Shown here in pieces: positions 1 to 64,000 of a stretch of DNA of 64,000 nucleotides (positions within the stretch are counted from its first letter, which is position 1; every line of letters begins with the position of its first letter). The DNA comes from Paramacrobiotus metropolitanus. Lineage: Eukaryota > Tardigrada > Eutardigrada > Parachela > Macrobiotidae. The DNA is taken from positions 496,001 through 560,000 of the forward strand of contig NW_026570228.1 in assembly GCF_019649055.1 (NCBI RefSeq), in the 5' to 3' direction. The position numbers were made by a program, and so were the translations under genes. The notes beneath the pieces were generated by a model. The model saw only the letters and a list, made by a program, of their open reading frames with translations, did not search any database and was not told the DNA's origin.

Positions 1-2731
1 AAAATATTATCCAGGTGGAGTGAATCGAGTTTTAGAATGAAAAGTCCGGCGGTGGCACTTGTGTTGTTCATGACGAAAACTTCAAAATCAATCAAAAACT
101 CAATAAGTCTTGATCGTTTCAAATGCAACACGAGCAAAATTTTCTGCGCTGCTAGAAAAATTACAGTGCAGTTGCAAGCGGACAACGATAGCTTTGCATT
201 CGACAGTATCGAACCTTATTACGAGTATTTTCTTGCAGCAGGCAGCAGGTATATCAGTAGCAGAAATTACAGGAAGACGAGAGAAAAGCTTATAAATTGC
301 TGAATAGGAACAATAAATTCTGCACGTGACGATTCATTTGCAACGGTTAACCGACGTCGCCCGACGACGATCAAATGCTGTTTACGATGGGAATTCCATG
401 AAGACAATTTGTATTACAAACGCAAACCTGATAACATGTTTTGTAAATTGTATAGTTGCTTTTGTCCCCAACTAACAGTTTTGTCTGCTGAAACGTCGAA
501 CGCGCTCAATAGAATTACGTTCCCACGTAATCGTTATGTACAGTAGACCATTTTTAAAAATGGTATAATCCGTCTGTGGTAAGGGTATCCGTTAGCTCAC
601 ACGATTTATACAAAACTAATGGTTTCCGGTACGTTTCCAGTTCGCGGTTTCATCGGGGTAAATGTTTGACATACTGTATAAGACTTCTCCTTGTGCTCAT
701 GTATCGCCCACTGGAGTGGACGGAAACACCAAAGCTCTTGTTTTTCGGCTAGCGGAATTCCCAAAACCGTTCCGCTCCCAGGATTGTGCCGAGGACCGAT
801 ATCATATCTTGTCCGTAGATTCTAAATGCAAGGCAATCGATAATAAAGTTGAAAATTACGAGGTTTGGAGCCGTTTATGAAAACAAATCAAATGAAGCAT
901 AAGCAAGAAAAATTATTTGAATTTAAATAAATTGCTTTTCTTGGGATTATCATCTTGGTGCATTTAGTCTAGCGGTCAATGTTGGCGATTCTGAAAGTAG
1001 AAAGTACTTGCCTGTGCATGGGGCAAACATACGGAAAGGGTTTTTTCTTTAAGCAATCTCGTTTATATGACTAACCGCGCACGGTTATTAGTTCTCCCAA
1101 ATACAGGCGCTCGCATTAGAAACGGACAAACGGTTACTCCAAACAAATTACCGGTCGTCATATGTTTGTCTCACGAAATGCTAAAAATCACGCTAATTTC
1201 ATTATGGCCTTAAAAAGGCCGCCTATACAAATAGTGGCGTTACACTCTATTTGTCCGGTTACTTTTTAATGCCTACACCGCAATCAAAAATTAACGCGGA
1301 ATTAAATTTCTTCTAGTAGTTCGCAGGCTAGCTGTCTCTGGCACTGCTCGCAACAGGCAGAGTGGCCGGCATTACATATGTGGTAGTCAATAGTCCAAAT
1401 AGGTGTGTACCGTACATGCTTTTTGTGGGTTAGCGCAAGTTTGTGGGTTAGCGCAAGTTTGTGGGTTTTTTGTGGGTTAGCGCAAAAGTTTGCAAAGAAC
1501 GGTTAACGAGGCTGTTCATGAATGCCGCAACCTCGATTCCAATCAGCCGTCAAAGAAAACCGCCATTAACGCCCATTACTGCAATGCGGGACAATAATGA
1601 GTTTTCGCCCAATAACTTAATCTTCAAACTATCTGTACCAACAGTCCCGCCAGTTTTCGGGTTCCATGAATACCATTAATTAGCGTACTGCATTGCTTAT
1701 TATACATACTTTGTGCACACTGCCAGAGTAAACAAGTACATCGGCTTCGGTAATTTTAAGCGCTTTTTTATTAATGGTATACCAATAGTAATCTGTAATA
1801 TTTCTTCAAGTCCCGTTGATTCTGCAGCTAGTAAATGCAATTTCTGCAAGGTAAATTAAGTATACGAAAACGTGCTGAGTATAACTAACTCTGCGTAGCG
1901 GTGCTGGTGTCAAGTAAAGACTGTCGAAAAATAGTTCCCCTTAAGTTTTCCTTTGACAGTGGCTACTCATGCGCCACGGTTTTCTCCATTTTGTATTTCT
2001 TTAAAGTCTAGTGACAGTTGAAGCCGTTGTGCGGTTAAAATATGAGCTAGGCCGCAGCATAAGTGGATATTAAGTATCCACGCAGTGCAACGGTACAGAT
2101 ACGAAAGTCCATGCATGCCCAGCTGATCTGAAGATGGGCCACAAAGCGTCACGTAGCAGCGGAAGCGGCCCACCCCGTGCCGGCAGTCTCCCCTAGCCAA
2201 GACATCAATCTAACCCTGCCTGGGTAACCTCCAACGGAAGCTTTCCAGTGTCCATGTACAGCGTCATCAATACAGTCAGATAGTCTATAAGCGTTCAATG
2301 GTTTGTCGAACTCGATACACTTCCGACGGCTTTGAAGTTTGAACGTAAATGTATGGTTTGCTTACTCTGGACACCTTATTAAAGGACCAGGTGCCTGCCG
2401 TTAATATAATTCTGGGGATTTCTGAAAGAGAATGACAGACACGGCGTATAATTTCCTCAATGGCAATTTAAATGTAGGGAGCAGTTGACTACCGGCCTCA
2501 TTATCCATAAATGCGCCGCTTATCTGGTCATTGATTCCCGTTTCCCGGGGAAACTTTAATAAGATTGTGTCGCATGTTATTGTGTCGCCGCACACTGTGT
2601 TAAGTGTTTGTTATTTTGTGGTAAACTACATCTCGACTGGTATTAAATGCGGTGTCTGACTGCCGTCGCTCATTTTATTCACCAGTGGTTTCTCGCATAC
2701 AATTGTTTTGTAGTTACCACGTGAGAATAAC
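1..2731. other. Intergenic stretch, no gene seen
   Basis: No open frame here has coding character or workable splice sites; the short frames present look random. The one local structure is a short tandem repeat at 1421-1487, where the unit TTTGTGGGTTAGCGCAAG recurs about four times, once interrupted by a T-rich insertion. The last few hundred bases presumably hold the promoter of the gene starting at 2732, but I see no TATA box at a convincing distance. Confidence 0.6.
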
Positions 2732-3575
2732 ATGTTGTTAACGATCAAACTTTTCGTATTCATCCGCATTGCGCTGACGGTGTTCATATGTTCGAGCGCT
2801 GCACAATGCCAGAGCTACTTTCAGCTTCCGTACGTATTTACAGTCTATAATTATAGATACAAAATTTCTTTTTGCAGTTGAGCTGATTCTGCTTCTGCTT
2901 TATCTGTACTGCAAAATGTTATTGCAGGGTTCATGATAAACGCCGGGTAGAGTACGACTTCAACTTTGCGGACAGCGTATTGCTGTTGAAGAGTATACTG
3001 GAAGATAATCCCGGATCCGACAAGCAGTCAGGCCAATTAGTCATGTCGGCTCCGTCTGTGTTCAGCAGTAAACGCTTGCGCCGTCCCGATTTCGGCCTTG
3101 GTACGTGACTGACGCCACATGTTTGTCCACAATAATCTTAAATGGCTGCATTTGTGAGATATCAAATTTCACTACTCGGGATTAGTAATAACTGACCGGT
3201 GAAAACTACCGATAACTGAAAGAAGACGATTAAAAGGTTAAATTTCCATAGCGATTATTTTTCTTAGATCGTCTGCGCGCGGGCTCGCATATATCCAGTG
3301 TTTTCGACGCAACAAAAAAAGCCACATCTGCCGAAGGTACGTTTTGCTCTCACCGGAAACAGAATGAGCCTTGTGCCAGCATAAAATTGATTACAAGAAT
3401 ACTATCAGGACATGGCGAAATATATTTTCACTGCTTTAGTGAATGTTGTTCTAAAATTTCAAGAAACGTTTTACGAAATCATCGTATAAGAGACTAAAAG
3501 TTCGATAGATTAGCATTTGCGCTCCAGTTACAGAGCTTGAATGGCGATACGTGGTTGTTTTTAGGCCCCGGCTGA
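2732..3575 (+). CDS. Small secreted protein, candidate neuropeptide-like precursor
   Basis: Four exons join in frame: 2732-2829, 2928-3100, 3268-3336 and 3565-3575 (stop TGA), with intron phases 2, 1 and 1. All introns are GT...AG and three donors read GTACGT. The product is 116 residues. Residues 1-26 form a clear signal peptide (MLLTIKLFVFIRIALTVFIC, then small residues). The mature part has basic pairs that could be processed: KRR near residue 37 and a KRLRR stretch near 81. The latter is followed by PDFGLDRLRAG and then SVFDATKK. There is no membrane segment, and the only cysteines lie near the signal-peptide end. I do not recognise the family; a peptide-hormone precursor is an inference from the signal peptide, size and basic sites. 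A polyadenylation signal follows at 3695. Confidence 0.6.
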
Positions 3576-3694
3576 AACCAATGATTTGCAATTCGTGGCA
3601 TCTTCTTCTTGAAGTTCAGGTTGTGTTGCAACGCACACTGTTAGAGCGAAGTTTCCCAAATGATCTGATCACCAAAATAAAATAATACCGGCAG

Positions 3695-3700
3695 AATAAA
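3695..3700 (+). terminator. Probable polyadenylation signal AATAAA
   Basis: AATAAA lies 120 bases after the stop codon of the small secreted protein gene, overlapping a second weaker copy. This is the right place for 3' end formation, but the hexamer is common in AT-rich DNA. Confidence 0.4.
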
Positions 3701-4587
3701 TAAAGCGTTTCACTGACAGCAATGCTGCACCGCTGGCAGCTGCGATTTGTCGGAATATTTATGAAGCTTTGCAGTAGAAGCCTATAACAGAATAATATAA
3801 TTTTATTGATGAACCTGCATTCATACTGTACTGATTCTTTCATGGGCATTTTGTTGGCGCGCGTATAAAAGTAGTACATGCTTCTGTGATTGTCTGCGTG
3901 TGTAATCAACGTATAATTGCATGCATATTTGCTATGTATCTATTTATATGTATGTATATTATGTATTTATTTTTATCAGTTGTTTGTACTTTGTATGTTG
4001 TTTATGTGTCTATTTCCGTTGCTATACGTCCACAAAAGGGCGCTGTTAGAGGCCCAATTTTGGCTGAAATTTGAAACTACATTTAAATGTTTTGTACTGC
4101 CAAATTTGTGCAGAATATAATGCACACTTATTTTTATCCAGCATTCGGTTCAATGTCTAACTAAACACCGGACCGGTGTTTAGTAATATAACCTATTGGG
4201 CCAATAATTTGCTGGTTAGGTGTCTGGTTGAAATAAAATTTATGACTTGCGACTTGCGGTTAAAAGAATGACAACTGAATCATGTTTTTTTTTTACTGTA
4301 AGACACGATTGTGTAATACGAGTATTATTGATCGAACACAGCCGTCGTCATCAGAGCAACTGGGTAATGCATATACCTTGTTTACCTTTAATCATAAGTG
4401 GAGTATCAAATGACAAAGTGCCGCGGACACCATCGCCAAGATACAGGTACAACCGTGCAAGGATAAGTTCTGGCCGTGATTTATTGCAGTCTCCGGTTAT
4501 AAAGCTGGAAAATTGTGAATTTTTATCACGTTTCTGCGATAACGAATCTTCTTTTTTTAAAAAAACGTTTCATCTTCGAAATGAACA
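3701..4587. other. Intergenic stretch upstream of the first receptor gene
   Basis: No supported gene. There is a simple TATG/TATT-rich run around 3900-4000, a 25-bp perfect palindrome at 4160-4184 (listed separately) and AT-rich DNA up to the receptor start at 4588. Confidence 0.5.
4160..4184. repeat. Perfect 25-bp palindrome
   Basis: ACTAAACACCGG and CCGGTGTTTAGT are exact reverse complements separated by one A. It lies about 400 bp upstream of the receptor gene at 4588. It could be a dimeric transcription-factor site or the remnant of a short inverted-repeat element; nothing in the sequence decides between these. Confidence 0.7.
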
Positions 4588-6269
4588 ATGAATCAGAATA
4601 CTCAAAGCTATAGCAGAATTTTAAATGTATGGATTATCATTATGGTAGCATTTGGATATCTTCCCTGTTCAGAAAAATACTGTGTCCGCCTCGGTATTCG
4701 TCAAAACGTTGTCGTCACGTTTATGGTAATTTACGTTATAATTCAATCAGCAGCTAATTGGTTCGAAGTTGTGGAATTTCTGGCTCTTCCCTCCGAATCG
4801 TCGGCCAGCGTAACGGAATCCATTCTGCAACTGCATAATTACCTTGTCCCGACAATACATCTCATATACGTGGCGATATTATGGAAAGGGGCATCTGCTT
4901 TGCAGAACTTCGCCGATTTAGTGGATCGATATAGTTTTCTGTATTTAACACGAACGGATAGAATTTTTGTCATAGTTTTTATAACAGTCGTTTTTATACT
5001 GCATCCATTTCAGAATGCATCGATTAGTATTTATGAGTGCGTCCGGGATCATTCGGCACAAGTTGCTCAGTTTATCGATAATCATGATTCTGGCTTTGTT
5101 ACTAATCATGCGCCAGGAATACTTATTACTTACCAGTTTGTGGGCATTCTCTCGGTTGCCGGTAAACAGATTAGTCAAATGTTTATCTTTATCAGCGCGG
5201 TAATAACCGGCTGCGTTTTCCACCGTATGAACGAAAAATTAAAATCCACCAACGTCAGCGAGGAGATGCTCGATTGTGAGAATCTGTGCAACGCTGTGTC
5301 GCTGCTGGATCGCAGCATCCGCTGGATGAATGCGGTGATCCTGTGGGAACGGATCTTGCGTCTGTTGTTGGCGATCTACGGTTTGTGTGAGGAGCACTAT
5401 TCACCCGGCTATACGAGTCCGTTGGTTTATGTTCCGGTGACATCGGGTGTGGTCATGTTAACGGTATATCTTTCCGTTTTCATTTACGCAATGGAACAGG
5501 TACAATACACTTCCAAATTTACCGTCTACGTGATGAAAGTTTGACTGTACTTGTTTTTTACAAGAGTTTTGTGTAACTTCCTCAATACCGCTTCTTAAAC
5601 AGGTTGTGTATTAGCACATAGCGGAGGTTACGATTTCAGTTATTTATGTAATAATACGTAATTATCGTTTGCTTGTATTATAAAATTTTTGCCGGAATAA
5701 TTAAAAACATTTGATTTACTTACCTATGCTGCTGTTTAGCTGTACAAAATGCGCGACATTATTACTGCTGATATTATTTTTGTAGTGGGAGAAAATTTGC
5801 TTATTTTTTACATCCACGTTTATTCAAGCTTTTATTAATCCGAGCTAGACGCTGTTCCTGTTTTGCAGGAGTGCAATGTGGAGCGCACGTTAACTGTTAT
5901 GGTTTGGAGTGACGACATTTCTAAACCAATTCGGAGAAACATACGCGCTCGATTGTTTAGGATCCAGGAACAAAGATCGTGTCTGACAGTTGCCGGCATC
6001 ATGCTGTCCCGGGAAGCAGCGGTTACGGTAAGCCGATGCTGTTTGAATTTGTATACTAGTATACTAACCCATCACTTGAATCAACTTATGGAAACATCAT
6101 GGATATCCACATATTTACATATGTAACAAGAGCAGCTTTGCTGCAGGTATTTGTTACGCTCTTAAGCTACACTATCCTAATTGCCGAACTCAGCGAAAGA
6201 AAGCTGCGCTCCCAGGATGCCAATCACACCTTGGATTCTGCGATTCTCGAGATGACCGCAACAGCGTAG
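4588..6269 (+). CDS. Gustatory-receptor-like seven-helix protein (copy 1)
   Basis: Exons 4588-5499, 5869-6027 and 6147-6269 (stop TAG) join with two phase-0 introns to give 397 residues, normal for insect-type gustatory receptors. These are ligand-gated cation channels with inverted topology (intracellular N-terminus) in chemosensory cells. About seven hydrophobic segments are visible, at roughly 12-28, 38-58, 86-104, 128-146, 180-212, 275-300 and 358-375. The diagnostic end is present: exon 2 closes with LTVAGIMLSREAAVT and exon 3 opens with VFVTLLSYTILIAEL, matching the conserved TM7 region that usually reads TYxxxxxQF. Here the family glutamine-phenylalanine is AEL. The first exon could read on to a stop at 5544, but the CAG/gtacaa donor at 5499 aligns exactly with the donor of the neighbouring receptor. 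The upstream ATG at 4581 is in another frame and short. Ligand unknown. Confidence 0.85.
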
Positions 6270-6440
6270 AATTTGTCAACTTGTGAACTTTTTATTTGTG
6301 TACACATTGCTCATTAAACTTCAAGAGAAAACTTCATTTTACTGGCTGTAAAAAGTCAACTTGTTTGTTGATTACGAAAATAATTCTGTGACCTCGCACA
6401 TTTCGACCAACGCAGCACATTCCTACATTTCGACTAAATT

Positions 6441-7813
6441 TCACCAATAAACAGTGCATGGGAAATTTCTCCCAGAAACCAGCTTTTGGTAGGAGAATTG
6501 CTTTCGTGGCCTAAATCGCTGAAGACCACCGCAAATCCCATTATTTCTCCCGCAATCTACAGCAGTTAAAAAGAATAAGGTCATAAACAGCAACATCATC
6601 ACTGTATCAGTTCGTGTAACGTACCGATGTAACGTACCGCGAGACACAGTTCTCTTGTTACAACCAAGCCTCCGACGGAAAATGTAGGGGGTGCAGTTTT
6701 CATGGCCTTTTTGAACTGGCCCGAATTTAGCGGGTGTATTGCCTTCCAACGCAGCAAGGACCAAGCAGAAAGCATCTATAAATCACCAACAATTTTCAGT
6801 TCTACTTTTATACAATTTTGTATGAAGACTCAGATATCCTATCTCGCTGCGGAACTTTACTTACTAACAACATAACTTACTTTCTCATAAAGCTGCACGA
6901 ATACAACCCCGGTCACCGTCAGTCGCATGACTGATACGGTTATTAGAAAGAAGCTGTACGGGTCGATGATACGTTCGTAGGCAAATCTCTGCCCAATGTG
7001 ATACGATTCCACGATAATGAGGCGCAGATACTGCGATACGATTAGCAGATTAAACCATGAAAATTCTCCATCCAGAATTTCTATAAGGATGCTAAGGTCA
7101 CCATAGTGCTCCCGTAGCATTCCAAAATCTGCTTCAGTTTTGGCTAAATGTTTTACTTTCCTTATGAGGACCGTTAAAAAAATTCCCATGAACAAAATCA
7201 GGCTTTGCAGAATGCGGGTCCCACACTCGTGCAGGCGCCATGAACAGTAATACAGTGCCGTGAAAATATAACACACTGCATCCGGGCACTGCTGCGATCG
7301 CGCGGCATAAAAGTCAGGAAGATCGTAGACGAAAATACCGCATGCTGTTATCAACATTTCCACAGCGCACCATGCAGCGACCAAGAACAGCAGCTCGATG
7401 CGCTCGTTATGCGCAAAGTGATGAGAGAACCGTTCATCGATTTCCGGAGCGCATCGCAGGACAACTTTCTTGGATTTCCACATGAACAAACCAGCGCAAA
7501 CTACTGTAAAGCAGTCACAAAAATCCGATGCGCACATGACGACTTCGATGAAATTGGAAAATTCGTAGCGCAGAGCGTAGTCATACGCGTAATATGCTTC
7601 TACCGCGAAAACCATGGCGAGTTGTACTAATGCCAGAGTGTTTAAAATGACGGTTGATAGCGAACGCTGTGAAAGTTCATCTGCCGGGAAAGAACTGAAG
7701 CCCATTATCCACAGAACTCCTACCCAGTATCGAAAGATTTTAAAGAAGAAACCCTTATTTTTATGTTTATTGGTTAGCGACAACTCCGACAAGCGTGCAC
7801 CCATGAGCTTCAT
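6441..7813 (-). CDS. Gustatory-receptor-like seven-helix protein (copy 2)
   Basis: Minus-strand exons are 7813-6881, 6775-6625 and 6601-6441. Exon 1 encodes 311 residues with six hydrophobic segments and ends QLYEK at a strong GTAAGT donor, the same place as in copy 1. Exon 2 carries TFSVGGLVVTREL, the counterpart of LTVAGIMLSRE. Exon 3 gives the last helix (VMMLLFMTLFFLTAVD) and a divergent hydrophilic tail. I used the donor at 6624 because its phase (1) fits the acceptor before 6601. An earlier GTACGT donor at 6637 fits the alignment with copy 1 better but then leaves no in-frame acceptor. The product is about 414 residues. The pair lies tail to tail 171 bp apart and is quite divergent, so it is an old duplication. 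Function inferred from family only. Confidence 0.78.
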
Positions 7814-8904
7814 TATAGAGTGGAAGAGGAAGTGGATGTATTTGCCGATAAATAAGTCTGCTTATCGTAGGGCAGACCGAAACTCAGATTTATGACTATA
7901 CGAAAGCGCTATGCGCCCTAAAATTCGGGGCGCGCAGCAAAGCAGCTAAAGCCTTATAAATTGTTTCAGGCAGCAGCTACGATTTTTTGTGAGTACTGCT
8001 TGCATTGCGCTCAGCACTAGTGCTGCATGAATCAACATGACATGGGACTCGTTCCTTGTGTGTTTCGAATAGGATGTTCGAAATTCCCTAGGATGTTCGA
8101 AATCATGTTTGATAGAGCACGTTTTCCATGGACAAAGCGTAATACCTTGGAGAGATAATGTAAATCAGTTAGGCAGATGACGAGTTTAATTTAGGCCGGT
8201 TGTGCCGGTCGGCTAACACCGGAGTTAGGTATTCTTGGTAAAGTTTTCCCACCTGATCACGTTTATCTTTCGAGTGTCATGTGTCACGTTAGGAACCGTA
8301 TCAGAACAATATATTTTTGATTGAATAATTATACCAAGTCAATGGTCATATGTCGTATCTGCACAATGATCACACAAAGACACCCTGAGGCGATCAAACC
8401 TATTAAAATGTACATACACTTATACTTTCACACTCCAGCGCATATAATACATAATTACTGCTGAATGCTTAGCGTGCTGTACACTTCTCAGGCCAACATC
8501 GAAGTTGCCGCAAAAAAACTGATACAAATAAGCCGTACCGGCGGATGGCGAGAGAGGCCTGTACATACAATTCCTATGTACGTGCATTGCATTGTACGCT
8601 GTCTAATAGATCCGTGAAAATCCGGTTTTTTTAACAACGGCCGTGAATCGATTGTATGTGAGCTTATTAATTAAGCAGCACACACTTGTTTTTCTCCCCG
8701 ACCGAACAATAAACTTTCCGCTGATAAAACGCGTAAGCTGCCGTACATCGTCTACATAGCAGTGATATTATACTGTAGCACATGATTGCAGATGTTTTTG
8801 TTAGAAAACGTAGTAAAGTTTTGCTGTTGCGTTTACATATTGCACCGATAAGAATGTGATAACAAATCTTTATCTACCAAATTATTTAATCTAATAATAT
8901 CATC
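7814..8904. other. Intergenic stretch between divergent genes
   Basis: This 1.1 kb separates the minus-strand receptor from the plus-strand transporter and should hold both promoters. No TATA box stands at a clear distance from either start. The motif AGGATGTTCGAAAT occurs twice, about 20 bp apart, near 8070-8105. No coding sequence seen. Confidence 0.5.
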
Positions 8905-11065
8905 ATGGATAACGAAACTTCCGACCCGCCGATGAGCACCAGCAAAGCGCGATGGATTTTCCTGGCGCTGAACAGTCTCGCCGTTATGGCGAACCGTGTC
9001 GTCTATGATCAAGTCAGTATTTTCGTGGCCCGTTTGACATACTCGGCGGATGCCTGCACCCATCCCGACCGACCGGATTACAGTTGTCTGGATTTCAATT
9101 TTGTCGAGTTCAACGGACTGTATGTCGGATGTTTATGGGCCGGGGCGGTGGGCGCCCTCTCCGTGGGGATGATTGCGCCCCGACTGGGAATTCTCAACAT
9201 GACAGGGATTTCCGCTGTCCTACTGGTTATTGGAAAGTAAGTCATTCGAGATGTGTCCTAAGTTTGACAGAACATCTGCGCAAAACCAATGAAAACCGGG
9301 CTGAAAATCCCGATAAGAAAACTATAATTTATTCTAATTTATTTATACACGTGACAACACTTTCAAATGGCCAGCATGAAAAGCGCGTGGTTTTTTGCAG
9401 AGCAAAAAATATCTGGATTGGTTCATAATATATTATGTGCACGCTGAGAGCACACAATAATTTTTTTTAGTAATTTACTAGTAAATAACTTTTCTTATCA
9501 TCGTTCTTCGTTAGCTAGTAATTTTTAAGCATTTTCTAAAAAAATAATTAGCAAAAATACTTATTCTGACATTATTGTAGTCTTCTCTTCACCATCGGTC
9601 CGTATGCCACCACGACCCGCATCGCCCTGGGAGCCATGCTATGCGGCCGGGTACTGTTCGGGTACGCCTTCTTCGCCAGTATGTCCTTAGCGCAGCAGAT
9701 GCACTGCCACTGGTTCCATTCGCCCCGTAATCTGGCCATCGCCACCGCCGTGTATTTTGGGGCCAGTCAGCTCGGTTCGGTTATCAATTTCGCTACTGTC
9801 GGCTTCATACTGGAGAAAGTGTATCTGCAGAACACATTGTGGATTACGTTTGCAGTGGGAGTACTGGGCACCATTGCCCTGGTAACTATGCTTGTTAAAT
9901 ACGCTTTTTCAAAATTAGCGCCATATATGTATAAAAGTGTTTATTCTATGTATGTTTATCAGGTTGCCGCATCATTAATTGCCAAGAACTATCCGGTACT
10001 TTCCAAAGCCGAAGTCAGCTATCTCATCAGCAGCACGTCGCGCTATGGGATCTTCTCGCAGCTGTTGCATCTTCCCACACATTTTTGGCTGACATGTGTC
10101 ATAGTGTCGTTCTTCAACAGCGCTTTGTTTACTCTGACGGCGGACTTTCCCGAATTCTTACTGGTACGCAAGTGTACATTTTTTTTAGTGAGCCGAACAA
10201 GAATTTCTGCTACGTGTATTTACCTACCGCAGAGTCCATGATACACGGCTGGCAATTATCGTACAAGTACTGTCTGTATGTACTGATATGATGAAGTAAA
10301 ATGAAAAGTATCAAAAGATGAACGATTTTTCATAAAACAGATAAATTGTAAAAATTGGTTTTAAACCGAATATCGTGACTGGTATCCTGACTTTGTAAAA
10401 TTTATATCTTCTTCCAGAAAAATCGGGATCGTCCCGAATCCATGGCGGCGCTAATCACCGGCTCCATCCCGGATTTCGCCTGGACAGCCTGCCTATTCCT
10501 TCCTTTTCTGTTCTACTTGAACAAACCGTTAACCATATCTTCGGCCGCCATCGGCTTATTCTTCATCACCCTAGTCCTAACGGCCGCCATTCCCAAGTAC
10601 TTTTTCCCCGGCCTGACCACCTCGCTAACCGGATTCTGCTACGCCATCAACTCCGTCAGCGTCTCGCACGCCATTTCCCGTCTGGTACGCCCGGAGAACA
10701 CCGATCTGGCTATCTCCCTCATCCAGGCCAGCAGCGGCCTGGGCGGCGGAATTTTCCTGTTAGGTATGGGATTTCTACTGGATCTGCAAAGCCGCTCGAC
10801 CACCGCCATCTGGACGGTATTCTTTGCGGTACTGGCTGTATCGGTGGGAGCGGCATGGGTGTGCTCGTGGGGCTCGTTGTACATGGAGGAAGAGCATAAT
10901 GAGGATGCATTGCGGGAGCTGCGTCGGAAGGAGTCAGCGCTGCAGATTCACGGACAAGCACATGGGGAAGAGGAGCACGGGCCGGTGCATATGACGGCGC
11001 GGAGTATGAGTGTATTGTCAGGCGGGGCCAGGGAGAAATTCGGGCCGTTGTTGTACGAGTTGTGA
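8905..11065 (+). CDS. MFSD1-like major facilitator superfamily transporter
   Basis: Exons 8905-9236, 9581-10163 and 10418-11065 (stop TGA) join in phases 2 and 0 to give up to 520 residues. The N-terminal half has the MFSD1 pattern: a first helix ending near VVYDQ, then FNGLYVGCLWAG (in place of the YSWYSWPN loop), then GRVLFG. After that comes SLAQQMHCHWF followed by SQLGSVINF, matching the family block with VAQ...WF and RxGSxxN. About twelve hydrophobic segments follow, with an acidic, charged C-terminal tail (EEEHNEDALRELRRKE). Human MFSD1 is a lysosomal dipeptide exporter working with GLMP; the same role here is inference. Within exon 2, bases 9894-9962 (69 nt, GT...AG, AT-rich, in frame) may be a further small intron; without it the protein is 497 residues and the cytoplasmic loop is more normal. 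Confidence 0.83.
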
Positions 11066-12383
11066 TGAATTGACGGTTACTACGGTTACTACAGCCGTTG
11101 TTCCTTTCTACAGTGTTACACAAACTTAGCGTAACTTAAGTCTTAATTAACAGTTGTCGGTGTTCCTGATGTGTTCAATTAAACGGGGCTAAAATCTCTT
11201 CAGTTGTGGTTGCAAACCGGATAAACGGGTGTTTCTCTGTTACGGAACCACGTAATTCTTCGTTAGTTACAACAACTATACATATTTGTCGGTATGGTTT
11301 ATTATTTCGCCGTGTTAGTGCAAAATTTAATTTGACATTTTTCTTATTGATTTGGGCAAGCACAAAGAGCCGGCAGTTAACAGAGCCCTGCTGCTAAGTA
11401 CTTCGCATACGGGATTTATTCTAAAACGGTTACCAATGCCACCCCGCGTTCACATGGGGTGCTATCAAAGGTCACCGTCCTCCGTTTTCGCAATACCTGC
11501 AGTCTTACCGCAAAGTTCGCTGGAACTAGTGCCGGAAATATTTTTCGAGAGCATTACAGTACTACAAACAGCCAGACTTCTGATCCTCGGACGGAGTTCT
11601 GAAATACAGACTCTGTATCTGTACATTTTAAGTGAAGTTAGGTTACCACAGTGCACGCGTCAAGACGTATTTTTGAGCACGGCCAGCTTTAACAGGAATC
11701 AAACGGTAATTCAAAGCAGTGCATCCCACCGTATAATGATTCTTTTTTACGAATACTTTTACTTCTATTTCAAACCGAACGCGTACATGGTTTAAGAACA
11801 GCTAAATAAACAAGAGCTCATTATACAGTTCCGCTCTCTCTGAGGTGCCCAAAACAGAGGCGGCGTTGCCGCGTTGTATCTCAAGAGACAGTCGCTGCCG
11901 ATTTACGAATAATGGTCATGCAGAAATTGAATAATTAGTTTTTTTGTTATGTAAAAGCGCAAGCAGCCGGTAAACCGTTGCATACAAAATTTAGCGAAAA
12001 GTAGGAAGCAAGTTTAACAGCAGTGAAGTACGCCTGGATAAATAGTAAATAAATAGCACGGTCAAACTCACAAGAAAAGAAAATTGCCTTAAGGTATACT
12101 GCCCGTTTGTTTACGAAACAATGGAAATGACAACAAAATGTTAAAGTGCAGACAAATCTCGCCGCTCAAAGTGAAGTGCAGATTCAGACGCCAGCTTGGC
12201 CAGTTGGCATAGCCATAAAGCGATTCACCGCCCTGAACGCGCCCATTTCAACTTGCCTATGCTGCTACAATTTTTAAGTCCTGTACTGCAGTCACGCATT
12301 CACCGTTCTCTTCTCGATTTGCACCCGACCACTTGTACCAACGAGCTATCTAGCTGGAGCAATCATGTGAGCTTTGAACGCTC
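11066..12383. other. Intergenic stretch
   Basis: ATTAAA near 11178 may end the transporter mRNA. A 147-codon open frame at 11352-11795 has no family motif, no splice support and a composition unlike the neighbours, so I do not call it. Nothing else is visible up to the hairpin pair at 12384. Confidence 0.5.
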
Positions 12384-12445
12384 TCTCAAAATTTTCCTCA
12401 ACGACTGCCTGTGATCACAGGCAACCGTTGACGAAAATTTTGAGA
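12384..12445. repeat. Near-perfect 62-bp palindrome (hairpin 1)
   Basis: The arm beginning TCTCAAAATTTTC at 12384 returns as GAAAATTTTGAGA ending at 12445. The two halves meet at CTGTGATCACAG in the centre with very few mismatches and no loop. It abuts a second, unrelated hairpin one base away. Confidence 0.75.
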
Positions 12446-12446
12446 T

Positions 12447-12517
12447 AAACGATAAGAATGCTTCTTGTCCCTCCAGTCAGTGCGCTCATGAGCGTGAGAG
12501 AAGCATTCTTATCGTTT
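12447..12517. repeat. Hairpin 2 with 19-bp perfect arms
   Basis: AAACGATAAGAATGCTTCT (12447-12465) is the exact reverse complement of 12499-12517. The loop is 33 bases and contains a smaller palindrome, CGCTCATGAGCG. It lies about 200 bp before the Kelch-protein start codon, so it is either a small non-autonomous element or part of that promoter or 5' leader. Confidence 0.75.
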
Positions 12518-12712
12518 CACAACCACTAGCTCAATAAAGCAATCGCTAAATACGGTAGAAAGGAATTCAAAGGATCCATATACCCGTCCTAGGAGGTTTG
12601 ACGATCGAGTGAGCTGGAAAACAGTGGCGTTCCGCTGCTGCCTGCTATCATCTTGTGGTTGTTGTACCGGATAGTGGCGCATTGTGTTCATTGAAACTGC
12701 TTGAGAACTGCG

Positions 12713-15700
12713 ATGGTCATGGAAGCGATCTCGATTGCGGAGATCGCAGGGAAACGGAAAGCGGACGATGCTGGCGACACTACCGCCAAGAGCGTCTGTG
12801 TCAAGCCCGACCCGGGACGCGACGTTAGGGCGAGCGTCAGCGACGGAGAACGGGAACAGCGTGCGCCTCCGCAGCTGGTGGCAGTGGTGACGGGGAAGTT
12901 TGTCTTGTACGCCCCCTGGTCGAAGGTGGAGGCCCTGGCGATACCGCATCACCGGCAGGACAACGAGTGTCACGTCCTCCTGCCGCGGCACATCGATCCC
13001 TGGGCGGCGCACCTCGTCCTGCTGGCCACCCTCAATCCCCGTCTGCCCCTGGACGCCAGCGTTCAGGGGCACGGAACTTGTAGCACCGCCAGCCAGCTGC
13101 TGGCAGCCGCGGCGTTCTTCAAAATCCCCCTGCCTGTCACACTGCAGGCGCAGGATACAACCGACAGTAAGCTACCGTGTTTTACAGGTTGAGTGTTTAG
13201 TAGTACGTGTTTAGTAGTACAGGTTGAGAAATTCAAGGCGAATTCAAAGGCGGACTGAAGGCGGGGGTGATGCTTGAGAACCCAGCAGCCCTTATAGAAA
13301 TCGAAATAACTGGCTCTAAAAACTGCTAGAAATCTATTAGAAGTTATAAACTGGTGAAGTTTGTAAAGCAAGGTTTCGGTACTCTGGTTTCGGGTTGATT
13401 CGGAGTGGTGCCAGCTAATGGTCTCACTGCGAAAATTGCTGAAAGTTTATTGAAAATATTGAAATTATCCTACATTTGTGGCAGCAAAAGTTTATAAAGG
13501 GCCGGAACTAAAAGCAATGATACACCGTGACAAAGGGCCAGAACTATAGTGTACTTGTAGAAGCAGTGATATACCATGGATAATGTTTAGAGGAAAACAC
13601 ACGTTTTACTGCGGGGATTGCTACATATTTGGTACGTGTGTAGAAGCGCCAAAACAACCCGTGACCGTGGCGTGTCAGACCGTCCAGCTGGCAATCAAGA
13701 CCATACAGACACCGGCACCATCGCATGGTAGGGCTCTCTTTCCGCTTTTTTCTCCATAGAGATATCTTCTGTTAATGTACAAAATATTACGCTGAGCTAG
13801 GAGTTGCGCAGCCAGCGACCAGCGCTCCGTCCAGCACGGCCAACAAAGCGCACGGAAACGCCAGCCAAAGCAAACCACCGTCGGTCGATCCTGCTATGGC
13901 TTACGCGCATCTATCTTTAGTGGAGGTCCTGGCGTTGATCCGGCAAGATTTCCTGCCTGTCACCTCGGAGATGGAGTTGTATCAAGTAAGTGCGTGTGCT
14001 GTGTGCATAAAAGACCGCTGTAGTCTAAACGTTACACCACTTTCTTGTCCAACGATCAAAATTTAAACAATGCAAAAACATCTAAAATCGTTAGTGTCAT
14101 TGGTGATCTTAGGACGTGCATTAAATGTGCCCAAAACAGCCGCTGCATTTCTCTGTCTATCGGGCACTGGATAGGTCCCTGTAGAACGCTGACATAATAG
14201 ACGCACCGCGTGCACTATACCGAGCTCACCGATCTGACCGCAGTTGCTAGAGAAGGAACTCTGGAGTCTGGAGGTTGGTTTTGCCGTTTGTCTGCTGCCG
14301 TAGATAAACACGGCACAGGATCTCACTACACTCACTACTACACCACAGGAATGCCAACTAGTGCTTTCCCTAAACGAAGGTCGCTCACTACCCGAACTCA
14401 CTACACAAACACAGAATCAAGACGATGTTAACCATTTGAATCACACTGATGTTCACTCAAACCAAGTCTCACACAGACTGCCGATTGCTAGCCGACGACG
14501 AAGCACAGCTTCTGGTCGGAGGCTGCCAATAAGACTATAAGAGCACAGGTAGAATACGTCATCGCTAGTACAGCTGGGACACACGTACAAGCGCACAATA
14601 GCTCCTACATCATAACCCCAATTATGTCAGTGACTGCATTATAGAGAGTGATGAACTGGTGCCACGTTGACTACCCAGCGCGCTGGACGGCGGAGAATTT
14701 CCAGGTTCTCATGCCCGAGATCCGCTGGGATCTGCTGTCTGAGATTCTGCCAGTGGCCATCCTCACCGCCAGTGAACCACTGCGCGACGTCCTCTTGGAC
14801 CTGCAGGCGCGCCTCTTCCCGCCGACGGGCGTCCGTTTAATCGCCGTGCCGCGGGAACGACACTTCACCGAAGTGGCCTGCCTGTTCTACGCCGACCGAC
14901 ACACTGCCAGTCTGCGCCTGTACGACGCGCACCAGAAAAACTGCATCCGCTTTCGCTGCCGGTGGAACTGCAGACGTGGAACTCTTTGAAGGAGATGGGC
15001 CCGGTGGTCAATAACCGGGTGTGGTTCCGCGTTGAGCACGGCGCGCAGCTGCGAACCTACGCCTTGACACTGAATGCTGATGAAGATGATGCTCTGGAGA
15101 ATGCGCAGATGGAATATATCTACGAGGAGCAGATGGCCGATGCCGCATTTCCACTGGTCAGTCTCAACGGTCTGGTATACGGCTGGAACACCGGCGCTAC
15201 GAAGAACACGAGTTCCTACACTTTTGGTCCCGCTTCGCTCCTCTTCGAACACAATATCCGCAATCCCAAGCGCATTAGGTTGGTGATATAGCATGCAGCG
15301 CTTTGAAACCATCCAGGTCTGTTAACTTGGTGTTGTTTGGGAAAATGAACAGCGGGTATGCCAGACCAATATAAGTAAGCATACGTTTACGTAAAGTTAC
15401 CAAATAAGCGAAAAAAACTAGATATGATATGCGGCTGTTGCACTATGCTCGTCGAACACTTTTCCGTGTTTTCACAGAAAAGAAGCGGCATTCGACGTGT
15501 GGGGCCACTGTTTCTACCTCTGTGGCGGCTATCCCGCGAAGGGCCGCAACCGCGACATCCTTGCCACCGGCGAAGTGTACAACGCGGCGACCAACCAATG
15601 GAGCAGTCTGCCGGTAATGTTCCAGTCGCGCTGCAGTTTCGCCGCCAAAGTCCACAAAGGCTACCTGTACGTGACGGGCGGCGTCGGAGAGGTTCCGGCG

Positions 15701-16000
15701 GCCGGAACAACCGTTCTCCGCAGCGGCGAGCGACTGCAGTTGGGCGTGGCCGGCGCCCGGTGGCAGCGCCTTCCCGACCTGGCTGTGCCCCGTTACGGAC
15801 ACTGCATGTTCGTCTTGCATGATAAGCTGCACGTGTGCGGAGGCTGCAACCGCGACGGGATGCCGCTAACCGGGATGGAAGTGTACGATGCTTCGTTGAA
15901 TCTGTGGAGCAGTGTGCGGCCAGCCGAGCGACCCGGAGTACGGCAGGCACCGGTATCGGCCTGCGTGACGCTTGCGGTTCCATATAAAGTGCTGTGTTGA
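12713..16000 (+). CDS. BTB-BACK-Kelch (KLHL-type) protein, with an apparent homopolymer frameshift
   Basis: Exons: 12713-13166, 13801-13985, 14645-15278 and 15478-16000 (stop TGA); intron phases 1, 0 and 2. The product is about 598 residues, normal for KLHL proteins, which are substrate adaptors of CUL3 ubiquitin ligases. Exon 1 gives a divergent BTB-like part (residues about 55-150, with LLAAAAFFKIPLPVTL matching the C-terminal BTB helices). Exons 2-3 give BACK (LALIRQDFLPVTSEMELYQ, then RVMNWCHVDYPARW and PEIRWDLLSEIL). Exons 3-4 give Kelch repeats: YLCGGYPAKGRN with GEVYNAATNQWSSLP, YLYVTGG, and KLHVCGG with MEVYDASLNLWSSV. In exon 3 the frame breaks at the A5 run at 14936-14940. One more A would restore YDAHQKK running into LHPLSLPVELQTWNSL. 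Either an assembly error or a real lesion. The BTB start is weakly conserved, so CUL3 binding is not certain. Confidence 0.83.
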
Positions 16001-16495
16001 TGACGGACGGCCTTTACGCTAATAGTTGTTTTCTTACTTTCGATTAGTGCGTTGCTCCGTTTTATGTTACAGGTAATTTGATGTGTACTGTACCTGTTGG
16101 TTGTTGTTGCAGTTCGTGATCTGTGTAGATACGAGTTCAAACACCCACTCTGTCCAACTGCTTGAAACTTAATGCGAATTCAAAACGATCAGGGTCGAGT
16201 TGAAGTCTTTGCAGTTCGTAGAACTGCTGGTGTCTTCAACACTTCACTCACGCTTCTCGGTTGCCTCCGGACGGATAATATAATACACCACCAGGTTGAT
16301 ACTCCCGACTACTGACATTTTTACGCTAAAGTACTAAGCCACTAAGAGCAACACGTGCTCGCAGAAGCACAAAAATGGACTCAGCATGCCATCTAAGCAA
16401 TTAGCAAACACAACCGACCTGACCAGCACAAGCGGCGTAAAGCACTGTAACAGGCTCATGCAACCATTTTCCTGCCCGTGTTAGCCAATACACTG
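16001..16495. other. Intergenic stretch between convergent genes
   Basis: Shared 3' flank of the Kelch gene (+) and the Ig gene (-). No open frame or structured element stands out. Confidence 0.5.
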
Positions 16496-17610
16496 TCACG
16501 TGATTACGTTGAGATACGCTTCCTGCAAAGCCCATTCGTGGAAAACATCATCCACCTTAAACCAGCACTGGTAGCGCCCGGCATGCTGCGCCTGTACACC
16601 CGGAATAATCAAGGTCGAATAACACTGACTTATTCCAACGACGGTGGTGACACTCCAGGCAATGTCTCCCCGCGCAGAATGAGTTGCGAATTTACTGTTT
16701 CCCGTTGCATACAAAACATAGTCTTCGTTTCTCCAAAGAAAACGATGCTCAAAATTGCCCTCCATGGCTAAGAACTTCACGTAGCATGGAAAACGAGCGG
16801 TATCGCCAACCGTAACCGTCACGTTGACCATCGGCGGTTGAAAAACGTGGGACGCGGTGACAATCGGACTGACAAAGAAGGTCTGAGTAACAACAACGTG
16901 GCTGCCGTTGTACTGCAAGCAATCGTATTTCCCGGTATGCACATGCGAAAACACCGGTAAATCTACAGTCAACGATCCCGTGGCGGAACTGCTGTCAACC
17001 CGGATAACGGTCTTGTCATAGTGATCGCCGATAGAGTTGCATAGCTGCACTGGAAGCCCCGATGTAGCCATTTTTTTCTGGGTTAAAAAGTAGGTTCCCG
17101 TTTACCGCTATCTCTGGACGGTATGTGTGCTTGTCGGCTTCAGCGACCGCGATGTCTCCATTGCAGTGCAGTCTTACTGTCCCGCCTTCTGGTGACCTAA
17201 TAATGCTAGCGTGTGGCCATGTTTCCGCTGATTTGCTGGCTGACATCGACGGCTCAACTAAATAAGCGATGCCATTACGGCGACTTCGGAATGCAGCGTT
17301 CAGGAGTTCATTAACTGCAAAAACAACAGTTCGGAAGCCAGGAAAAACTTAAGAGCGTATTTGGGCTGTAAAAAAAACATGTGGACTTGGACGGGATCAG
17401 ACTACTGAAAAAGTCATCGCATATTGCAATTGTTGGGCCCAGTGGTCAAGCATCAGTTTGCCATCATAGAAGTTCACGTTGTCAGTGTGCAGTATATTCA
17501 CAATTGCGCTTACCGGTTTCTCGGCTCAACCCTGCTTGGGCAAGGCTTATTGGGCTACTCAGGAATATCAGCATCAAATACAGCATTCCATGCGCACCCA
17601 GAATGGTCAT
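16496..17610 (-). CDS. Secreted two-Ig-domain protein, Ig-1 (dispersed copy)
   Basis: Leader exon 17610-17514 encodes a signal peptide (MLYLMLIFLSSPISLAQAG) and ends phase 1 at GTAAGC. The main exon is 17314-16496. The join matches three other copies at 46775, 56420 and 59059, whose leaders also end in AG-L-x-R-E and whose second exons also begin TTAA. Two Ig folds are visible: LHCNGD ... VNGNLLF ... HTGKYDCLQYNG, then VTVGDTARFPCYVKF ... RFLWRNEDYVLY ... HAGRYQCWFKVDD. There is no C-terminal membrane segment, so the protein is secreted (about 304 residues). The frame breaks in a T7 run on the plus strand near 17071: deleting one base restores continuity between LFNPEK and MATSGLPVQ. It lies about 30 kb from the array, on the opposite strand, and is the most divergent copy. 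Partner and role unknown. Confidence 0.8.
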
Positions 17611-19575
17611 CTTGAAGCGACTGAGTTCTTCGACAACAGAAAAGCCTTGAACAGTCCCAAGTCGTAACAGCGATAAGATCTGCGGCACTACGGTCGCATA
17701 ATTGCATAGGTCCCGGCTGCTGGCAACTGTGTCGCTCTTTTAAGGTACTGCAATGTTTGCTGGATCGCAGCGCTTAAATGTTTACTTATCCATCGTAATT
17801 GCACAAGAAGAATGACAATAACCGGTCGAGTATTCGCGCGTACCTCGATTGTCAACAGACAAAAAACGGTATCGCAAAGATGTTCAGTCGGGCAATTGCT
17901 AGATTGCACAATTTCATGATGAGTCTTTACGCCCTGTCTACGAGTTCCACGTACACGACACGGTGCGGTACGGATTCGTAACGCCAAACTGGACCCACTT
18001 CCGACTAGAGTGATAATGTGATCTTCCTGGAATTAGGGGTAGAAAATCATGCTTTCTGCGCTAATGTTTTCCTATCATCCCACATTTACAGCCAGTCAAC
18101 CATCTGGCTACTTGCAGAGTTGTAGTGAGGTTACTTACCGTTTGTCGGTCAACATAATTTTGAACACTCCAAGCATCCCCAGTCGATGCACTTGCGTAGC
18201 CACTACCGGTAGCAGTGCGAAACTGTCTGTGATAACAACTAATGTAAGAGTGCGGTTATGGTAATACCAGTGAGTCTTTTGCGACTGCATTTTATTACAG
18301 TGCTTTATTGACCACGTATTGTAGCAGCAGGCTGAGCAACAGCAAAGTGAGCAGCAGTAAAGTAAGTGCTACAGTCACCAGAAACTACGTAGTAGAAAGG
18401 GCTCTTTGGTGTCGCTGGAATAAAGCCCTTCATGGCATCGTTATAAAAAAGCTTCACACAATTTCTAGTTTTAATGCAAAGTTTTCCGTTGTTAGCAGCA
18501 TAGCGCGGTGAAGCCATACTAACATGATTAACGTGATTCTTTCAACACATCGGCGTTTCACCAAACTAACGAGTGCCAGTACTTTAATGATTTGCATTAC
18601 ACTCGGGGCCTGAATGTAATGCAAATCGCTATACGTACTACGTAGTATTTTAGAGTTCATTGGAGGACTTTCGGTGTAATCGAAGGGTATGTAGCCATAG
18701 ATAGTTTCTCGCAATTAAAATAGTGTAGTAAAAACCGTAATAAACGATTTCGTGAAACCCAGTTATTCACTACCGAAAGGTCAATAGTATGCATCAATGT
18801 CTACATAATGAACAAAAGAACTGGCTGGACTAAGTGTTAATCATGTGAACCGGCGTTTACTGCGTAATCTGGAGGAATTTATGTTTTTGACTTTCAAGTT
18901 TTTTCGGTCATTGATAATGAAGAACAACACGTTTTCCGCACAGTCATTTCTCCTACCTTTGTTTGTTTGTTTAATCAGCTTAACGTCTACAACAATCAGG
19001 AATAGTTCCTGCACGAGGTTGTAGACAACCATTCAAGATCAGCTGTCACACTGCTTCAACCGAATTGTGCAATGAAAACTTTCAAAGATTTCCAAAGATA
19101 AGTTAATCGAAACCCAGCGACGCGGCAGCAACATCCTTAATCACGGTAAAAGATCAAAGGAAAGCACTGTAATGCCAGTAATGGATAACTTAAGCATGAG
19201 CCGCCTAAATTAAAGCGCTTCGTTTTGTCTACAAGCCGGCAACACTAAAACAAGACCTGACATCATTTACACCGAACGAGCTGATTCATAAAAACTACGA
19301 AGCACAAAGTCACGGCTGCAGACAATCGATACTGATACACAAGTATGACTGCACGATCATACTAGTCTGGTGGGAAAGGAGTACCGTACCGATCGTTGGT
19401 AAAGGAGTTGTACCCGTCTACAATCACTGCAACAAGGAAATGTACTGTAACTGTACAGTCTGTATTTGTTACACACGAACCGGTCTGCAATCGATGCGCT
19501 ATCTGGAAGGACCGGCCCATCATTTGCATCTAGCTGACTCATCCCACAACTGAGTCATCCCGTCGAAGATGCCGG
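17611..19575. other. Intergenic stretch
   Basis: No supported gene in about 2 kb. It contains a hairpin of octamer-like motifs at 18589-18627 (listed separately) and ends at the TATA box of the next gene. Confidence 0.5.
18589..18627. repeat. Hairpin built from two ATTTGCAT octamers
   Basis: GATTTGCATTACA and TGTAATGCAAATC form a 13-bp perfect inverted pair around a 13-base loop. Each arm holds ATTTGCAT, the octamer recognised by POU-domain factors. That suggests a paired regulatory site, but function is inference. Confidence 0.6.
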
Positions 19576-19584
19576 TATATAAAA
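19576..19584 (+). promoter_or_regulatory. TATA box of the 190-residue protein gene
   Basis: TATATAAAA stands about 30 bases before an initiator-like TCACAGT (about 19609) and about 135 bases before the ATG at 19718. This is the best core promoter in the window and suggests a regulated or highly expressed gene. Confidence 0.65.
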
Positions 19585-19717
19585 CCCAAGACGCGACACC
19601 GTAAAAAATCACAGTTGTCTGATCGTAACACTTGCTAGCAGTTGCCTTCTTTGTCTAGATCTCCTTTAAACTTACAGCTTTCCCACACGCGCAACGCCTG
19701 TTGTGCTTGTCTACACG

Positions 19718-20795
19718 ATGGCCTCCTATCTATCGATTTACAACGACACCAACGATACATGGTATATCAAGCTGTCACATGATGATAAGGCCCTGAAGGG
19801 CGCCGGGATCCTCCTGACCGCGCTGGGCACGGTGTCATCGCTGGGCGCACTGGCCGGGGAGTGTACCGCCAGCGGCAAGAAACTGGGCATCAACAAGACC
19901 GCCACCGCGGCGGCGGTAGTGGCCGGCTCGTCGGCCGTGGTGGCCGGAAGTGCGGCGTTGGTGTCCAGCGGGAAATCCATGGAGTGGACGCGGTTGGCGG
20001 TGGAGGATCTGGATAAGGAGGGGGCCGAACGCGAAGTCTTTCGCCTAGCACCAGGTACACATCAATAACGTCAGTCAGTTAATACTTATTTTAATAATTA
20101 ATTTTAATATTGCAGCCGCGTCATACATGCATATACATACATGCTCGTTCTCGAAAGAGGAAGCAATTTTAAGCGTAACGCTTCCGTAAGATGCTTTTCT
20201 TTTTTATATATATCTGGTTTTTCCAATAACTTTCAATAACAAATATGAATAACTTAAAATAAACATATTGTTAATTTTGAAATTAAGCGCTGAAATGTGT
20301 ACGTACTACGTAGCTTATCATTTTTTGGTTTAATAATTTATTAGTGATAAAAATGTATAATAATGTAATAATATAATGAACTCATAACAATAATTGTAAT
20401 AATTTATGATAAAATATGGAACTTACTTATTAGCTTCTCGTATCAGTGATATCTTGTACCAAAATTATTATAATCATAAAGTAAAGTTTTCCTGTTTATG
20501 TTAAACATTGCATGTTGAACCGGTGCAGATAAATATTGCAAGATTGGTTTTCTTCTTAGGCGATACGAAACAATTCGGCAAGTTTTCCCTCTCCCTATGG
20601 AAGCAGTGCGTGGCCATCCGGCACCGGATCAATCCGGAAGACAGCGACGAAGTGTTAGTGGAGTCGGTAATGATGCGCCCCATCTTCAGTGGCGCCACCA
20701 ACGGCTCCGATAAGATGTACAACATCAAGCAGTGGCTGGATAAGGAAGGCGTCACCGTGCTGCACCGTATACGCCGACCGGAATCGTGGAAATAA
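19718..20795 (+). CDS. Unrecognised 190-residue protein with two small-residue hydrophobic segments
   Basis: Two exons, 19718-20054 and 20560-20795 (stop TAA), join in phase 1. I use the ATG that gives MASYLSIYNDTNDTWYIKLS; it follows the TATA promoter by a normal leader. The N-terminus is a polar segment with no signal peptide. Residues about 26-46 (GAGILLTALGTVSSLGALAG) and 62-82 (TAAAVVAGSSAVVAGSAALV) are glycine/alanine/valine-rich hydrophobic stretches that could form a membrane hairpin. The C-terminal half is soluble (FGKFSLSLWKQCVAIRHRI ... IKQWLDKEGVTVLHRI). Codon use is GC-rich like its genic neighbours. I know no family for it; an amphitropic or membrane-inserting intracellular protein is a guess from the hydrophobic pattern. 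Confidence 0.75.
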
Positions 20796-21617
20796 GGCCG
20801 CTTTCATTCCACTGGACATTCCCATTACCGTGTATTAAGGACTCGGCTACCGTTTTTATCCAACAAAAAAAATGCTTTCAGTATTGTTATTTCGCAGCAA
20901 ATAGAGCAGATAATTACACAATTTTTCCTTTTAAAATGTTCCTTTATTTTTGAGTCACACATGCAGCATGTATGTATATACGTATGTATATATGCAGCCT
21001 GTATGTTGTTTTCATTTACACTTCCGGTTGTCAATTTCTCTTCCAGTTTCTTCTCAATCGAAAGGTGTATTTTTAAAATAAATTAAAAAACGGTGCAAGA
21101 TTCGGGGATTTTTTAATTCATCTCAAAAATCGTCCGCCAATAATCAATCTCAAGATAAATTACTTTCTACAATTCAAAAAAGTACAGTACATATCTTCTA
21201 GCCAAAACAAATCGGGGAAGAATAATTTTGGTATGATTTACCCGTACAAATATTATCAATCATTGGACGAATATTATTATATCATCGCAAAATAAATTTC
21301 CATCAGCAAAAGACCAGACAAAATGGCGAGAGATCCATATAAAACCATTAACGAATATAAGGCACGAAATTACATACCAGACACAATCACTGACAACAAT
21401 AATAATTCTGAATTCACGTAACACTACCGTACGCAAATACTGAAGCTGCTCCTAAATCCATCCATTCAGAAAACATAAAATATTTCATCCATGCAAATGT
21501 CTCTTGTCCCCAACAAAACAAAGGACGGACAACAAACGTTTAAAAAAATTAAATCGTAAAACAGAAAATAAAGCCGTAAAAAAATTACGGCACCGGGTTC
21601 GGATTCTGACATTCCCG
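20796..21617. other. Intergenic stretch between convergent genes
   Basis: AT-rich 3' flank with AATAAA near 21077 for the plus-strand gene and a short TATGTATATACGTATG run near 20970. No gene seen. Confidence 0.5.
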
Positions 21618-24438
21618 TTAACCGGTTAACGCTTCAGTGTGTTGCTGCGCCTTGCCGCCGCCGTTTTGCACCGTCATCGGCACCGCTTCCACATTCTCCG
21701 ACTTCTTGGCGACACTGTACTTGCGTGCCGGTCCCGATTCTTCCTCCTCCTCACTACCACTATCACTCTCATCCCGTCCGCGCCGCATCTCCCCCCAGAA
21801 TTCAATCAACTCCTGCCCGTCCGTGAAGATCCCGATCAGATTCTTCATGGCGAACAGTCCCGTGATGTAGCTGTGCTGATCCCATAGATAGCATCGCACC
21901 ACAAAGTACGGGATATTCCCGAACACCGTCCCCACTAAAGTCTGCGTTAGGAAGAAACGGTTGCGGGTTTCCGGGTGCCGATTGTGGTAACTGCTCAATC
22001 TGTGAATGACAGCAAAACTGCAGAGTAGATGAAAGGAAGCCTTATTCAAAATAATAACCAATTATAATTTAAATCATTCCCGTAATAGAAATGAAAAATA
22101 ACAAATAAAAGAATCTGTTTATTTTTATAATATCGGAACTCCGAAATGTTATCAGTTGGCGAGTTTCAGTATTTCCTGGAAAAACAATTTTACGTATCTG
22201 TCCCTAAAACAACATCCAGGTATTTCTAAGCTTTAAATTTTTTTTTGAATTACTTAGCAGTGCAATCATTGAAAAAAACATAATCAGAGAAACAGAGGGA
22301 CGTCACAGTACAGTAAAAACTCATACCTTATCCTCGAAACTTGCAGAATCAACTTGTACAGTACGTAATTAAATTTCATTAGAACAAACTTATACACGGA
22401 TTTTGCGACTGCCGTATACGGTATATGCCACTGTTCTACGCAAATCATGCTTAATAATATCAAGCTGCAACTTATAAGTAGTACCTAATCAAATTTGGAA
22501 GTTTACTGTACGATTACCACCGTTAAAAATGGATTATGTACGAGTAGTGTTATAAAAACGAAGACAATTCTTTTAGATACGACAAAAATTATGCTGACCA
22601 CTGCAAAATTATGTAATTATCTCATCCATCTTACCGATACAGCGCGTGTGCCGGGGCGATCAAATTGATGCAGGCGAAGGCCAGAATAGCATTCTCCAGA
22701 TGATGCGGCAGACGGGGTTTCTCGTGGCCCTTGGCCACTTCCAGTTCGGCGGCCACGAAGAGGGACGTGAGGAATTCCACGCAGTCGACGATCTCCAGCA
22801 GGACGAAATGCTGCATCCAGCGGATGTAGTGCTTCTGCGCCGACGTGGCCAGATGCTCCAGTCCGCCGACAAACAGCATGAATACCGCGGCCGACGCGCC
22901 AAAGGTGAACTCCATGGTGTTGATACCGAGGTGGTCGGTTTCCAGCAGATCCGTACCGAACGTCTTGAAGATGGCGATGATCTTGCCCACCAAAACTACA
23001 CTGCAATTCCATCATCCATGTAATGAACCGGCAGTATTGCGACAATGTTATGTATTCAGCAAAACTATGATATTAATTATTATCTGAAAACGAGCTGTGT
23101 CGAAATACCCTGCGCTAGCTTTAACGAACATGTAAAATGTGAAACAACCGGCTTTGCCAGAATATATATACATATGTATACATTTATCTGGAACTGGAAT
23201 ACTGTATATGCAAGCAATAATAATTTTAAGTATCCAGAAACCAACATAATATAGATATGAATAATTTAATAGCAAAAAACGATGTGTTACAAGTACGAGT
23301 ATTAATCATCGACACGGTACGTATGTGCAGTAATTAAATTCGACGTTTTGTAACTACATGCTAGACAGCCACGGCACTACGAATCGTCTGCAGAATTCAC
23401 AACCAGTACTCGTCTGGCCTTTTTACGATCATCGAACAGCGGCGATTCCGAACCGGAAAGCCACCTTATCCATTCCAAATCCCGATGTCAAACAGTTTTA
23501 CATATCTACAGTTTTTAGTTTGCAACTTTGCAGTACTGTATCGGTATTTAGATTAAATTGTGATTGCAAGGGGCGATAAGTTAATTAAGACGCAGTTCTT
23601 ATAACAAATTCATATAACGGACATCATGAACGCATCGAAATACATAATTAATGTCACTGAATGGAAAACTCCCTTCTCAAACTCCCTCATTGTCCCTTCT
23701 CAAACTTAAGCAAATATTTTATTAAAAGAATTGTGATTAATTTTAACATCGGCATATTGTCACGTTCTACTGCAGATTTACCGTTCTCGGATTTACGATG
23801 ATTTCATAGCATAGCATAATTCTTCAAGGCTTTTTGTACAGATATTTGTATTTCTACAATTCTGCTCAATCTACTCTGTACAGTGTACTGCAACAAAATA
23901 TTCTTGATGATACAGTACCATACGACGATACGAGTACTTCAAGTAGACAGGTTAAAAATAAATTGGAATAATAATAATGCTTACTATATTAGAAAATATG
24001 AAAAAAAAAACATTGAAGTGTGTATCTGTAGAGTAGAGAGTAGACAGTTACAGCATAAATTAAAATGCCGTATCCGTATGTTATAAAATTATAAGAAATT
24101 TAATGATCGTCTGGGTACCTGTAAAACAACCAGCAAACCCACGCATAGGGCAAAATGCCCAAAAAATGCAGTAAACCCTTGGGATTATCGGGATCTTCCT
24201 CTTTCACCGCTTGCATATGCCTGTCGACATAGCGCCGTCCCCGGATAAACAGCAGCACGTAAATGATCAATCCCACCGCATCCACGGCGACCCACGCCAA
24301 CCACTGATAACCATGCCCGAATTTCCGCAGATTAAACGATACCAAATAAAAATCCAGCACCGCCGCTTGCCCCGCAATTAGTAACAACGCACACACATGG
24401 TGCACTGTCTGCTTATCACAGAAATTCAGATTAAACAT
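21618..24438 (-). CDS. TMEM26-like multi-pass membrane protein
   Basis: Minus-strand exons 24438-24119, 23000-22635 and 22017-21618 join in phases 2 and 2 to give 361 residues; human TMEM26 is of similar length. An alternative acceptor 18 bases into exon 3 is also in frame. About seven to eight hydrophobic segments are visible. Points of resemblance to TMEM26: a first pair of helices around YQWLAWVAVDAVGLIIYVLL, the helix EIVDCVEFLTSLF, then NAILAFACINLIAPAHALYR. The last pair is IPYFVVRCYLW and LFAMKNLIGIF, like the VVR and AAKN motifs of the family. The cytoplasmic tail is acidic and serine-rich (ESDSGSEEEEES). TMEM26 has no settled biochemical role. Family assignment rests on motif order and length recalled by eye, so moderate confidence; the exon structure is firmer. 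Confidence 0.72.
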
Positions 24439-24944
24439 TTTTCTAAAAATTACTGATTATTTAAAAATAAACAGAAAAATAAAAATCCAAAATAATTCCA
24501 AGAACCAGCGAAGCATGGAGACTGTTCTCCCTCCGCCTGCAGCGTCCGTTTTAAACATGCAGAACGCTAATTAAGAGCATGATGAAGCAGGAAATACTGT
24601 CGACTCATCGCGGGGCATGTCCAAGAAGGAGCGGAGAAAGAAACAGATCGATGCGATTTTGAATTAAAAACGTACACTAAACAACTTTGTAAGGGCCGCT
24701 TGCGTGGCCACATACTGGCTCCGAGTACCAGTCAACTTACAACCGCAATTGTTCCATGGAAGACTGCGGCATAATTGTTTCCGACAAAGTGCTACTGCAA
24801 ATAAACACTTGCAAATTTCTGCAACAGTAGTCGTAGAGCAACCACTTACATCGTTTATTCGAAAGAAGAAAAGTGTCTCAAAGAAAGCGTTTGTTGTGAT
24901 TTTCTAAAACAAGCCAAGCAACAGCAGCAGACACGCAGTGAGAA

Positions 24945-25074
24945 GCGATACTTCCACTACTGATTTCCGTTTCCAATGGAAAATGAACGAAATGGAAGTG
25001 TCGCAGGTTTCACATATAGCGCAACTTCCACTAACCATTTCCGCTTCCAATGGATACATGGTAATGGAAGTTGC
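24945..25074. repeat. Two consecutive imperfect palindromes sharing one motif
   Basis: 24945-25004 folds with GCGATACTTCCA against TGGAAGTGTCGC around TTTCCAATGGAAA. 25021-25074 folds with GCAACTTCCA against TGGAAGTTGC around a related CTTCCAATGGAT centre. The shared ACTTCCA/TTCCAATGGA text shows the two are repeats of each other. Probably a small non-autonomous inverted-repeat element present twice. Confidence 0.6.
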
Positions 25075-25590
25075 ATGCATTTCCATTATTCTGGCTTCCA
25101 CTGGAATTGGTATCGTGTTTCCGTCTTGTTTGCTTTGTGTTTCTTTTGCTAACTTGGCACGTAAATGTGCAACATGAGAAACGGCAATCGGAAATGTTTG
25201 TCCTGAGCAAAATCGGCATCCTTCATGGCAAATTTACACCAGATTTATTTCGCATTTCCGGTGATGATTCCTGAAATCCGCGCACAGTTCCTGTTGGCTG
25301 TGTGCAGGCCTAACGAGGTGAACGAACATAAAGCCCTGATTGGGCTTCCGCTGCCGAAACTCGGTCAAAGTGCCGAGGAAAACCACCGAGTATGGTTTCG
25401 GCCTGAAAATACCTATAAAAACATTCAATAAATTTTTGGTAAAAAAGGGCCATGCTAATCGTTATTTGTTATCAAAATAAACATTCCAACAAAAAGCAGA
25501 ATGTATGGCGCCGAAGGAAAGTAGAGCGTGGCCACAGCAAACGGCTCACCATAAGGAAATCTACCGAGCCTCGTGATTGGTCGGTGCAGT

Positions 25591-25662
25591 GTACGTACGT
25601 ACGGTGCAGTCCACTCCGTTCATGTGCGCCGTTCTGTAGTGGACTGCGCCGTACGTACGTAC
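25591..25662. repeat. GTAC-rich hairpin, 25-bp arms with one mismatch
   Basis: The arm 25591-25615 begins GTACGTACGTACGG and ends GTCCACT. It is answered by 25638-25662, which begins AGTGGACT and ends CCGTACGTACGTAC. The loop is 22 bases. The arms match 24 of 25, stronger than chance. Confidence 0.7.
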
Positions 25663-26234
25663 GCTTCGCCGGCACAGCTGATCCGCTCATTCAGAGTGGT
25701 CAAAACAATGCAACGGCATCCCCGGCAAAATACGTTACACAATTTCCGCGCCGGCTTCAACGTTCACTCACCGTTACTCTGTATGCACACAACAACCGGA
25801 ACGTGCTTCGTTAATTCCCGCTCTTTACCTTTCCACACTGGTGACTTCCTGTAATTTGGCCCGTTCAAACAACTGCACGGATTACATTTGCCCTGGCGCA
25901 ATAATCTTCTTCTGATATCCAATAGGAACGCTATACTTATCCGCTTGATTACAGCGGCATTTCGTATGATAGATGATTATTTTGTCCATCCTTCACCGCG
26001 ATCGATTTGCCATATGAGAAAGTGTCCAGCTGGTCAAGCGAAAACATCCCCATTGACCCAGTGAATGGTGATGCCGACGATGGGTCCAATATCAGCCGTT
26101 GACTGGACGGATGGTGGAATAGAAAACAAACAACCCGGCATCATCTTCTGAGTGCGGTTATTCGAGTGGCAATATTGTAGTCGAATTTCGCTACGTCCAG
26201 TTGGTTGGATGGGATTGATTGCTGCGGCGCCGCA

Positions 26235-29200
26235 ATGAGGACGGCGGCTGCTGGACTGCTGTTAATGGGATTATGGTCCTGCCTGGAGGGGGCCCGGGGC
26301 CGACCGGCAGGTAAGGGGATCTTCCTTGTGCAAATTCGGCAATGAACGCTCGATAGTCCATGGTTGAAGTACACTTTTACGCCGGTTTAATTAAGGCAAA
26401 GGCGTTGGTTTAGCGGATTAAGCCCGGCTACTTGACGTGGGCCGGCTGATTGCTGTTTGCTTTTGCTTCCGTTCTAATCAAATTTGCATTTTACTGCCTC
26501 TTCGCACCTATGGGGATGCTTGACTTTTATGGGAATTTTGGAAGGCATACTTGAATCGGAAGACTACAAGAAAATTAAAAGATGTTTACAGTCAGTTCAA
26601 ACGTTGCTTAGAGAAAGCCGCGTAAAACTAAAATCTAACTGAAAAATTACTTAATAGTATTTGTACCCATTAATTTTTACCTGTATATTACAAAGAAGTC
26701 AGACTCTAACTTTTATTTACTCTCTAAAAAGAATGGCTTCTTAATAAATTAAAAGAAATACAGGAACAATTTCTAAAAAAATTATTATTAAAATTAATGT
26801 TAGAAATGTAAATTTTTGCAGCAGTTGAGACATTCCTGAACGAAGTGGTTTATATAAGTTAAAGACACGATAAGCTTGTGAAAATATTTCTTTACACAGT
26901 ACTTTGGTTGGAACGTGAATACATGCTAAATAATATTATTGATACGGATCGTTTAATCGCATGCCAACTCGTCAGTGGGCGTTTTGGTACAAGGAAGAAA
27001 AAAAAACGTTTTTCGATGACGTTCGCTATGAAAAAGTCAAGTGGATTGCCGGTAAAAATGCCGTAGCGTGATGGGCAAAAACAAGTATCTGGTCAGCAAG
27101 GACACTGCATCGGCTACAGTTACACGCACCGATATGTTCATGAATAATCGATAATTGCAACAAGCAGATGAATTATAACGATCCTTCCCATGAAATGTCG
27201 TGCGCACGCGCCAAACATGCATCCGCCGACGAATGCGCCCTGATATGACCTAATGAACGGGTTAAGACTCTTACCACATTTTCAGGGATAAAGATTTATT
27301 TGGGTCAAATATGGATGCATCAGCACTGGCTATTGTTATGCTCATGAAATGATTCGGCTAATTTCAATAAAATGCGGATTTTGTAAACATATATTTATGA
27401 ATTAAAAATTATTTTACCAAAAAGTATCCTTGTTAAAAATCGCATTTTTACAGAGTACGTGCTATTCCACAAATAGCGAAAATAAAAAATCTGGTTTTAA
27501 GATTTTGCGAAAACAAAATGGAATAATAAACGTAATTGGACAAAATTAAAATTAGATTTTGTTATTTTTAAAAATAAAATTTCATTAGCGATTGCCTGTA
27601 ACATTTGCCGTTATTTTCGCAGCATATTTTGTTGCGCTTTAATTTGCTTACGCTTCCTTGTTTTCCTATTGTCATATTAAATATTTGCTTTAATTACACA
27701 CGGAGCTGTTGATTTGCTTTGTGATAAAATACATATATCTCTCTTAATTCGATGCGCAAGTGGACAGGGCCGTGTCATGCATATTTAATAATCATTCTCT
27801 CTATGGGCAGTTCGTTAATTCATCAAACCGAGTACAGTTGTGATTATTGCCGTGAAGTATAACTCCGCGATCCGGCAACATCTGTCGCTACAATACTTGG
27901 GTAAATACATCCGGCCAATCTAATTTCCACGCGACATGCAACCGTCAAGTATTCTGTATATTAAACCACTAATTTCATATCGGCAGTTGTTTCGGCGTAT
28001 GGTGTGCAAACAACGGGATTGTGACCGGTAAACAGACATAAAAAAACATTAAACCGTTTTATGACCAGTTCGCGTGCCAAAGTCAATTTAATTCCGTGTG
28101 CCTATATAAATTTTGAAAATAATTTTTTTTCAAGCTGCACAGTTTTTCTAAGACTTTTATTATTTATTAGAAATATTAATTAGCACGTACATTTAAAACT
28201 AAAAGAAAATTTAAAGATTTTAAAAAATGTTCCAAACAGAAAAATGAAACACTAGGTAAAGAAAAAGCTATTTGAAATTCCGATCATCAGTCAGGCGGCA
28301 TTTAAATTAAATCAATAATAATCCGGTCACGAATATTTTACTGATTCATCAATTTTGATTTTGTGTTGACAGAGTTTTTATAGTAAAATCGATACTTGAA
28401 TATGCCTCACTATATGTAGAAAAATCCCGGCAATCAATTGATTACATGATGGATATTGGCTGGGTGTGGACACTGTTTGCCAGTGACCCTCCTCCCTAAA
28501 GACACACACAGTCCTACCATAAAACGTTAAACATAACAGCCATAACGTTAAACGCGTAAACACGGTCTCTTAGATTGTCCCCCGATTACGTATGGTGCGG
28601 TATCTGCAAACCGCATTCCCTTCGCAAATGACTGGCACACCGGGTGATCTCCAGCTCATTCCATTACGCGCGGTTGTGTCAAAATATTTTAAAATGCAGA
28701 CCCTTGTTGAAACGGTGCGTTACGGGTGGTAGTCTACCTGCTTTCCTGCCTAAGAGGCATTCTTCATGCATATTAATATATGTCCATTGCCGTGGTAAAG
28801 AATATAATGTCTACGCGCGGCAGCATTCCGCGCTTCTATACAGGTTTCCACTTGAAACGTCAAAATTCTTGTAGAATGACCGATGAGTTGGGCAAACAAG
28901 TGGTCAGTTGACAGTCGATCTGCCATTGCAATGCAAGAATTGGGTATGTGTTACACAAAGGTTCCAGTGCGCCGCGTAATGAGCCCGGCCATTAGATATG
29001 GACATTTTCAATTATACCCAAATATTCTGTCAACACTTTCTCATCATCTTCCAATTCAAGCGTCATCTCAAAAGAATTTTGATGAATTAAAATTTAGAAA
29101 TGGAATTTTACGTCTCGTTCCAGATTTTTTAGATTTAGTGTGAACTATTTCAATTTTTGGATATTTATTTGCAATATTATTTTTTAACAGATGAGCGGGT

Positions 29201-32200
29201 CCTGAAGGAAATTTAATTCCCGGGTGGGAAACATTTAATAATCACGGGTTTAAATAAGCTTTTACTTTTTCCCAACTGTCACCGTCTAATTCTTCCTGAC
29301 AGCAATTTAACTTACAATAAACGGTAGCCTATTCACCGATAGACTAAAATGTTTTCCTTATAAAGGGTCCTAATCCCGTTTTAATTCATCCTGACGGTAA
29401 ATCCCGGCTATACGTGTCATAATCCATCTGCATGTGACAAAGCACCGAAAATGGCCCTTCATCTATTGTTACCGGCTTAATCCGCCAATATTGCTTTGTC
29501 AATTATTGGTGTACACACTTTGTACCGTCCGTAGCATGCACACATCTGTCTGGCACTCTTCACCCGCATGACGAGACAGAAACCGGTTTCAGTGCACAGT
29601 GGTCAGCGCGGAACAATGGACCAGTCAGCAACCGTACGTACTGGTCAGTTGAATGATAGGAAGCAGAGAGGGCTGTCTGCACTGTGTCTACCGCTGTATT
29701 TTAAAACGGATATCGCAACCGTACGTATTCGTACGCGGTGCTGGTCAGTTGAGTGATAGGAAACAGAGAGGCCTGTCTGCGCTGTGTCTCCAGCTGCACT
29801 TTAAAACGCAAATAGCCGGCTGTCTGTGTGCGTGCGCAGCGACTGTGACCGCGTGCCGGATGGTCAGTATTGGTCATGGTTCAGTACCGTACGCCTGCAT
29901 CGTGCGATATTATAATCATAATCCAAAACCGGTCGCTCGGGGCCCTCTGCTTGTAAAAAGGCGGATTACATTGACGACATAACGGTCCTATTTTAAATTG
30001 TTCCCTGTCCCCCCGCGCTATAGTCTCTACCGGGATTGGAATGTCGGTGATTATAATGACCAGCGACCAGGTGGCTGGCTTTTACTGCTTGTCTTACACT
30101 TTTCAAAGCATCGCATTTTAGAAATTAGACCAACGAGCCGCGTATCGTCTTTCAATTGCTTCCTCGATGTCGAGTCAAATTACCCCGATCGGATTTAGCC
30201 AATTTTCCCTTTAGAAAATGTTAGTCTACTGACTCGACTCTCAGCGCTCTGACGAGCGGATGTTAAACAACATGGATCGGACCATGAAACGGAAAAAAAT
30301 GTAAACATCGAAAACCGATATAAGCAAGCGATTATAAAGTGCCTTAGTCAACAGATAAACACCCGGAAGTGGAAATAAAAATTACGCTAGAAAACATTTG
30401 TACATGGTGACGTGGTGATATGCACAAATATTTCTGCACTATAATTTAAAGAAAATTGCCAGATTTGGTTTTGATTGATTATCATGAGCCAAATGAATAT
30501 TACGCGTAATATAACAATTAAGAAAAACTATTAATAATCGCTGTACATAAAACAGTTACAAAGATTTCGCGTAATAATAGAATCAGGAAAAGGGATTACT
30601 GTTCGCCGTACAGAAATAACTACAAAACTTTCGCGTAAAAGATAAACGATTATTATTCGCTATTCAAAAAATAATTGCAGAAATCTGATTGACGGAAAAG
30701 TTTTGCATAATTACAAGAGCGCATAAAGAGCGGGTTTTAAATAATTATGCAAAAAATAATTACAAAAAGATTGACTACTTAAGTTACTTAAGACTTCCAC
30801 AAGAGTGACAAAATTCCATTTTAACCTATAAATACAACGCCAACAGCCACATGACGACCGCATGTAATCCATCTGCCAACAATGTAACCGGCTCACTTGA
30901 CATGAAATTAAATTTGCATTGTTCCGGCCGCACCACCGCTAACAACGTTGTCCGTTTTCACTGTTGTCTGTTTAAGTCGCATTAAGGCGGTTGTACTGTG
31001 ATAATTTACGGCGCATTTTCCACGCCGGCCCGGCTCTCTGCCTAGTAGAGATATAAGGCAAATCCGAAACGGTTAACGATCCCATAAAAATTTGGATTGA
31101 CCGGCAGTGTAGCGTGTAAAGTGAGCCGAGGAATTTAAATGTTTGGGGTTTTAATGAATTTCCCCGGGGGTTCTCAGCGGGGAACAACAATAACTTCCGC
31201 ATCAGCGTATAAGACGCGCTGCGTTTATATCGAATTATTATATTTGTCGGTAGTAGCGAAAAGCCAATTTTACAAGGTCGTTATGAATTTTGTAAATTAA
31301 ATCGGACATCATTTGTGTGCATAAGAAAGCGCAGCTGAAGCTTCTGTCTGAATTGTCTGAATGTACAAATAATTTCCAGTACGGATCAAACCGATTATTA
31401 TTTAAGACATTCGAAATCCAGAAGGAACAAAACACAATTTTTGCATAATTTTTCAAAAGTTTGCAAAAGAACATTCAACCAAAATATGCATAAAGTTTGG
31501 AAAATAAATACTTTTGAATACCTTGTTATACGCGCTTTGCCAAGAAATGAGAAAACGCAAAATGTTCTTTTAGCGGTAAAATTTTTGGTAATTCTTCGGC
31601 AAAAGTTTTGAAATTAATTTCTATGAATAAATTGATTTTTGAAATTTGTTGAGTATTTTCGGAACTTCTTATTTAATTAAGTTAATTTTGCTAAAAATGT
31701 CAAATAGAATAATAAAAATAAATAAATTCACCCAGCGTGTATTCAGTGAAAACGTTGACTTTCCCCCGATTCTACGGTACGCACTTTTTTAACGTTGCTT
31801 AGGCAGCTTTTAAACGTTGAATGGCGCTGCCGGGTACATAAACAATGCACTGATGAGATGTCGCAGCTACACATAGTTTCAGTATACTTATGGAGCCGTT
31901 TTGACATACAAAAAGACGTCTCCAACTATGGCGTTTGAACGTGCTAAACGTGTCCAGAAGCGTACCAAAACTCGGAGAAACAACGTTCGCCATTCATTTC
32001 TTTAATTACGATATCGTACCCGGATTCCATCAGTAAAAAAAACAAACAAAAATTAACAAACTTAATACCACTTTAAAAAATACATCAAACACGAAGAAAA
32101 ATGAAACAAAAGCCATACTCTGGGGTACAATCTAAAATCACAAATTTATTGATCACAAATTTTTTTATCCAATTTTTTGGGCGCGCTGGTAATAAAATTC

Positions 32201-35200
32201 GAAAAACACGTTTTATCAACCAAACAAGAAACGTCTGACAATATTGTCGAAAATCTAATCCTTATATTGGTAATCTGGCACCTTCGAAGGCTTTCTTCCA
32301 CGCATTCATCGTACGATACAGTCGATCACCGCTTGCCACCTTGTATCTGAGCCCATCCAAATGCACTGCAAAAGAAAATCAGGCAGATATTAAAAAAGCT
32401 AACAGTTTTTGCTATATAGCAGATATACAGAAACTCACTCTTTATCGCTCCGATGCAATCCAGTTGCACAATTTGCATCATTCCTGTTGGTTGATGTTGC
32501 TGATTACTGCCGACCCCGCAGTTTCTTCTGCTCTTCAATCAACGATATCGTTATTTGCTAAAAAACAATCCAACTTTTAATGTTCCTTCATTTCCTTCTT
32601 ACCTATCGTTTCAAAACTGCTGTAGAATTTTCAGTAATTTCTGAAATACTTAATCAACTGGCTATATAGCCGAAGTGCATTTAACAATTTACCAAGCTGT
32701 TTCTGATCTAGCGATCAAGTTATCCAGCTCTAGATAAGGAATAAGCGCAAATAATATGTGAGTTTTAAACAGCAATACTGCTTTTATTTTTTCAAAGGGT
32801 AATATGACTTTTTATAGTAAACAAGCTCTAAAACTAATTTCTAATTCTTATTCGTAAACTTACTTTTGAGTAACTCTGCATCATCTGTGGTAGCGACGAT
32901 ATCGTCAAGAATCGGATTCACGTGTTGCGGACTTCGCAGGGCACTAGAGAGTGCGGCTATTTGTCTCAAAATACGACTTTCTTATCGTTTTTCTTGGCAT
33001 CTGCTTTACGTTTTCATCCGGATACGGCCTAATAAATAAGAATGCAAAATTAATATAATGCAATTAGCAAAAACAGCTAGCTCAATTAAAACATGCGATA
33101 TCGCAGATTTCCCTGTAATACAAAGCCTACAACCAATAACAACTACAGGAAGCGCAAAAGAAGAAATTTGTTTTACTCGTTTACCTTCTGCATGGCAGGC
33201 TTTGCTAGGAAAACTTCTTCGTCTTTTTCATCTTCGAGGCTGGCCAAATACAGACGATTATCGTCAAACTGCGCGTTGAAACGGGGTGCCCTGGCAAGAA
33301 GAGATGGTCGTAGCGCAGATAGCGGACTAACTAAAGTTCTCCGAACAGTTTAACGAGCTAATGCCTTCGTCGATTCGCACAGGAGGACATGAGCGACAGA
33401 CTGGCTTATTCAGATTGTCGTGATGTTCCGAAGCAGTCGATCGCCATGTTTGCGATATCGCAGTTGAATTTTTCCAGAAAAGCGAAAACAAAAAAATATA
33501 ATTTCTCAAAACGGGATGACAATAACAAAAAGGAGCTGAAGAACCACGAGTTGAAAGACAAAAATATGGATTCACTCTGCAGCGAAGCAAACAGCCAAAC
33601 ACGACTGAATTTTCAGCTGCAAAAACCATGGCGGGTGCACTGACTTTGAACCAAGCACTGCCACGCTACCAACATAATACACTTGCTCTGGTTTGGCTTT
33701 GGACAGATGTTCGATTTTGCCGAAACATAGATTTCGATAGAATACAGTATTAATTAACACAAAGAATGTGTAACAAGACCATATCGTCAGTGATACTAAT
33801 AATTTGAATATTTTATAATGAGGGAATGAAGGATAAAGAAAATGTGGATCAATAAAAAGTACAGACTACGCATTAAGATTATTTCCTGATTTTACCCAGT
33901 GAGTGGCAGTTAGTCAGCAGATTCAGCACGGGCCTGCACGGCACATGTGCAGCACCTGCTTACTACGGTCTGCGAGCGGCTCAAAAAACAAACAGTGCTA
34001 ACGCCTGCATTTCGACACACATTGCACACCACTGGACATCTACTGTACGTATAGTTTTTTACCGTGTAGAATCGGGTCCGGTGCCGAACGGACCAGCACG
34101 AGCAAATCCCCGTGTACACTGTACACGTTGGATATCCGACCACAAATCCGTGGCGATTGTTTTTACGATTGTCACCGTCACTGGTGCGTGTAAAGCCGAT
34201 GTGCGCAGCGCTGAATAGATCGTAAATCTTGCTTAAATAGCCATTCACATGTCGCTTTAAGAAGCCATTAAAAATCCTCACAACAGACTGCTCCAAAAAA
34301 CATTTATTTTATCAGCTACAACAATCGGGCTGGCCCACAGCCAATCATGGCCGGTGTGTGTGCAGCGTCGTATAAGCGAGAGAGTTAAATGGCAAGTAGC
34401 ACTCATAATTCAGCGGAAGAATATTAATGCCTTGTTTTGCTGGCTAGTTAATCCGACCAAATACTGTACACTCTCTTGCCGGTGCAGTGTGCCGTAACCG
34501 CTTAGTGCTCATCAATCATCAGCTGTACTTTTTAAGCATGCCGAGGAAACTCGGCAAATCCGCAGCCAAAGATGCAATCGCACCGGGTGGCCGGAGTTCA
34601 CGTCCACACGAAACATGCATTTCTGATTAAATATTTGTACTGACATTTGTTGCAAAACGATACTTAACAACTTTTCCCATTAACTACGGATTTGTTTTAT
34701 AATTAAGGGTCGTGGCAGAACTATCGAGCAAAAAATTATACATTCGCGACAGGAGCAAAGTTTAATTTTGTGTGTAAATAATTCTAGGATATCAGTAATT
34801 TATTAGATATGTAAAGAATTTTATTAGTGGTTGCTAAATATTTAAAATGATTTTTCGACATTAGTTACTTATAAAAATAATTCAGAAAGTAAAACAAATA
34901 AGACAAAAAATTATCAAAATTGTTCTAAACTTGCTGTTTCATATTGAGCAGCGATTTCTGTGTTTGCCATTTAATTAATTGCAAACTGCAGTAATTTGGG
35001 AGCATTTTTCTGGTGTTAAATGTTTTCATAAAAACACTTCTGAGAGCAAATGCAAATATGTCCGTTAAAGGAAACGTAAAATTTCTACGAAAATAAAGCA
35101 CCAATTTAAATTTATTGCTATTTTTATAAGAGAGACGATTTGTTAGTGTTTTGCTGGTTTTTGTTGCTTTCTGTGGTATTAAAAGAAGACAGAATGCCGG

Positions 35201-38200
35201 TTGTGAACGGTGGTAGACGGTAAACAGTCAATCAGCCGCGTAATGAGATGGTCCTGACAAAGAGACAATAGGGTGACCTGACGTGATCTCTTTCTTCTCT
35301 CCTAGCGGCAGACATGTCGGCGCTAACGAGGGAGGCTGACAGGCCGTCTGACAGCGGCAACTGTGCCCTGCCGGATGCCTGGAACGGCGAATGGTTCCTT
35401 TCCGGCGTGGTCGGTGTGATCAACATTAATCAGAATTCCATCACCGGAAAAGGAGAGTGTGTCCTTCAAAAGTCCGATAAATTCATCCACAAATTTCTTC
35501 TCTATAATCGGTGAGTGTCAAGGTTATGTAAATGTAAATGCAGTTTGTTTACTAGTACTTTAGTAACTTAAATTGCAAACCGTATCGATTGAATAAACGC
35601 TCGAATCAGAGAAAACCGTCTAAAAACATGCCACACAAAATGTAAAATAAAAGTTCAAATTTCATATTAAGCACAGTAAAGTTTAAAATTTTAATCTGAC
35701 GTAATACCTATAACAGTTGTGCAATGTGCATTCGTCGTCGAGCCACTGCACTACGAAGACTAGCTATGCTTCGGCTTTTGTCGCGTGGTGCACAAATCAG
35801 TTTTACACAACTAAATGCAAGTGAACGCTTAAAATAGTAAAATAAGCCTACATTTTTAAAAAAACGATTGTGTTTTCGGCGAGCGCATAAAAATTTTTAG
35901 TTTTCTTTTCAAACCTTTCAGAATTAAGAAACATTGTGCTTTCGTATATTTTCACCGTGGGGAAAAATCTGGAAAGCGTTAGAAATCACATTTGTGGAAA
36001 GAGGATTTTTCTTAACGATTTGCGCTAAAATTAATTTGAATTGTACATAAACATGTGCATCGCACTTCTTTAACGCTGTCGAACCAGTAAAACTGAAATC
36101 ACGGTAATTATCGCAGAATAGAGCGAAGAAAATAATTAATACCGGCATATCTATCAATTAATGCACCGTAAATTTCAGCTACAATGTGGGGCAGAGCTAA
36201 TTTATTGCACATTTTAATTCATGCAGTGTCGAATGTGCCGCAACGGGGCCGGGCGCAACTGCAACATTTGTGTCCATGAACCGGCAATTTTCGGCAACGG
36301 ACATGTCAAACCCTTTATTTACTCTTTAACGATAACTGACACTTAATTATTTCCATCCATTTTGACGCGACACTGGCGTATATACGCTGTTTGTTCCAGA
36401 TATTCATGCTACTAACGTATGACAATCATAATTGCCTATTAGTCCGTGTCCAACAAATTATTTACGCATTTTCACCTTGATTTAAACCCGGTAATTCTTG
36501 CTAAGCCGACAACAACAAATCATTTTGTTCCGTACTATAACGGATAAGTGCCGCGTGCCACAACGCGACCGGTGTGGCGGGCGGCTGCGTCGCTGACAAA
36601 ATAGCGGTGTTTTGTTGCCGGTGTATACACTATACAGAAACCAGATCGCATCAGCATCAATCATCGCAGCGAAACATCCATCTTGCTGTACAGATGCCGT
36701 GATGAGCGTGCAACTGACCCACATTACGCCAACTCCCGGTGTGAGGCACGCCGTCCACCTTTTCCGCTACATTGACATATGATGTTGTTATCTAACATAA
36801 CAAGCTCATTAATATTGTTCTGGGCTGTTGTTCTTTCAGCGGCTATATCATACATAGTTTTGTTGTACTAGAAAATTAATCAGTGTATATTTAGAACTCC
36901 ACATAACGCATTTTAAACATTGTTAATTTTATTAATATGTTTTCATATTGTTTTGATGTGCGGACAGAATTTTGGAGAGCAGTTACTTTATTTTTATCGA
37001 ATTAATTCTCGAAGATAAAACTAATATCGTATTCACATCTGCTTTCTGTTGCGTTTTCCCAGCGTGGAATTAGGCTCTAAATTGTGATACATATTATATA
37101 AAAATATTATGTTTTAACAATTTTAATTTCAGTTTTTCATTTAAAAATATGCATACATATGCATGTATTTAAAAAACTCATAAAATATTATAAGTTTATT
37201 GCATACCGTACCACTTACGAGTACAACCGTATTTGCAAAAGTGAAGGGCTTTTGTAATGTGTTATGTTCTTTGGCTTTGCTTGATCATCTGGTTAACTGG
37301 CAAAATATTTCTGAAACTAGCCTTTTTAATTTTTAAATAAAAAACTTAGGTACTTCGAAATGAAAATTCAAAATAATGTTAACATGTTGTGATTGCAAAT
37401 AATTTAAATTGAAATTTTTAAATTTCTACAAGGTATCTACGAACCGTTCGAGATCTTAAGTTCAGAAAAATGTCTGGTAATCGTAGTGCAGAGGCATTAG
37501 TGAAAACTGCTAGGTCGGTTTGGTCGGTTCTGTCTGGGCGCAGCAAAATCACAGCTGGGAGTCAAACAAAACTTTTAAAAAATAGAATTTTTCGAAACGT
37601 ATTTGACGAGTCTGAAAAGGCATTTTGACCAAATTAGCAAAGAAATTACTTGGAGTCTTTTTTAAGAACGGTCAATTTTGCTTTTCGCTGTTCTCAGTGA
37701 TGGAATTTCAATATTTTTTTATTCGGTAATTTTATTTCCCGATTCCTCGTGGATGGTTTAACAGACTTTGTGTTTGTCCCAACTTAAGCCCTCACTCCGC
37801 AGCGCGAGTGTTCCTCATTTTATTTCCCGATATAAATGAGAAAATTACGCGCGATAACCATCCGAAAATGCCCCACGTCCATCAATCTCAGCCTACAGTC
37901 GTAACCACTGATCCCCGGCGTCCAGTCAATGATCCGTGACGAAAACGGCCCGTCACAGCCTCTCGCTAACAATAATTCTTATACCCTATGCATTTTATAT
38001 GCAACTCCAACTGGACACTGCCGCATACAATTAAGCGCAGCGATCATCTGTCAGGGAAAGCTGACCAGCGCGCGCGATGCCGTAATCAACGCCATTTCCC
38101 ATTTCGCGGCAGGAAGTTAACGATAACATTACGCAGATCGACGCAATACTCGCCGTCGTGTCTATAATATTGACAAGTTGGCATGTTGTAGTGTTTGACA

Positions 38201-41200
38201 GTTCGGATCACATTCCGGATGGTCAGTCGCTCCGTGGCGGTGTGTACGTGATCGGCTTAGAACGGTCGAGATGCTATGGTCAACACAAACATTACAGACA
38301 CTGCTTTAATTATGGGGATGTGTGGCCATTGAGGATGGTCAACATGGCGTGTGTTGGCGATAACATAACAGCCGCTACAATAACACCAGCGTGTATTCAT
38401 GCAGTTCTCTTTATATGCAAAGTTGTAATGTGGTGGCAGCAGCAGCAGCTTTTAGCTTGCTTCGTTGGTGATGTTCTTTTAAAACTGGGAAGGATGTTTC
38501 CACAAGACAATATTGGTTTAGAATTTAACTTTTTCGCGGTTATTTTTTGCGAGATATGTATCCCGGTTCAGAAACAGAAACAAGAACAGAAACGCAGGAT
38601 TCGGGAAAAATAAGAAAAAGCCGGTTAAGTAAGAACAAGCTAAGAAGCAAGTTATGTTTTCAGTGGCCTTTACCTACAGATACATTTCCTCCCGATTTCA
38701 AGTTTTATTGGAGCATCTGAGGGTTCTGTAGTCTAGTCACTAGTCACTAGTGGACGCAGTTGTGCATAAACCACTGAAACTGTTTCAATTCTGCTGTACG
38801 TTCTGTAACTAGTGAAACTTGGGAACGTTATTTGAGTGCAATACCGATTTATACCTTTAATTTTTTTTGTAATTATTTTGTGGAACCTTAATCCCTAAAA
38901 ATTTAAGCGCAGCTATGAAAACTGTAAGACAAAGCTCGGTTTTGAAAAAAAAACTGTAATATTCTGGCGCTCTTGCCTCCCGCAAAACTTCAACATCCAA
39001 ATTTCTTTTAAACGTATTTTTTTTAAAAACGCAATACTTATGTTTATTTTGCGTTGTCCGCCGAAAAATAAGTCAAACAGTTTTTCGCGTATCTATTCCG
39101 TATTAAAAGTATTCGGGCATTCAGCATTATAAGGTTGCTTCTAGAAATATTTTACCAAACTTGCTACCAAAGAGGACACAATGCCGGCGCAGAGCCCGCA
39201 AATTAGCGCACCATACCCGGTGCAGTGGTGCACCGTGCCCATCCATTTAGACCGTCCATTGTCCAGTGCGGCCCGGGTTAATACAGGGGCGTGCACTGCC
39301 TGTCGACTACGCGCCTCATACACACGCATCGGTCATTCCGCGCCAGTTGTAATTGATTTAACGCATCTACGGTGCGCGCGCTCCACTGCAGCAGCTCATC
39401 ACCGTGTGCATTGTGCGGTGAGTTGATTTTTCGCGGCTCGAGTGTTTCCGCTGTTAAGTGGGGGGATGCGGAGCGAATGAATCAGGGTCCGGTTGCCCGA
39501 AGGCGATACAACACTTTCCCGTTTACGCGTTTAGGGTCTAATGCGCCAGGAGTGGGCTGCATACATTAAAGGTCATCGTCCAAACCATCGATGCCTCGTT
39601 ACTCAGACAATTCGTATACATATTTTTGTCGAATTTCTGTATTCAATAAATCAATACAAAATAGAAACATCTTGAAATGAGGTTGATAATACTGAATGAT
39701 GCTGTGTTTGTCTTTTGCAGAGTGCAGAATTGCAGTCAGTGTATCATCACATCTAGTCCACAACAGCATCCGAATGTCATACAATTTAAAGAAAGTAAGT
39801 ATATCATTTAAAAAAAGTAAATAAATATAAGTATATTGCTTTTAAAATCTGATTTTGAAATATTCCCCGTTCGAGATTTTTAAAAAATTTGGCAGTAGCA
39901 CTTACTCTGATTATTTTACTGGCAAAGTTCTTTAAATGGTCCGTTCGGTGCTTATTTGCACCGAAAATGCATTGTGCGATGTTGTAGAGTATGGGCTTTT
40001 AATTAAAAGGGAGTTCTTTCTCACAAAGTCGTTTTAAACTCAAGTTGAACTTCTTTCAATAACTTTTTTTTCAATACTTTTCAAATTTGCCTCCTTGTAT
40101 TAAGTTTGTCGATTGTGTAAAAATAAGATTGTGTAAAAATAATTGAATGGGATGATAATAGTTACAACAGCGAATTCTTTTCAGGCTACTGTGTGCCATC
40201 CGAAGAGCAATACTCATTTGAGGAACTCTGTGATACGATAACCGGAAACGCGGATTTATTCACAATGTTTCGCCGTACGCCACAATAATATATTTATCTG
40301 TATAATTATTGTAAAGATTTTTGTTGCTGCAGTTAATGCGGAACCGGAACGGTGTCCCTTCAACGGACGATATTCGTTCACGTACACACAGGGCTACACG
40401 GAATGCAGCAATCCTGTGTCGCAGACGGAGACATGTGTTAAGGACTCAGAGATGATGCTACATTACAAATCCTGCCCGGATGCCACAGAAGAACGCAGTA
40501 AGAGCGATACAACCGAAAAACGCTCGAAAGATTTTGATTTCAGTTGTTTTAGCGCGACTGACTTATTTCATGTGTTTTTATTGCAACAGATGTCAAACTG
40601 GAGTGTCTGGGATCGTGGCGCAACGGAGAGAACCGGTACCTTATCGGTCGCATCACGCACACGATGGCCAACAGCAATGAAGAGATTTTTCGCTGCTTTG
40701 TAAGGATAAGGAGTTCTTCCAACTATCAACGAATATCAACAAACGTTATCAAATATTGTAGCTGAGAAATTTAACTTTTTTCCAGATGTATAAAATGACG
40801 GATTCTGGAGTGCAGTTGGCGCAGTCGGCCGACGCAACATGTAATGCACTGTATTCCCCACAGGAGGGACCGCAGACGTTAACACTGACACCAGGTACAA
40901 AAACAAGAATAGCAATAAAATATTAAATTTCTAAAAAAATTATTTTACTTGGTTAATTTTACTTTGATTTACTTAGTTAATTCGGCACACGTAAAAAAGG
41001 TGAGGAAACTGAGTGGTTTAATGAAATCCCGACTGTGTTTCCTATTAGAAAATGACCCCGAGCCAAACTGCGTGTTTCCGCTGTGGCTGAGCGAGCGGAG
41101 AAGCTGGCACGCCATGGAATCAGATGTCCAGTTCCGTTTTGCCGCTTCCGGGACGTCACTGCGGCAGTACACCGGGAATTCGACGGACGACGACGATGTC

Positions 41201-42434
41201 ATCCTGGAGACGACGTGCATGCGGGATTTCCCGACAAGGATCACCATCGGGGAATCATTCAAAGCCGTCATGTTTGCCACTCGCGGATGGTACAGATAGA
41301 ACCACAAATTCGAGAATTCCTATTAACAATACAAATTTTTTCGTGTAGCTCGAGCGGATACATGTGTATGCAGTTTATAAAATTGAACGACCAGATTGTC
41401 CAACTACACCAAGGTACGAAAGAATTCCATTATAGAATACGCACTTGAAAGGCCACGCACACCAACTAGGAAAAATTATTACATAAAAAATTTTTATAAG
41501 AAGTTTGGGTGCACAAAAATGGTGAAAGTGAAAGATCACTTACGCTAATACGGGAAAAATGTATTATACAAAAGCCGTATGTACGTACGAGTATACTCGT
41601 ATAAATGATTGATGTACACTGAACTCCAGAATTATCCAAAGTACTGCACATAAAAAATTAAAGATTAGACTATGTAAAAATAATTTGTGATTTATACAAA
41701 AGATTGATTGTAGGACGATTAGCGAAAACAGTGGACGCGGCATGTACGAAATCATACTTCAGCGTTAACCGCACCGACTGGACAACACTGATCCCGACGG
41801 TCGCTTCCGGTGTTACATGCCCCTTTCCGGGAGAGTACGTCGTCGGCCCGGTTCCCGGCAACAACGTGGAACCAAAATGCCGGCAAGGAACCAAGATCTC
41901 CATTGGATGCGCTCGGGATTCGTTTGTACGCTTTCAGCCGACCGCGGCGGACGGCAACGTACAATGCCCGAAACCGGTTGAGGAGATCAACCTAAGTAAG
42001 AAGCAGGACCGAAATGCTGCGAATAAATAAGTAATTGCTAGAACTGAACAATGTTGACAATCGTTGACCTTTGTAGTGGAATTCGTCTGCCACGGACACT
42101 GGAAGGAGAACGAAATCTCGTTTTTCATTGCCAGTGATAGAAAAAATTACTCAGCACGATACTGCTTCGTAAGTATTGGAGTTTATTCGAAATTACCTAA
42201 ATGAAAATTAGAATGTGAACTGTTTTGCAGATGTATCAAGCCGAAAGTGGATCCGTCCGCATCAGCAGCATCCCGCAGCGCTGTCCCAATCTGATCAATC
42301 CGCAGAACGACCTCTTCAACGTGACTAAGTTTACGGAGTGTACAGCGTCCGCTGCCAACTCAGTGTCGTCCATTTTTCATGTTGTCATCGGCCTGCTGTT
42401 TTCTTCGCTACTGCTGGGAGTGGGATGGAGATGA
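26235..42434 (+). CDS. Cysteine-rich secreted or GPI-anchored ectoprotein, arthropod DUF7042-7045 type
   Basis: Twelve exons join in frame to 564 residues: 26235-26310 (signal), 35306-35510 (a), 39721-39794 (b), 40185-40274 (c), 40333-40497 (d), 40590-40699 (e), 40786-40894 (f), 41049-41289 (g), 41349-41413 (h), 41732-41995 (i; alternative acceptor at 41714), 42077-42168 (j) and 42231-42434 (k, stop TGA). Exon 1 is a signal peptide (MRTAAAGLLLMGLWSC); its phase 1 is exactly what exon a needs across a 9-kb intron. Landmarks in order: CALPDAWNGEWFLSGV; NCSQC ... HPNVIQFKE; SYCVPSEEQYSFEELCD; CPFNGRYSFTYTQG; LECLGSWRNGENRYLIG; CVFPLWLSERRSWH; SSGYMCMQF; CPFPGEYVVGPVPGNN; FVCHGHWKENEISFFIA. This order and spacing match the arthropod ectoproteins I recall under DUF7042-7045. 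The last exon ends in a hydrophobic tail (FHVVIGLLFSSLLLGVGW), suggesting a GPI signal or membrane anchor. Biochemical role unknown in the family. Confidence 0.82.
29641..29808. repeat. Two-copy tandem repeat, 100-bp period
   Basis: The 68-base block starting CTGGTCAGTTGAATGATAGG at 29641 recurs at 29741 with about eight substitutions. Each is preceded by CAACCGTACGTA. The segment is GC-richer than the surrounding intron and could be an enhancer-like duplication or a degenerate element. Confidence 0.65.
32262..33347 (-). pseudogene. Frame-broken fragment of an unrecognised gene, antisense in the intron
   Basis: Four exon-like pieces run on the minus strand: 33347-33185 (RFNAQFDDNRLYLASLEDEK, donor GTAAAC), 33028-32864 (PYPDENVKQMPRK, then in another frame RILRQIAALSSALRSPQHVN, donor GTAAGT), about 32560-32439 (GMMQIVQLDCIGAIK, donor GTGAGT) and 32365-32262 (HLDGLRYKVASGDRLYRTMN, stop TAA). 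The last two join in phase 1. The second and third pieces switch frame within the exon, so the gene is probably dead or the sequence has indels. Predominantly charged, possibly helical. I cannot name the family. Confidence 0.4.
35511..39720. other. Second long intron of the ectoprotein gene
   Basis: About 4.2 kb of AT-rich DNA between exons a and b. A 151-codon frame at 38158-38613 and an 81-codon frame at 39181-39426 have no motif, splice partner or coding bias and are treated as chance. No structured repeat noticed. Confidence 0.5.
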
Positions 42435-42671
42435 TATTCAGCAAAAATAGTGTAGAGTGCTCAGTTTGCTTACCAAAGAGTCCAAATCCAACATTCTCAA
42501 TAGTCTGCGGTTGTTTTTGCGTTTTTGATTGGAGATTTTTGTTGAGCTGTGATATAGACGTGAATGGCAGGTTTTTATGTTTGGTGAAGCGTGGCTGATC
42601 AGTTTCCATGTTTTTACGTTGGTCATAAAAAATTTACTACGCAGTATTGGGAACCCGGAACAACATACGCA

Positions 42672-42843
42672 TATTAGTGAGCCTGCGCAGTCCGCCGTAA
42701 ACCGTAAAACGGGCACCGCTTTTAATCAAAAATACAGAGTTAAACAGAGCGTGTGTCTAACGAATTTCTGTCTGCTCCCTTGATTAAATGCGTTTTACGG
42801 TGCCCGGTCGCCTGCTCAGGCGGACTGCGCAGGCTCACTATTA
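42672..42843. mobile_element. Short inverted-repeat element (MITE-like), about 170 bp
   Basis: The end TAGTGAGCCTGCGCAGTCC at left is matched in reverse complement at right (GGACTGCGCAGGCTCACTA). Further inside, GGGCACC and GGTGCCC and the TTTTAATCAA/TTGATTAAA pair continue the symmetry. It lies 240 bp past the stop of the intact ectoprotein gene and carries no coding sequence. Target duplication not resolved. Confidence 0.6.
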
Positions 42844-43080
42844 CAACGACTGCAGGCTGTAGTTAGATCTGGTGCTCAGTGAACGCCGCTACACCAGCTC
42901 AAGGAAACTTCATGCATCCTGTAGAGTTGCGCACTCTTCCGCCATGTATATTATTAATACTAAAAACAACAATAACAAAAAATTACTTACAGCTAGGTGC
43001 AGTACTTGCGAGAATTATATCTGCAGAGTTATACTTTCCGGTAGGTCGTTACTAGTATCACCTGTTGATTGCCAGTGGTG
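42844..43080. other. Spacer between the intact gene and the tandem array
   Basis: No gene or clear repeat. The array similarity begins at about 43081. Confidence 0.45.
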
Positions 43081-43969
43081 TCACGCATCATGTCTACATT
43101 ACAGCCACTTACAAGGTAACATCATCCGACTGTATTCGCCATTGCGAAAAATTTTTTTTGCTTTGCGCCTTTTATTGCATAATTGTTGTAAAGGGCATCA
43201 GTAACGATGCCGTGATCAGTTAATCGAAAAATAATTGATTTACGGACACATTCAACAGCGATTCTGCGCAGAATTATGGACGCCGCCTTTTCGACTCTTT
43301 TGGCATCCAAAAGGACACCTTGCAACGCGGGTCTAGAATTTGTCTCTTGATTTAGCAAGAATGCAGCATTATCCTAATTTTTCGACAAGGTTGTTGTGCT
43401 AACCATCGCGGACAAAAAACAACAAGGAGGGTAAAGCGGAAATATTAAAAACCGGTGTTTTTGTGCGTGTGAACGTTCGATGTTGCGCTATATACAGAGG
43501 TAGAAGCTCGGTATTGCAGGCTTTGACAAAGAAGCGATTGAAAATTATATCTACTGTAACTGTTTGTAGAAGTACCGCAGTATGTGTTAGATCTTTCAAC
43601 TTGATTAATCATAATCTGTGCGATCGTGAAAATTTATATAATTCCAAATGTCGTCGAAGGAGTGCTGCATCAAGCACTAATTACGATGTAACAGACTATC
43701 TAATGGCTCACAGCAAATTCAGCATTTATGGCTGCACGGTATGTACAAGATATTAAATCTTTAGTAAATAATATTAACCATCTCATACCATTATCGAAAA
43801 TATTAAGGAATAATGAATCCCCGTAGATTGCCCGCAGGCGCCCGGGCGTAACGAAGCGCGACGCGAAGTGCGGTTCGATTTCCCTTAATATCGCGTAAAC
43901 ACGGAACAGCAAATAAAAACAATTACAGTACTAATTTGAAGTACTGTACATTTTTTGGATTTTGAATTA

Positions 43970-44197
43970 TTAATGCAGCTTACAGCACTGTGAAATCTTG
44001 TAAGTAATTTGAAAATTATTTTGGGATTTAAAATCTGTTTTGGACGTGCTGCCTTGGTTCTGCGTTTTATGTATTCGAAGGGATTCCGGACCAACCCAGC
44101 CTGCCCCGTCCCATGCAAACAGGACCAAGCTAAGAACTAGTAAGACATCTGCAAAGACGTCACGTACTATAATAGGTTCGATTCTCATTTTGTGCAT
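43970..44197 (-). other. Open frame with a signal-peptide-like segment, unit 1
   Basis: A 75-codon minus-strand frame reads MRIEP..., then FADVLLVLSLVLFAWDGAGW, which looks like a secretory leader. The counterpart in unit 2 (52403-52636) stays open across a 6-bp in-frame insertion. The substitutions between the two are mostly amino-acid changing, which argues against strong constraint. It may be a first exon or chance. Confidence 0.25.
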
Positions 44198-44382
44198 TTG
44201 AATCTGTTATTTTCCGAGCTGGAACCAATTTTTTTAATTTAATTTATGCATAAAATAGTTTTATATTTAGGGCATTGTCTCTGATACCAGAATCGAATCC
44301 TAAGTAGTAAGTACTTGGTTTAATCCTGTATGGAACCCTCGAATTTATTAATATTGATTCAATTATATTTTTGCTTTTGTAG

Positions 44383-45588
44383 TGTCCCTTTAATGGACGG
44401 TATTCTCTCACATACAAACAAGGCCCCACGAAACGCAGCAACCTGGTGCCGCAGACGGAAACCTCTTGTTATTGACTCGAAGATGATGCTGGATTATAAA
44501 TCCTGCCCGGATGCCACGGAAGAACGCAGTACGATTGATAGAGCCGACGAAGACTCGAATGATTTTTATTTCCGTTGTTTTTATAGCGCGATTAATTCAT
44601 TTTTATGTATTTTTATTGCAATACAGATGTCAGACTGGAGTGTTTGGGATCGTGGCGCAACGGAGTGAACCGGTAGCTTATCGGTCGCACCACACACACC
44701 ATGGCCAACAGTAACGAAGAAATATTTCACTGCTTTGTAAGAATACGGGATAATTATCGAGTCGAAACGTAAAGGTTATTTTATATCTGACAAATTATTG
44801 TACAGTTGTATAAGATGACGGACGCTGGAGTTCAATTGGCGCAGTCGGTCGACGCAACATGTAATGCACTGTTTTCCCCACAGGAAGGACCGCAGACGTT
44901 AACACTGACACCAGGTAAAAAAACAAAAATAGCAGTAAAATATTAAATTTCTAAAACATTTATTGTACTTTGATTTACCCGATTAAGTCGCACACGTAAA
45001 AAGGTGAGGGAAACAAGTGGCTTAATTACAACTGTATTTCCTGTTATAGAAAATAAACCCCAACCAAACTGTGTGTTTCCGCTGTACATGTGGCTGAGCG
45101 AGCGGAGAAGCTGGCATGCCATGGAATCGAATGTCCACTTCGGTTTTGCCGCTTCCGGGACGTCAATGCGGCAGTACACCGGGAATTCGACGGACGACGA
45201 CGATGTCATTCTGGAGACGACGTGTATGCGGGATTTCCCGACGCGGATCACCGTCGGGGAGTCGTTTAAAGCCGTCATGTTTGCCACTCGCGGATGGTAG
45301 AGATAGATCATAGAACCACAAATTTGCGAATTCTTATTAACGAAACGAATTTTTTCGTGTAGCTCGAGCGGATACATGTGTAGTTTGACCCTGAGCCAAA
45401 CTGTGTTTTTCCGCTGTGGCTAAGCGAGCGGAGAAGCTGGCATGCCATGGAATCAGATGTCCAGTTCCGTTTTGCCGCTTCCGGGACGTCATTGCGGCAG
45501 TACCCCGGCAATTCGACGGACGACGACGATGTCATCCTGGAGACGACATGCATGCGGAATTTCCCGACGCGGATCACCGTCGGGGCTA
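44383..45588 (+). pseudogene. Ectoprotein pseudogene fragment 1 (exons d-h, then a second exon g)
   Basis: Pieces align to exons d, e, f, g and h of the intact gene and then to a second partial exon g. Lesions: exon d is frameshifted at CCTGGTGCCGCAG with a stop at TGTTATTGA; exon e has TAG at 44674-44676, where the intact gene and fragment 2 read TAC. Exon h stops after SSGYMC and is fused directly to another copy of exon g (from about 45386), which is cut off at about 45588. Exon g itself is still well preserved (WLSERRSWHAMES, TDDDDVILETTCMR). No signal exon, so dead. Confidence 0.85.
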
Positions 45589-45623
45589 GTCGCACATATT
45601 CTAGTTACTTTTATAAGCATGTA

Positions 45624-45766
45624 CTGTATTTACACAAGTTTAAAAGCCTCAAAAAAGTCCGGGTGCGCGCAGAATATCCGACGGCTTTTTTGAACTTCAA
45701 AGAAGCCGCGCGCTATTGTTTACGGATACCGCCATTTTGGTGGCTCTTAAACTTGTGTAAATACAG
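45624..45766. mobile_element. 143-bp MITE with TA target-site duplication
   Basis: Terminal inverted repeats CTGTATTTACACAAGTTTAA (45624-45643) and its exact complement (45747-45766) are flanked by TA on both sides (45622-45623, 45767-45768). The equivalent site in unit 2 (about 55391-55396) reads GCATGTAACAG with a single TA and no element, so this is an insertion after the duplication. TA duplication and a CTGT-type end point to a Tc1/mariner-mobilised non-autonomous element. Confidence 0.85.
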
Positions 45767-45768
45767 TA

Positions 45769-46337
45769 ACAGTGATATCAGGAGTTGATATATATATATA
45801 GCACGCAAAGCTTTTCACTGCCCGAAATCGCAAGTATACACAGCGCAGCTAGATGTCGTCTTGAGATTGAACCTTTGATGACGTCGTTGGTGCGCTTCCG
45901 GGACGCAGCGATACATGTACGTGTCACGGCAGCGCTGAACGCACCGTATAACCCAGACGATCCAGGTGCACCACTGCCCGATCCGGCCGCTTCCTTCTCC
46001 CTGCACTTTTATATCGGAATCGTTTATTGTTGCTGCCCGATCAAGCTGTACCAGCGTGTGGCGCACCGAAAAAGCACTACATGAGCTGTTCGATGAAGCG
46101 TGGGCTTTGCCCGGCAGGAAGAAGGAAGCTGCCGGATCGGGCAGTGGTGCAACGTCTGGGTTATACGGTGAGTTCACCGCTGCCGTAACACGTACATGCA
46201 TCGCTGCGTCCCGGCAGCGCACCAACGACCTCATTCAAGGTTCGATCTCAATACGTCATCTAGCTGCGCTGTTAGCTAGCAATTTACGGCATTGAAAAGC
46301 TTTTGCGTGTTGCATCAACTTCTGATATCAGTACTGT
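45769..46337. mobile_element. Fold-back element, unit 1 copy
   Basis: Two arms of roughly 200-230 bp face each other: ACAGTGATATCAGGAGTTGA ... GCACGCAAAGCTTTTCACTG on the left answers CAATTTACGGCATTGAAAAG ... TCTGATATCAGTACTGT on the right. Small indels separate them. The centre is a spacer of about 100 bp. Open frames across it are mirror images of each other and not genes. A second copy lies at 55396-55976. Confidence 0.8.
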
Positions 46338-46437
46338 GACATGCATACGCCAGTCTCCAATCTGCATGATTACAATTTACGAAGTTAGACTAACTAGATT
46401 GAATTTAATTTGAACGCTGGTTGTTGTTGTATTGTAG

Positions 46438-46526
46438 CGTTGAACGAGAATTACTGCACAAAGCCACGTGCGTGGGTGGATTCTCTTTCGCCGGAGACGC
46501 GTACCACTGCCAATCGGACGAGACTG
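46438..46526 (+). other. Exon-like conserved segment, unit 1
   Basis: An acceptor (TTGTTGTATTGTAG) and a donor (CTG/GTGATG) frame 89 bases that read ATCVGGFSFAGDAYHCQSDE with two cysteines. Unit 2 has the identical segment at 56083-56171. It may be an ectoprotein-related exon stranded upstream of the Ig gene; it does not match a specific exon of the intact gene. Confidence 0.35.
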
Positions 46527-46774
46527 GTGATGTACGCAGCTTTTAGTGTTTTGCCTGTTGAATGGTGATGATCAAAAGCCACGCACCATTGCCCGGCCAG
46601 CTGTTCATCAAACACTTACGCCGAAGTATCTAAGCGCTATCATTTAGGAAGTGCTTTATTTCGGATACTTGCACAACTGTCGGCCATCGGGGAATTTACA
46701 GTTAAAGTAAATCATTGTCGTTGTGAACCGTTAATACAAAGCTTTTGTTGCCAAGGAACCCAGTCACTTTGAAG

Positions 46775-49700
46775 ATGACCGCTTTGGATATGCTGCACCT
46801 GGTGCTCTCCGTGGTCCTGGTACTACAGAGTTCATTACCATGTCCAGTAAAACAGGCCGGATTGACCCGAGAACTTAGTAAGAATTAATTAAATTGCGTA
46901 CCTTTTGTACCCAGGTGCACTGTACTCGTAAATCGACGGGGCAAGCGTAACATCGCAAACCTTTCGATGGACCAGTTTCTAGGAGCACGATTAAAGCACA
47001 GCATACATGCATATTTTGGCTTATTACTATTCATACCGTTTTTTAACGCGTATTTTTCAAAACGTCGGTAGCTATAGAATTAAGTATCAAAAAACAGCAT
47101 TGTTGAAAAAAACTGTACAAATCTGATGGCAACATTCAATCTTTGTTTGAATGCTCAGAGATTAGCCGTGCCTCTGGGTTTACATACCGCTTGTGCGTTA
47201 CCGTAACTACTTACGCACTTATTACTCCTCTATGAATTTTTATTGAACCGCTGAATAAGTAACTATTCGAATCGCCGAACTAAGAATAATATCATCATGT
47301 AACAAACCTTTATTCAGTGTGTTGAACAAGCGACAACGTCTTGCTTTTACATGTTCTAAAACTTCTTTCCAGTTACCATAACACGGAACAGCTCCCAGAA
47401 CGCTCTGAGCATTACCACGTTAAATCTCGAAACTTAAACGCTGAAAACGAAAATGTGTACAAATTTTTATTATGTGAAGTACAAAATAACGAGTAACTAC
47501 CCGATATCGTATGCTGGAAGTTAAAGGTCACAGCCCAGTGCCCAGTAATTAGAGTCAGCCGTGATAAAGTCAAACTTCTGAACTCGAGCTACGCCGTAGA
47601 CGTATAATCAATCGCTGTGGTATACTCATAGTATAATCATTCAATGCTCGAGTTATTCAACGTGATTCGATTTTAAGCTCTTCGGTGACCTTGCGTTTCT
47701 TGAAATAATAATTTCTAGTCTGTAAAGATTAGCCTTGATTTTTTATTTTAAATTATTTTATCATGGTATAATCGAAAATCGTGGCCCTCTGTGTTGCCCG
47801 TTGCATTGAAAAAATGTTAACACACTTTATTTTATGGGTATTGTGTAGGGGGAATAGAAGTTTCAAGTTAGTCCCGGAAAAAGAAAATTCTGGCACTTAT
47901 GTTTAAGTAGTAGTTTTCGTCTAACCACTATGAACAATGTGTTATTACTACGAAGACGGTATTTATTGCATACTTGACGGGCATTGGCGTCAGGGCGCAA
48001 CATGGTGTTCAGGATTTTTTTCCAAGTGATCGCGAACACTTAATTGATATCCCTTTGCATAATTAGCAACAAGGGACCTTAAAGCAGCAGTAACAACAGA
48101 ACTCAAACTTGTATCATAAGTTAATTACAAACTACAGGTGTCCAAAAATGACCAATTTCGGACTTTCTGACCTCTCGCAGATCTTGCTAATTAACTAATT
48201 AGTGGGTGAGTAATTAAATCGGAAATAAATCAGCAAGGTACAATTGATAACGCTTTATTCAAAAATGTCCAACGCAGATTCTGTGAGTTGAACCATAGAT
48301 GACCGCAGTCCGTCAAAAACGTGTGTTGCGTGCCAACACCATTGCCCATGAAGGGTTGTGAATACACGGGCGGGTGCACTTTCGACAGATTCTTATCACT
48401 ACGTAACCAGAATAATTTAATATCGGTTCGGACGCCAAACATGCACCATGCGGTTTGGTTGTTGGAAGTTGGCAAAACATGGGGTTGCTGAACACCACCC
48501 CGGGCGGTCGGCATGGTAGACGTGATTCTAATTCTACCGTCCGTGTATAATTGTAGCTCTGTGAATTGAAATGGCAGCACAATACTGCTTTCTGCCGCGT
48601 TTCACCTTCGATACCGAGTACCGATGCACCGCTTGGGCAAGCAAAGCTGTGAACCCACGTAGCTTTAAAAAACATGCAAATTTTGAGTTTTGACCTGTTT
48701 GTTCTCTAATAACTATATCTTGTAATGCGATGTTTTGTTGACTGTTTTTCTACGTCGCTGTGCTGACGTGTATGCATTAAGGAATTATGTAAAATCCATA
48801 ATTTTAATCAACAGCATCTTCGTTGTGATTAAATCTAGTGCTTACGTACAGTGCACAGAAAAATCTGGTCTTTATAAATGTAACGAGCTCCTAGCATTCA
48901 GCGAAATTTTTTATGTCGTGCATTGGAGAGTACGTAAAGTGTCACGGTTTTCCGTTGATCCTAAGATTTTGGTAGTCACAGATGTAATTAAGCAATATAT
49001 TGTCCAGCATCTGCTCGATAGCTTTAATTTTTAAATGGTAGTAACTCTATTCAAAATGGAGTGCAGGGGATGAACCGGATGACAACAGCCACACCGTTAT
49101 ATTTATGCCGGTCTCATGACACTAAATATTTGTACAGTTTCCACGCGTGCACCGTAGAAAGATAGTCACAACTCCGGTCATTTTGCAGTCACATTTGCGG
49201 CGGAAACACTTAAAAGAACTGTTGGAGGTGCTAAATTTGACTTTAAGAAAACGAATCTTAGCGACCCCTAGGTATAACTTGTGTCAGCAAGTTTCGCTTG
49301 CCACCTTTCCCTGCAGGTGATAATCAGAGCCAAATGAAAAAAAAGCCGCTGGTGACAAATTTTCATATATGCACCAAATTAAAAGTAGTGGCAATAGCCA
49401 AAAGCGGTTGTGGTAGGGAGTGCTAATAATCAAAGGGAGTGTAGGGCCTACCCGGCCTAGGGCGTAACTATGGTCATTTCCTGAATATTAAAACAATGCT
49501 CTTAAAGCATCTCACTAAGAGCGAAACATAGTTTGGTCATTGTACTTGTGTTTATGTGTAATGATAATTGCGACCTTGTCCATTCTTCGAATTAGTCCTG
49601 AAAAAGTATATAAAATTACTTTGTACAAAAAAAATGCAAACATACAGCTTAGGACGAAATGGCCGCACACCCAACATATCCACATTCAGTACGCATGCGG

Positions 49701-50987
49701 TGCAGTGCACTGTACGACTAAGTTCAAAATATCCGGTTCGTACAAGTGCACTGCACCGCATGCGTACGAGGAGGATTATAGTTGAGTCGGTAGCGCATAG
49801 CTGCAGCTAGTTAAACTTAAACCGACCACCAGTTCCATAAGCTATTGACGTAACAGTCAACCGTGGAAGGTTGCATTTCCAACAACTGAACTGCAGTCAG
49901 TCGTGGGGGGTTGCACTGTTTGCTTACCAATCGCAGCTATTGGTTTGTGCAACCATCCACGGTTGGCTGTTACGTCACAAACTTACCGAAATGGTGTTCA
50001 GTTTAACTCACAGCAGCTATGCGCTACCGACTCAACTATAATCCTCCTCGTATACATAGAATGCTGGGTATGGGGCTATGCGACCATTTCGTCCTAAGCT
50101 GTATGCGCGGTTGACTCGGCCAGCACAGAAGGAAGGAACTTTTAATCCTGTGTTGGGTTTGTTTAGTTAATGGACGCCTGGACAACGCAATCCGCAGCGC
50201 AAAGGATGGTATTGTCCATTTAAATGAGTCTTCAATCAGCAAGCCCCCGGGGATATGGCCAACCGAGAACATCGTCAGGTCACCCGAAGGAGGCACAGTG
50301 AGGCTGCACTGCAAAGGAGGAGATCCTGTGCCGGTGGGCAAAGAGAAAAAGCCACAGCTCTGGTTGAACGGGAGGCAAAAATTCACTGTGAAATCAGAAA
50401 CGCTGCCGTTTGAGGTACAGACATGCAGTTGCCTTGTTAATTCGACTGCTACGCTGTTTTCTAACAAGTACACCGTCGACCTAAGTAATCCCAGCACGGG
50501 AGAAATGATTATTGTTTTACTGGCATTTTCTCATGTCCATGCCGGGAAATACGAATGTCGACGGTACAACGGCAGCTCTTTTCTCACCACCCAAACATTC
50601 CTTGTCAGTCCAACAGTCACACCTGCTCAAGTCTTTCGGCCACCGATGCTCAACGTGACCGTTAGAGTGGGTGACACCGCCCGCTTTCCATGCTACGTGA
50701 AATTCATAGCCATGCCGGGAGACTTTGGGGATCGTTTTCTCTGGAGAAACGAAGATCACGTAATTTATGCTGATGGGATTAAGGAATTCCAGACCGGGCG
50801 TTCCACAATGACTAATTTTAGGACAACCGTTCACATATCTACGGATGGATTTTGCCACTGTCACTCGACTCTGGAAATCTTGAGCGTGCAGGCCAACCAT
50901 GCCGGGCGTTACCAATGTTGGTTCAAGGTTGATGACGTCTTCTACGAATGGATCGTTCAAGAAGCTTACCTAGTTGCAATTACTTAG
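46775..50987 (+). CDS. Secreted two-Ig-domain protein, Ig-2 (intact)
   Basis: Leader exon 46775-46877 and Ig exon 50167-50987 (stop TAG) join in phase 1 across a 3.3-kb intron to give 307 residues with no frame break. Residues 1-22 are a signal peptide (MTALDMLHLVLSVVLVLQSS). Ig domain 1 spans about 68-170 with Cys83, Trp100 and Cys165 (HAGKYECRRYNG). Domain 2 spans about 196-305 with Cys210, Trp227 and Cys285 (HAGRYQCWFKVDD). Extra cysteine pairs (CSC at 121-123, CHC at 264-266) may give a second disulfide per domain. NST/NGS/NVT sites suggest N-glycosylation. No membrane anchor, so an extracellular binding or recognition role is likely, but the ligand is unknown. This is the best-preserved member of the family here. 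Confidence 0.85.
46878..49640. other. Intron of Ig-2, first part
   Basis: Sequence shared with the Ig-3 and Ig-4 introns over the first 450 bp, and with Ig-4 again to about 47830; the rest is particular to this unit. Short frames at 48230-48675 (minus) have no motif and are not called. Confidence 0.5.
49641..50105. mobile_element. 465-bp fold-back inverted repeat inside the Ig-2 intron
   Basis: ATACAGCTTAGGACGAAATG at the left end is answered by CATTTCGTCCTAAGCTGTAT at the right end. The arms continue inward through CGAGGAGGATTATAGTTGAG and its complement near 50030. A second nested palindrome (CGCATGCGGTGCAGTGCACT against AGTGCACTGCACCGCATGCG, 49692-49768) sits in the left arm. It ends about 60 bp before the Ig exon, close to the branch-point region. 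No matching element seen before the Ig-3 or Ig-4 exons. Confidence 0.75.
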
Positions 50988-51490
50988 AAAATTGTGGTCT
51001 GTCGCGGTAAGGTTATGTGACCACAATACCGATGGTTTGTCCTTTCGATAACGTCAACGTTTCTGAATCAGAAAGAAATGCATGATGGCTGGCGATGTTA
51101 CGTCGTAGTTGCGTGTATGCTGCGTGTGGCAGGTCCTGCGTCTCTGTGTATCTTTGTATCTCTGTGTATCTGTGTATCTTTGACTTGTGAGTCTCTGTGC
51201 GCCTCTGTGTATCTCTCTGTGTATGTGTGTGTATCTAAGGGCTGGCATTGGGCCCGCGCTCAAGCTCTGACTCAGACTCTGACCGCTCAAACTCTGACTC
51301 TGACTGTTCAAACTCTGACTCTGACTGTTCAAACTCTGACTCTGACTGAATAACCTAAGAATAACTTAAGAAACCTAAGAAACCTAAGAAACCAAAGAAA
51401 CCTAAGAAACCTAAGAAACCTAAAAAACCTTCAGAGTCAGAGTCGGAGTTGGAGCGGTCAGAATCAGAGTCAGAGTCAGAGTTGGAGTCT
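50988..51490. repeat. Low-complexity tract at the unit 1/unit 2 border
   Basis: A GTGTATCT-type run (51140-51240) is followed by about four copies of CTCTGACTCTGACTGTTCAAA. Next come about seven copies of an AACCTAAGAA-like unit. Last is the inverse of the first array (AGAGTCAGAGTCGGAGTTGG). The CTCTGACTC and GAGTCAGAG arrays can pair across the A-rich middle. Probably the scar of the duplication junction. Confidence 0.7.
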
Positions 51491-52402
51491 AGGCCACGCA
51501 TCATGTCTACATCGCACACACTTACAAGGTTACATCATCCGACTGTATTCGCCATTGCGTACATTTTTTTGCTTTGCGCCTTTTATTGCATAATTGTTGT
51601 AAAGGGCATCAGTAACGATGGGGTGATCAATTAATCGAAAAATAACTAATTTACGGACACATTCAACGGCGATTTTGCGCAGAATTATGGACGCCGCCTT
51701 TTCGACTGTTTTGGCATCCAAAGGGACGCCTTGTAACGCGGATCTAGAATTTGTCTCTTGATTTAGCAAGAATGCAGCACTATCCTAATTTTTCGACAAG
51801 GTTGTTCTGCTAACCGTCGCGGACAAAAAACAACAAGGAGGGTAAAGCGGAAATATTCAAAACTGGTGTTTATGTGCGTGTGAACGTTCGATGTTGCGCT
51901 ATATAGAAGCTCTGTATTGCAGGCTTTAACAAAGAAGCGATTGAAAAATGTATCTAACTGTTTGTAGAAGTACCGCAGTATGTGTTAGATCTTTCAACTT
52001 AATTAATCGTAATCTGTGCGATCGAGAAAATTTATATAATTCCAAAGGCCATCGAAAGAGTGCTGCATCAAGCACTAGCTACGAGTACGATGTAACAGAC
52101 TATCTAATGGCTCACAGCAGATTCAGCATTTATGGCTGCACGGTATGTACAAGATATTAAATCTTTAGTAAATAATATTAACCATGTCATACCATTATCA
52201 AAAATATTAAGGAATTATGAATCCCCGTAGATTGCCCGCAGGCGCCCGGGCGTCGGTTCCTTGGCACAAGTATCAACGAAGCGCGACGCGAAGTGCGGTT
52301 TGATTTCCCTTAATATCGCGTAAACACGAAACAGCAAATAAAAACAATTACTGAATTACAGTACTAATTTGAAGTACTGTACATTTTTTGGATTTTGAAT
52401 TA

Positions 52403-52636
52403 TTAATGCAGCTTACAGCACTGTGAAATCTTGTAAAAATTTTGAAAATTATTTTCGGATTTAAAATCTGTTTTGGATGTGCTGTCTTGGTTCTGCATTT
52501 TATGTATTCGAAGGGATTCCGGACCAACCCAGCCTGCCCCGTCCCATGCAAACAGGACCAAGCTAAGAACTAGTAAGACATCTGCAAAGAAGTCACGTAC
52601 AGATACTATACTAGGTTCGATTCTCATTTTGTGCAT
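52403..52636 (-). other. Open frame with a signal-peptide-like segment, unit 2
   Basis: Counterpart of the minus frame at 43970-44197: 77 codons with the same FADVLLVLSLVLFAWDGAGW stretch and two extra codons just before it. Same reservations apply. Confidence 0.25.
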
Positions 52637-52891
52637 TTGAATCTGTTATTTTCCGAGCTGGAACCAATTTTTTTAATTTAATTTATGCATAAAATAGCTT
52701 TATATTTAGGGCATTGTCTCTGATACCAGAATCGAATCCTAAGTAGTAAGTACTTGGTTTAATCCTGTATGGAACCCTCGAATTTATTAATATTGATTCA
52801 ATAATATTTTTGCTTTTGTAAATTAAAATTTCGTTTCTCCCACTTGTTAATATTATAGGAAATAAGATGATATTGTTTTTATTATGATTTG

Positions 52892-55363
52892 TGGAACCGG
52901 AACAGTGTACCTTTAATGGACGGTATTCTCTCACATACAAACAAGGCCCCACGAAACGCAGCAACCTGGTGCCGCAGACGGAAACCTCTTGTTATTGACT
53001 CGAAGATGATGCTGGATTATAGATCCTGCCCGGATGCCACGGAAGAACGCAGTACGATTGATAGAGCCGACGAAGACTCGAATGATTTTTATTTCCGTTG
53101 TTTTTTTAGCGCGATTAATTCATTTTTATGTATTTTTATTGCAATACAGATGTCAGACTGGAGTGTTTGGGATCGTGGCGCAACGGAGTGAACCGGTACC
53201 TTATCGGTCGCATCACACACACCATGGCCAACAGTAACGAAGAAATATTTCACTGCTTTGTAAGAATACGGGATAATTATCGTCGAAACGTAAAGGTTAA
53301 GTATTTTATGTCTGACAAATTATTGTACAGATGTATAAGATGACGGACTCTGGAGTTCAGTTGGCGCAGTCGGCCGACGCAACATGTAATGCACTCTTTT
53401 CCCCACAGGAAGGACCGCAGATGTTAACAATGACACCAGGTAAAAAAACAAAAATAGCAGTAAAATATTAGATTTCTAAAACATTTATTGTACTTTGATT
53501 TACCCAATTAATTCGCACAAGTAAAAAGGTGAGGGAAACAAGAAGCTTAATTACAGCTGTATTTCCCATTATCTTTATATCTTTATATCTTTTCTTTATA
53601 TTCATACAAGCTTACCGACCAAAGCGTATTTATGCGCCGTTTTAATAGGCTCGTCAACGCGTGGTCAGTTTAAGTCCAGCTTGATCTTAAAAAATTCCAT
53701 ATTTTCCATAGGTGTGCCAATAGATTTTTGTTTGTTTTTATTACCCAGTGGTCAGAAGATGGTTTCACCAGGTCTTAAGTATAGGAAACGTAAAGAGCAC
53801 TCGAAGAAGTAAGTACTGTATTCACTGCACAGTTATGAAAAGCCCATAACACAATGACTGTAACCACGGAGACTATAACGGATACATAAATACATACTTC
53901 CTTTTTAATGTAGATTGTAGATGAAAAATTGTTATGTGAGCAGCAAATTACGTAAACCTCCATAAACGGTCAAGTACATTGCCCAGTATGCCGCCTACAC
54001 CGTATCTGTACGTCAGAACGTAAAAACATCAGAAGTCAGGACGCCAAAAGACAGAACGTCAGGTAATCCGAACGTGAAAAATTAATAACGTCTGAACGTG
54101 AAAAATCAAAAACGTCAGAAATTCAGAACGTCTGAATATCAGAATGTCAGAATATCAGAACGTTAGAACGTCAGAACGTTAGAACGTCAGAACATTAGAA
54201 CGTCAGAAGGTCAGAACGTAAAAAATTAAAAACGTCAGAACGTCAGAAGTTCAGAACGCCAGAATATCAGAACGTTAGAACGTCAGAACAGCGGAATGTC
54301 AGAATGTCAGAATGTGAAAAATAAAACGTTAAAAGGTCAGAACGTCAGAACGTGAAAAATTAAAAACGTCAAAATGTCATAAATTCAGAACGTCAGAATA
54401 TCAGAACGTTAGAACGTCAGAACATCAGGATGTCAAATTGTGAAAAGTGAAAAAACGTCAGAAAGTAAGAACGTCAGAAGTTAAGAACGTCAGAAGGTCA
54501 GAACGTTAGAAAGTCCAAACGTGAAACATCAGAACGTCAGAACATCAGGATGTCAGATTGTGAAAAGTGAAAAAACGTCAGAAAGTAAGAACGTCAGAAG
54601 TTAAGAACGTCAGAAGGTCAGAACGTTAGAAAATCCAAACGTGAAACATCAGAACGTCAGAACATCAGAGCGTAAAAAATTAAAACCTTAGAACGTTAAT
54701 ACGCCTTATAAAACACTACTACGAAAGCGTAGATCCGATTTCAATCTTAGTCTATTTCCTTTATATACTTCAATTTATAATGACCTTTCCAAAACAAAGC
54801 CAGTGCTATCCAGTACTTAAGTGCCGAGCGCGGATGCGCGAGGCTACCTTGCCCAAACTGTGTGTTTCCGCAATGGCTGAGCGAGCGGAGAAGCTGGCAC
54901 GCCATGGAATCGAATGTCCAGTTCCGTTTTGCCGCTTCCGGGACGTCAATGCGGCAAAACACCGGGAATTCGACGGACGATGACGATGTCATTCTGGAGA
55001 CGACGTGTATGCGGGATTTCCCGGCGCGGATCACCGTCAGGCAGTCGTTTAAAGCCGTCATGTTTGCCACTCGCGGATGGTACAGATAGAACCCCAAATT
55101 TGCGAATTCCTGTTAACGAAATGAATTTTTTCGTGTAGCTCGAGCGGATACATGTGTAGTTTGACCCTGAGCCAAACTGTGTTTTTCCACTGTGGCTAAG
55201 CGAGCGGAGTAGCTGCATGGCACGCCTTGGAATCAGATGTCCAGTTCCGTTTTGCCGCTTCCGGGACATCATTGCGGCAGTGGCAATTGACGGACGACGA
55301 CGATGTCATCCTGGAGACGACATGCATGCGGAATTTCCCGACGCGGATCACCGTCGGGGAGTC
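52892..55363 (+). pseudogene. Ectoprotein pseudogene fragment 2
   Basis: Exons d (with the same CCTGGTGCCGCAG frameshift as fragment 1), e (here without the TAG stop, reading CGGTAC) and f (52892-53440). After a satellite insertion come exon g (54855-55080), the same truncated exon h, and a second partial exon g ending at 55363. The h-g fusion is shared with fragment 1, so it predates the segmental duplication. The second exon g has extra deletions (GGCAGTGGCAATTGACGG). Dead. Confidence 0.83.
54009..54702. repeat. GAACGTCA-type minisatellite, about 690 bp
   Basis: Irregular tandem of GTCAGAA and GTTAGAACGTCAGAAC units of 7-10 bp with occasional GTGAAAAATTAAAAAC spacers. Inside it, a 120-bp higher-order unit is duplicated almost exactly (about 54421-54540 and 54541-54660). 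It splits ectoprotein fragment 2 between exons f and g and is absent from unit 1. Confidence 0.85.
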
Positions 55364-55395
55364 GCACATACTGTAGTTATTTTTATAAGCATGTA

Positions 55396-55976
55396 ACAGT
55401 GATATCAGGAGTTGATATAACACGCAAAGCTTTCCACTGCCGTAAATTGCGAGTACACAGCGCAACTAGATGTCGTCTTGAGATTGAACCTTTGATGACG
55501 TCGTTGGTGCGCTTCCGGGACGCAGTGATACATGTACATCACAGTACGTGTCACGGCAGCGCTGAACGCACCGTACCCGGACGATATCCAGGTGCACCAC
55601 TGTCTGATCCGGCCGCTTCCTTCTCCCTGCATTTTTTATATCGGAACCGCTTATTGTAGCCGCCCGATCAAACTGTACCAGCGTGTGGCGTACCGAAAAA
55701 GCACTACATGAGCTGTTCGATGGAGCGTGGGCGGTGCCCGGCATGGGGAGAAGGAAGCGGCCGGATCGGGCAGTGGTGCACCTGGGACGTCCGGGTTATA
55801 CGGTGCGTTCAGCACTGTCGTAACACGTACATGTATCGCTGCGTCCCGGCAGCGCACCAACGACCTCATTCAAGGTTCGATCTCAATACGTCATCTAGCT
55901 GCCGCTGTTAACTAGCAATTTACGGCAGTGGAAAGCTTAATTTGCGTGTTGCATCAACTTCTGATATCAGTACTGT
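55396..55976. mobile_element. Fold-back element, unit 2 copy
   Basis: Same element as 45769-46337, with ends ACAGTGATATCAGGAGTTGA and CTTCTGATATCAGTACTGT and facing arms of about 230 bp. Being in the same place in both units, it was present before the duplication. Confidence 0.8.
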
Positions 55977-56082
55977 GACATGCATACTTTTCGGCCAGTC
56001 TCCAATCTGCATGATTACAATTTACGAAGTTAAACTAACTAGATTGAATTTAATTTGAACGCTGGTTGTTGTTGTATTGTAG

Positions 56083-56171
56083 CGTTGAACGAGAATTACT
56101 GCACAAAGCCACGTGCGTGGGTGGATTCTCTTTCGCCGGAGACGCGTACCACTGCCAATCGGACGAGACTG
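56083..56171 (+). other. Exon-like conserved segment, unit 2
   Basis: Identical to 46438-46526, including acceptor and donor. See that entry; function unknown. Confidence 0.35.
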
Positions 56172-56419
56172 GTGATGTACGCAGCTTTTAGTGTTTTGCC
56201 TGTTGAATGGTGATGATCAAAAGCCACGCACCATTGCCCGGCCAGCTGTTCATCAAACACTTACGCCGAAGTAACTAAGCGCTATCATTTAGGAAGTGCT
56301 TTATTTCGGATACTTGCACAACTGTCGGCCATCGGGGAATTTACAGTTAAAGTAAATCATTGTCGTTGTGAACCGTTAATACAAAGCTTTTGTTGCCAAG
56401 GAACCCAGTCACTTTGAAG

Positions 56420-58067
56420 ATGACCGCTTTGGATATGCTGCACCTGGTGCTCTCCGTGGTCCTGGTACTACAGAGTTCATTACCATGTCCAGTAAAACAG
56501 GCCGGATTGACCCGAGAACTTAGTAAGAATTAATTAATTGCGTACCTTTTATACCCAGGTACACTGTACTCGTAAATCTACGGGGCAAGCGTCACATCGC
56601 AGACCTTTCGATGGACCAGTTTCTAGGAGCACGATTAAAGCTCAGCATATATGCATATTTTGACTTATTACTATTCATACCGTTTTTTAATGCGTATTTT
56701 TCAAAACAACGGTAGCTATAGAATTATCGAAAAAAAAACAGCAATTGTTGGAAAAAAACTGTACAAATCTGATGGTAACGTTCAATCTGTGTTTGAATGC
56801 TCAGACGTTAGCCCTGCCCTTGGGTTAACATACCGCTTGTGCGTTACCGTAATTACTTACGCACTTATTACTCCTCTATGGATTTTTACTGAACCGCCGA
56901 ATAAGTAACTATTCGAATCACCGAACTAAGAATAATATCATCATGTAACAAGCCTTTATTCAGTGTGCTTAACAAGCGACAACGTCTTGCTTTTACATGT
57001 TCTAAAACTCCTTTACATGTTCTAAAACTCACTTCACTATATAATAACCGCGTAAGCCTTTACGAACTTCTTACTCTGTCGAGTTCACTAGTCCGATCCA
57101 CTGAACCAAACTTTTATGTCTACGTATCGTTCGATACCCATTAGCGGCCAGATTTGCCATCGCAAGTCAGTTTTTAAAGAAAAACAAACGTTTGAAAGAA
57201 ATGCCACAAAAAAAGGTGCGCAAATCTTTAATCTTGCATCGGTTTTATTAGTTAATGGACACTTGGACGAAGCAATCCGCAGCGCAAAGAATGATATTGT
57301 TTATTTGAAACAATCTTCAATCACTGATCCAGTGGAGATTCGGCCAGCAGATAGCATTATTAGGGCACCGGAGGGAAGAACAGCGAGAATACATTGCAAA
57401 GGCGGTAAGCCGGTGCCGGCGGGACAAGAGGAAAGACCGCAGCTCTGGTTAAATGGAAGGCGATTGTTTGCCTCGAAATCAGAGAGCAGGTCGTTCGAGA
57501 TGCACCGATGCAGCTGCCTCGTTGAGTCGGCAGCTGCGTTAATTCATAGCAATTATAGCCTTATCGAAAGCAACCCAGTTACGGGAGAACTGATTACCGA
57601 TTTACGGGAATTTTCCCATGCCCATGCCGGGAAATACGAATGTGTACAGTACAACGGCAGCGACTTTCTGACCACCCAAACATTTTTCGTCAGTCCGACG
57701 ATCACCGCGTCTCAAATTTTTAGGCCACCGATGCCCAACGTGACTGTCAGAGTGGGTGGCACCGCCCGTTTTCCATGTTACGTAAAATTTCTGGCAATGC
57801 CGGGCGACTTCGGAGATCGCTTTCTCTGGAGAAACGATGATCATGTGATTTATGCCAAAGGGTTTAAGGAATTTCAAACCAAGCTAGCTGGCCAACTTGA
57901 ATGCAGATGTTCACATCGCAACGGATCGAAAGTGTCACTGCCACTCGACCTTGAAAATCTCTCGCGTGGAGGCCAGACATGCCGGGCGCTATCAGTGCTG
58001 GTTTAGAGTTGATGACGTCTTTCACGAATGGGGAATTCAAGAAGCCTATCTAATTGTGAATAACTGA
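56420..58067 (+). pseudogene. Secreted two-Ig-domain gene, Ig-3, with a late frameshift
   Basis: Leader exon 56420-56522 is identical in protein to Ig-2. The Ig exon 57252-58067 joins in phase 1 across a 729-bp intron. Domain 1 is complete (IHCKGG, QLWLNGRRLF, HAGKYECVQYNG), and domain 2 begins normally (VGGTARFPCYVKF, RFLWRNDDHVIY). At about 57897-57901 the frame slips by one. The shifted frame ends at 58006, while the correct frame resumes with ADVHIATDRKCHCH and runs through HAGRYQCWFRVDDVFHEW to TGA at 58067. As written, the last strand and Cys of domain 2 are lost. A sequencing error is possible, but the slip is not in a homopolymer. NXS/T sites and the extra CSC pair are kept. Confidence 0.78.
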
Positions 58068-59058
58068 CATTTTTGCTGTGCGGCGGAAACGTTATAAAAG
58101 GACTAGAACTAGAAGGGTGTGGTTTTTTCTGTAATCATAGCGATTTTCCTAAGCTTAAGCTTTGAAGAGCAGGTTTGGTTTGTTACTCTGCCTTGTTACT
58201 GGTCTGTTAATTGCCATTTCGTGCTTCGTGTCACACGAAGCAGTGTTTACCTTTCAAATAAATCTATATTTACAGTCAACTGCCATGGTAATTGCTTGAC
58301 TCACGGATACATACCGGAAATCTGCAGTATACTTCTGACAGCAGGATTCAGTTGTTTCTTTCTCCTTATGCGGCAACTCGTCAGTCTAATTGCAGCTTCA
58401 GTATCCGCTTTTTGTATGGAGCATATAAAAGCTTTCCTTATGTTTCTTGAAAACCTTGAACAAGTACTATTAAACTATGCTGGTTAACGTTGCTTATAAT
58501 TTTTATTCAATAAGCCGAATTCTCTTGTTATTGTTAAGGAGAATATTTTTTAACGCGGTATCAGTGACTCCACACGCCATCACAAACTTTTTTTGATTCA
58601 ACTGCGGTGAATAATGAGTTCAAATGTTTTCTTGTAAAAATTGCCTTTGTGGACAATTATCCGATGATATTAGGATATCCGAGTGGCGAATAAGGATAGG
58701 ATAAGTATGAAGAAATATAAAAATTTCGGATAAGGGTTCGGTTAAGAACAATTTTAATAAGTGTCGGATAGGTTTAGGATAAAGAAACCTTATCCGATTC
58801 CGATCTCTAATGCACGCAGCTTTTAGTTTTTTGCTTGTTCAGGGGCGATGATGAAAAGCTATGCACCATTGCCCGGCCAGCTGATCGTCAAACTCCTATG
58901 CCGAAGTATTGAAGCGCTGTCATTTAGGAAGTGTTTTATTTTGGATACCTGCGCATTTGTGCGGCCAGCGGGGAATTTACAGTTAAAGTAAAATCATCCT
59001 ATCCTTGTGAACCATTAATACAAAGTTTTTGTTGCCAAGGAACCCAGTCTCTTTGAAA
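58068..59058. other. Spacer between Ig-3 and Ig-4
   Basis: Contains a 122-codon frame (58119-58487) with hydrophobic runs but no leader exon or motif, not called. A GGATAAGG/GGATAGG-rich stretch follows at about 58660-58800. Similarity to the other units resumes abruptly at about 58808 (TGCACGCAGCTTTTAG). Confidence 0.5.
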
Positions 59059-62000
59059 ATGACCGCTCTGGAGATGCTGGAACTGGTGCTCTCCATGGTC
59101 CTGGTCCTACAAAGTACAAAGCCATGCCCAGTAAAACAGGCCGGATTAACCCGAGAACTGAGTAAGGATTAAGTAATTAACTGCGTATCGTTTATACCCG
59201 GTAGTCGGGTACTGTACTCATAAATCAACTGAGCAAGCTTCGCATCGCAGCCTTTCGATGGACCAGTTCTTAGGAGCACGATTAAAGCCCAGCAAGCATG
59301 CATATTTTGGCTTATAACTATTCATACCGTTTTTTACTGCGTATTCTTCAAAACGTCGTTAGCTATTAAAGTTATCGAAAAAACAGCATTGTCGAAAAAA
59401 CTGAACAGATCTGGTGGTAACACTTAAAATGTGTTTGAATGCTCAGAGATTAGCCGTGCGTTTGTGTTTAGTAGTTTACATACCGTTTGCGCGTTACCGT
59501 AACTATGTAGTTACGCACTTGCTACTTCTCTGAGGATTTTTATTGAACCGCTGAATAAGTAATTATTAATCGAATCCCCGAACTAAGAATAATATCATTA
59601 TGTAACAAACCTTTATTCAGTGTGCTTAATAAGCGACCACGTCTTGCTTCACATGTCGTAAATAAAAAATCCTTTCCAGTGTTAGAGCGGCATCCGCTCT
59701 CTATAGGATCGTTAGATAAAACATTTCGATAGAATTTGTATGCTTTGCCGATAGCCTAGTGGTGCCTCTCTCGGCCTTAGAGTATGGAGGTTGTGGGTTC
59801 GATTCCCTCAATCGGCAGATTTTTTCCGAAGTTCTATACGATCCTAGCACATCCCTTGCACCAGTTAGCTTAAGACGGAACAGCTCCCAGAACGCTCTGA
59901 GCATTACCACGTTGAATCTCGAGACTTAAACATTGAAAACGAAAATGCGTACAAATTTTTATTATGTGAAGTACAGAATAACGAGTAATTACCCGACATC
60001 GTATGTTGGAAGTTAAAGGTCACAGCCCACCGCCCAGTAACTTGAGTCGGCCATGATAAAGTCATATGGACTCTCTCATGCAGGCTGACTCAAGTTTGTT
60101 TGTTGGAAGTTACCATGAAGCATTCATGATAACAAACTTCCAATCTCGAGATACGCCGGAGGCGGTATAATTGATTACTGTGCTATATTTAATCAGTGCT
60201 CGAGTTATTCAATGTGATTCGATTTTAAGCTCTTCGGTAACCTTGCGTTTCTTGAAATTATAATTTCTGGTTTGTAAAAATTAGCCTTGATGTTTTCATT
60301 ATAAATTATAATATTATGGTATAATCAAAAATGTTGGCCCTTTATGCTGCACGCTGCATCGAAAAAATTTTAGCGCGCTTTATCGGCAGATCAATATAAC
60401 CAAGCAGAATACAAGCACCAAAACGTGAAAATACGGGCGCACTGCACAGGCCACGTCGATCTCGCCTGTATGTATTCCATGTTTCTACGTACTTCGATTG
60501 TACCGGAAACAGACCAAAAGTTACAAAGCCTGATAAAGTTTTCGAGCGCAAAATCTCGTTCGCATTCCCTCCATGCTTTTCGATTAAAAAGTTGAAAAAA
60601 CGTATGCCGCATGGAGTATTATGTAAACGCTGTATGGAGTGCGCATTATTCTTAACTAAAATTTCTTTGTCGCTAATAGGCAGTACCAAAAACAAAGCGT
60701 GATTGATTGGAAACGTTTCCAAGAATTCTTTGTGGAAATTGCGCGATTATTGTCTCGAATTTTTTGTAAAGATAATAACTTTAAAAAAGACTGCATCGTT
60801 AAATGATGTTATAGTCCGGAAAAAAACCGTCATACGAGCACGCTACGCTTCGGTCACGCAGTGCTCGCAAAAAGCGAGTGCACTTTTCTAGTGTACTATT
60901 TACTCCTTTAAAATGGGCACGCCTCTGCTTAAAACTGGAGACCGCTTTATGTCATATGTATATGCAATCGTTATCTCGCTATATGCACTTCGTATGATTC
61001 AATCAGCGACAAATGATATCAAACAATCTCACCGGAAATAAATCTGGATTGGTCGCGGTTTGTTTTTAGGCCACCTATGATGCCTAAGAGCCAAGATACA
61101 TGCTATAGTTATATTTTGCTGAAGTTATATTTATTTCTGGGTAATGCGATGTTACGTTGACGCTTTTTCTTATTCACGTCCTGTTCGAACAAGAAATTCT
61201 AAAGGGAATACAAACGTGCTTTCGCGGTTAGATAGAACGTTATATCAATGTTGCCAAATCCGTGTATGACCTGAATTTGGCGTTTTTCGAAATATTAACA
61301 TTTTCTTGTGTTAAAGATTGAAAAATGCACTTGCAGATACGCGCAAGTCATTTCTGCATTTCTGCATTATTGCAAGTTAACTGCATTGAATTTTAATGCG
61401 TTGTAATTTTTTTCTCGAAAGCAATGGTCATTTGCCCCCTTTGAGACCTTTTCGCACAAGTTAGGAATTTATTTCTTGATAAAAAAGTACAAACCTTACT
61501 CACCACTCACCAGTGTACGGTCAGTGTACGCGTTCGCAATCTTCGATTCCAAGATTTGAGAAAGCATCCGCCACGAAATATAGGTGGAACTAACTTTGCC
61601 TTGTGAGAGCGAGGTGGAAATTCTAATGTCGCAGCGCACTTCGATAAATTCAATCAGAGACAAATAATCTGCCGAAGAGGTTCACCGGGAGCAAATCTAA
61701 ATCAGTTGCTCTCTGTTCTCAGACGATCAGTGACTGCTGCTTTTTGATTCTGTGTAGTGCGATGTCATGTTTCTTTACAAAGTTATGTAGACGTGTGTGT
61801 AATCAAAAAGATAAAATCAATATCAGTCATTTATCATTTTAATCAACGACATCGCCCTTACGCTTTAGAATTGATTTTGACGTAGGTAAAAAATTACTCG
61901 TCTTAATAACTAACCAGAGAACCAACACATATACAGAGTTAGTTGCAGCGGTGCATTGAGCGCGGTTTGCAGCTTAGAAGTTGCAGAGGTTTGCAAAAGG

Positions 62001-63088
62001 AAATCGGCTTTTATAATTTAATGCATGAGCTTTTGGCACAGTAATGTTATGACAGTGCACCGAAATTATTCAGTAGTGAAACTCGTGCACTACAGACAAA
62101 CGGCATAAATATAGTTGTGGACTTGTGGTTTGCGATTATTCTCGCATGATGTTTTGCCCATTATTCTCAGAAAAGCACATAAATATGCATACGACAAGCA
62201 AATAAACGCGCGCGGTTGTTTTAGCGTGCAAGAAAAGTGACCAAACCTTTAACCTTTGGTTTTTTAGTTAACATGCGTCTGGACAATGCAATCCGGAGTG
62301 CAAAAAACGGTATCATTCAGTTAAAAGAGTCTTCAATCAACGAACCAGTGGAGACAAGGCCAGAGGATAGCATCATCAGGTCACCAGAGGAAGAACAGCA
62401 AGACTACACTGCAAAGGCGGAGTGCCTGTGCCGGTGGGCCAAGAGGAGAAAGCCACAACTCTGGTTGAACGGAAGGCGAATGTTCACCGTGAAATCCGAA
62501 ACACTTCCGTCTGTGATACAGCGATGCAGTTGTCTCGTTGATTCAGCTGCTGCGCCTTTTTCTAGCAGGTATACCCTCGTCGAAAGCAATCCTGCTACGG
62601 GTGAAATGATTGTTGATTTTCTGGCGTTTTCTCATTTTCATGCCGGGAAATACGAGTGTCTACGATATAACGGCAGCTCACTTCTCACCACCCAGACTTT
62701 TTTTGTCAGTCCGACTGTCACGCCGTCCCAAGTCTTTCGGCCACCGATGCCTAACGTAACGGTCAGGGTGGGTGGCACCGCCCGCTTTCCTTGTTACGTA
62801 AAATTCCTAGCCATGCCGGGCGATTTTGGAAAACGTTTTCTTTGGAGGGACGAAGATCATGTGATTTATTCTCCTGGGAATAGGGAAATCCAGACCGGCC
62901 ACTCCACAATGAAAAACTTTGAGGCAAATGTTCATATCCAGACTGATGGAATGTGCCAGTGTCACTCTACCCTGGAAATTTTGCACGTGCAGTCCAACCA
63001 CGCCGGGCGCTACCAATGCTTGTTTAAGGTTGATGACGTCTTCCATGAATGGATTACCCAAGAAGCTTACTTAACTGTTATTGCCTAA
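59059..63088 (+). CDS. Secreted two-Ig-domain protein, Ig-4, with a compensated double frameshift
   Basis: Leader exon 59059-59161 (MTALEMLELVLSMVLVLQST) and Ig exon 62268-63088 (TAA) join in phase 1 to 307 residues, the same length as Ig-2. Between 62388 and 62452 one G is missing and one base is gained, so about 21 codons are read in a shifted frame. The family text SPEGG..RLHCKGG...PVG becomes SPEEEQQDYTAKAECLCRWA. This removes the B-strand cysteine position of domain 1 but introduces two new cysteines nearby. The rest is normal: LWLNGRRMF, HAGKYECLRYNG, VGGTARFPCYVKF, RFLWRDEDHVIY, HAGRYQCLFKVDD. The gene is open throughout and may be functional with an altered first domain. Confidence 0.8.
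59704..59846. mobile_element. Short insertion carrying a tRNA-like sequence
   Basis: TAGGATCGT (59704-59712) and ACGATCCTA (59838-59846) are inverted ends. Between them, 59747-59816 resembles a tRNA: GCCGAT pairs with ATCGGC, an A-box-like TAGCCTAGTGG and a B box GGTTCGATTCC are present. The anticodon arm does not fold properly (no T before the anticodon), so it is a tRNA-derived element or tRNA pseudogene, not a working tRNA. Unit 1 lacks it at the matching position near 47375. Confidence 0.55.
60103..60143. repeat. Short hairpin in the Ig-4 intron
   Basis: TTGGAAGTT and AACTTCCAA close a 41-base hairpin whose centre ATGAAGCATTCAT is itself nearly symmetric. Not present in unit 1. Confidence 0.55.
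60342..60722 (-). other. Uncharacterised 126-codon open frame
   Basis: Longest frame in the Ig-4 intron, antisense, beginning METFPINHALFLVLPISDK. It begins roughly where unit 3 stops matching unit 1. No motif, signal peptide or splice partner recognised; could be a transposon remnant or chance. Confidence 0.2.
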
Positions 63089-63554
63089 AGAATGTGACAC
63101 GCACCAGAAAGCTGAAGGAAGCCTATGACATTATACTGGTTTGGCCACTGTATATAAGCTTGCGTTTTCGATTGTCAGATAGAAAGTGTACGACGGTTTT
63201 TGAGGTTTCGCGTTGTATTTTGTATGCGTATGTTCCAAACCTTTTAATTATATATGGAAAGTTTCGTATCAAATAAAAAAAAAACTGGAACGTATTTTCT
63301 TTTCTTGTAGTCACTGTGGTCATCTGTGTAGACCTGTACACCCTGTAGACAGCCTGTAGATACCCTGTATACTCTACACCCAAAACAGGCTAAGAAGCCA
63401 GATGACTGCCGGTAGGACTACAGGTTGTCTACAGCGTGTGCACAGACTACAGATGTCTACTGTGGCTACAAGAAGGCAAAAAAACGATCCACGTTTTGCC
63501 TTTGTTACGAAACGTGCCACAGGTGCGGTACGTGGTATCAAATTCGCGAATTCC
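63089..63554. other. Spacer after Ig-4
   Basis: 3' flank with AATAAA near 63271 and a short CCCTGTAGA-type repeat (about 63330-63370). No gene. Confidence 0.5.
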
Positions 63555-64000
63555 TAAGTCATACTTCACGGATCCCAACGGTCGCATCATGCCCCTTCCC
63601 GGGAGATTGCGTAGTCGGTTTGGTTCCCGGCAACAACGTGGAACCTAAATGCCGGCAAGGAATCAAGATGTCATTCGGATGCGCTCGCGGCTCGTTTGTG
63701 CGTTTTCAGCCGACGACGGCTGAGCCGCTGACAGCAGCGCACAATGTCCAAAAACGGTTCAAGAAATCAACCTAACAGCAATTAAGAACGCATATACCAC
63801 GAATTAATCAATGTATACAAGCGTTGACATTTTTAGTGGGATCCGTCTGCCACGAACACTGGAAGGAGAACGAAATCTCGTTTTTTATTGCCGTTGATGA
63901 AAAATTACTCAGCACGATACTGCTTCGTACGTATCGACGTATTTCAGTTTATACGACAATATGTGAAAATTACTGTAGAAAGTGAACTGTTTCGCAGATG
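63555..64000 (+). pseudogene. Ectoprotein pseudogene fragment 3 (exons i, j and start of k), runs off the window
   Basis: 63555-63775 aligns to exon i (CPFPGDCVVGLVPGNN, then SFGCARGSFVRFQPT). It has a deletion after TCATACTTCACG, a frameshift near the end and a lost splice donor (CCTAACAGC instead of CCTAAGTAAG). About 63838-63930 aligns to exon j (VCHEHWKENEISFF), with two bases missing at GATGAAAAATTA. The acceptor and ATG of exon k are the last bases of the window. These are exactly the exons missing from fragments 1 and 2. Confidence 0.8.

Follow-up and report, generated by a model that had tools for sequence, protein, structure and literature searches.

The ZIG and Dpr proteins have two immunoglobulin (Ig) domains, the molluscan FREPs are secreted, and the butyrophilin/B7 proteins and NITRs are vertebrate membrane receptors. 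Dscam is an arthropod Ig protein linked to immunity; it has many Ig domains, with alternative exons, and hemolin has four. Hemolin is an insect Ig protein likewise linked to immunity in PMC11999971, whose text does not contain the string "tardigrad". The immune mechanisms of tardigrades are described as largely uncharacterised, and NF-kB, intracellular Toll components, and most Imd genes have been reported absent from these animals (PMC7056985).

Here we describe a gene cluster in a 64-kb stretch of the genome of the tardigrade Paramacrobiotus metropolitanus (the window); SAHS matches mark this genome as that of a eutardigrade. We give somewhat less than an even chance, roughly 45%, to the reading that this cluster belongs to a large birth-and-death family of secreted two-Ig proteins forming a germline soluble recognition repertoire. 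Among the papers listed in a survey of titles and the beginnings of abstracts, covering mainly openly available literature, none describes the family.

Three tandem genes and a duplicated leader

The cluster consists of three tandem genes rather than two, since a third, diverged leader sits at 59059: leader 1 precedes Ig-2, leader 2 precedes Ig-3, and leader 3 precedes Ig-4. The layout is a 103-nt signal-peptide exon followed by a single exon for two Ig domains, and in the window genes the phase of the leader exon matches that of the following Ig exon. We joined leaders to Ig exons using splice signals, not transcripts. As read from the sequence, leader exon 1 (46775-46877, plus strand) encodes the signal peptide and CPVKQAGLTREL and has a donor GT at 46878, in phase 1. 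Leader exon 2 (56420-56522, plus strand) encodes the same peptide; both share the 35-residue reading MTALDMLHLVLSVVLVLQSSLPCPVKQAGLTRELS, in agreement with the sequence-only reading that had preceded this analysis. Leader exon 3 (59059-59161, plus strand), recognized by reading and by a pattern scan, is a diverged relative of the other two, and its unit is 83% like the leader 1 unit.

DNA identity among the three Ig exons is 74-79%. Ig-2 (50167-50987, plus strand) is open throughout and has an in-frame stop immediately past domain 2, which is modelled as V-set; as the stop directly follows this domain, there is no transmembrane or other domain after it. Nested, MITE-like inverted repeats (49641-50105, no strand assigned) lie in intron 1 just 5′ of this exon. 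Ig-3 (57252-58067, plus strand), found by tblastn, is frame-broken in the window but open in its copy on contig C214 (L111), and comparison of the two reveals an internal 5-base gap. Ig-4 (62268-63088, plus strand) is open but altered around the B strand of the first domain: compared with a copy on contig C322, it shows two 1-base gaps that offset each other, and the stretch that would hold the B-strand cysteine is replaced by the residues lying between these gaps. A dispersed copy, Ig-1 (16499-17348, minus strand), is split between two frames (ORFs 16496-17101 and 17016-17348, both with tblastn matches) and is related, with 53% identity across the part compared. The leader pattern scan found no leader for Ig-1 within the window. 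Divergence among the Ig exons, frame breaks within them, and a dispersed relative at 16.5 kb (16.5-17.3 kb on our mapping) had all been proposed from the letters of the window, and all three hold.

The identity of leaders 1 and 2 reflects the origin of the neighboring genes by block duplication. Block A (43082-47371, plus strand) contains a DUF7042-like fragment, the promoter region, leader 1, and the start of intron 1. It matches block B (51495-57017, plus strand) in four main pieces at 91-96% identity, and block B stops 12 bp short of sequence homologous to the C214 Ig-3 locus. Thus, the near-identity earlier placed at about 1 kb around the leaders is real but considerably longer. The identical leaders are the product of a recent segmental duplication of 4-5 kb whose end lies within intron 1, with no need to invoke gene conversion. 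The leaders were first described as homogenised; we rejected homogenization by gene conversion, as the block ends at 47371 and 57017 and the shared flanks indicate segmental duplication.

The leader unit has five matches, on contigs C8, C214, and C322. Scanning 14 sequences (the window and 13 other loci) yielded 10 leaders with a signal peptide and CPV motif in seven of the sequences, three in the window and seven in other loci; four further pattern matches were judged to be chance. The other leaders recovered have diverged, retaining no more than a signal peptide and CPV[K/Q], and in three of five upstream stretches from other subclades the scan found no leader. The promoter and leader shared by genes with variable domains, as first pointed out, stem from segmental duplication among neighbors.

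On C214, the same leader lies upstream of an intact Ig-3 exon, and Ig-2 was not found on this contig. Two versions of the locus thus differ in the Ig exon downstream of the leader. C214 is colinear with 34-40 kb (97% identity across most, 93% at the end), matches parts of 28.7-31.8 kb at 88-97%, and stays colinear downstream to 568.7 kb of C8 at 92-94%. It has no match to C8:580-583 kb and holds an additional copy of the 563-569 kb part. From these matches, C214 may be an allele or a segmental copy.

Family size and domain fold

The sequence-only reading had proposed that a secreted two-Ig family has expanded and that its Ig exons have diverged, and it named a genome-wide search as a check. 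In our search of the P. metropolitanus contigs, 138 of 269 scored candidates matched at E<=0.001, and nine of these rows were dropped before counting as fragments of neighboring matches. The family comprises 127 loci with this single query, which supports the proposal, and 153 loci on 58 contigs once 31 rows from two further queries, chosen by eye, are added. The family is far larger than a 64-kb window could reveal. Prokaryote and viral contigs, collections unlikely to contain animal homologues, gave 9 and 33 pattern matches, respectively, none of them confirmed.

Counting frames that have no stop, are 110 residues or longer, and run to the end of domain 2, we obtained 93, of which 14 span about the second domain only. 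A stop lies 1-9 residues past the terminal motif in 76 frames; the other 17 lack the motif as written. Could the assembly have inflated these numbers, with uncollapsed haplotypes and long-read indel errors raising both copy number and lesions? Kilobases of C214 and C322 do reach 97-98% identity with the cluster, and the published P. metropolitanus assembly was built with Canu (PMC11191345). Nevertheless, 144 of the 153 loci are left after removing both contigs, dS is below 0.2 in only three among the pairs listed (two of them C8/C214 pairs), and what breaks Ig-3 is a gap of 5 bases rather than a slip of one. We regard this explanation as very improbable.

For comparisons across the family, we aligned 77 members chosen for completeness, that is, the 93 frames minus L112 and L081 (removed by hand) and 14 removed for gaps. 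Domain 2 has a predicted V-set fold. The model (pLDDT 68, pTM 0.66) was usable in one of five runs, the others having pLDDT 30-38, and VIA-align gave Z 10.4-10.9 against V-type domains, including a human lambda light chain (2cd0_A, Z 10.8), Dpr2 (6eg1_A, 10.7), and PD-L1 (6sru_G, 10.4). Entries for ZIG-8 (6pll_A), Dpr10/DIP-alpha (6nrq_B), and NITRs also matched. Pfam V-set matched 47 of the 77 members, and cysteines at 75, 120, 176, and 195 are present in all 77, a set selected for completeness. Domain 2 shows the Ig fold, the B-F disulfide cysteines (120 and 195, in 77/77), and the F-strand GxYxC motif that mark V-set domains. Domain 1 matched Pfam Ig at E 0.004-0.06 in three of four members tested and not in the fourth, all below the cut-off; a motif alignment of 23 members is consistent with its being an Ig domain. 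Structure prediction, also proposed earlier as a check, was informative for domain 2 but not for both domains together, where the model (pLDDT 33) was unusable.

Profile searches matched titin (2.7e-16), DIP-alpha (1.3e-11), and Dpr2 (1.2e-7), the Dpr2 match covering portions of both domains, and the nearest solved proteins also include IgLON, contactin, and butyrophilins, with muscle, neural, and adhesion types among them. Domain 2 matched BTN3A1 in sequence (E 9.5e-5). The DIP-alpha and Dpr2 matches, the structural matches to 6pll_A, 6eg1_A, and 6nrq_B, and the secreted two-Ig architecture would suit a lineage-expanded neural surface code of secreted or tethered Ig proteins, whose selective pairing maintains or specifies nerve connections as in the ZIG proteins of C. 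elegans or the Dpr/DIP proteins of insects; four of the eight zig genes are implicated in nervous-system maintenance (PMC3400552). We consider this unlikely. The sequence matches are generic, with titin outscoring both DIP-alpha and Dpr2, and the copy number far exceeds the eight zig genes (PMC3400552) or the 21 Dprs given in PMC11999971. Decay and copy-number differences would also be unusual among wiring genes.

Variation and selection

Among six regions of the 77-member alignment, the F-G region has the lowest mean entropy (1.13 bits, versus 2.94 for the part of domain 1 that precedes its E strand). Variation is greatest in domain 1 before the E strand and at the C'-E edge of domain 2. In a clade of 45 sequences (49 members minus four removed for gaps), mean omega under M8 was 0.16 for F-G versus 0.74 for domain 1 before E, and 19 of 213 circular shifts equalled the low F-G value. 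Eighteen pairs picked from the tree gave omega of 0.52 for domain 1 before E, 0.20 for domain 1 E-F-G, 0.22 for the domain 2 core, and 0.41 for domain 2 C'-E. Four close-copy pairs, with few changes, lack that pattern (0.28 for domain 1 before E and 0.45 for domain 1 E-F-G).

We also analyzed the window clade, whose eight sequences are its 12 members minus three fragments and L112. Per-site dN/dS had been put forward as a check on the Ig exons, with uniform purifying selection as the outcome that would count against diversification. Instead, omega was strongly site-dependent, with a gain of 36 lnL units from M0 to M1a. Roughly 30% of sites fit omega = 1, without support for any class above that value, and positive selection was not detected in these eight sequences (M7 to M8, 2dlnL 0.02, not significant). 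We rejected an omega of ~200 at 2% of sites from an initial run, whose alignment included residues read from the intron as well as the part of Ig-4 that is shifted in frame; this signal vanished when the sequences were trimmed to the exon, the shifted piece was masked, and L112 was dropped. In the 45-member clade, positive selection was suggested by the M8a to M8 comparison (14.5) and was gone (0.82) after we dropped columns with gaps in more than 3% of sequences, a filter that left out 41 of 214 columns.

That positive selection is not robust in the larger clade, that no class above 1 joins the 30% of window-clade sites at omega = 1, and that Ig-1 and Ig-3 are broken and Ig-4 altered could mean that these are mostly decaying duplicates, diverging through relaxed constraint rather than functional diversification. 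We think this quite unlikely, given the 93 stop-free frames, the retained stop position in 76 of them, the mean F-G omega of 0.16, and the four cysteines kept in all 77 aligned members, albeit members chosen for completeness. Rapid change and high copy number would also fit a reproductive or egg-surface family, with fast-evolving secreted Ig proteins serving gamete recognition or the eggshell, and P. metropolitanus is gonochoristic and has many transcripts with a male bias (PMC11191345). The word "immunoglobulin" is absent from the main text of that paper, which weighs against the idea, as it is from the main texts of PMC9224920, PMC7056985, and PMC5531438. We assign a reproductive role a similarly small probability.

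A candidate recognition repertoire and its relatives

Copies in the window cluster multiply by block duplication, and some decay. Under our preferred reading, a soluble recognition repertoire, the constant F-G side could provide a common platform for pairing or for docking onto a shared partner, leaving the variable end of domain 1, together with the edge of domain 2 next to it, to contact diverse ligands. Such ligands would most likely be microbial or otherwise non-self and encountered in the gut or body fluid, making an immune role plausible. A bolder version, which we hold to be rather doubtful, is that more than 100 germline-encoded two-Ig proteins form a humoral repertoire in a lineage lacking NF-kB signaling and reverse the logic of antibodies: the CDR3-like face would be fixed, distal domain 1 would recognize, and locus versions would join one leader to different Ig exons. 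A V-type secreted Ig family this large offers concrete candidate recognition molecules for tardigrades. It also exemplifies Ig proteins that diversify while the F-G side stays constant, and the locus is an example of structural variation altering which Ig exon joins a leader.

An antibody-like picture does not fit, because the CDR3-like F-G loop is the most conserved region and not the most variable; antibodies and T cell receptors have their top variability there, whereas here F-G stands at 1.13 bits and a mean omega of 0.16. Butyrophilin/B7 V domains and fish NITRs are alike in domain 2 only (BTN3A1, E 9.5e-5; PD-L1, Z 10.4; NITR entries). Unlike hemolin and Dscam, the tardigrade gene has only two Ig domains, encoded by a single exon that is preceded by a leader of its own. 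The window cluster shows no Dscam-type array, in which alternative Ig exons share a leader: all three of its Ig exons have their own. Molluscan FREPs, with one or two Ig domains and many genes (PMC7588048), are similar but carry a C-terminal fibrinogen domain, which the position of the stop past domain 2 (76 of 93 frames) leaves no place for in the tardigrade family. The VCBPs of amphioxus and Ciona, according to PMC4757023 and PMC4008424, have secreted V-type Ig domains and act in soluble recognition, as we propose here; their C-terminal chitin-binding domain is likewise absent, the stop falling past domain 2 in Ig-2 and in the same 76 of 93 frames. The ZIG and Dpr-DIP proteins, secreted or surface Ig proteins encoded by many genes, resemble the family in fold and profile matches. 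The secreted two-Ig architecture of ZIG and Dpr is found here too, as a leader and a two-domain exon with a stop, joined on the evidence of splice signals. The tardigrade family differs from them in having far more copies, extra conserved cysteines, and a very conserved F-G side of domain 2.

Tandem genes and the origin of their leaders

Three leader (signal-peptide) exons and three exons encoding two-Ig-domain proteins are arranged in tandem in the window. Judging from sequence contexts inspected by eye, each leader exon is 103 nt long and is followed by a GT donor, and an AG acceptor precedes each Ig exon in a phase common to all three. The sequence-only reading had described identical leader peptides in almost identical DNA, followed by diverged Ig exons, and this description holds: the leaders at 46775 and 56420 encode the same peptide within near-identical flanking DNA, and the Ig exons (50167-50987, 57252-58067 and 62268-63088) share 74-79% DNA identity. 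The dispersed copy that it placed at 16.5 kb, Ig-1, is likewise present as a fourth family member on the minus strand (16.5-17.3 kb). Nested inverted repeats with a MITE-like appearance (49641-50105) lie immediately 5′ of the Ig-2 exon.

The leaders had been called homogenised. On the DNA comparison, however, the identical leaders are the product of a block duplication. Four pieces of 43082-47371 match 51495-57017, at 91-96%. The duplicated block contains a DUF7042-like fragment, the promoter region, the leader and the initial 0.5 kb of intron 1, and it ends 12 bp short of the stretch with homology to a second Ig-3 copy in the genome. A third leader unit (58810-59680) resembles the first at 83%. 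Genome-wide, a DNA search found five leader units, three on C8 (the contig that holds the window) and one each on contigs C214 and C322. We rejected family-wide homogenisation, given the extent of the block match and the confinement of the five units to these contigs.

Several other features were seen nearby. Related fragments lie at 40.3-41.4, 44.4-45.4 and 52.9-53.5 kb, two of the three inside the leader-bearing duplication blocks; the first matches DUF7042 (PF23069), and the other two are related through DNA similarity. Within duplication block B, a degenerate tandem array of the 8-base unit AACGTCAG (~70 copies) occupies 54010-54673. A Kelch-type gene (14645-16000) belongs to a multigene family with 40 genome matches, mostly on C7, C252 and C273. 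ORFs at 4585-5544 (319 aa) and 6857-7861 (334 aa) look by eye like multi-pass membrane proteins, which we take to be possibly gustatory-receptor-like; a Pfam search at E 0.01 gave no match for either.

A second version of the locus

Contig C214 runs colinear first with window positions 34-40 kb (97% over most of this length) and next with 44.9-48.0 kb (94.5%); the Ig-3 exon region follows, matching at 92.7%. On C214, the leader is followed about 8 kb on by an intact Ig-3 exon (L111), relative to which window Ig-3 has an internal 5-base gap, in keeping with the frame breaks noted earlier in the Ig exons. Ig-2 was not found on C214, where the Ig-2 query has no listed match from 62.7 to 125 kb (138 of 269 candidates scored), and the DNA search gave one leader unit there, with no second leader found. 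Thus, the same leader precedes Ig-2 in the window and the Ig-3 exon on C214. From these alignments, C214 would be either an allele or a segmental copy of the window locus.

Size and layout of the family

The predicted expansion was confirmed when the genome (169.8 Mb, 533 contigs) was searched with Ig-2, yielding at least 138 matches (138 of 269 candidates scored) and, once these were merged and nine fragment rows dropped, at least 127 loci. Two further queries from other subclades widened the count to at least 153 loci on at least 58 contigs (at least 144 without C214 and C322). As the distant additions may include other Ig genes, we take 127 as the working family size. Loci occur in clusters (e.g., C1, C8, C32, C35 and C56) and as scattered copies, 58 of them singletons. 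At least 93 frames that are free of stops and 110 residues or longer extend to the end of domain 2, the second Ig domain; 14 of these comprise about domain 2 alone, and four are on C214. Two other sequences were also searched in the genome: positions 2490-3000 of locus L121 (C8:582.5-583.0 kb) are a dispersed repeat (best 40 of 1197 first-look candidates scored), and a probe for SAHS1, identified by its match to PDB 5xn9, gave 14 matches, the mark of a eutardigrade genome.

When the window and 13 loci were scanned for a signal peptide with CPV after it, seven of these 14 sequences yielded 10 leaders in all; four further pattern matches look like chance. Searching with one scanned leader returned six places, including the query's own site: two strong matches on C46 and weak ones (E 0.009-0.3) on C161, C56, C74 and C9. 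For five of the six, a family exon on the same strand follows 1-5 kb downstream; the C9 place is 19 kb off. A single exon holds both Ig domains in the window clade, and 26 members have a two-domain exon in one frame. In the large clade, many frames begin at 'VSHTxIPP', which suggests that an upstream exon encodes the N-terminal portion of domain 1.

Constant and variable parts of the proteins

Cysteines 75, 120, 176 and 195 are present in all 77 aligned members, and cysteine 31 in 76/76 non-gap rows of the alignment (A3). Domain 2 thus carries an invariant extra cysteine preceding the E strand, beyond the usual B-F pair, often as CxC (position 174 is cysteine in 48/76). The CxC motif precedes the E strand in both domains (A3 positions 31/33 and 174/176), and a covalent dimer is one possible reading of the extra cysteines. 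Mean entropy across the 77 sequences was 2.94 bits in domain 1 before strand E, 2.53 in domain 2 C′-D, 2.13 in CxC-E, 1.60 in domain 1 E-F-G, 1.54 in domain 2 A-C and 1.13 in domain 2 F-G.

Per-site dN/dS, a check proposed in the sequence-only reading, was estimated with our own implementation of site models, with relative branch lengths fixed and recombination ignored. In the window clade (eight sequences), heterogeneity was clear (M0 omega 0.32; M1a better than M0 by 36 lnL), but positive selection was not supported, as neither M2a nor M8 gave a gain. In the 45-member clade, the M1a-M2a, M7-M8 and M8a-M8 comparisons gave 55.0, 45.3 and 14.5, respectively, and 9.8, 21.6 and 0.82 on the 173 of 214 columns gapped in at most 3% of sequences. 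We read these values as strong site heterogeneity, with some parts fast, near-neutral or mildly diversifying and positive selection unproven. Sites in this clade with an M8 posterior >0.95 for omega >1 numbered 11/53 in domain 1 before strand E, 0/37 in domain 1 E-F-G, 1/46 in the linker plus domain 2 A-C, 5/48 in domain 2 C′-E and 0/30 in F-G. The mean omega of domain 1 was matched by 3/213 circular shifts, and the low omega of F-G by 19/213. Eighteen pairs picked from the tree gave the same direction of omega contrast as the site models, but four close-copy pairs, with few changes, disagreed (0.28 in domain 1 before strand E, 0.45 in domain 1 E-F-G).

Structure prediction, also proposed earlier, succeeded in part: the two-domain model had no usable fold (pLDDT 33), whereas domain 2 alone gave a V-type domain in the best of five models (pLDDT 68, pTM 0.66; the remaining four, 30-38). 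Among V-type domains, this model resembles 5ayq_B, from an entry for a sodium-channel beta subunit (Z 10.9), 2cd0_A, a lambda light chain from human (Z 10.8, rmsd 2.5 over 98), Dpr2 (6eg1_A, Z 10.7) and the PD-L1 V domain (6sru_G, Z 10.4). One chain of a butyrophilin-TCR complex entry, 8zjx_G (Z 10.9), is also among the matches, and Foldseek matches include NITR and ZIG-8 entries. Such tied matches indicate fold alone.

Together, the sequences fit an expanded birth-and-death set of secreted two-Ig proteins. The pattern of variation suggests that the variable part of domain 1 may contact diverse ligands and that the constant F-G side of domain 2 could be a surface for a common partner. Immune recognition is the leading candidate for the family's role, because the family encodes predicted soluble proteins, has multiplied, varies in copy content and is partly decaying, and because tardigrades are reported, in one account, to be without NF-kB and much of the Toll and Imd pathways (PMC7056985).
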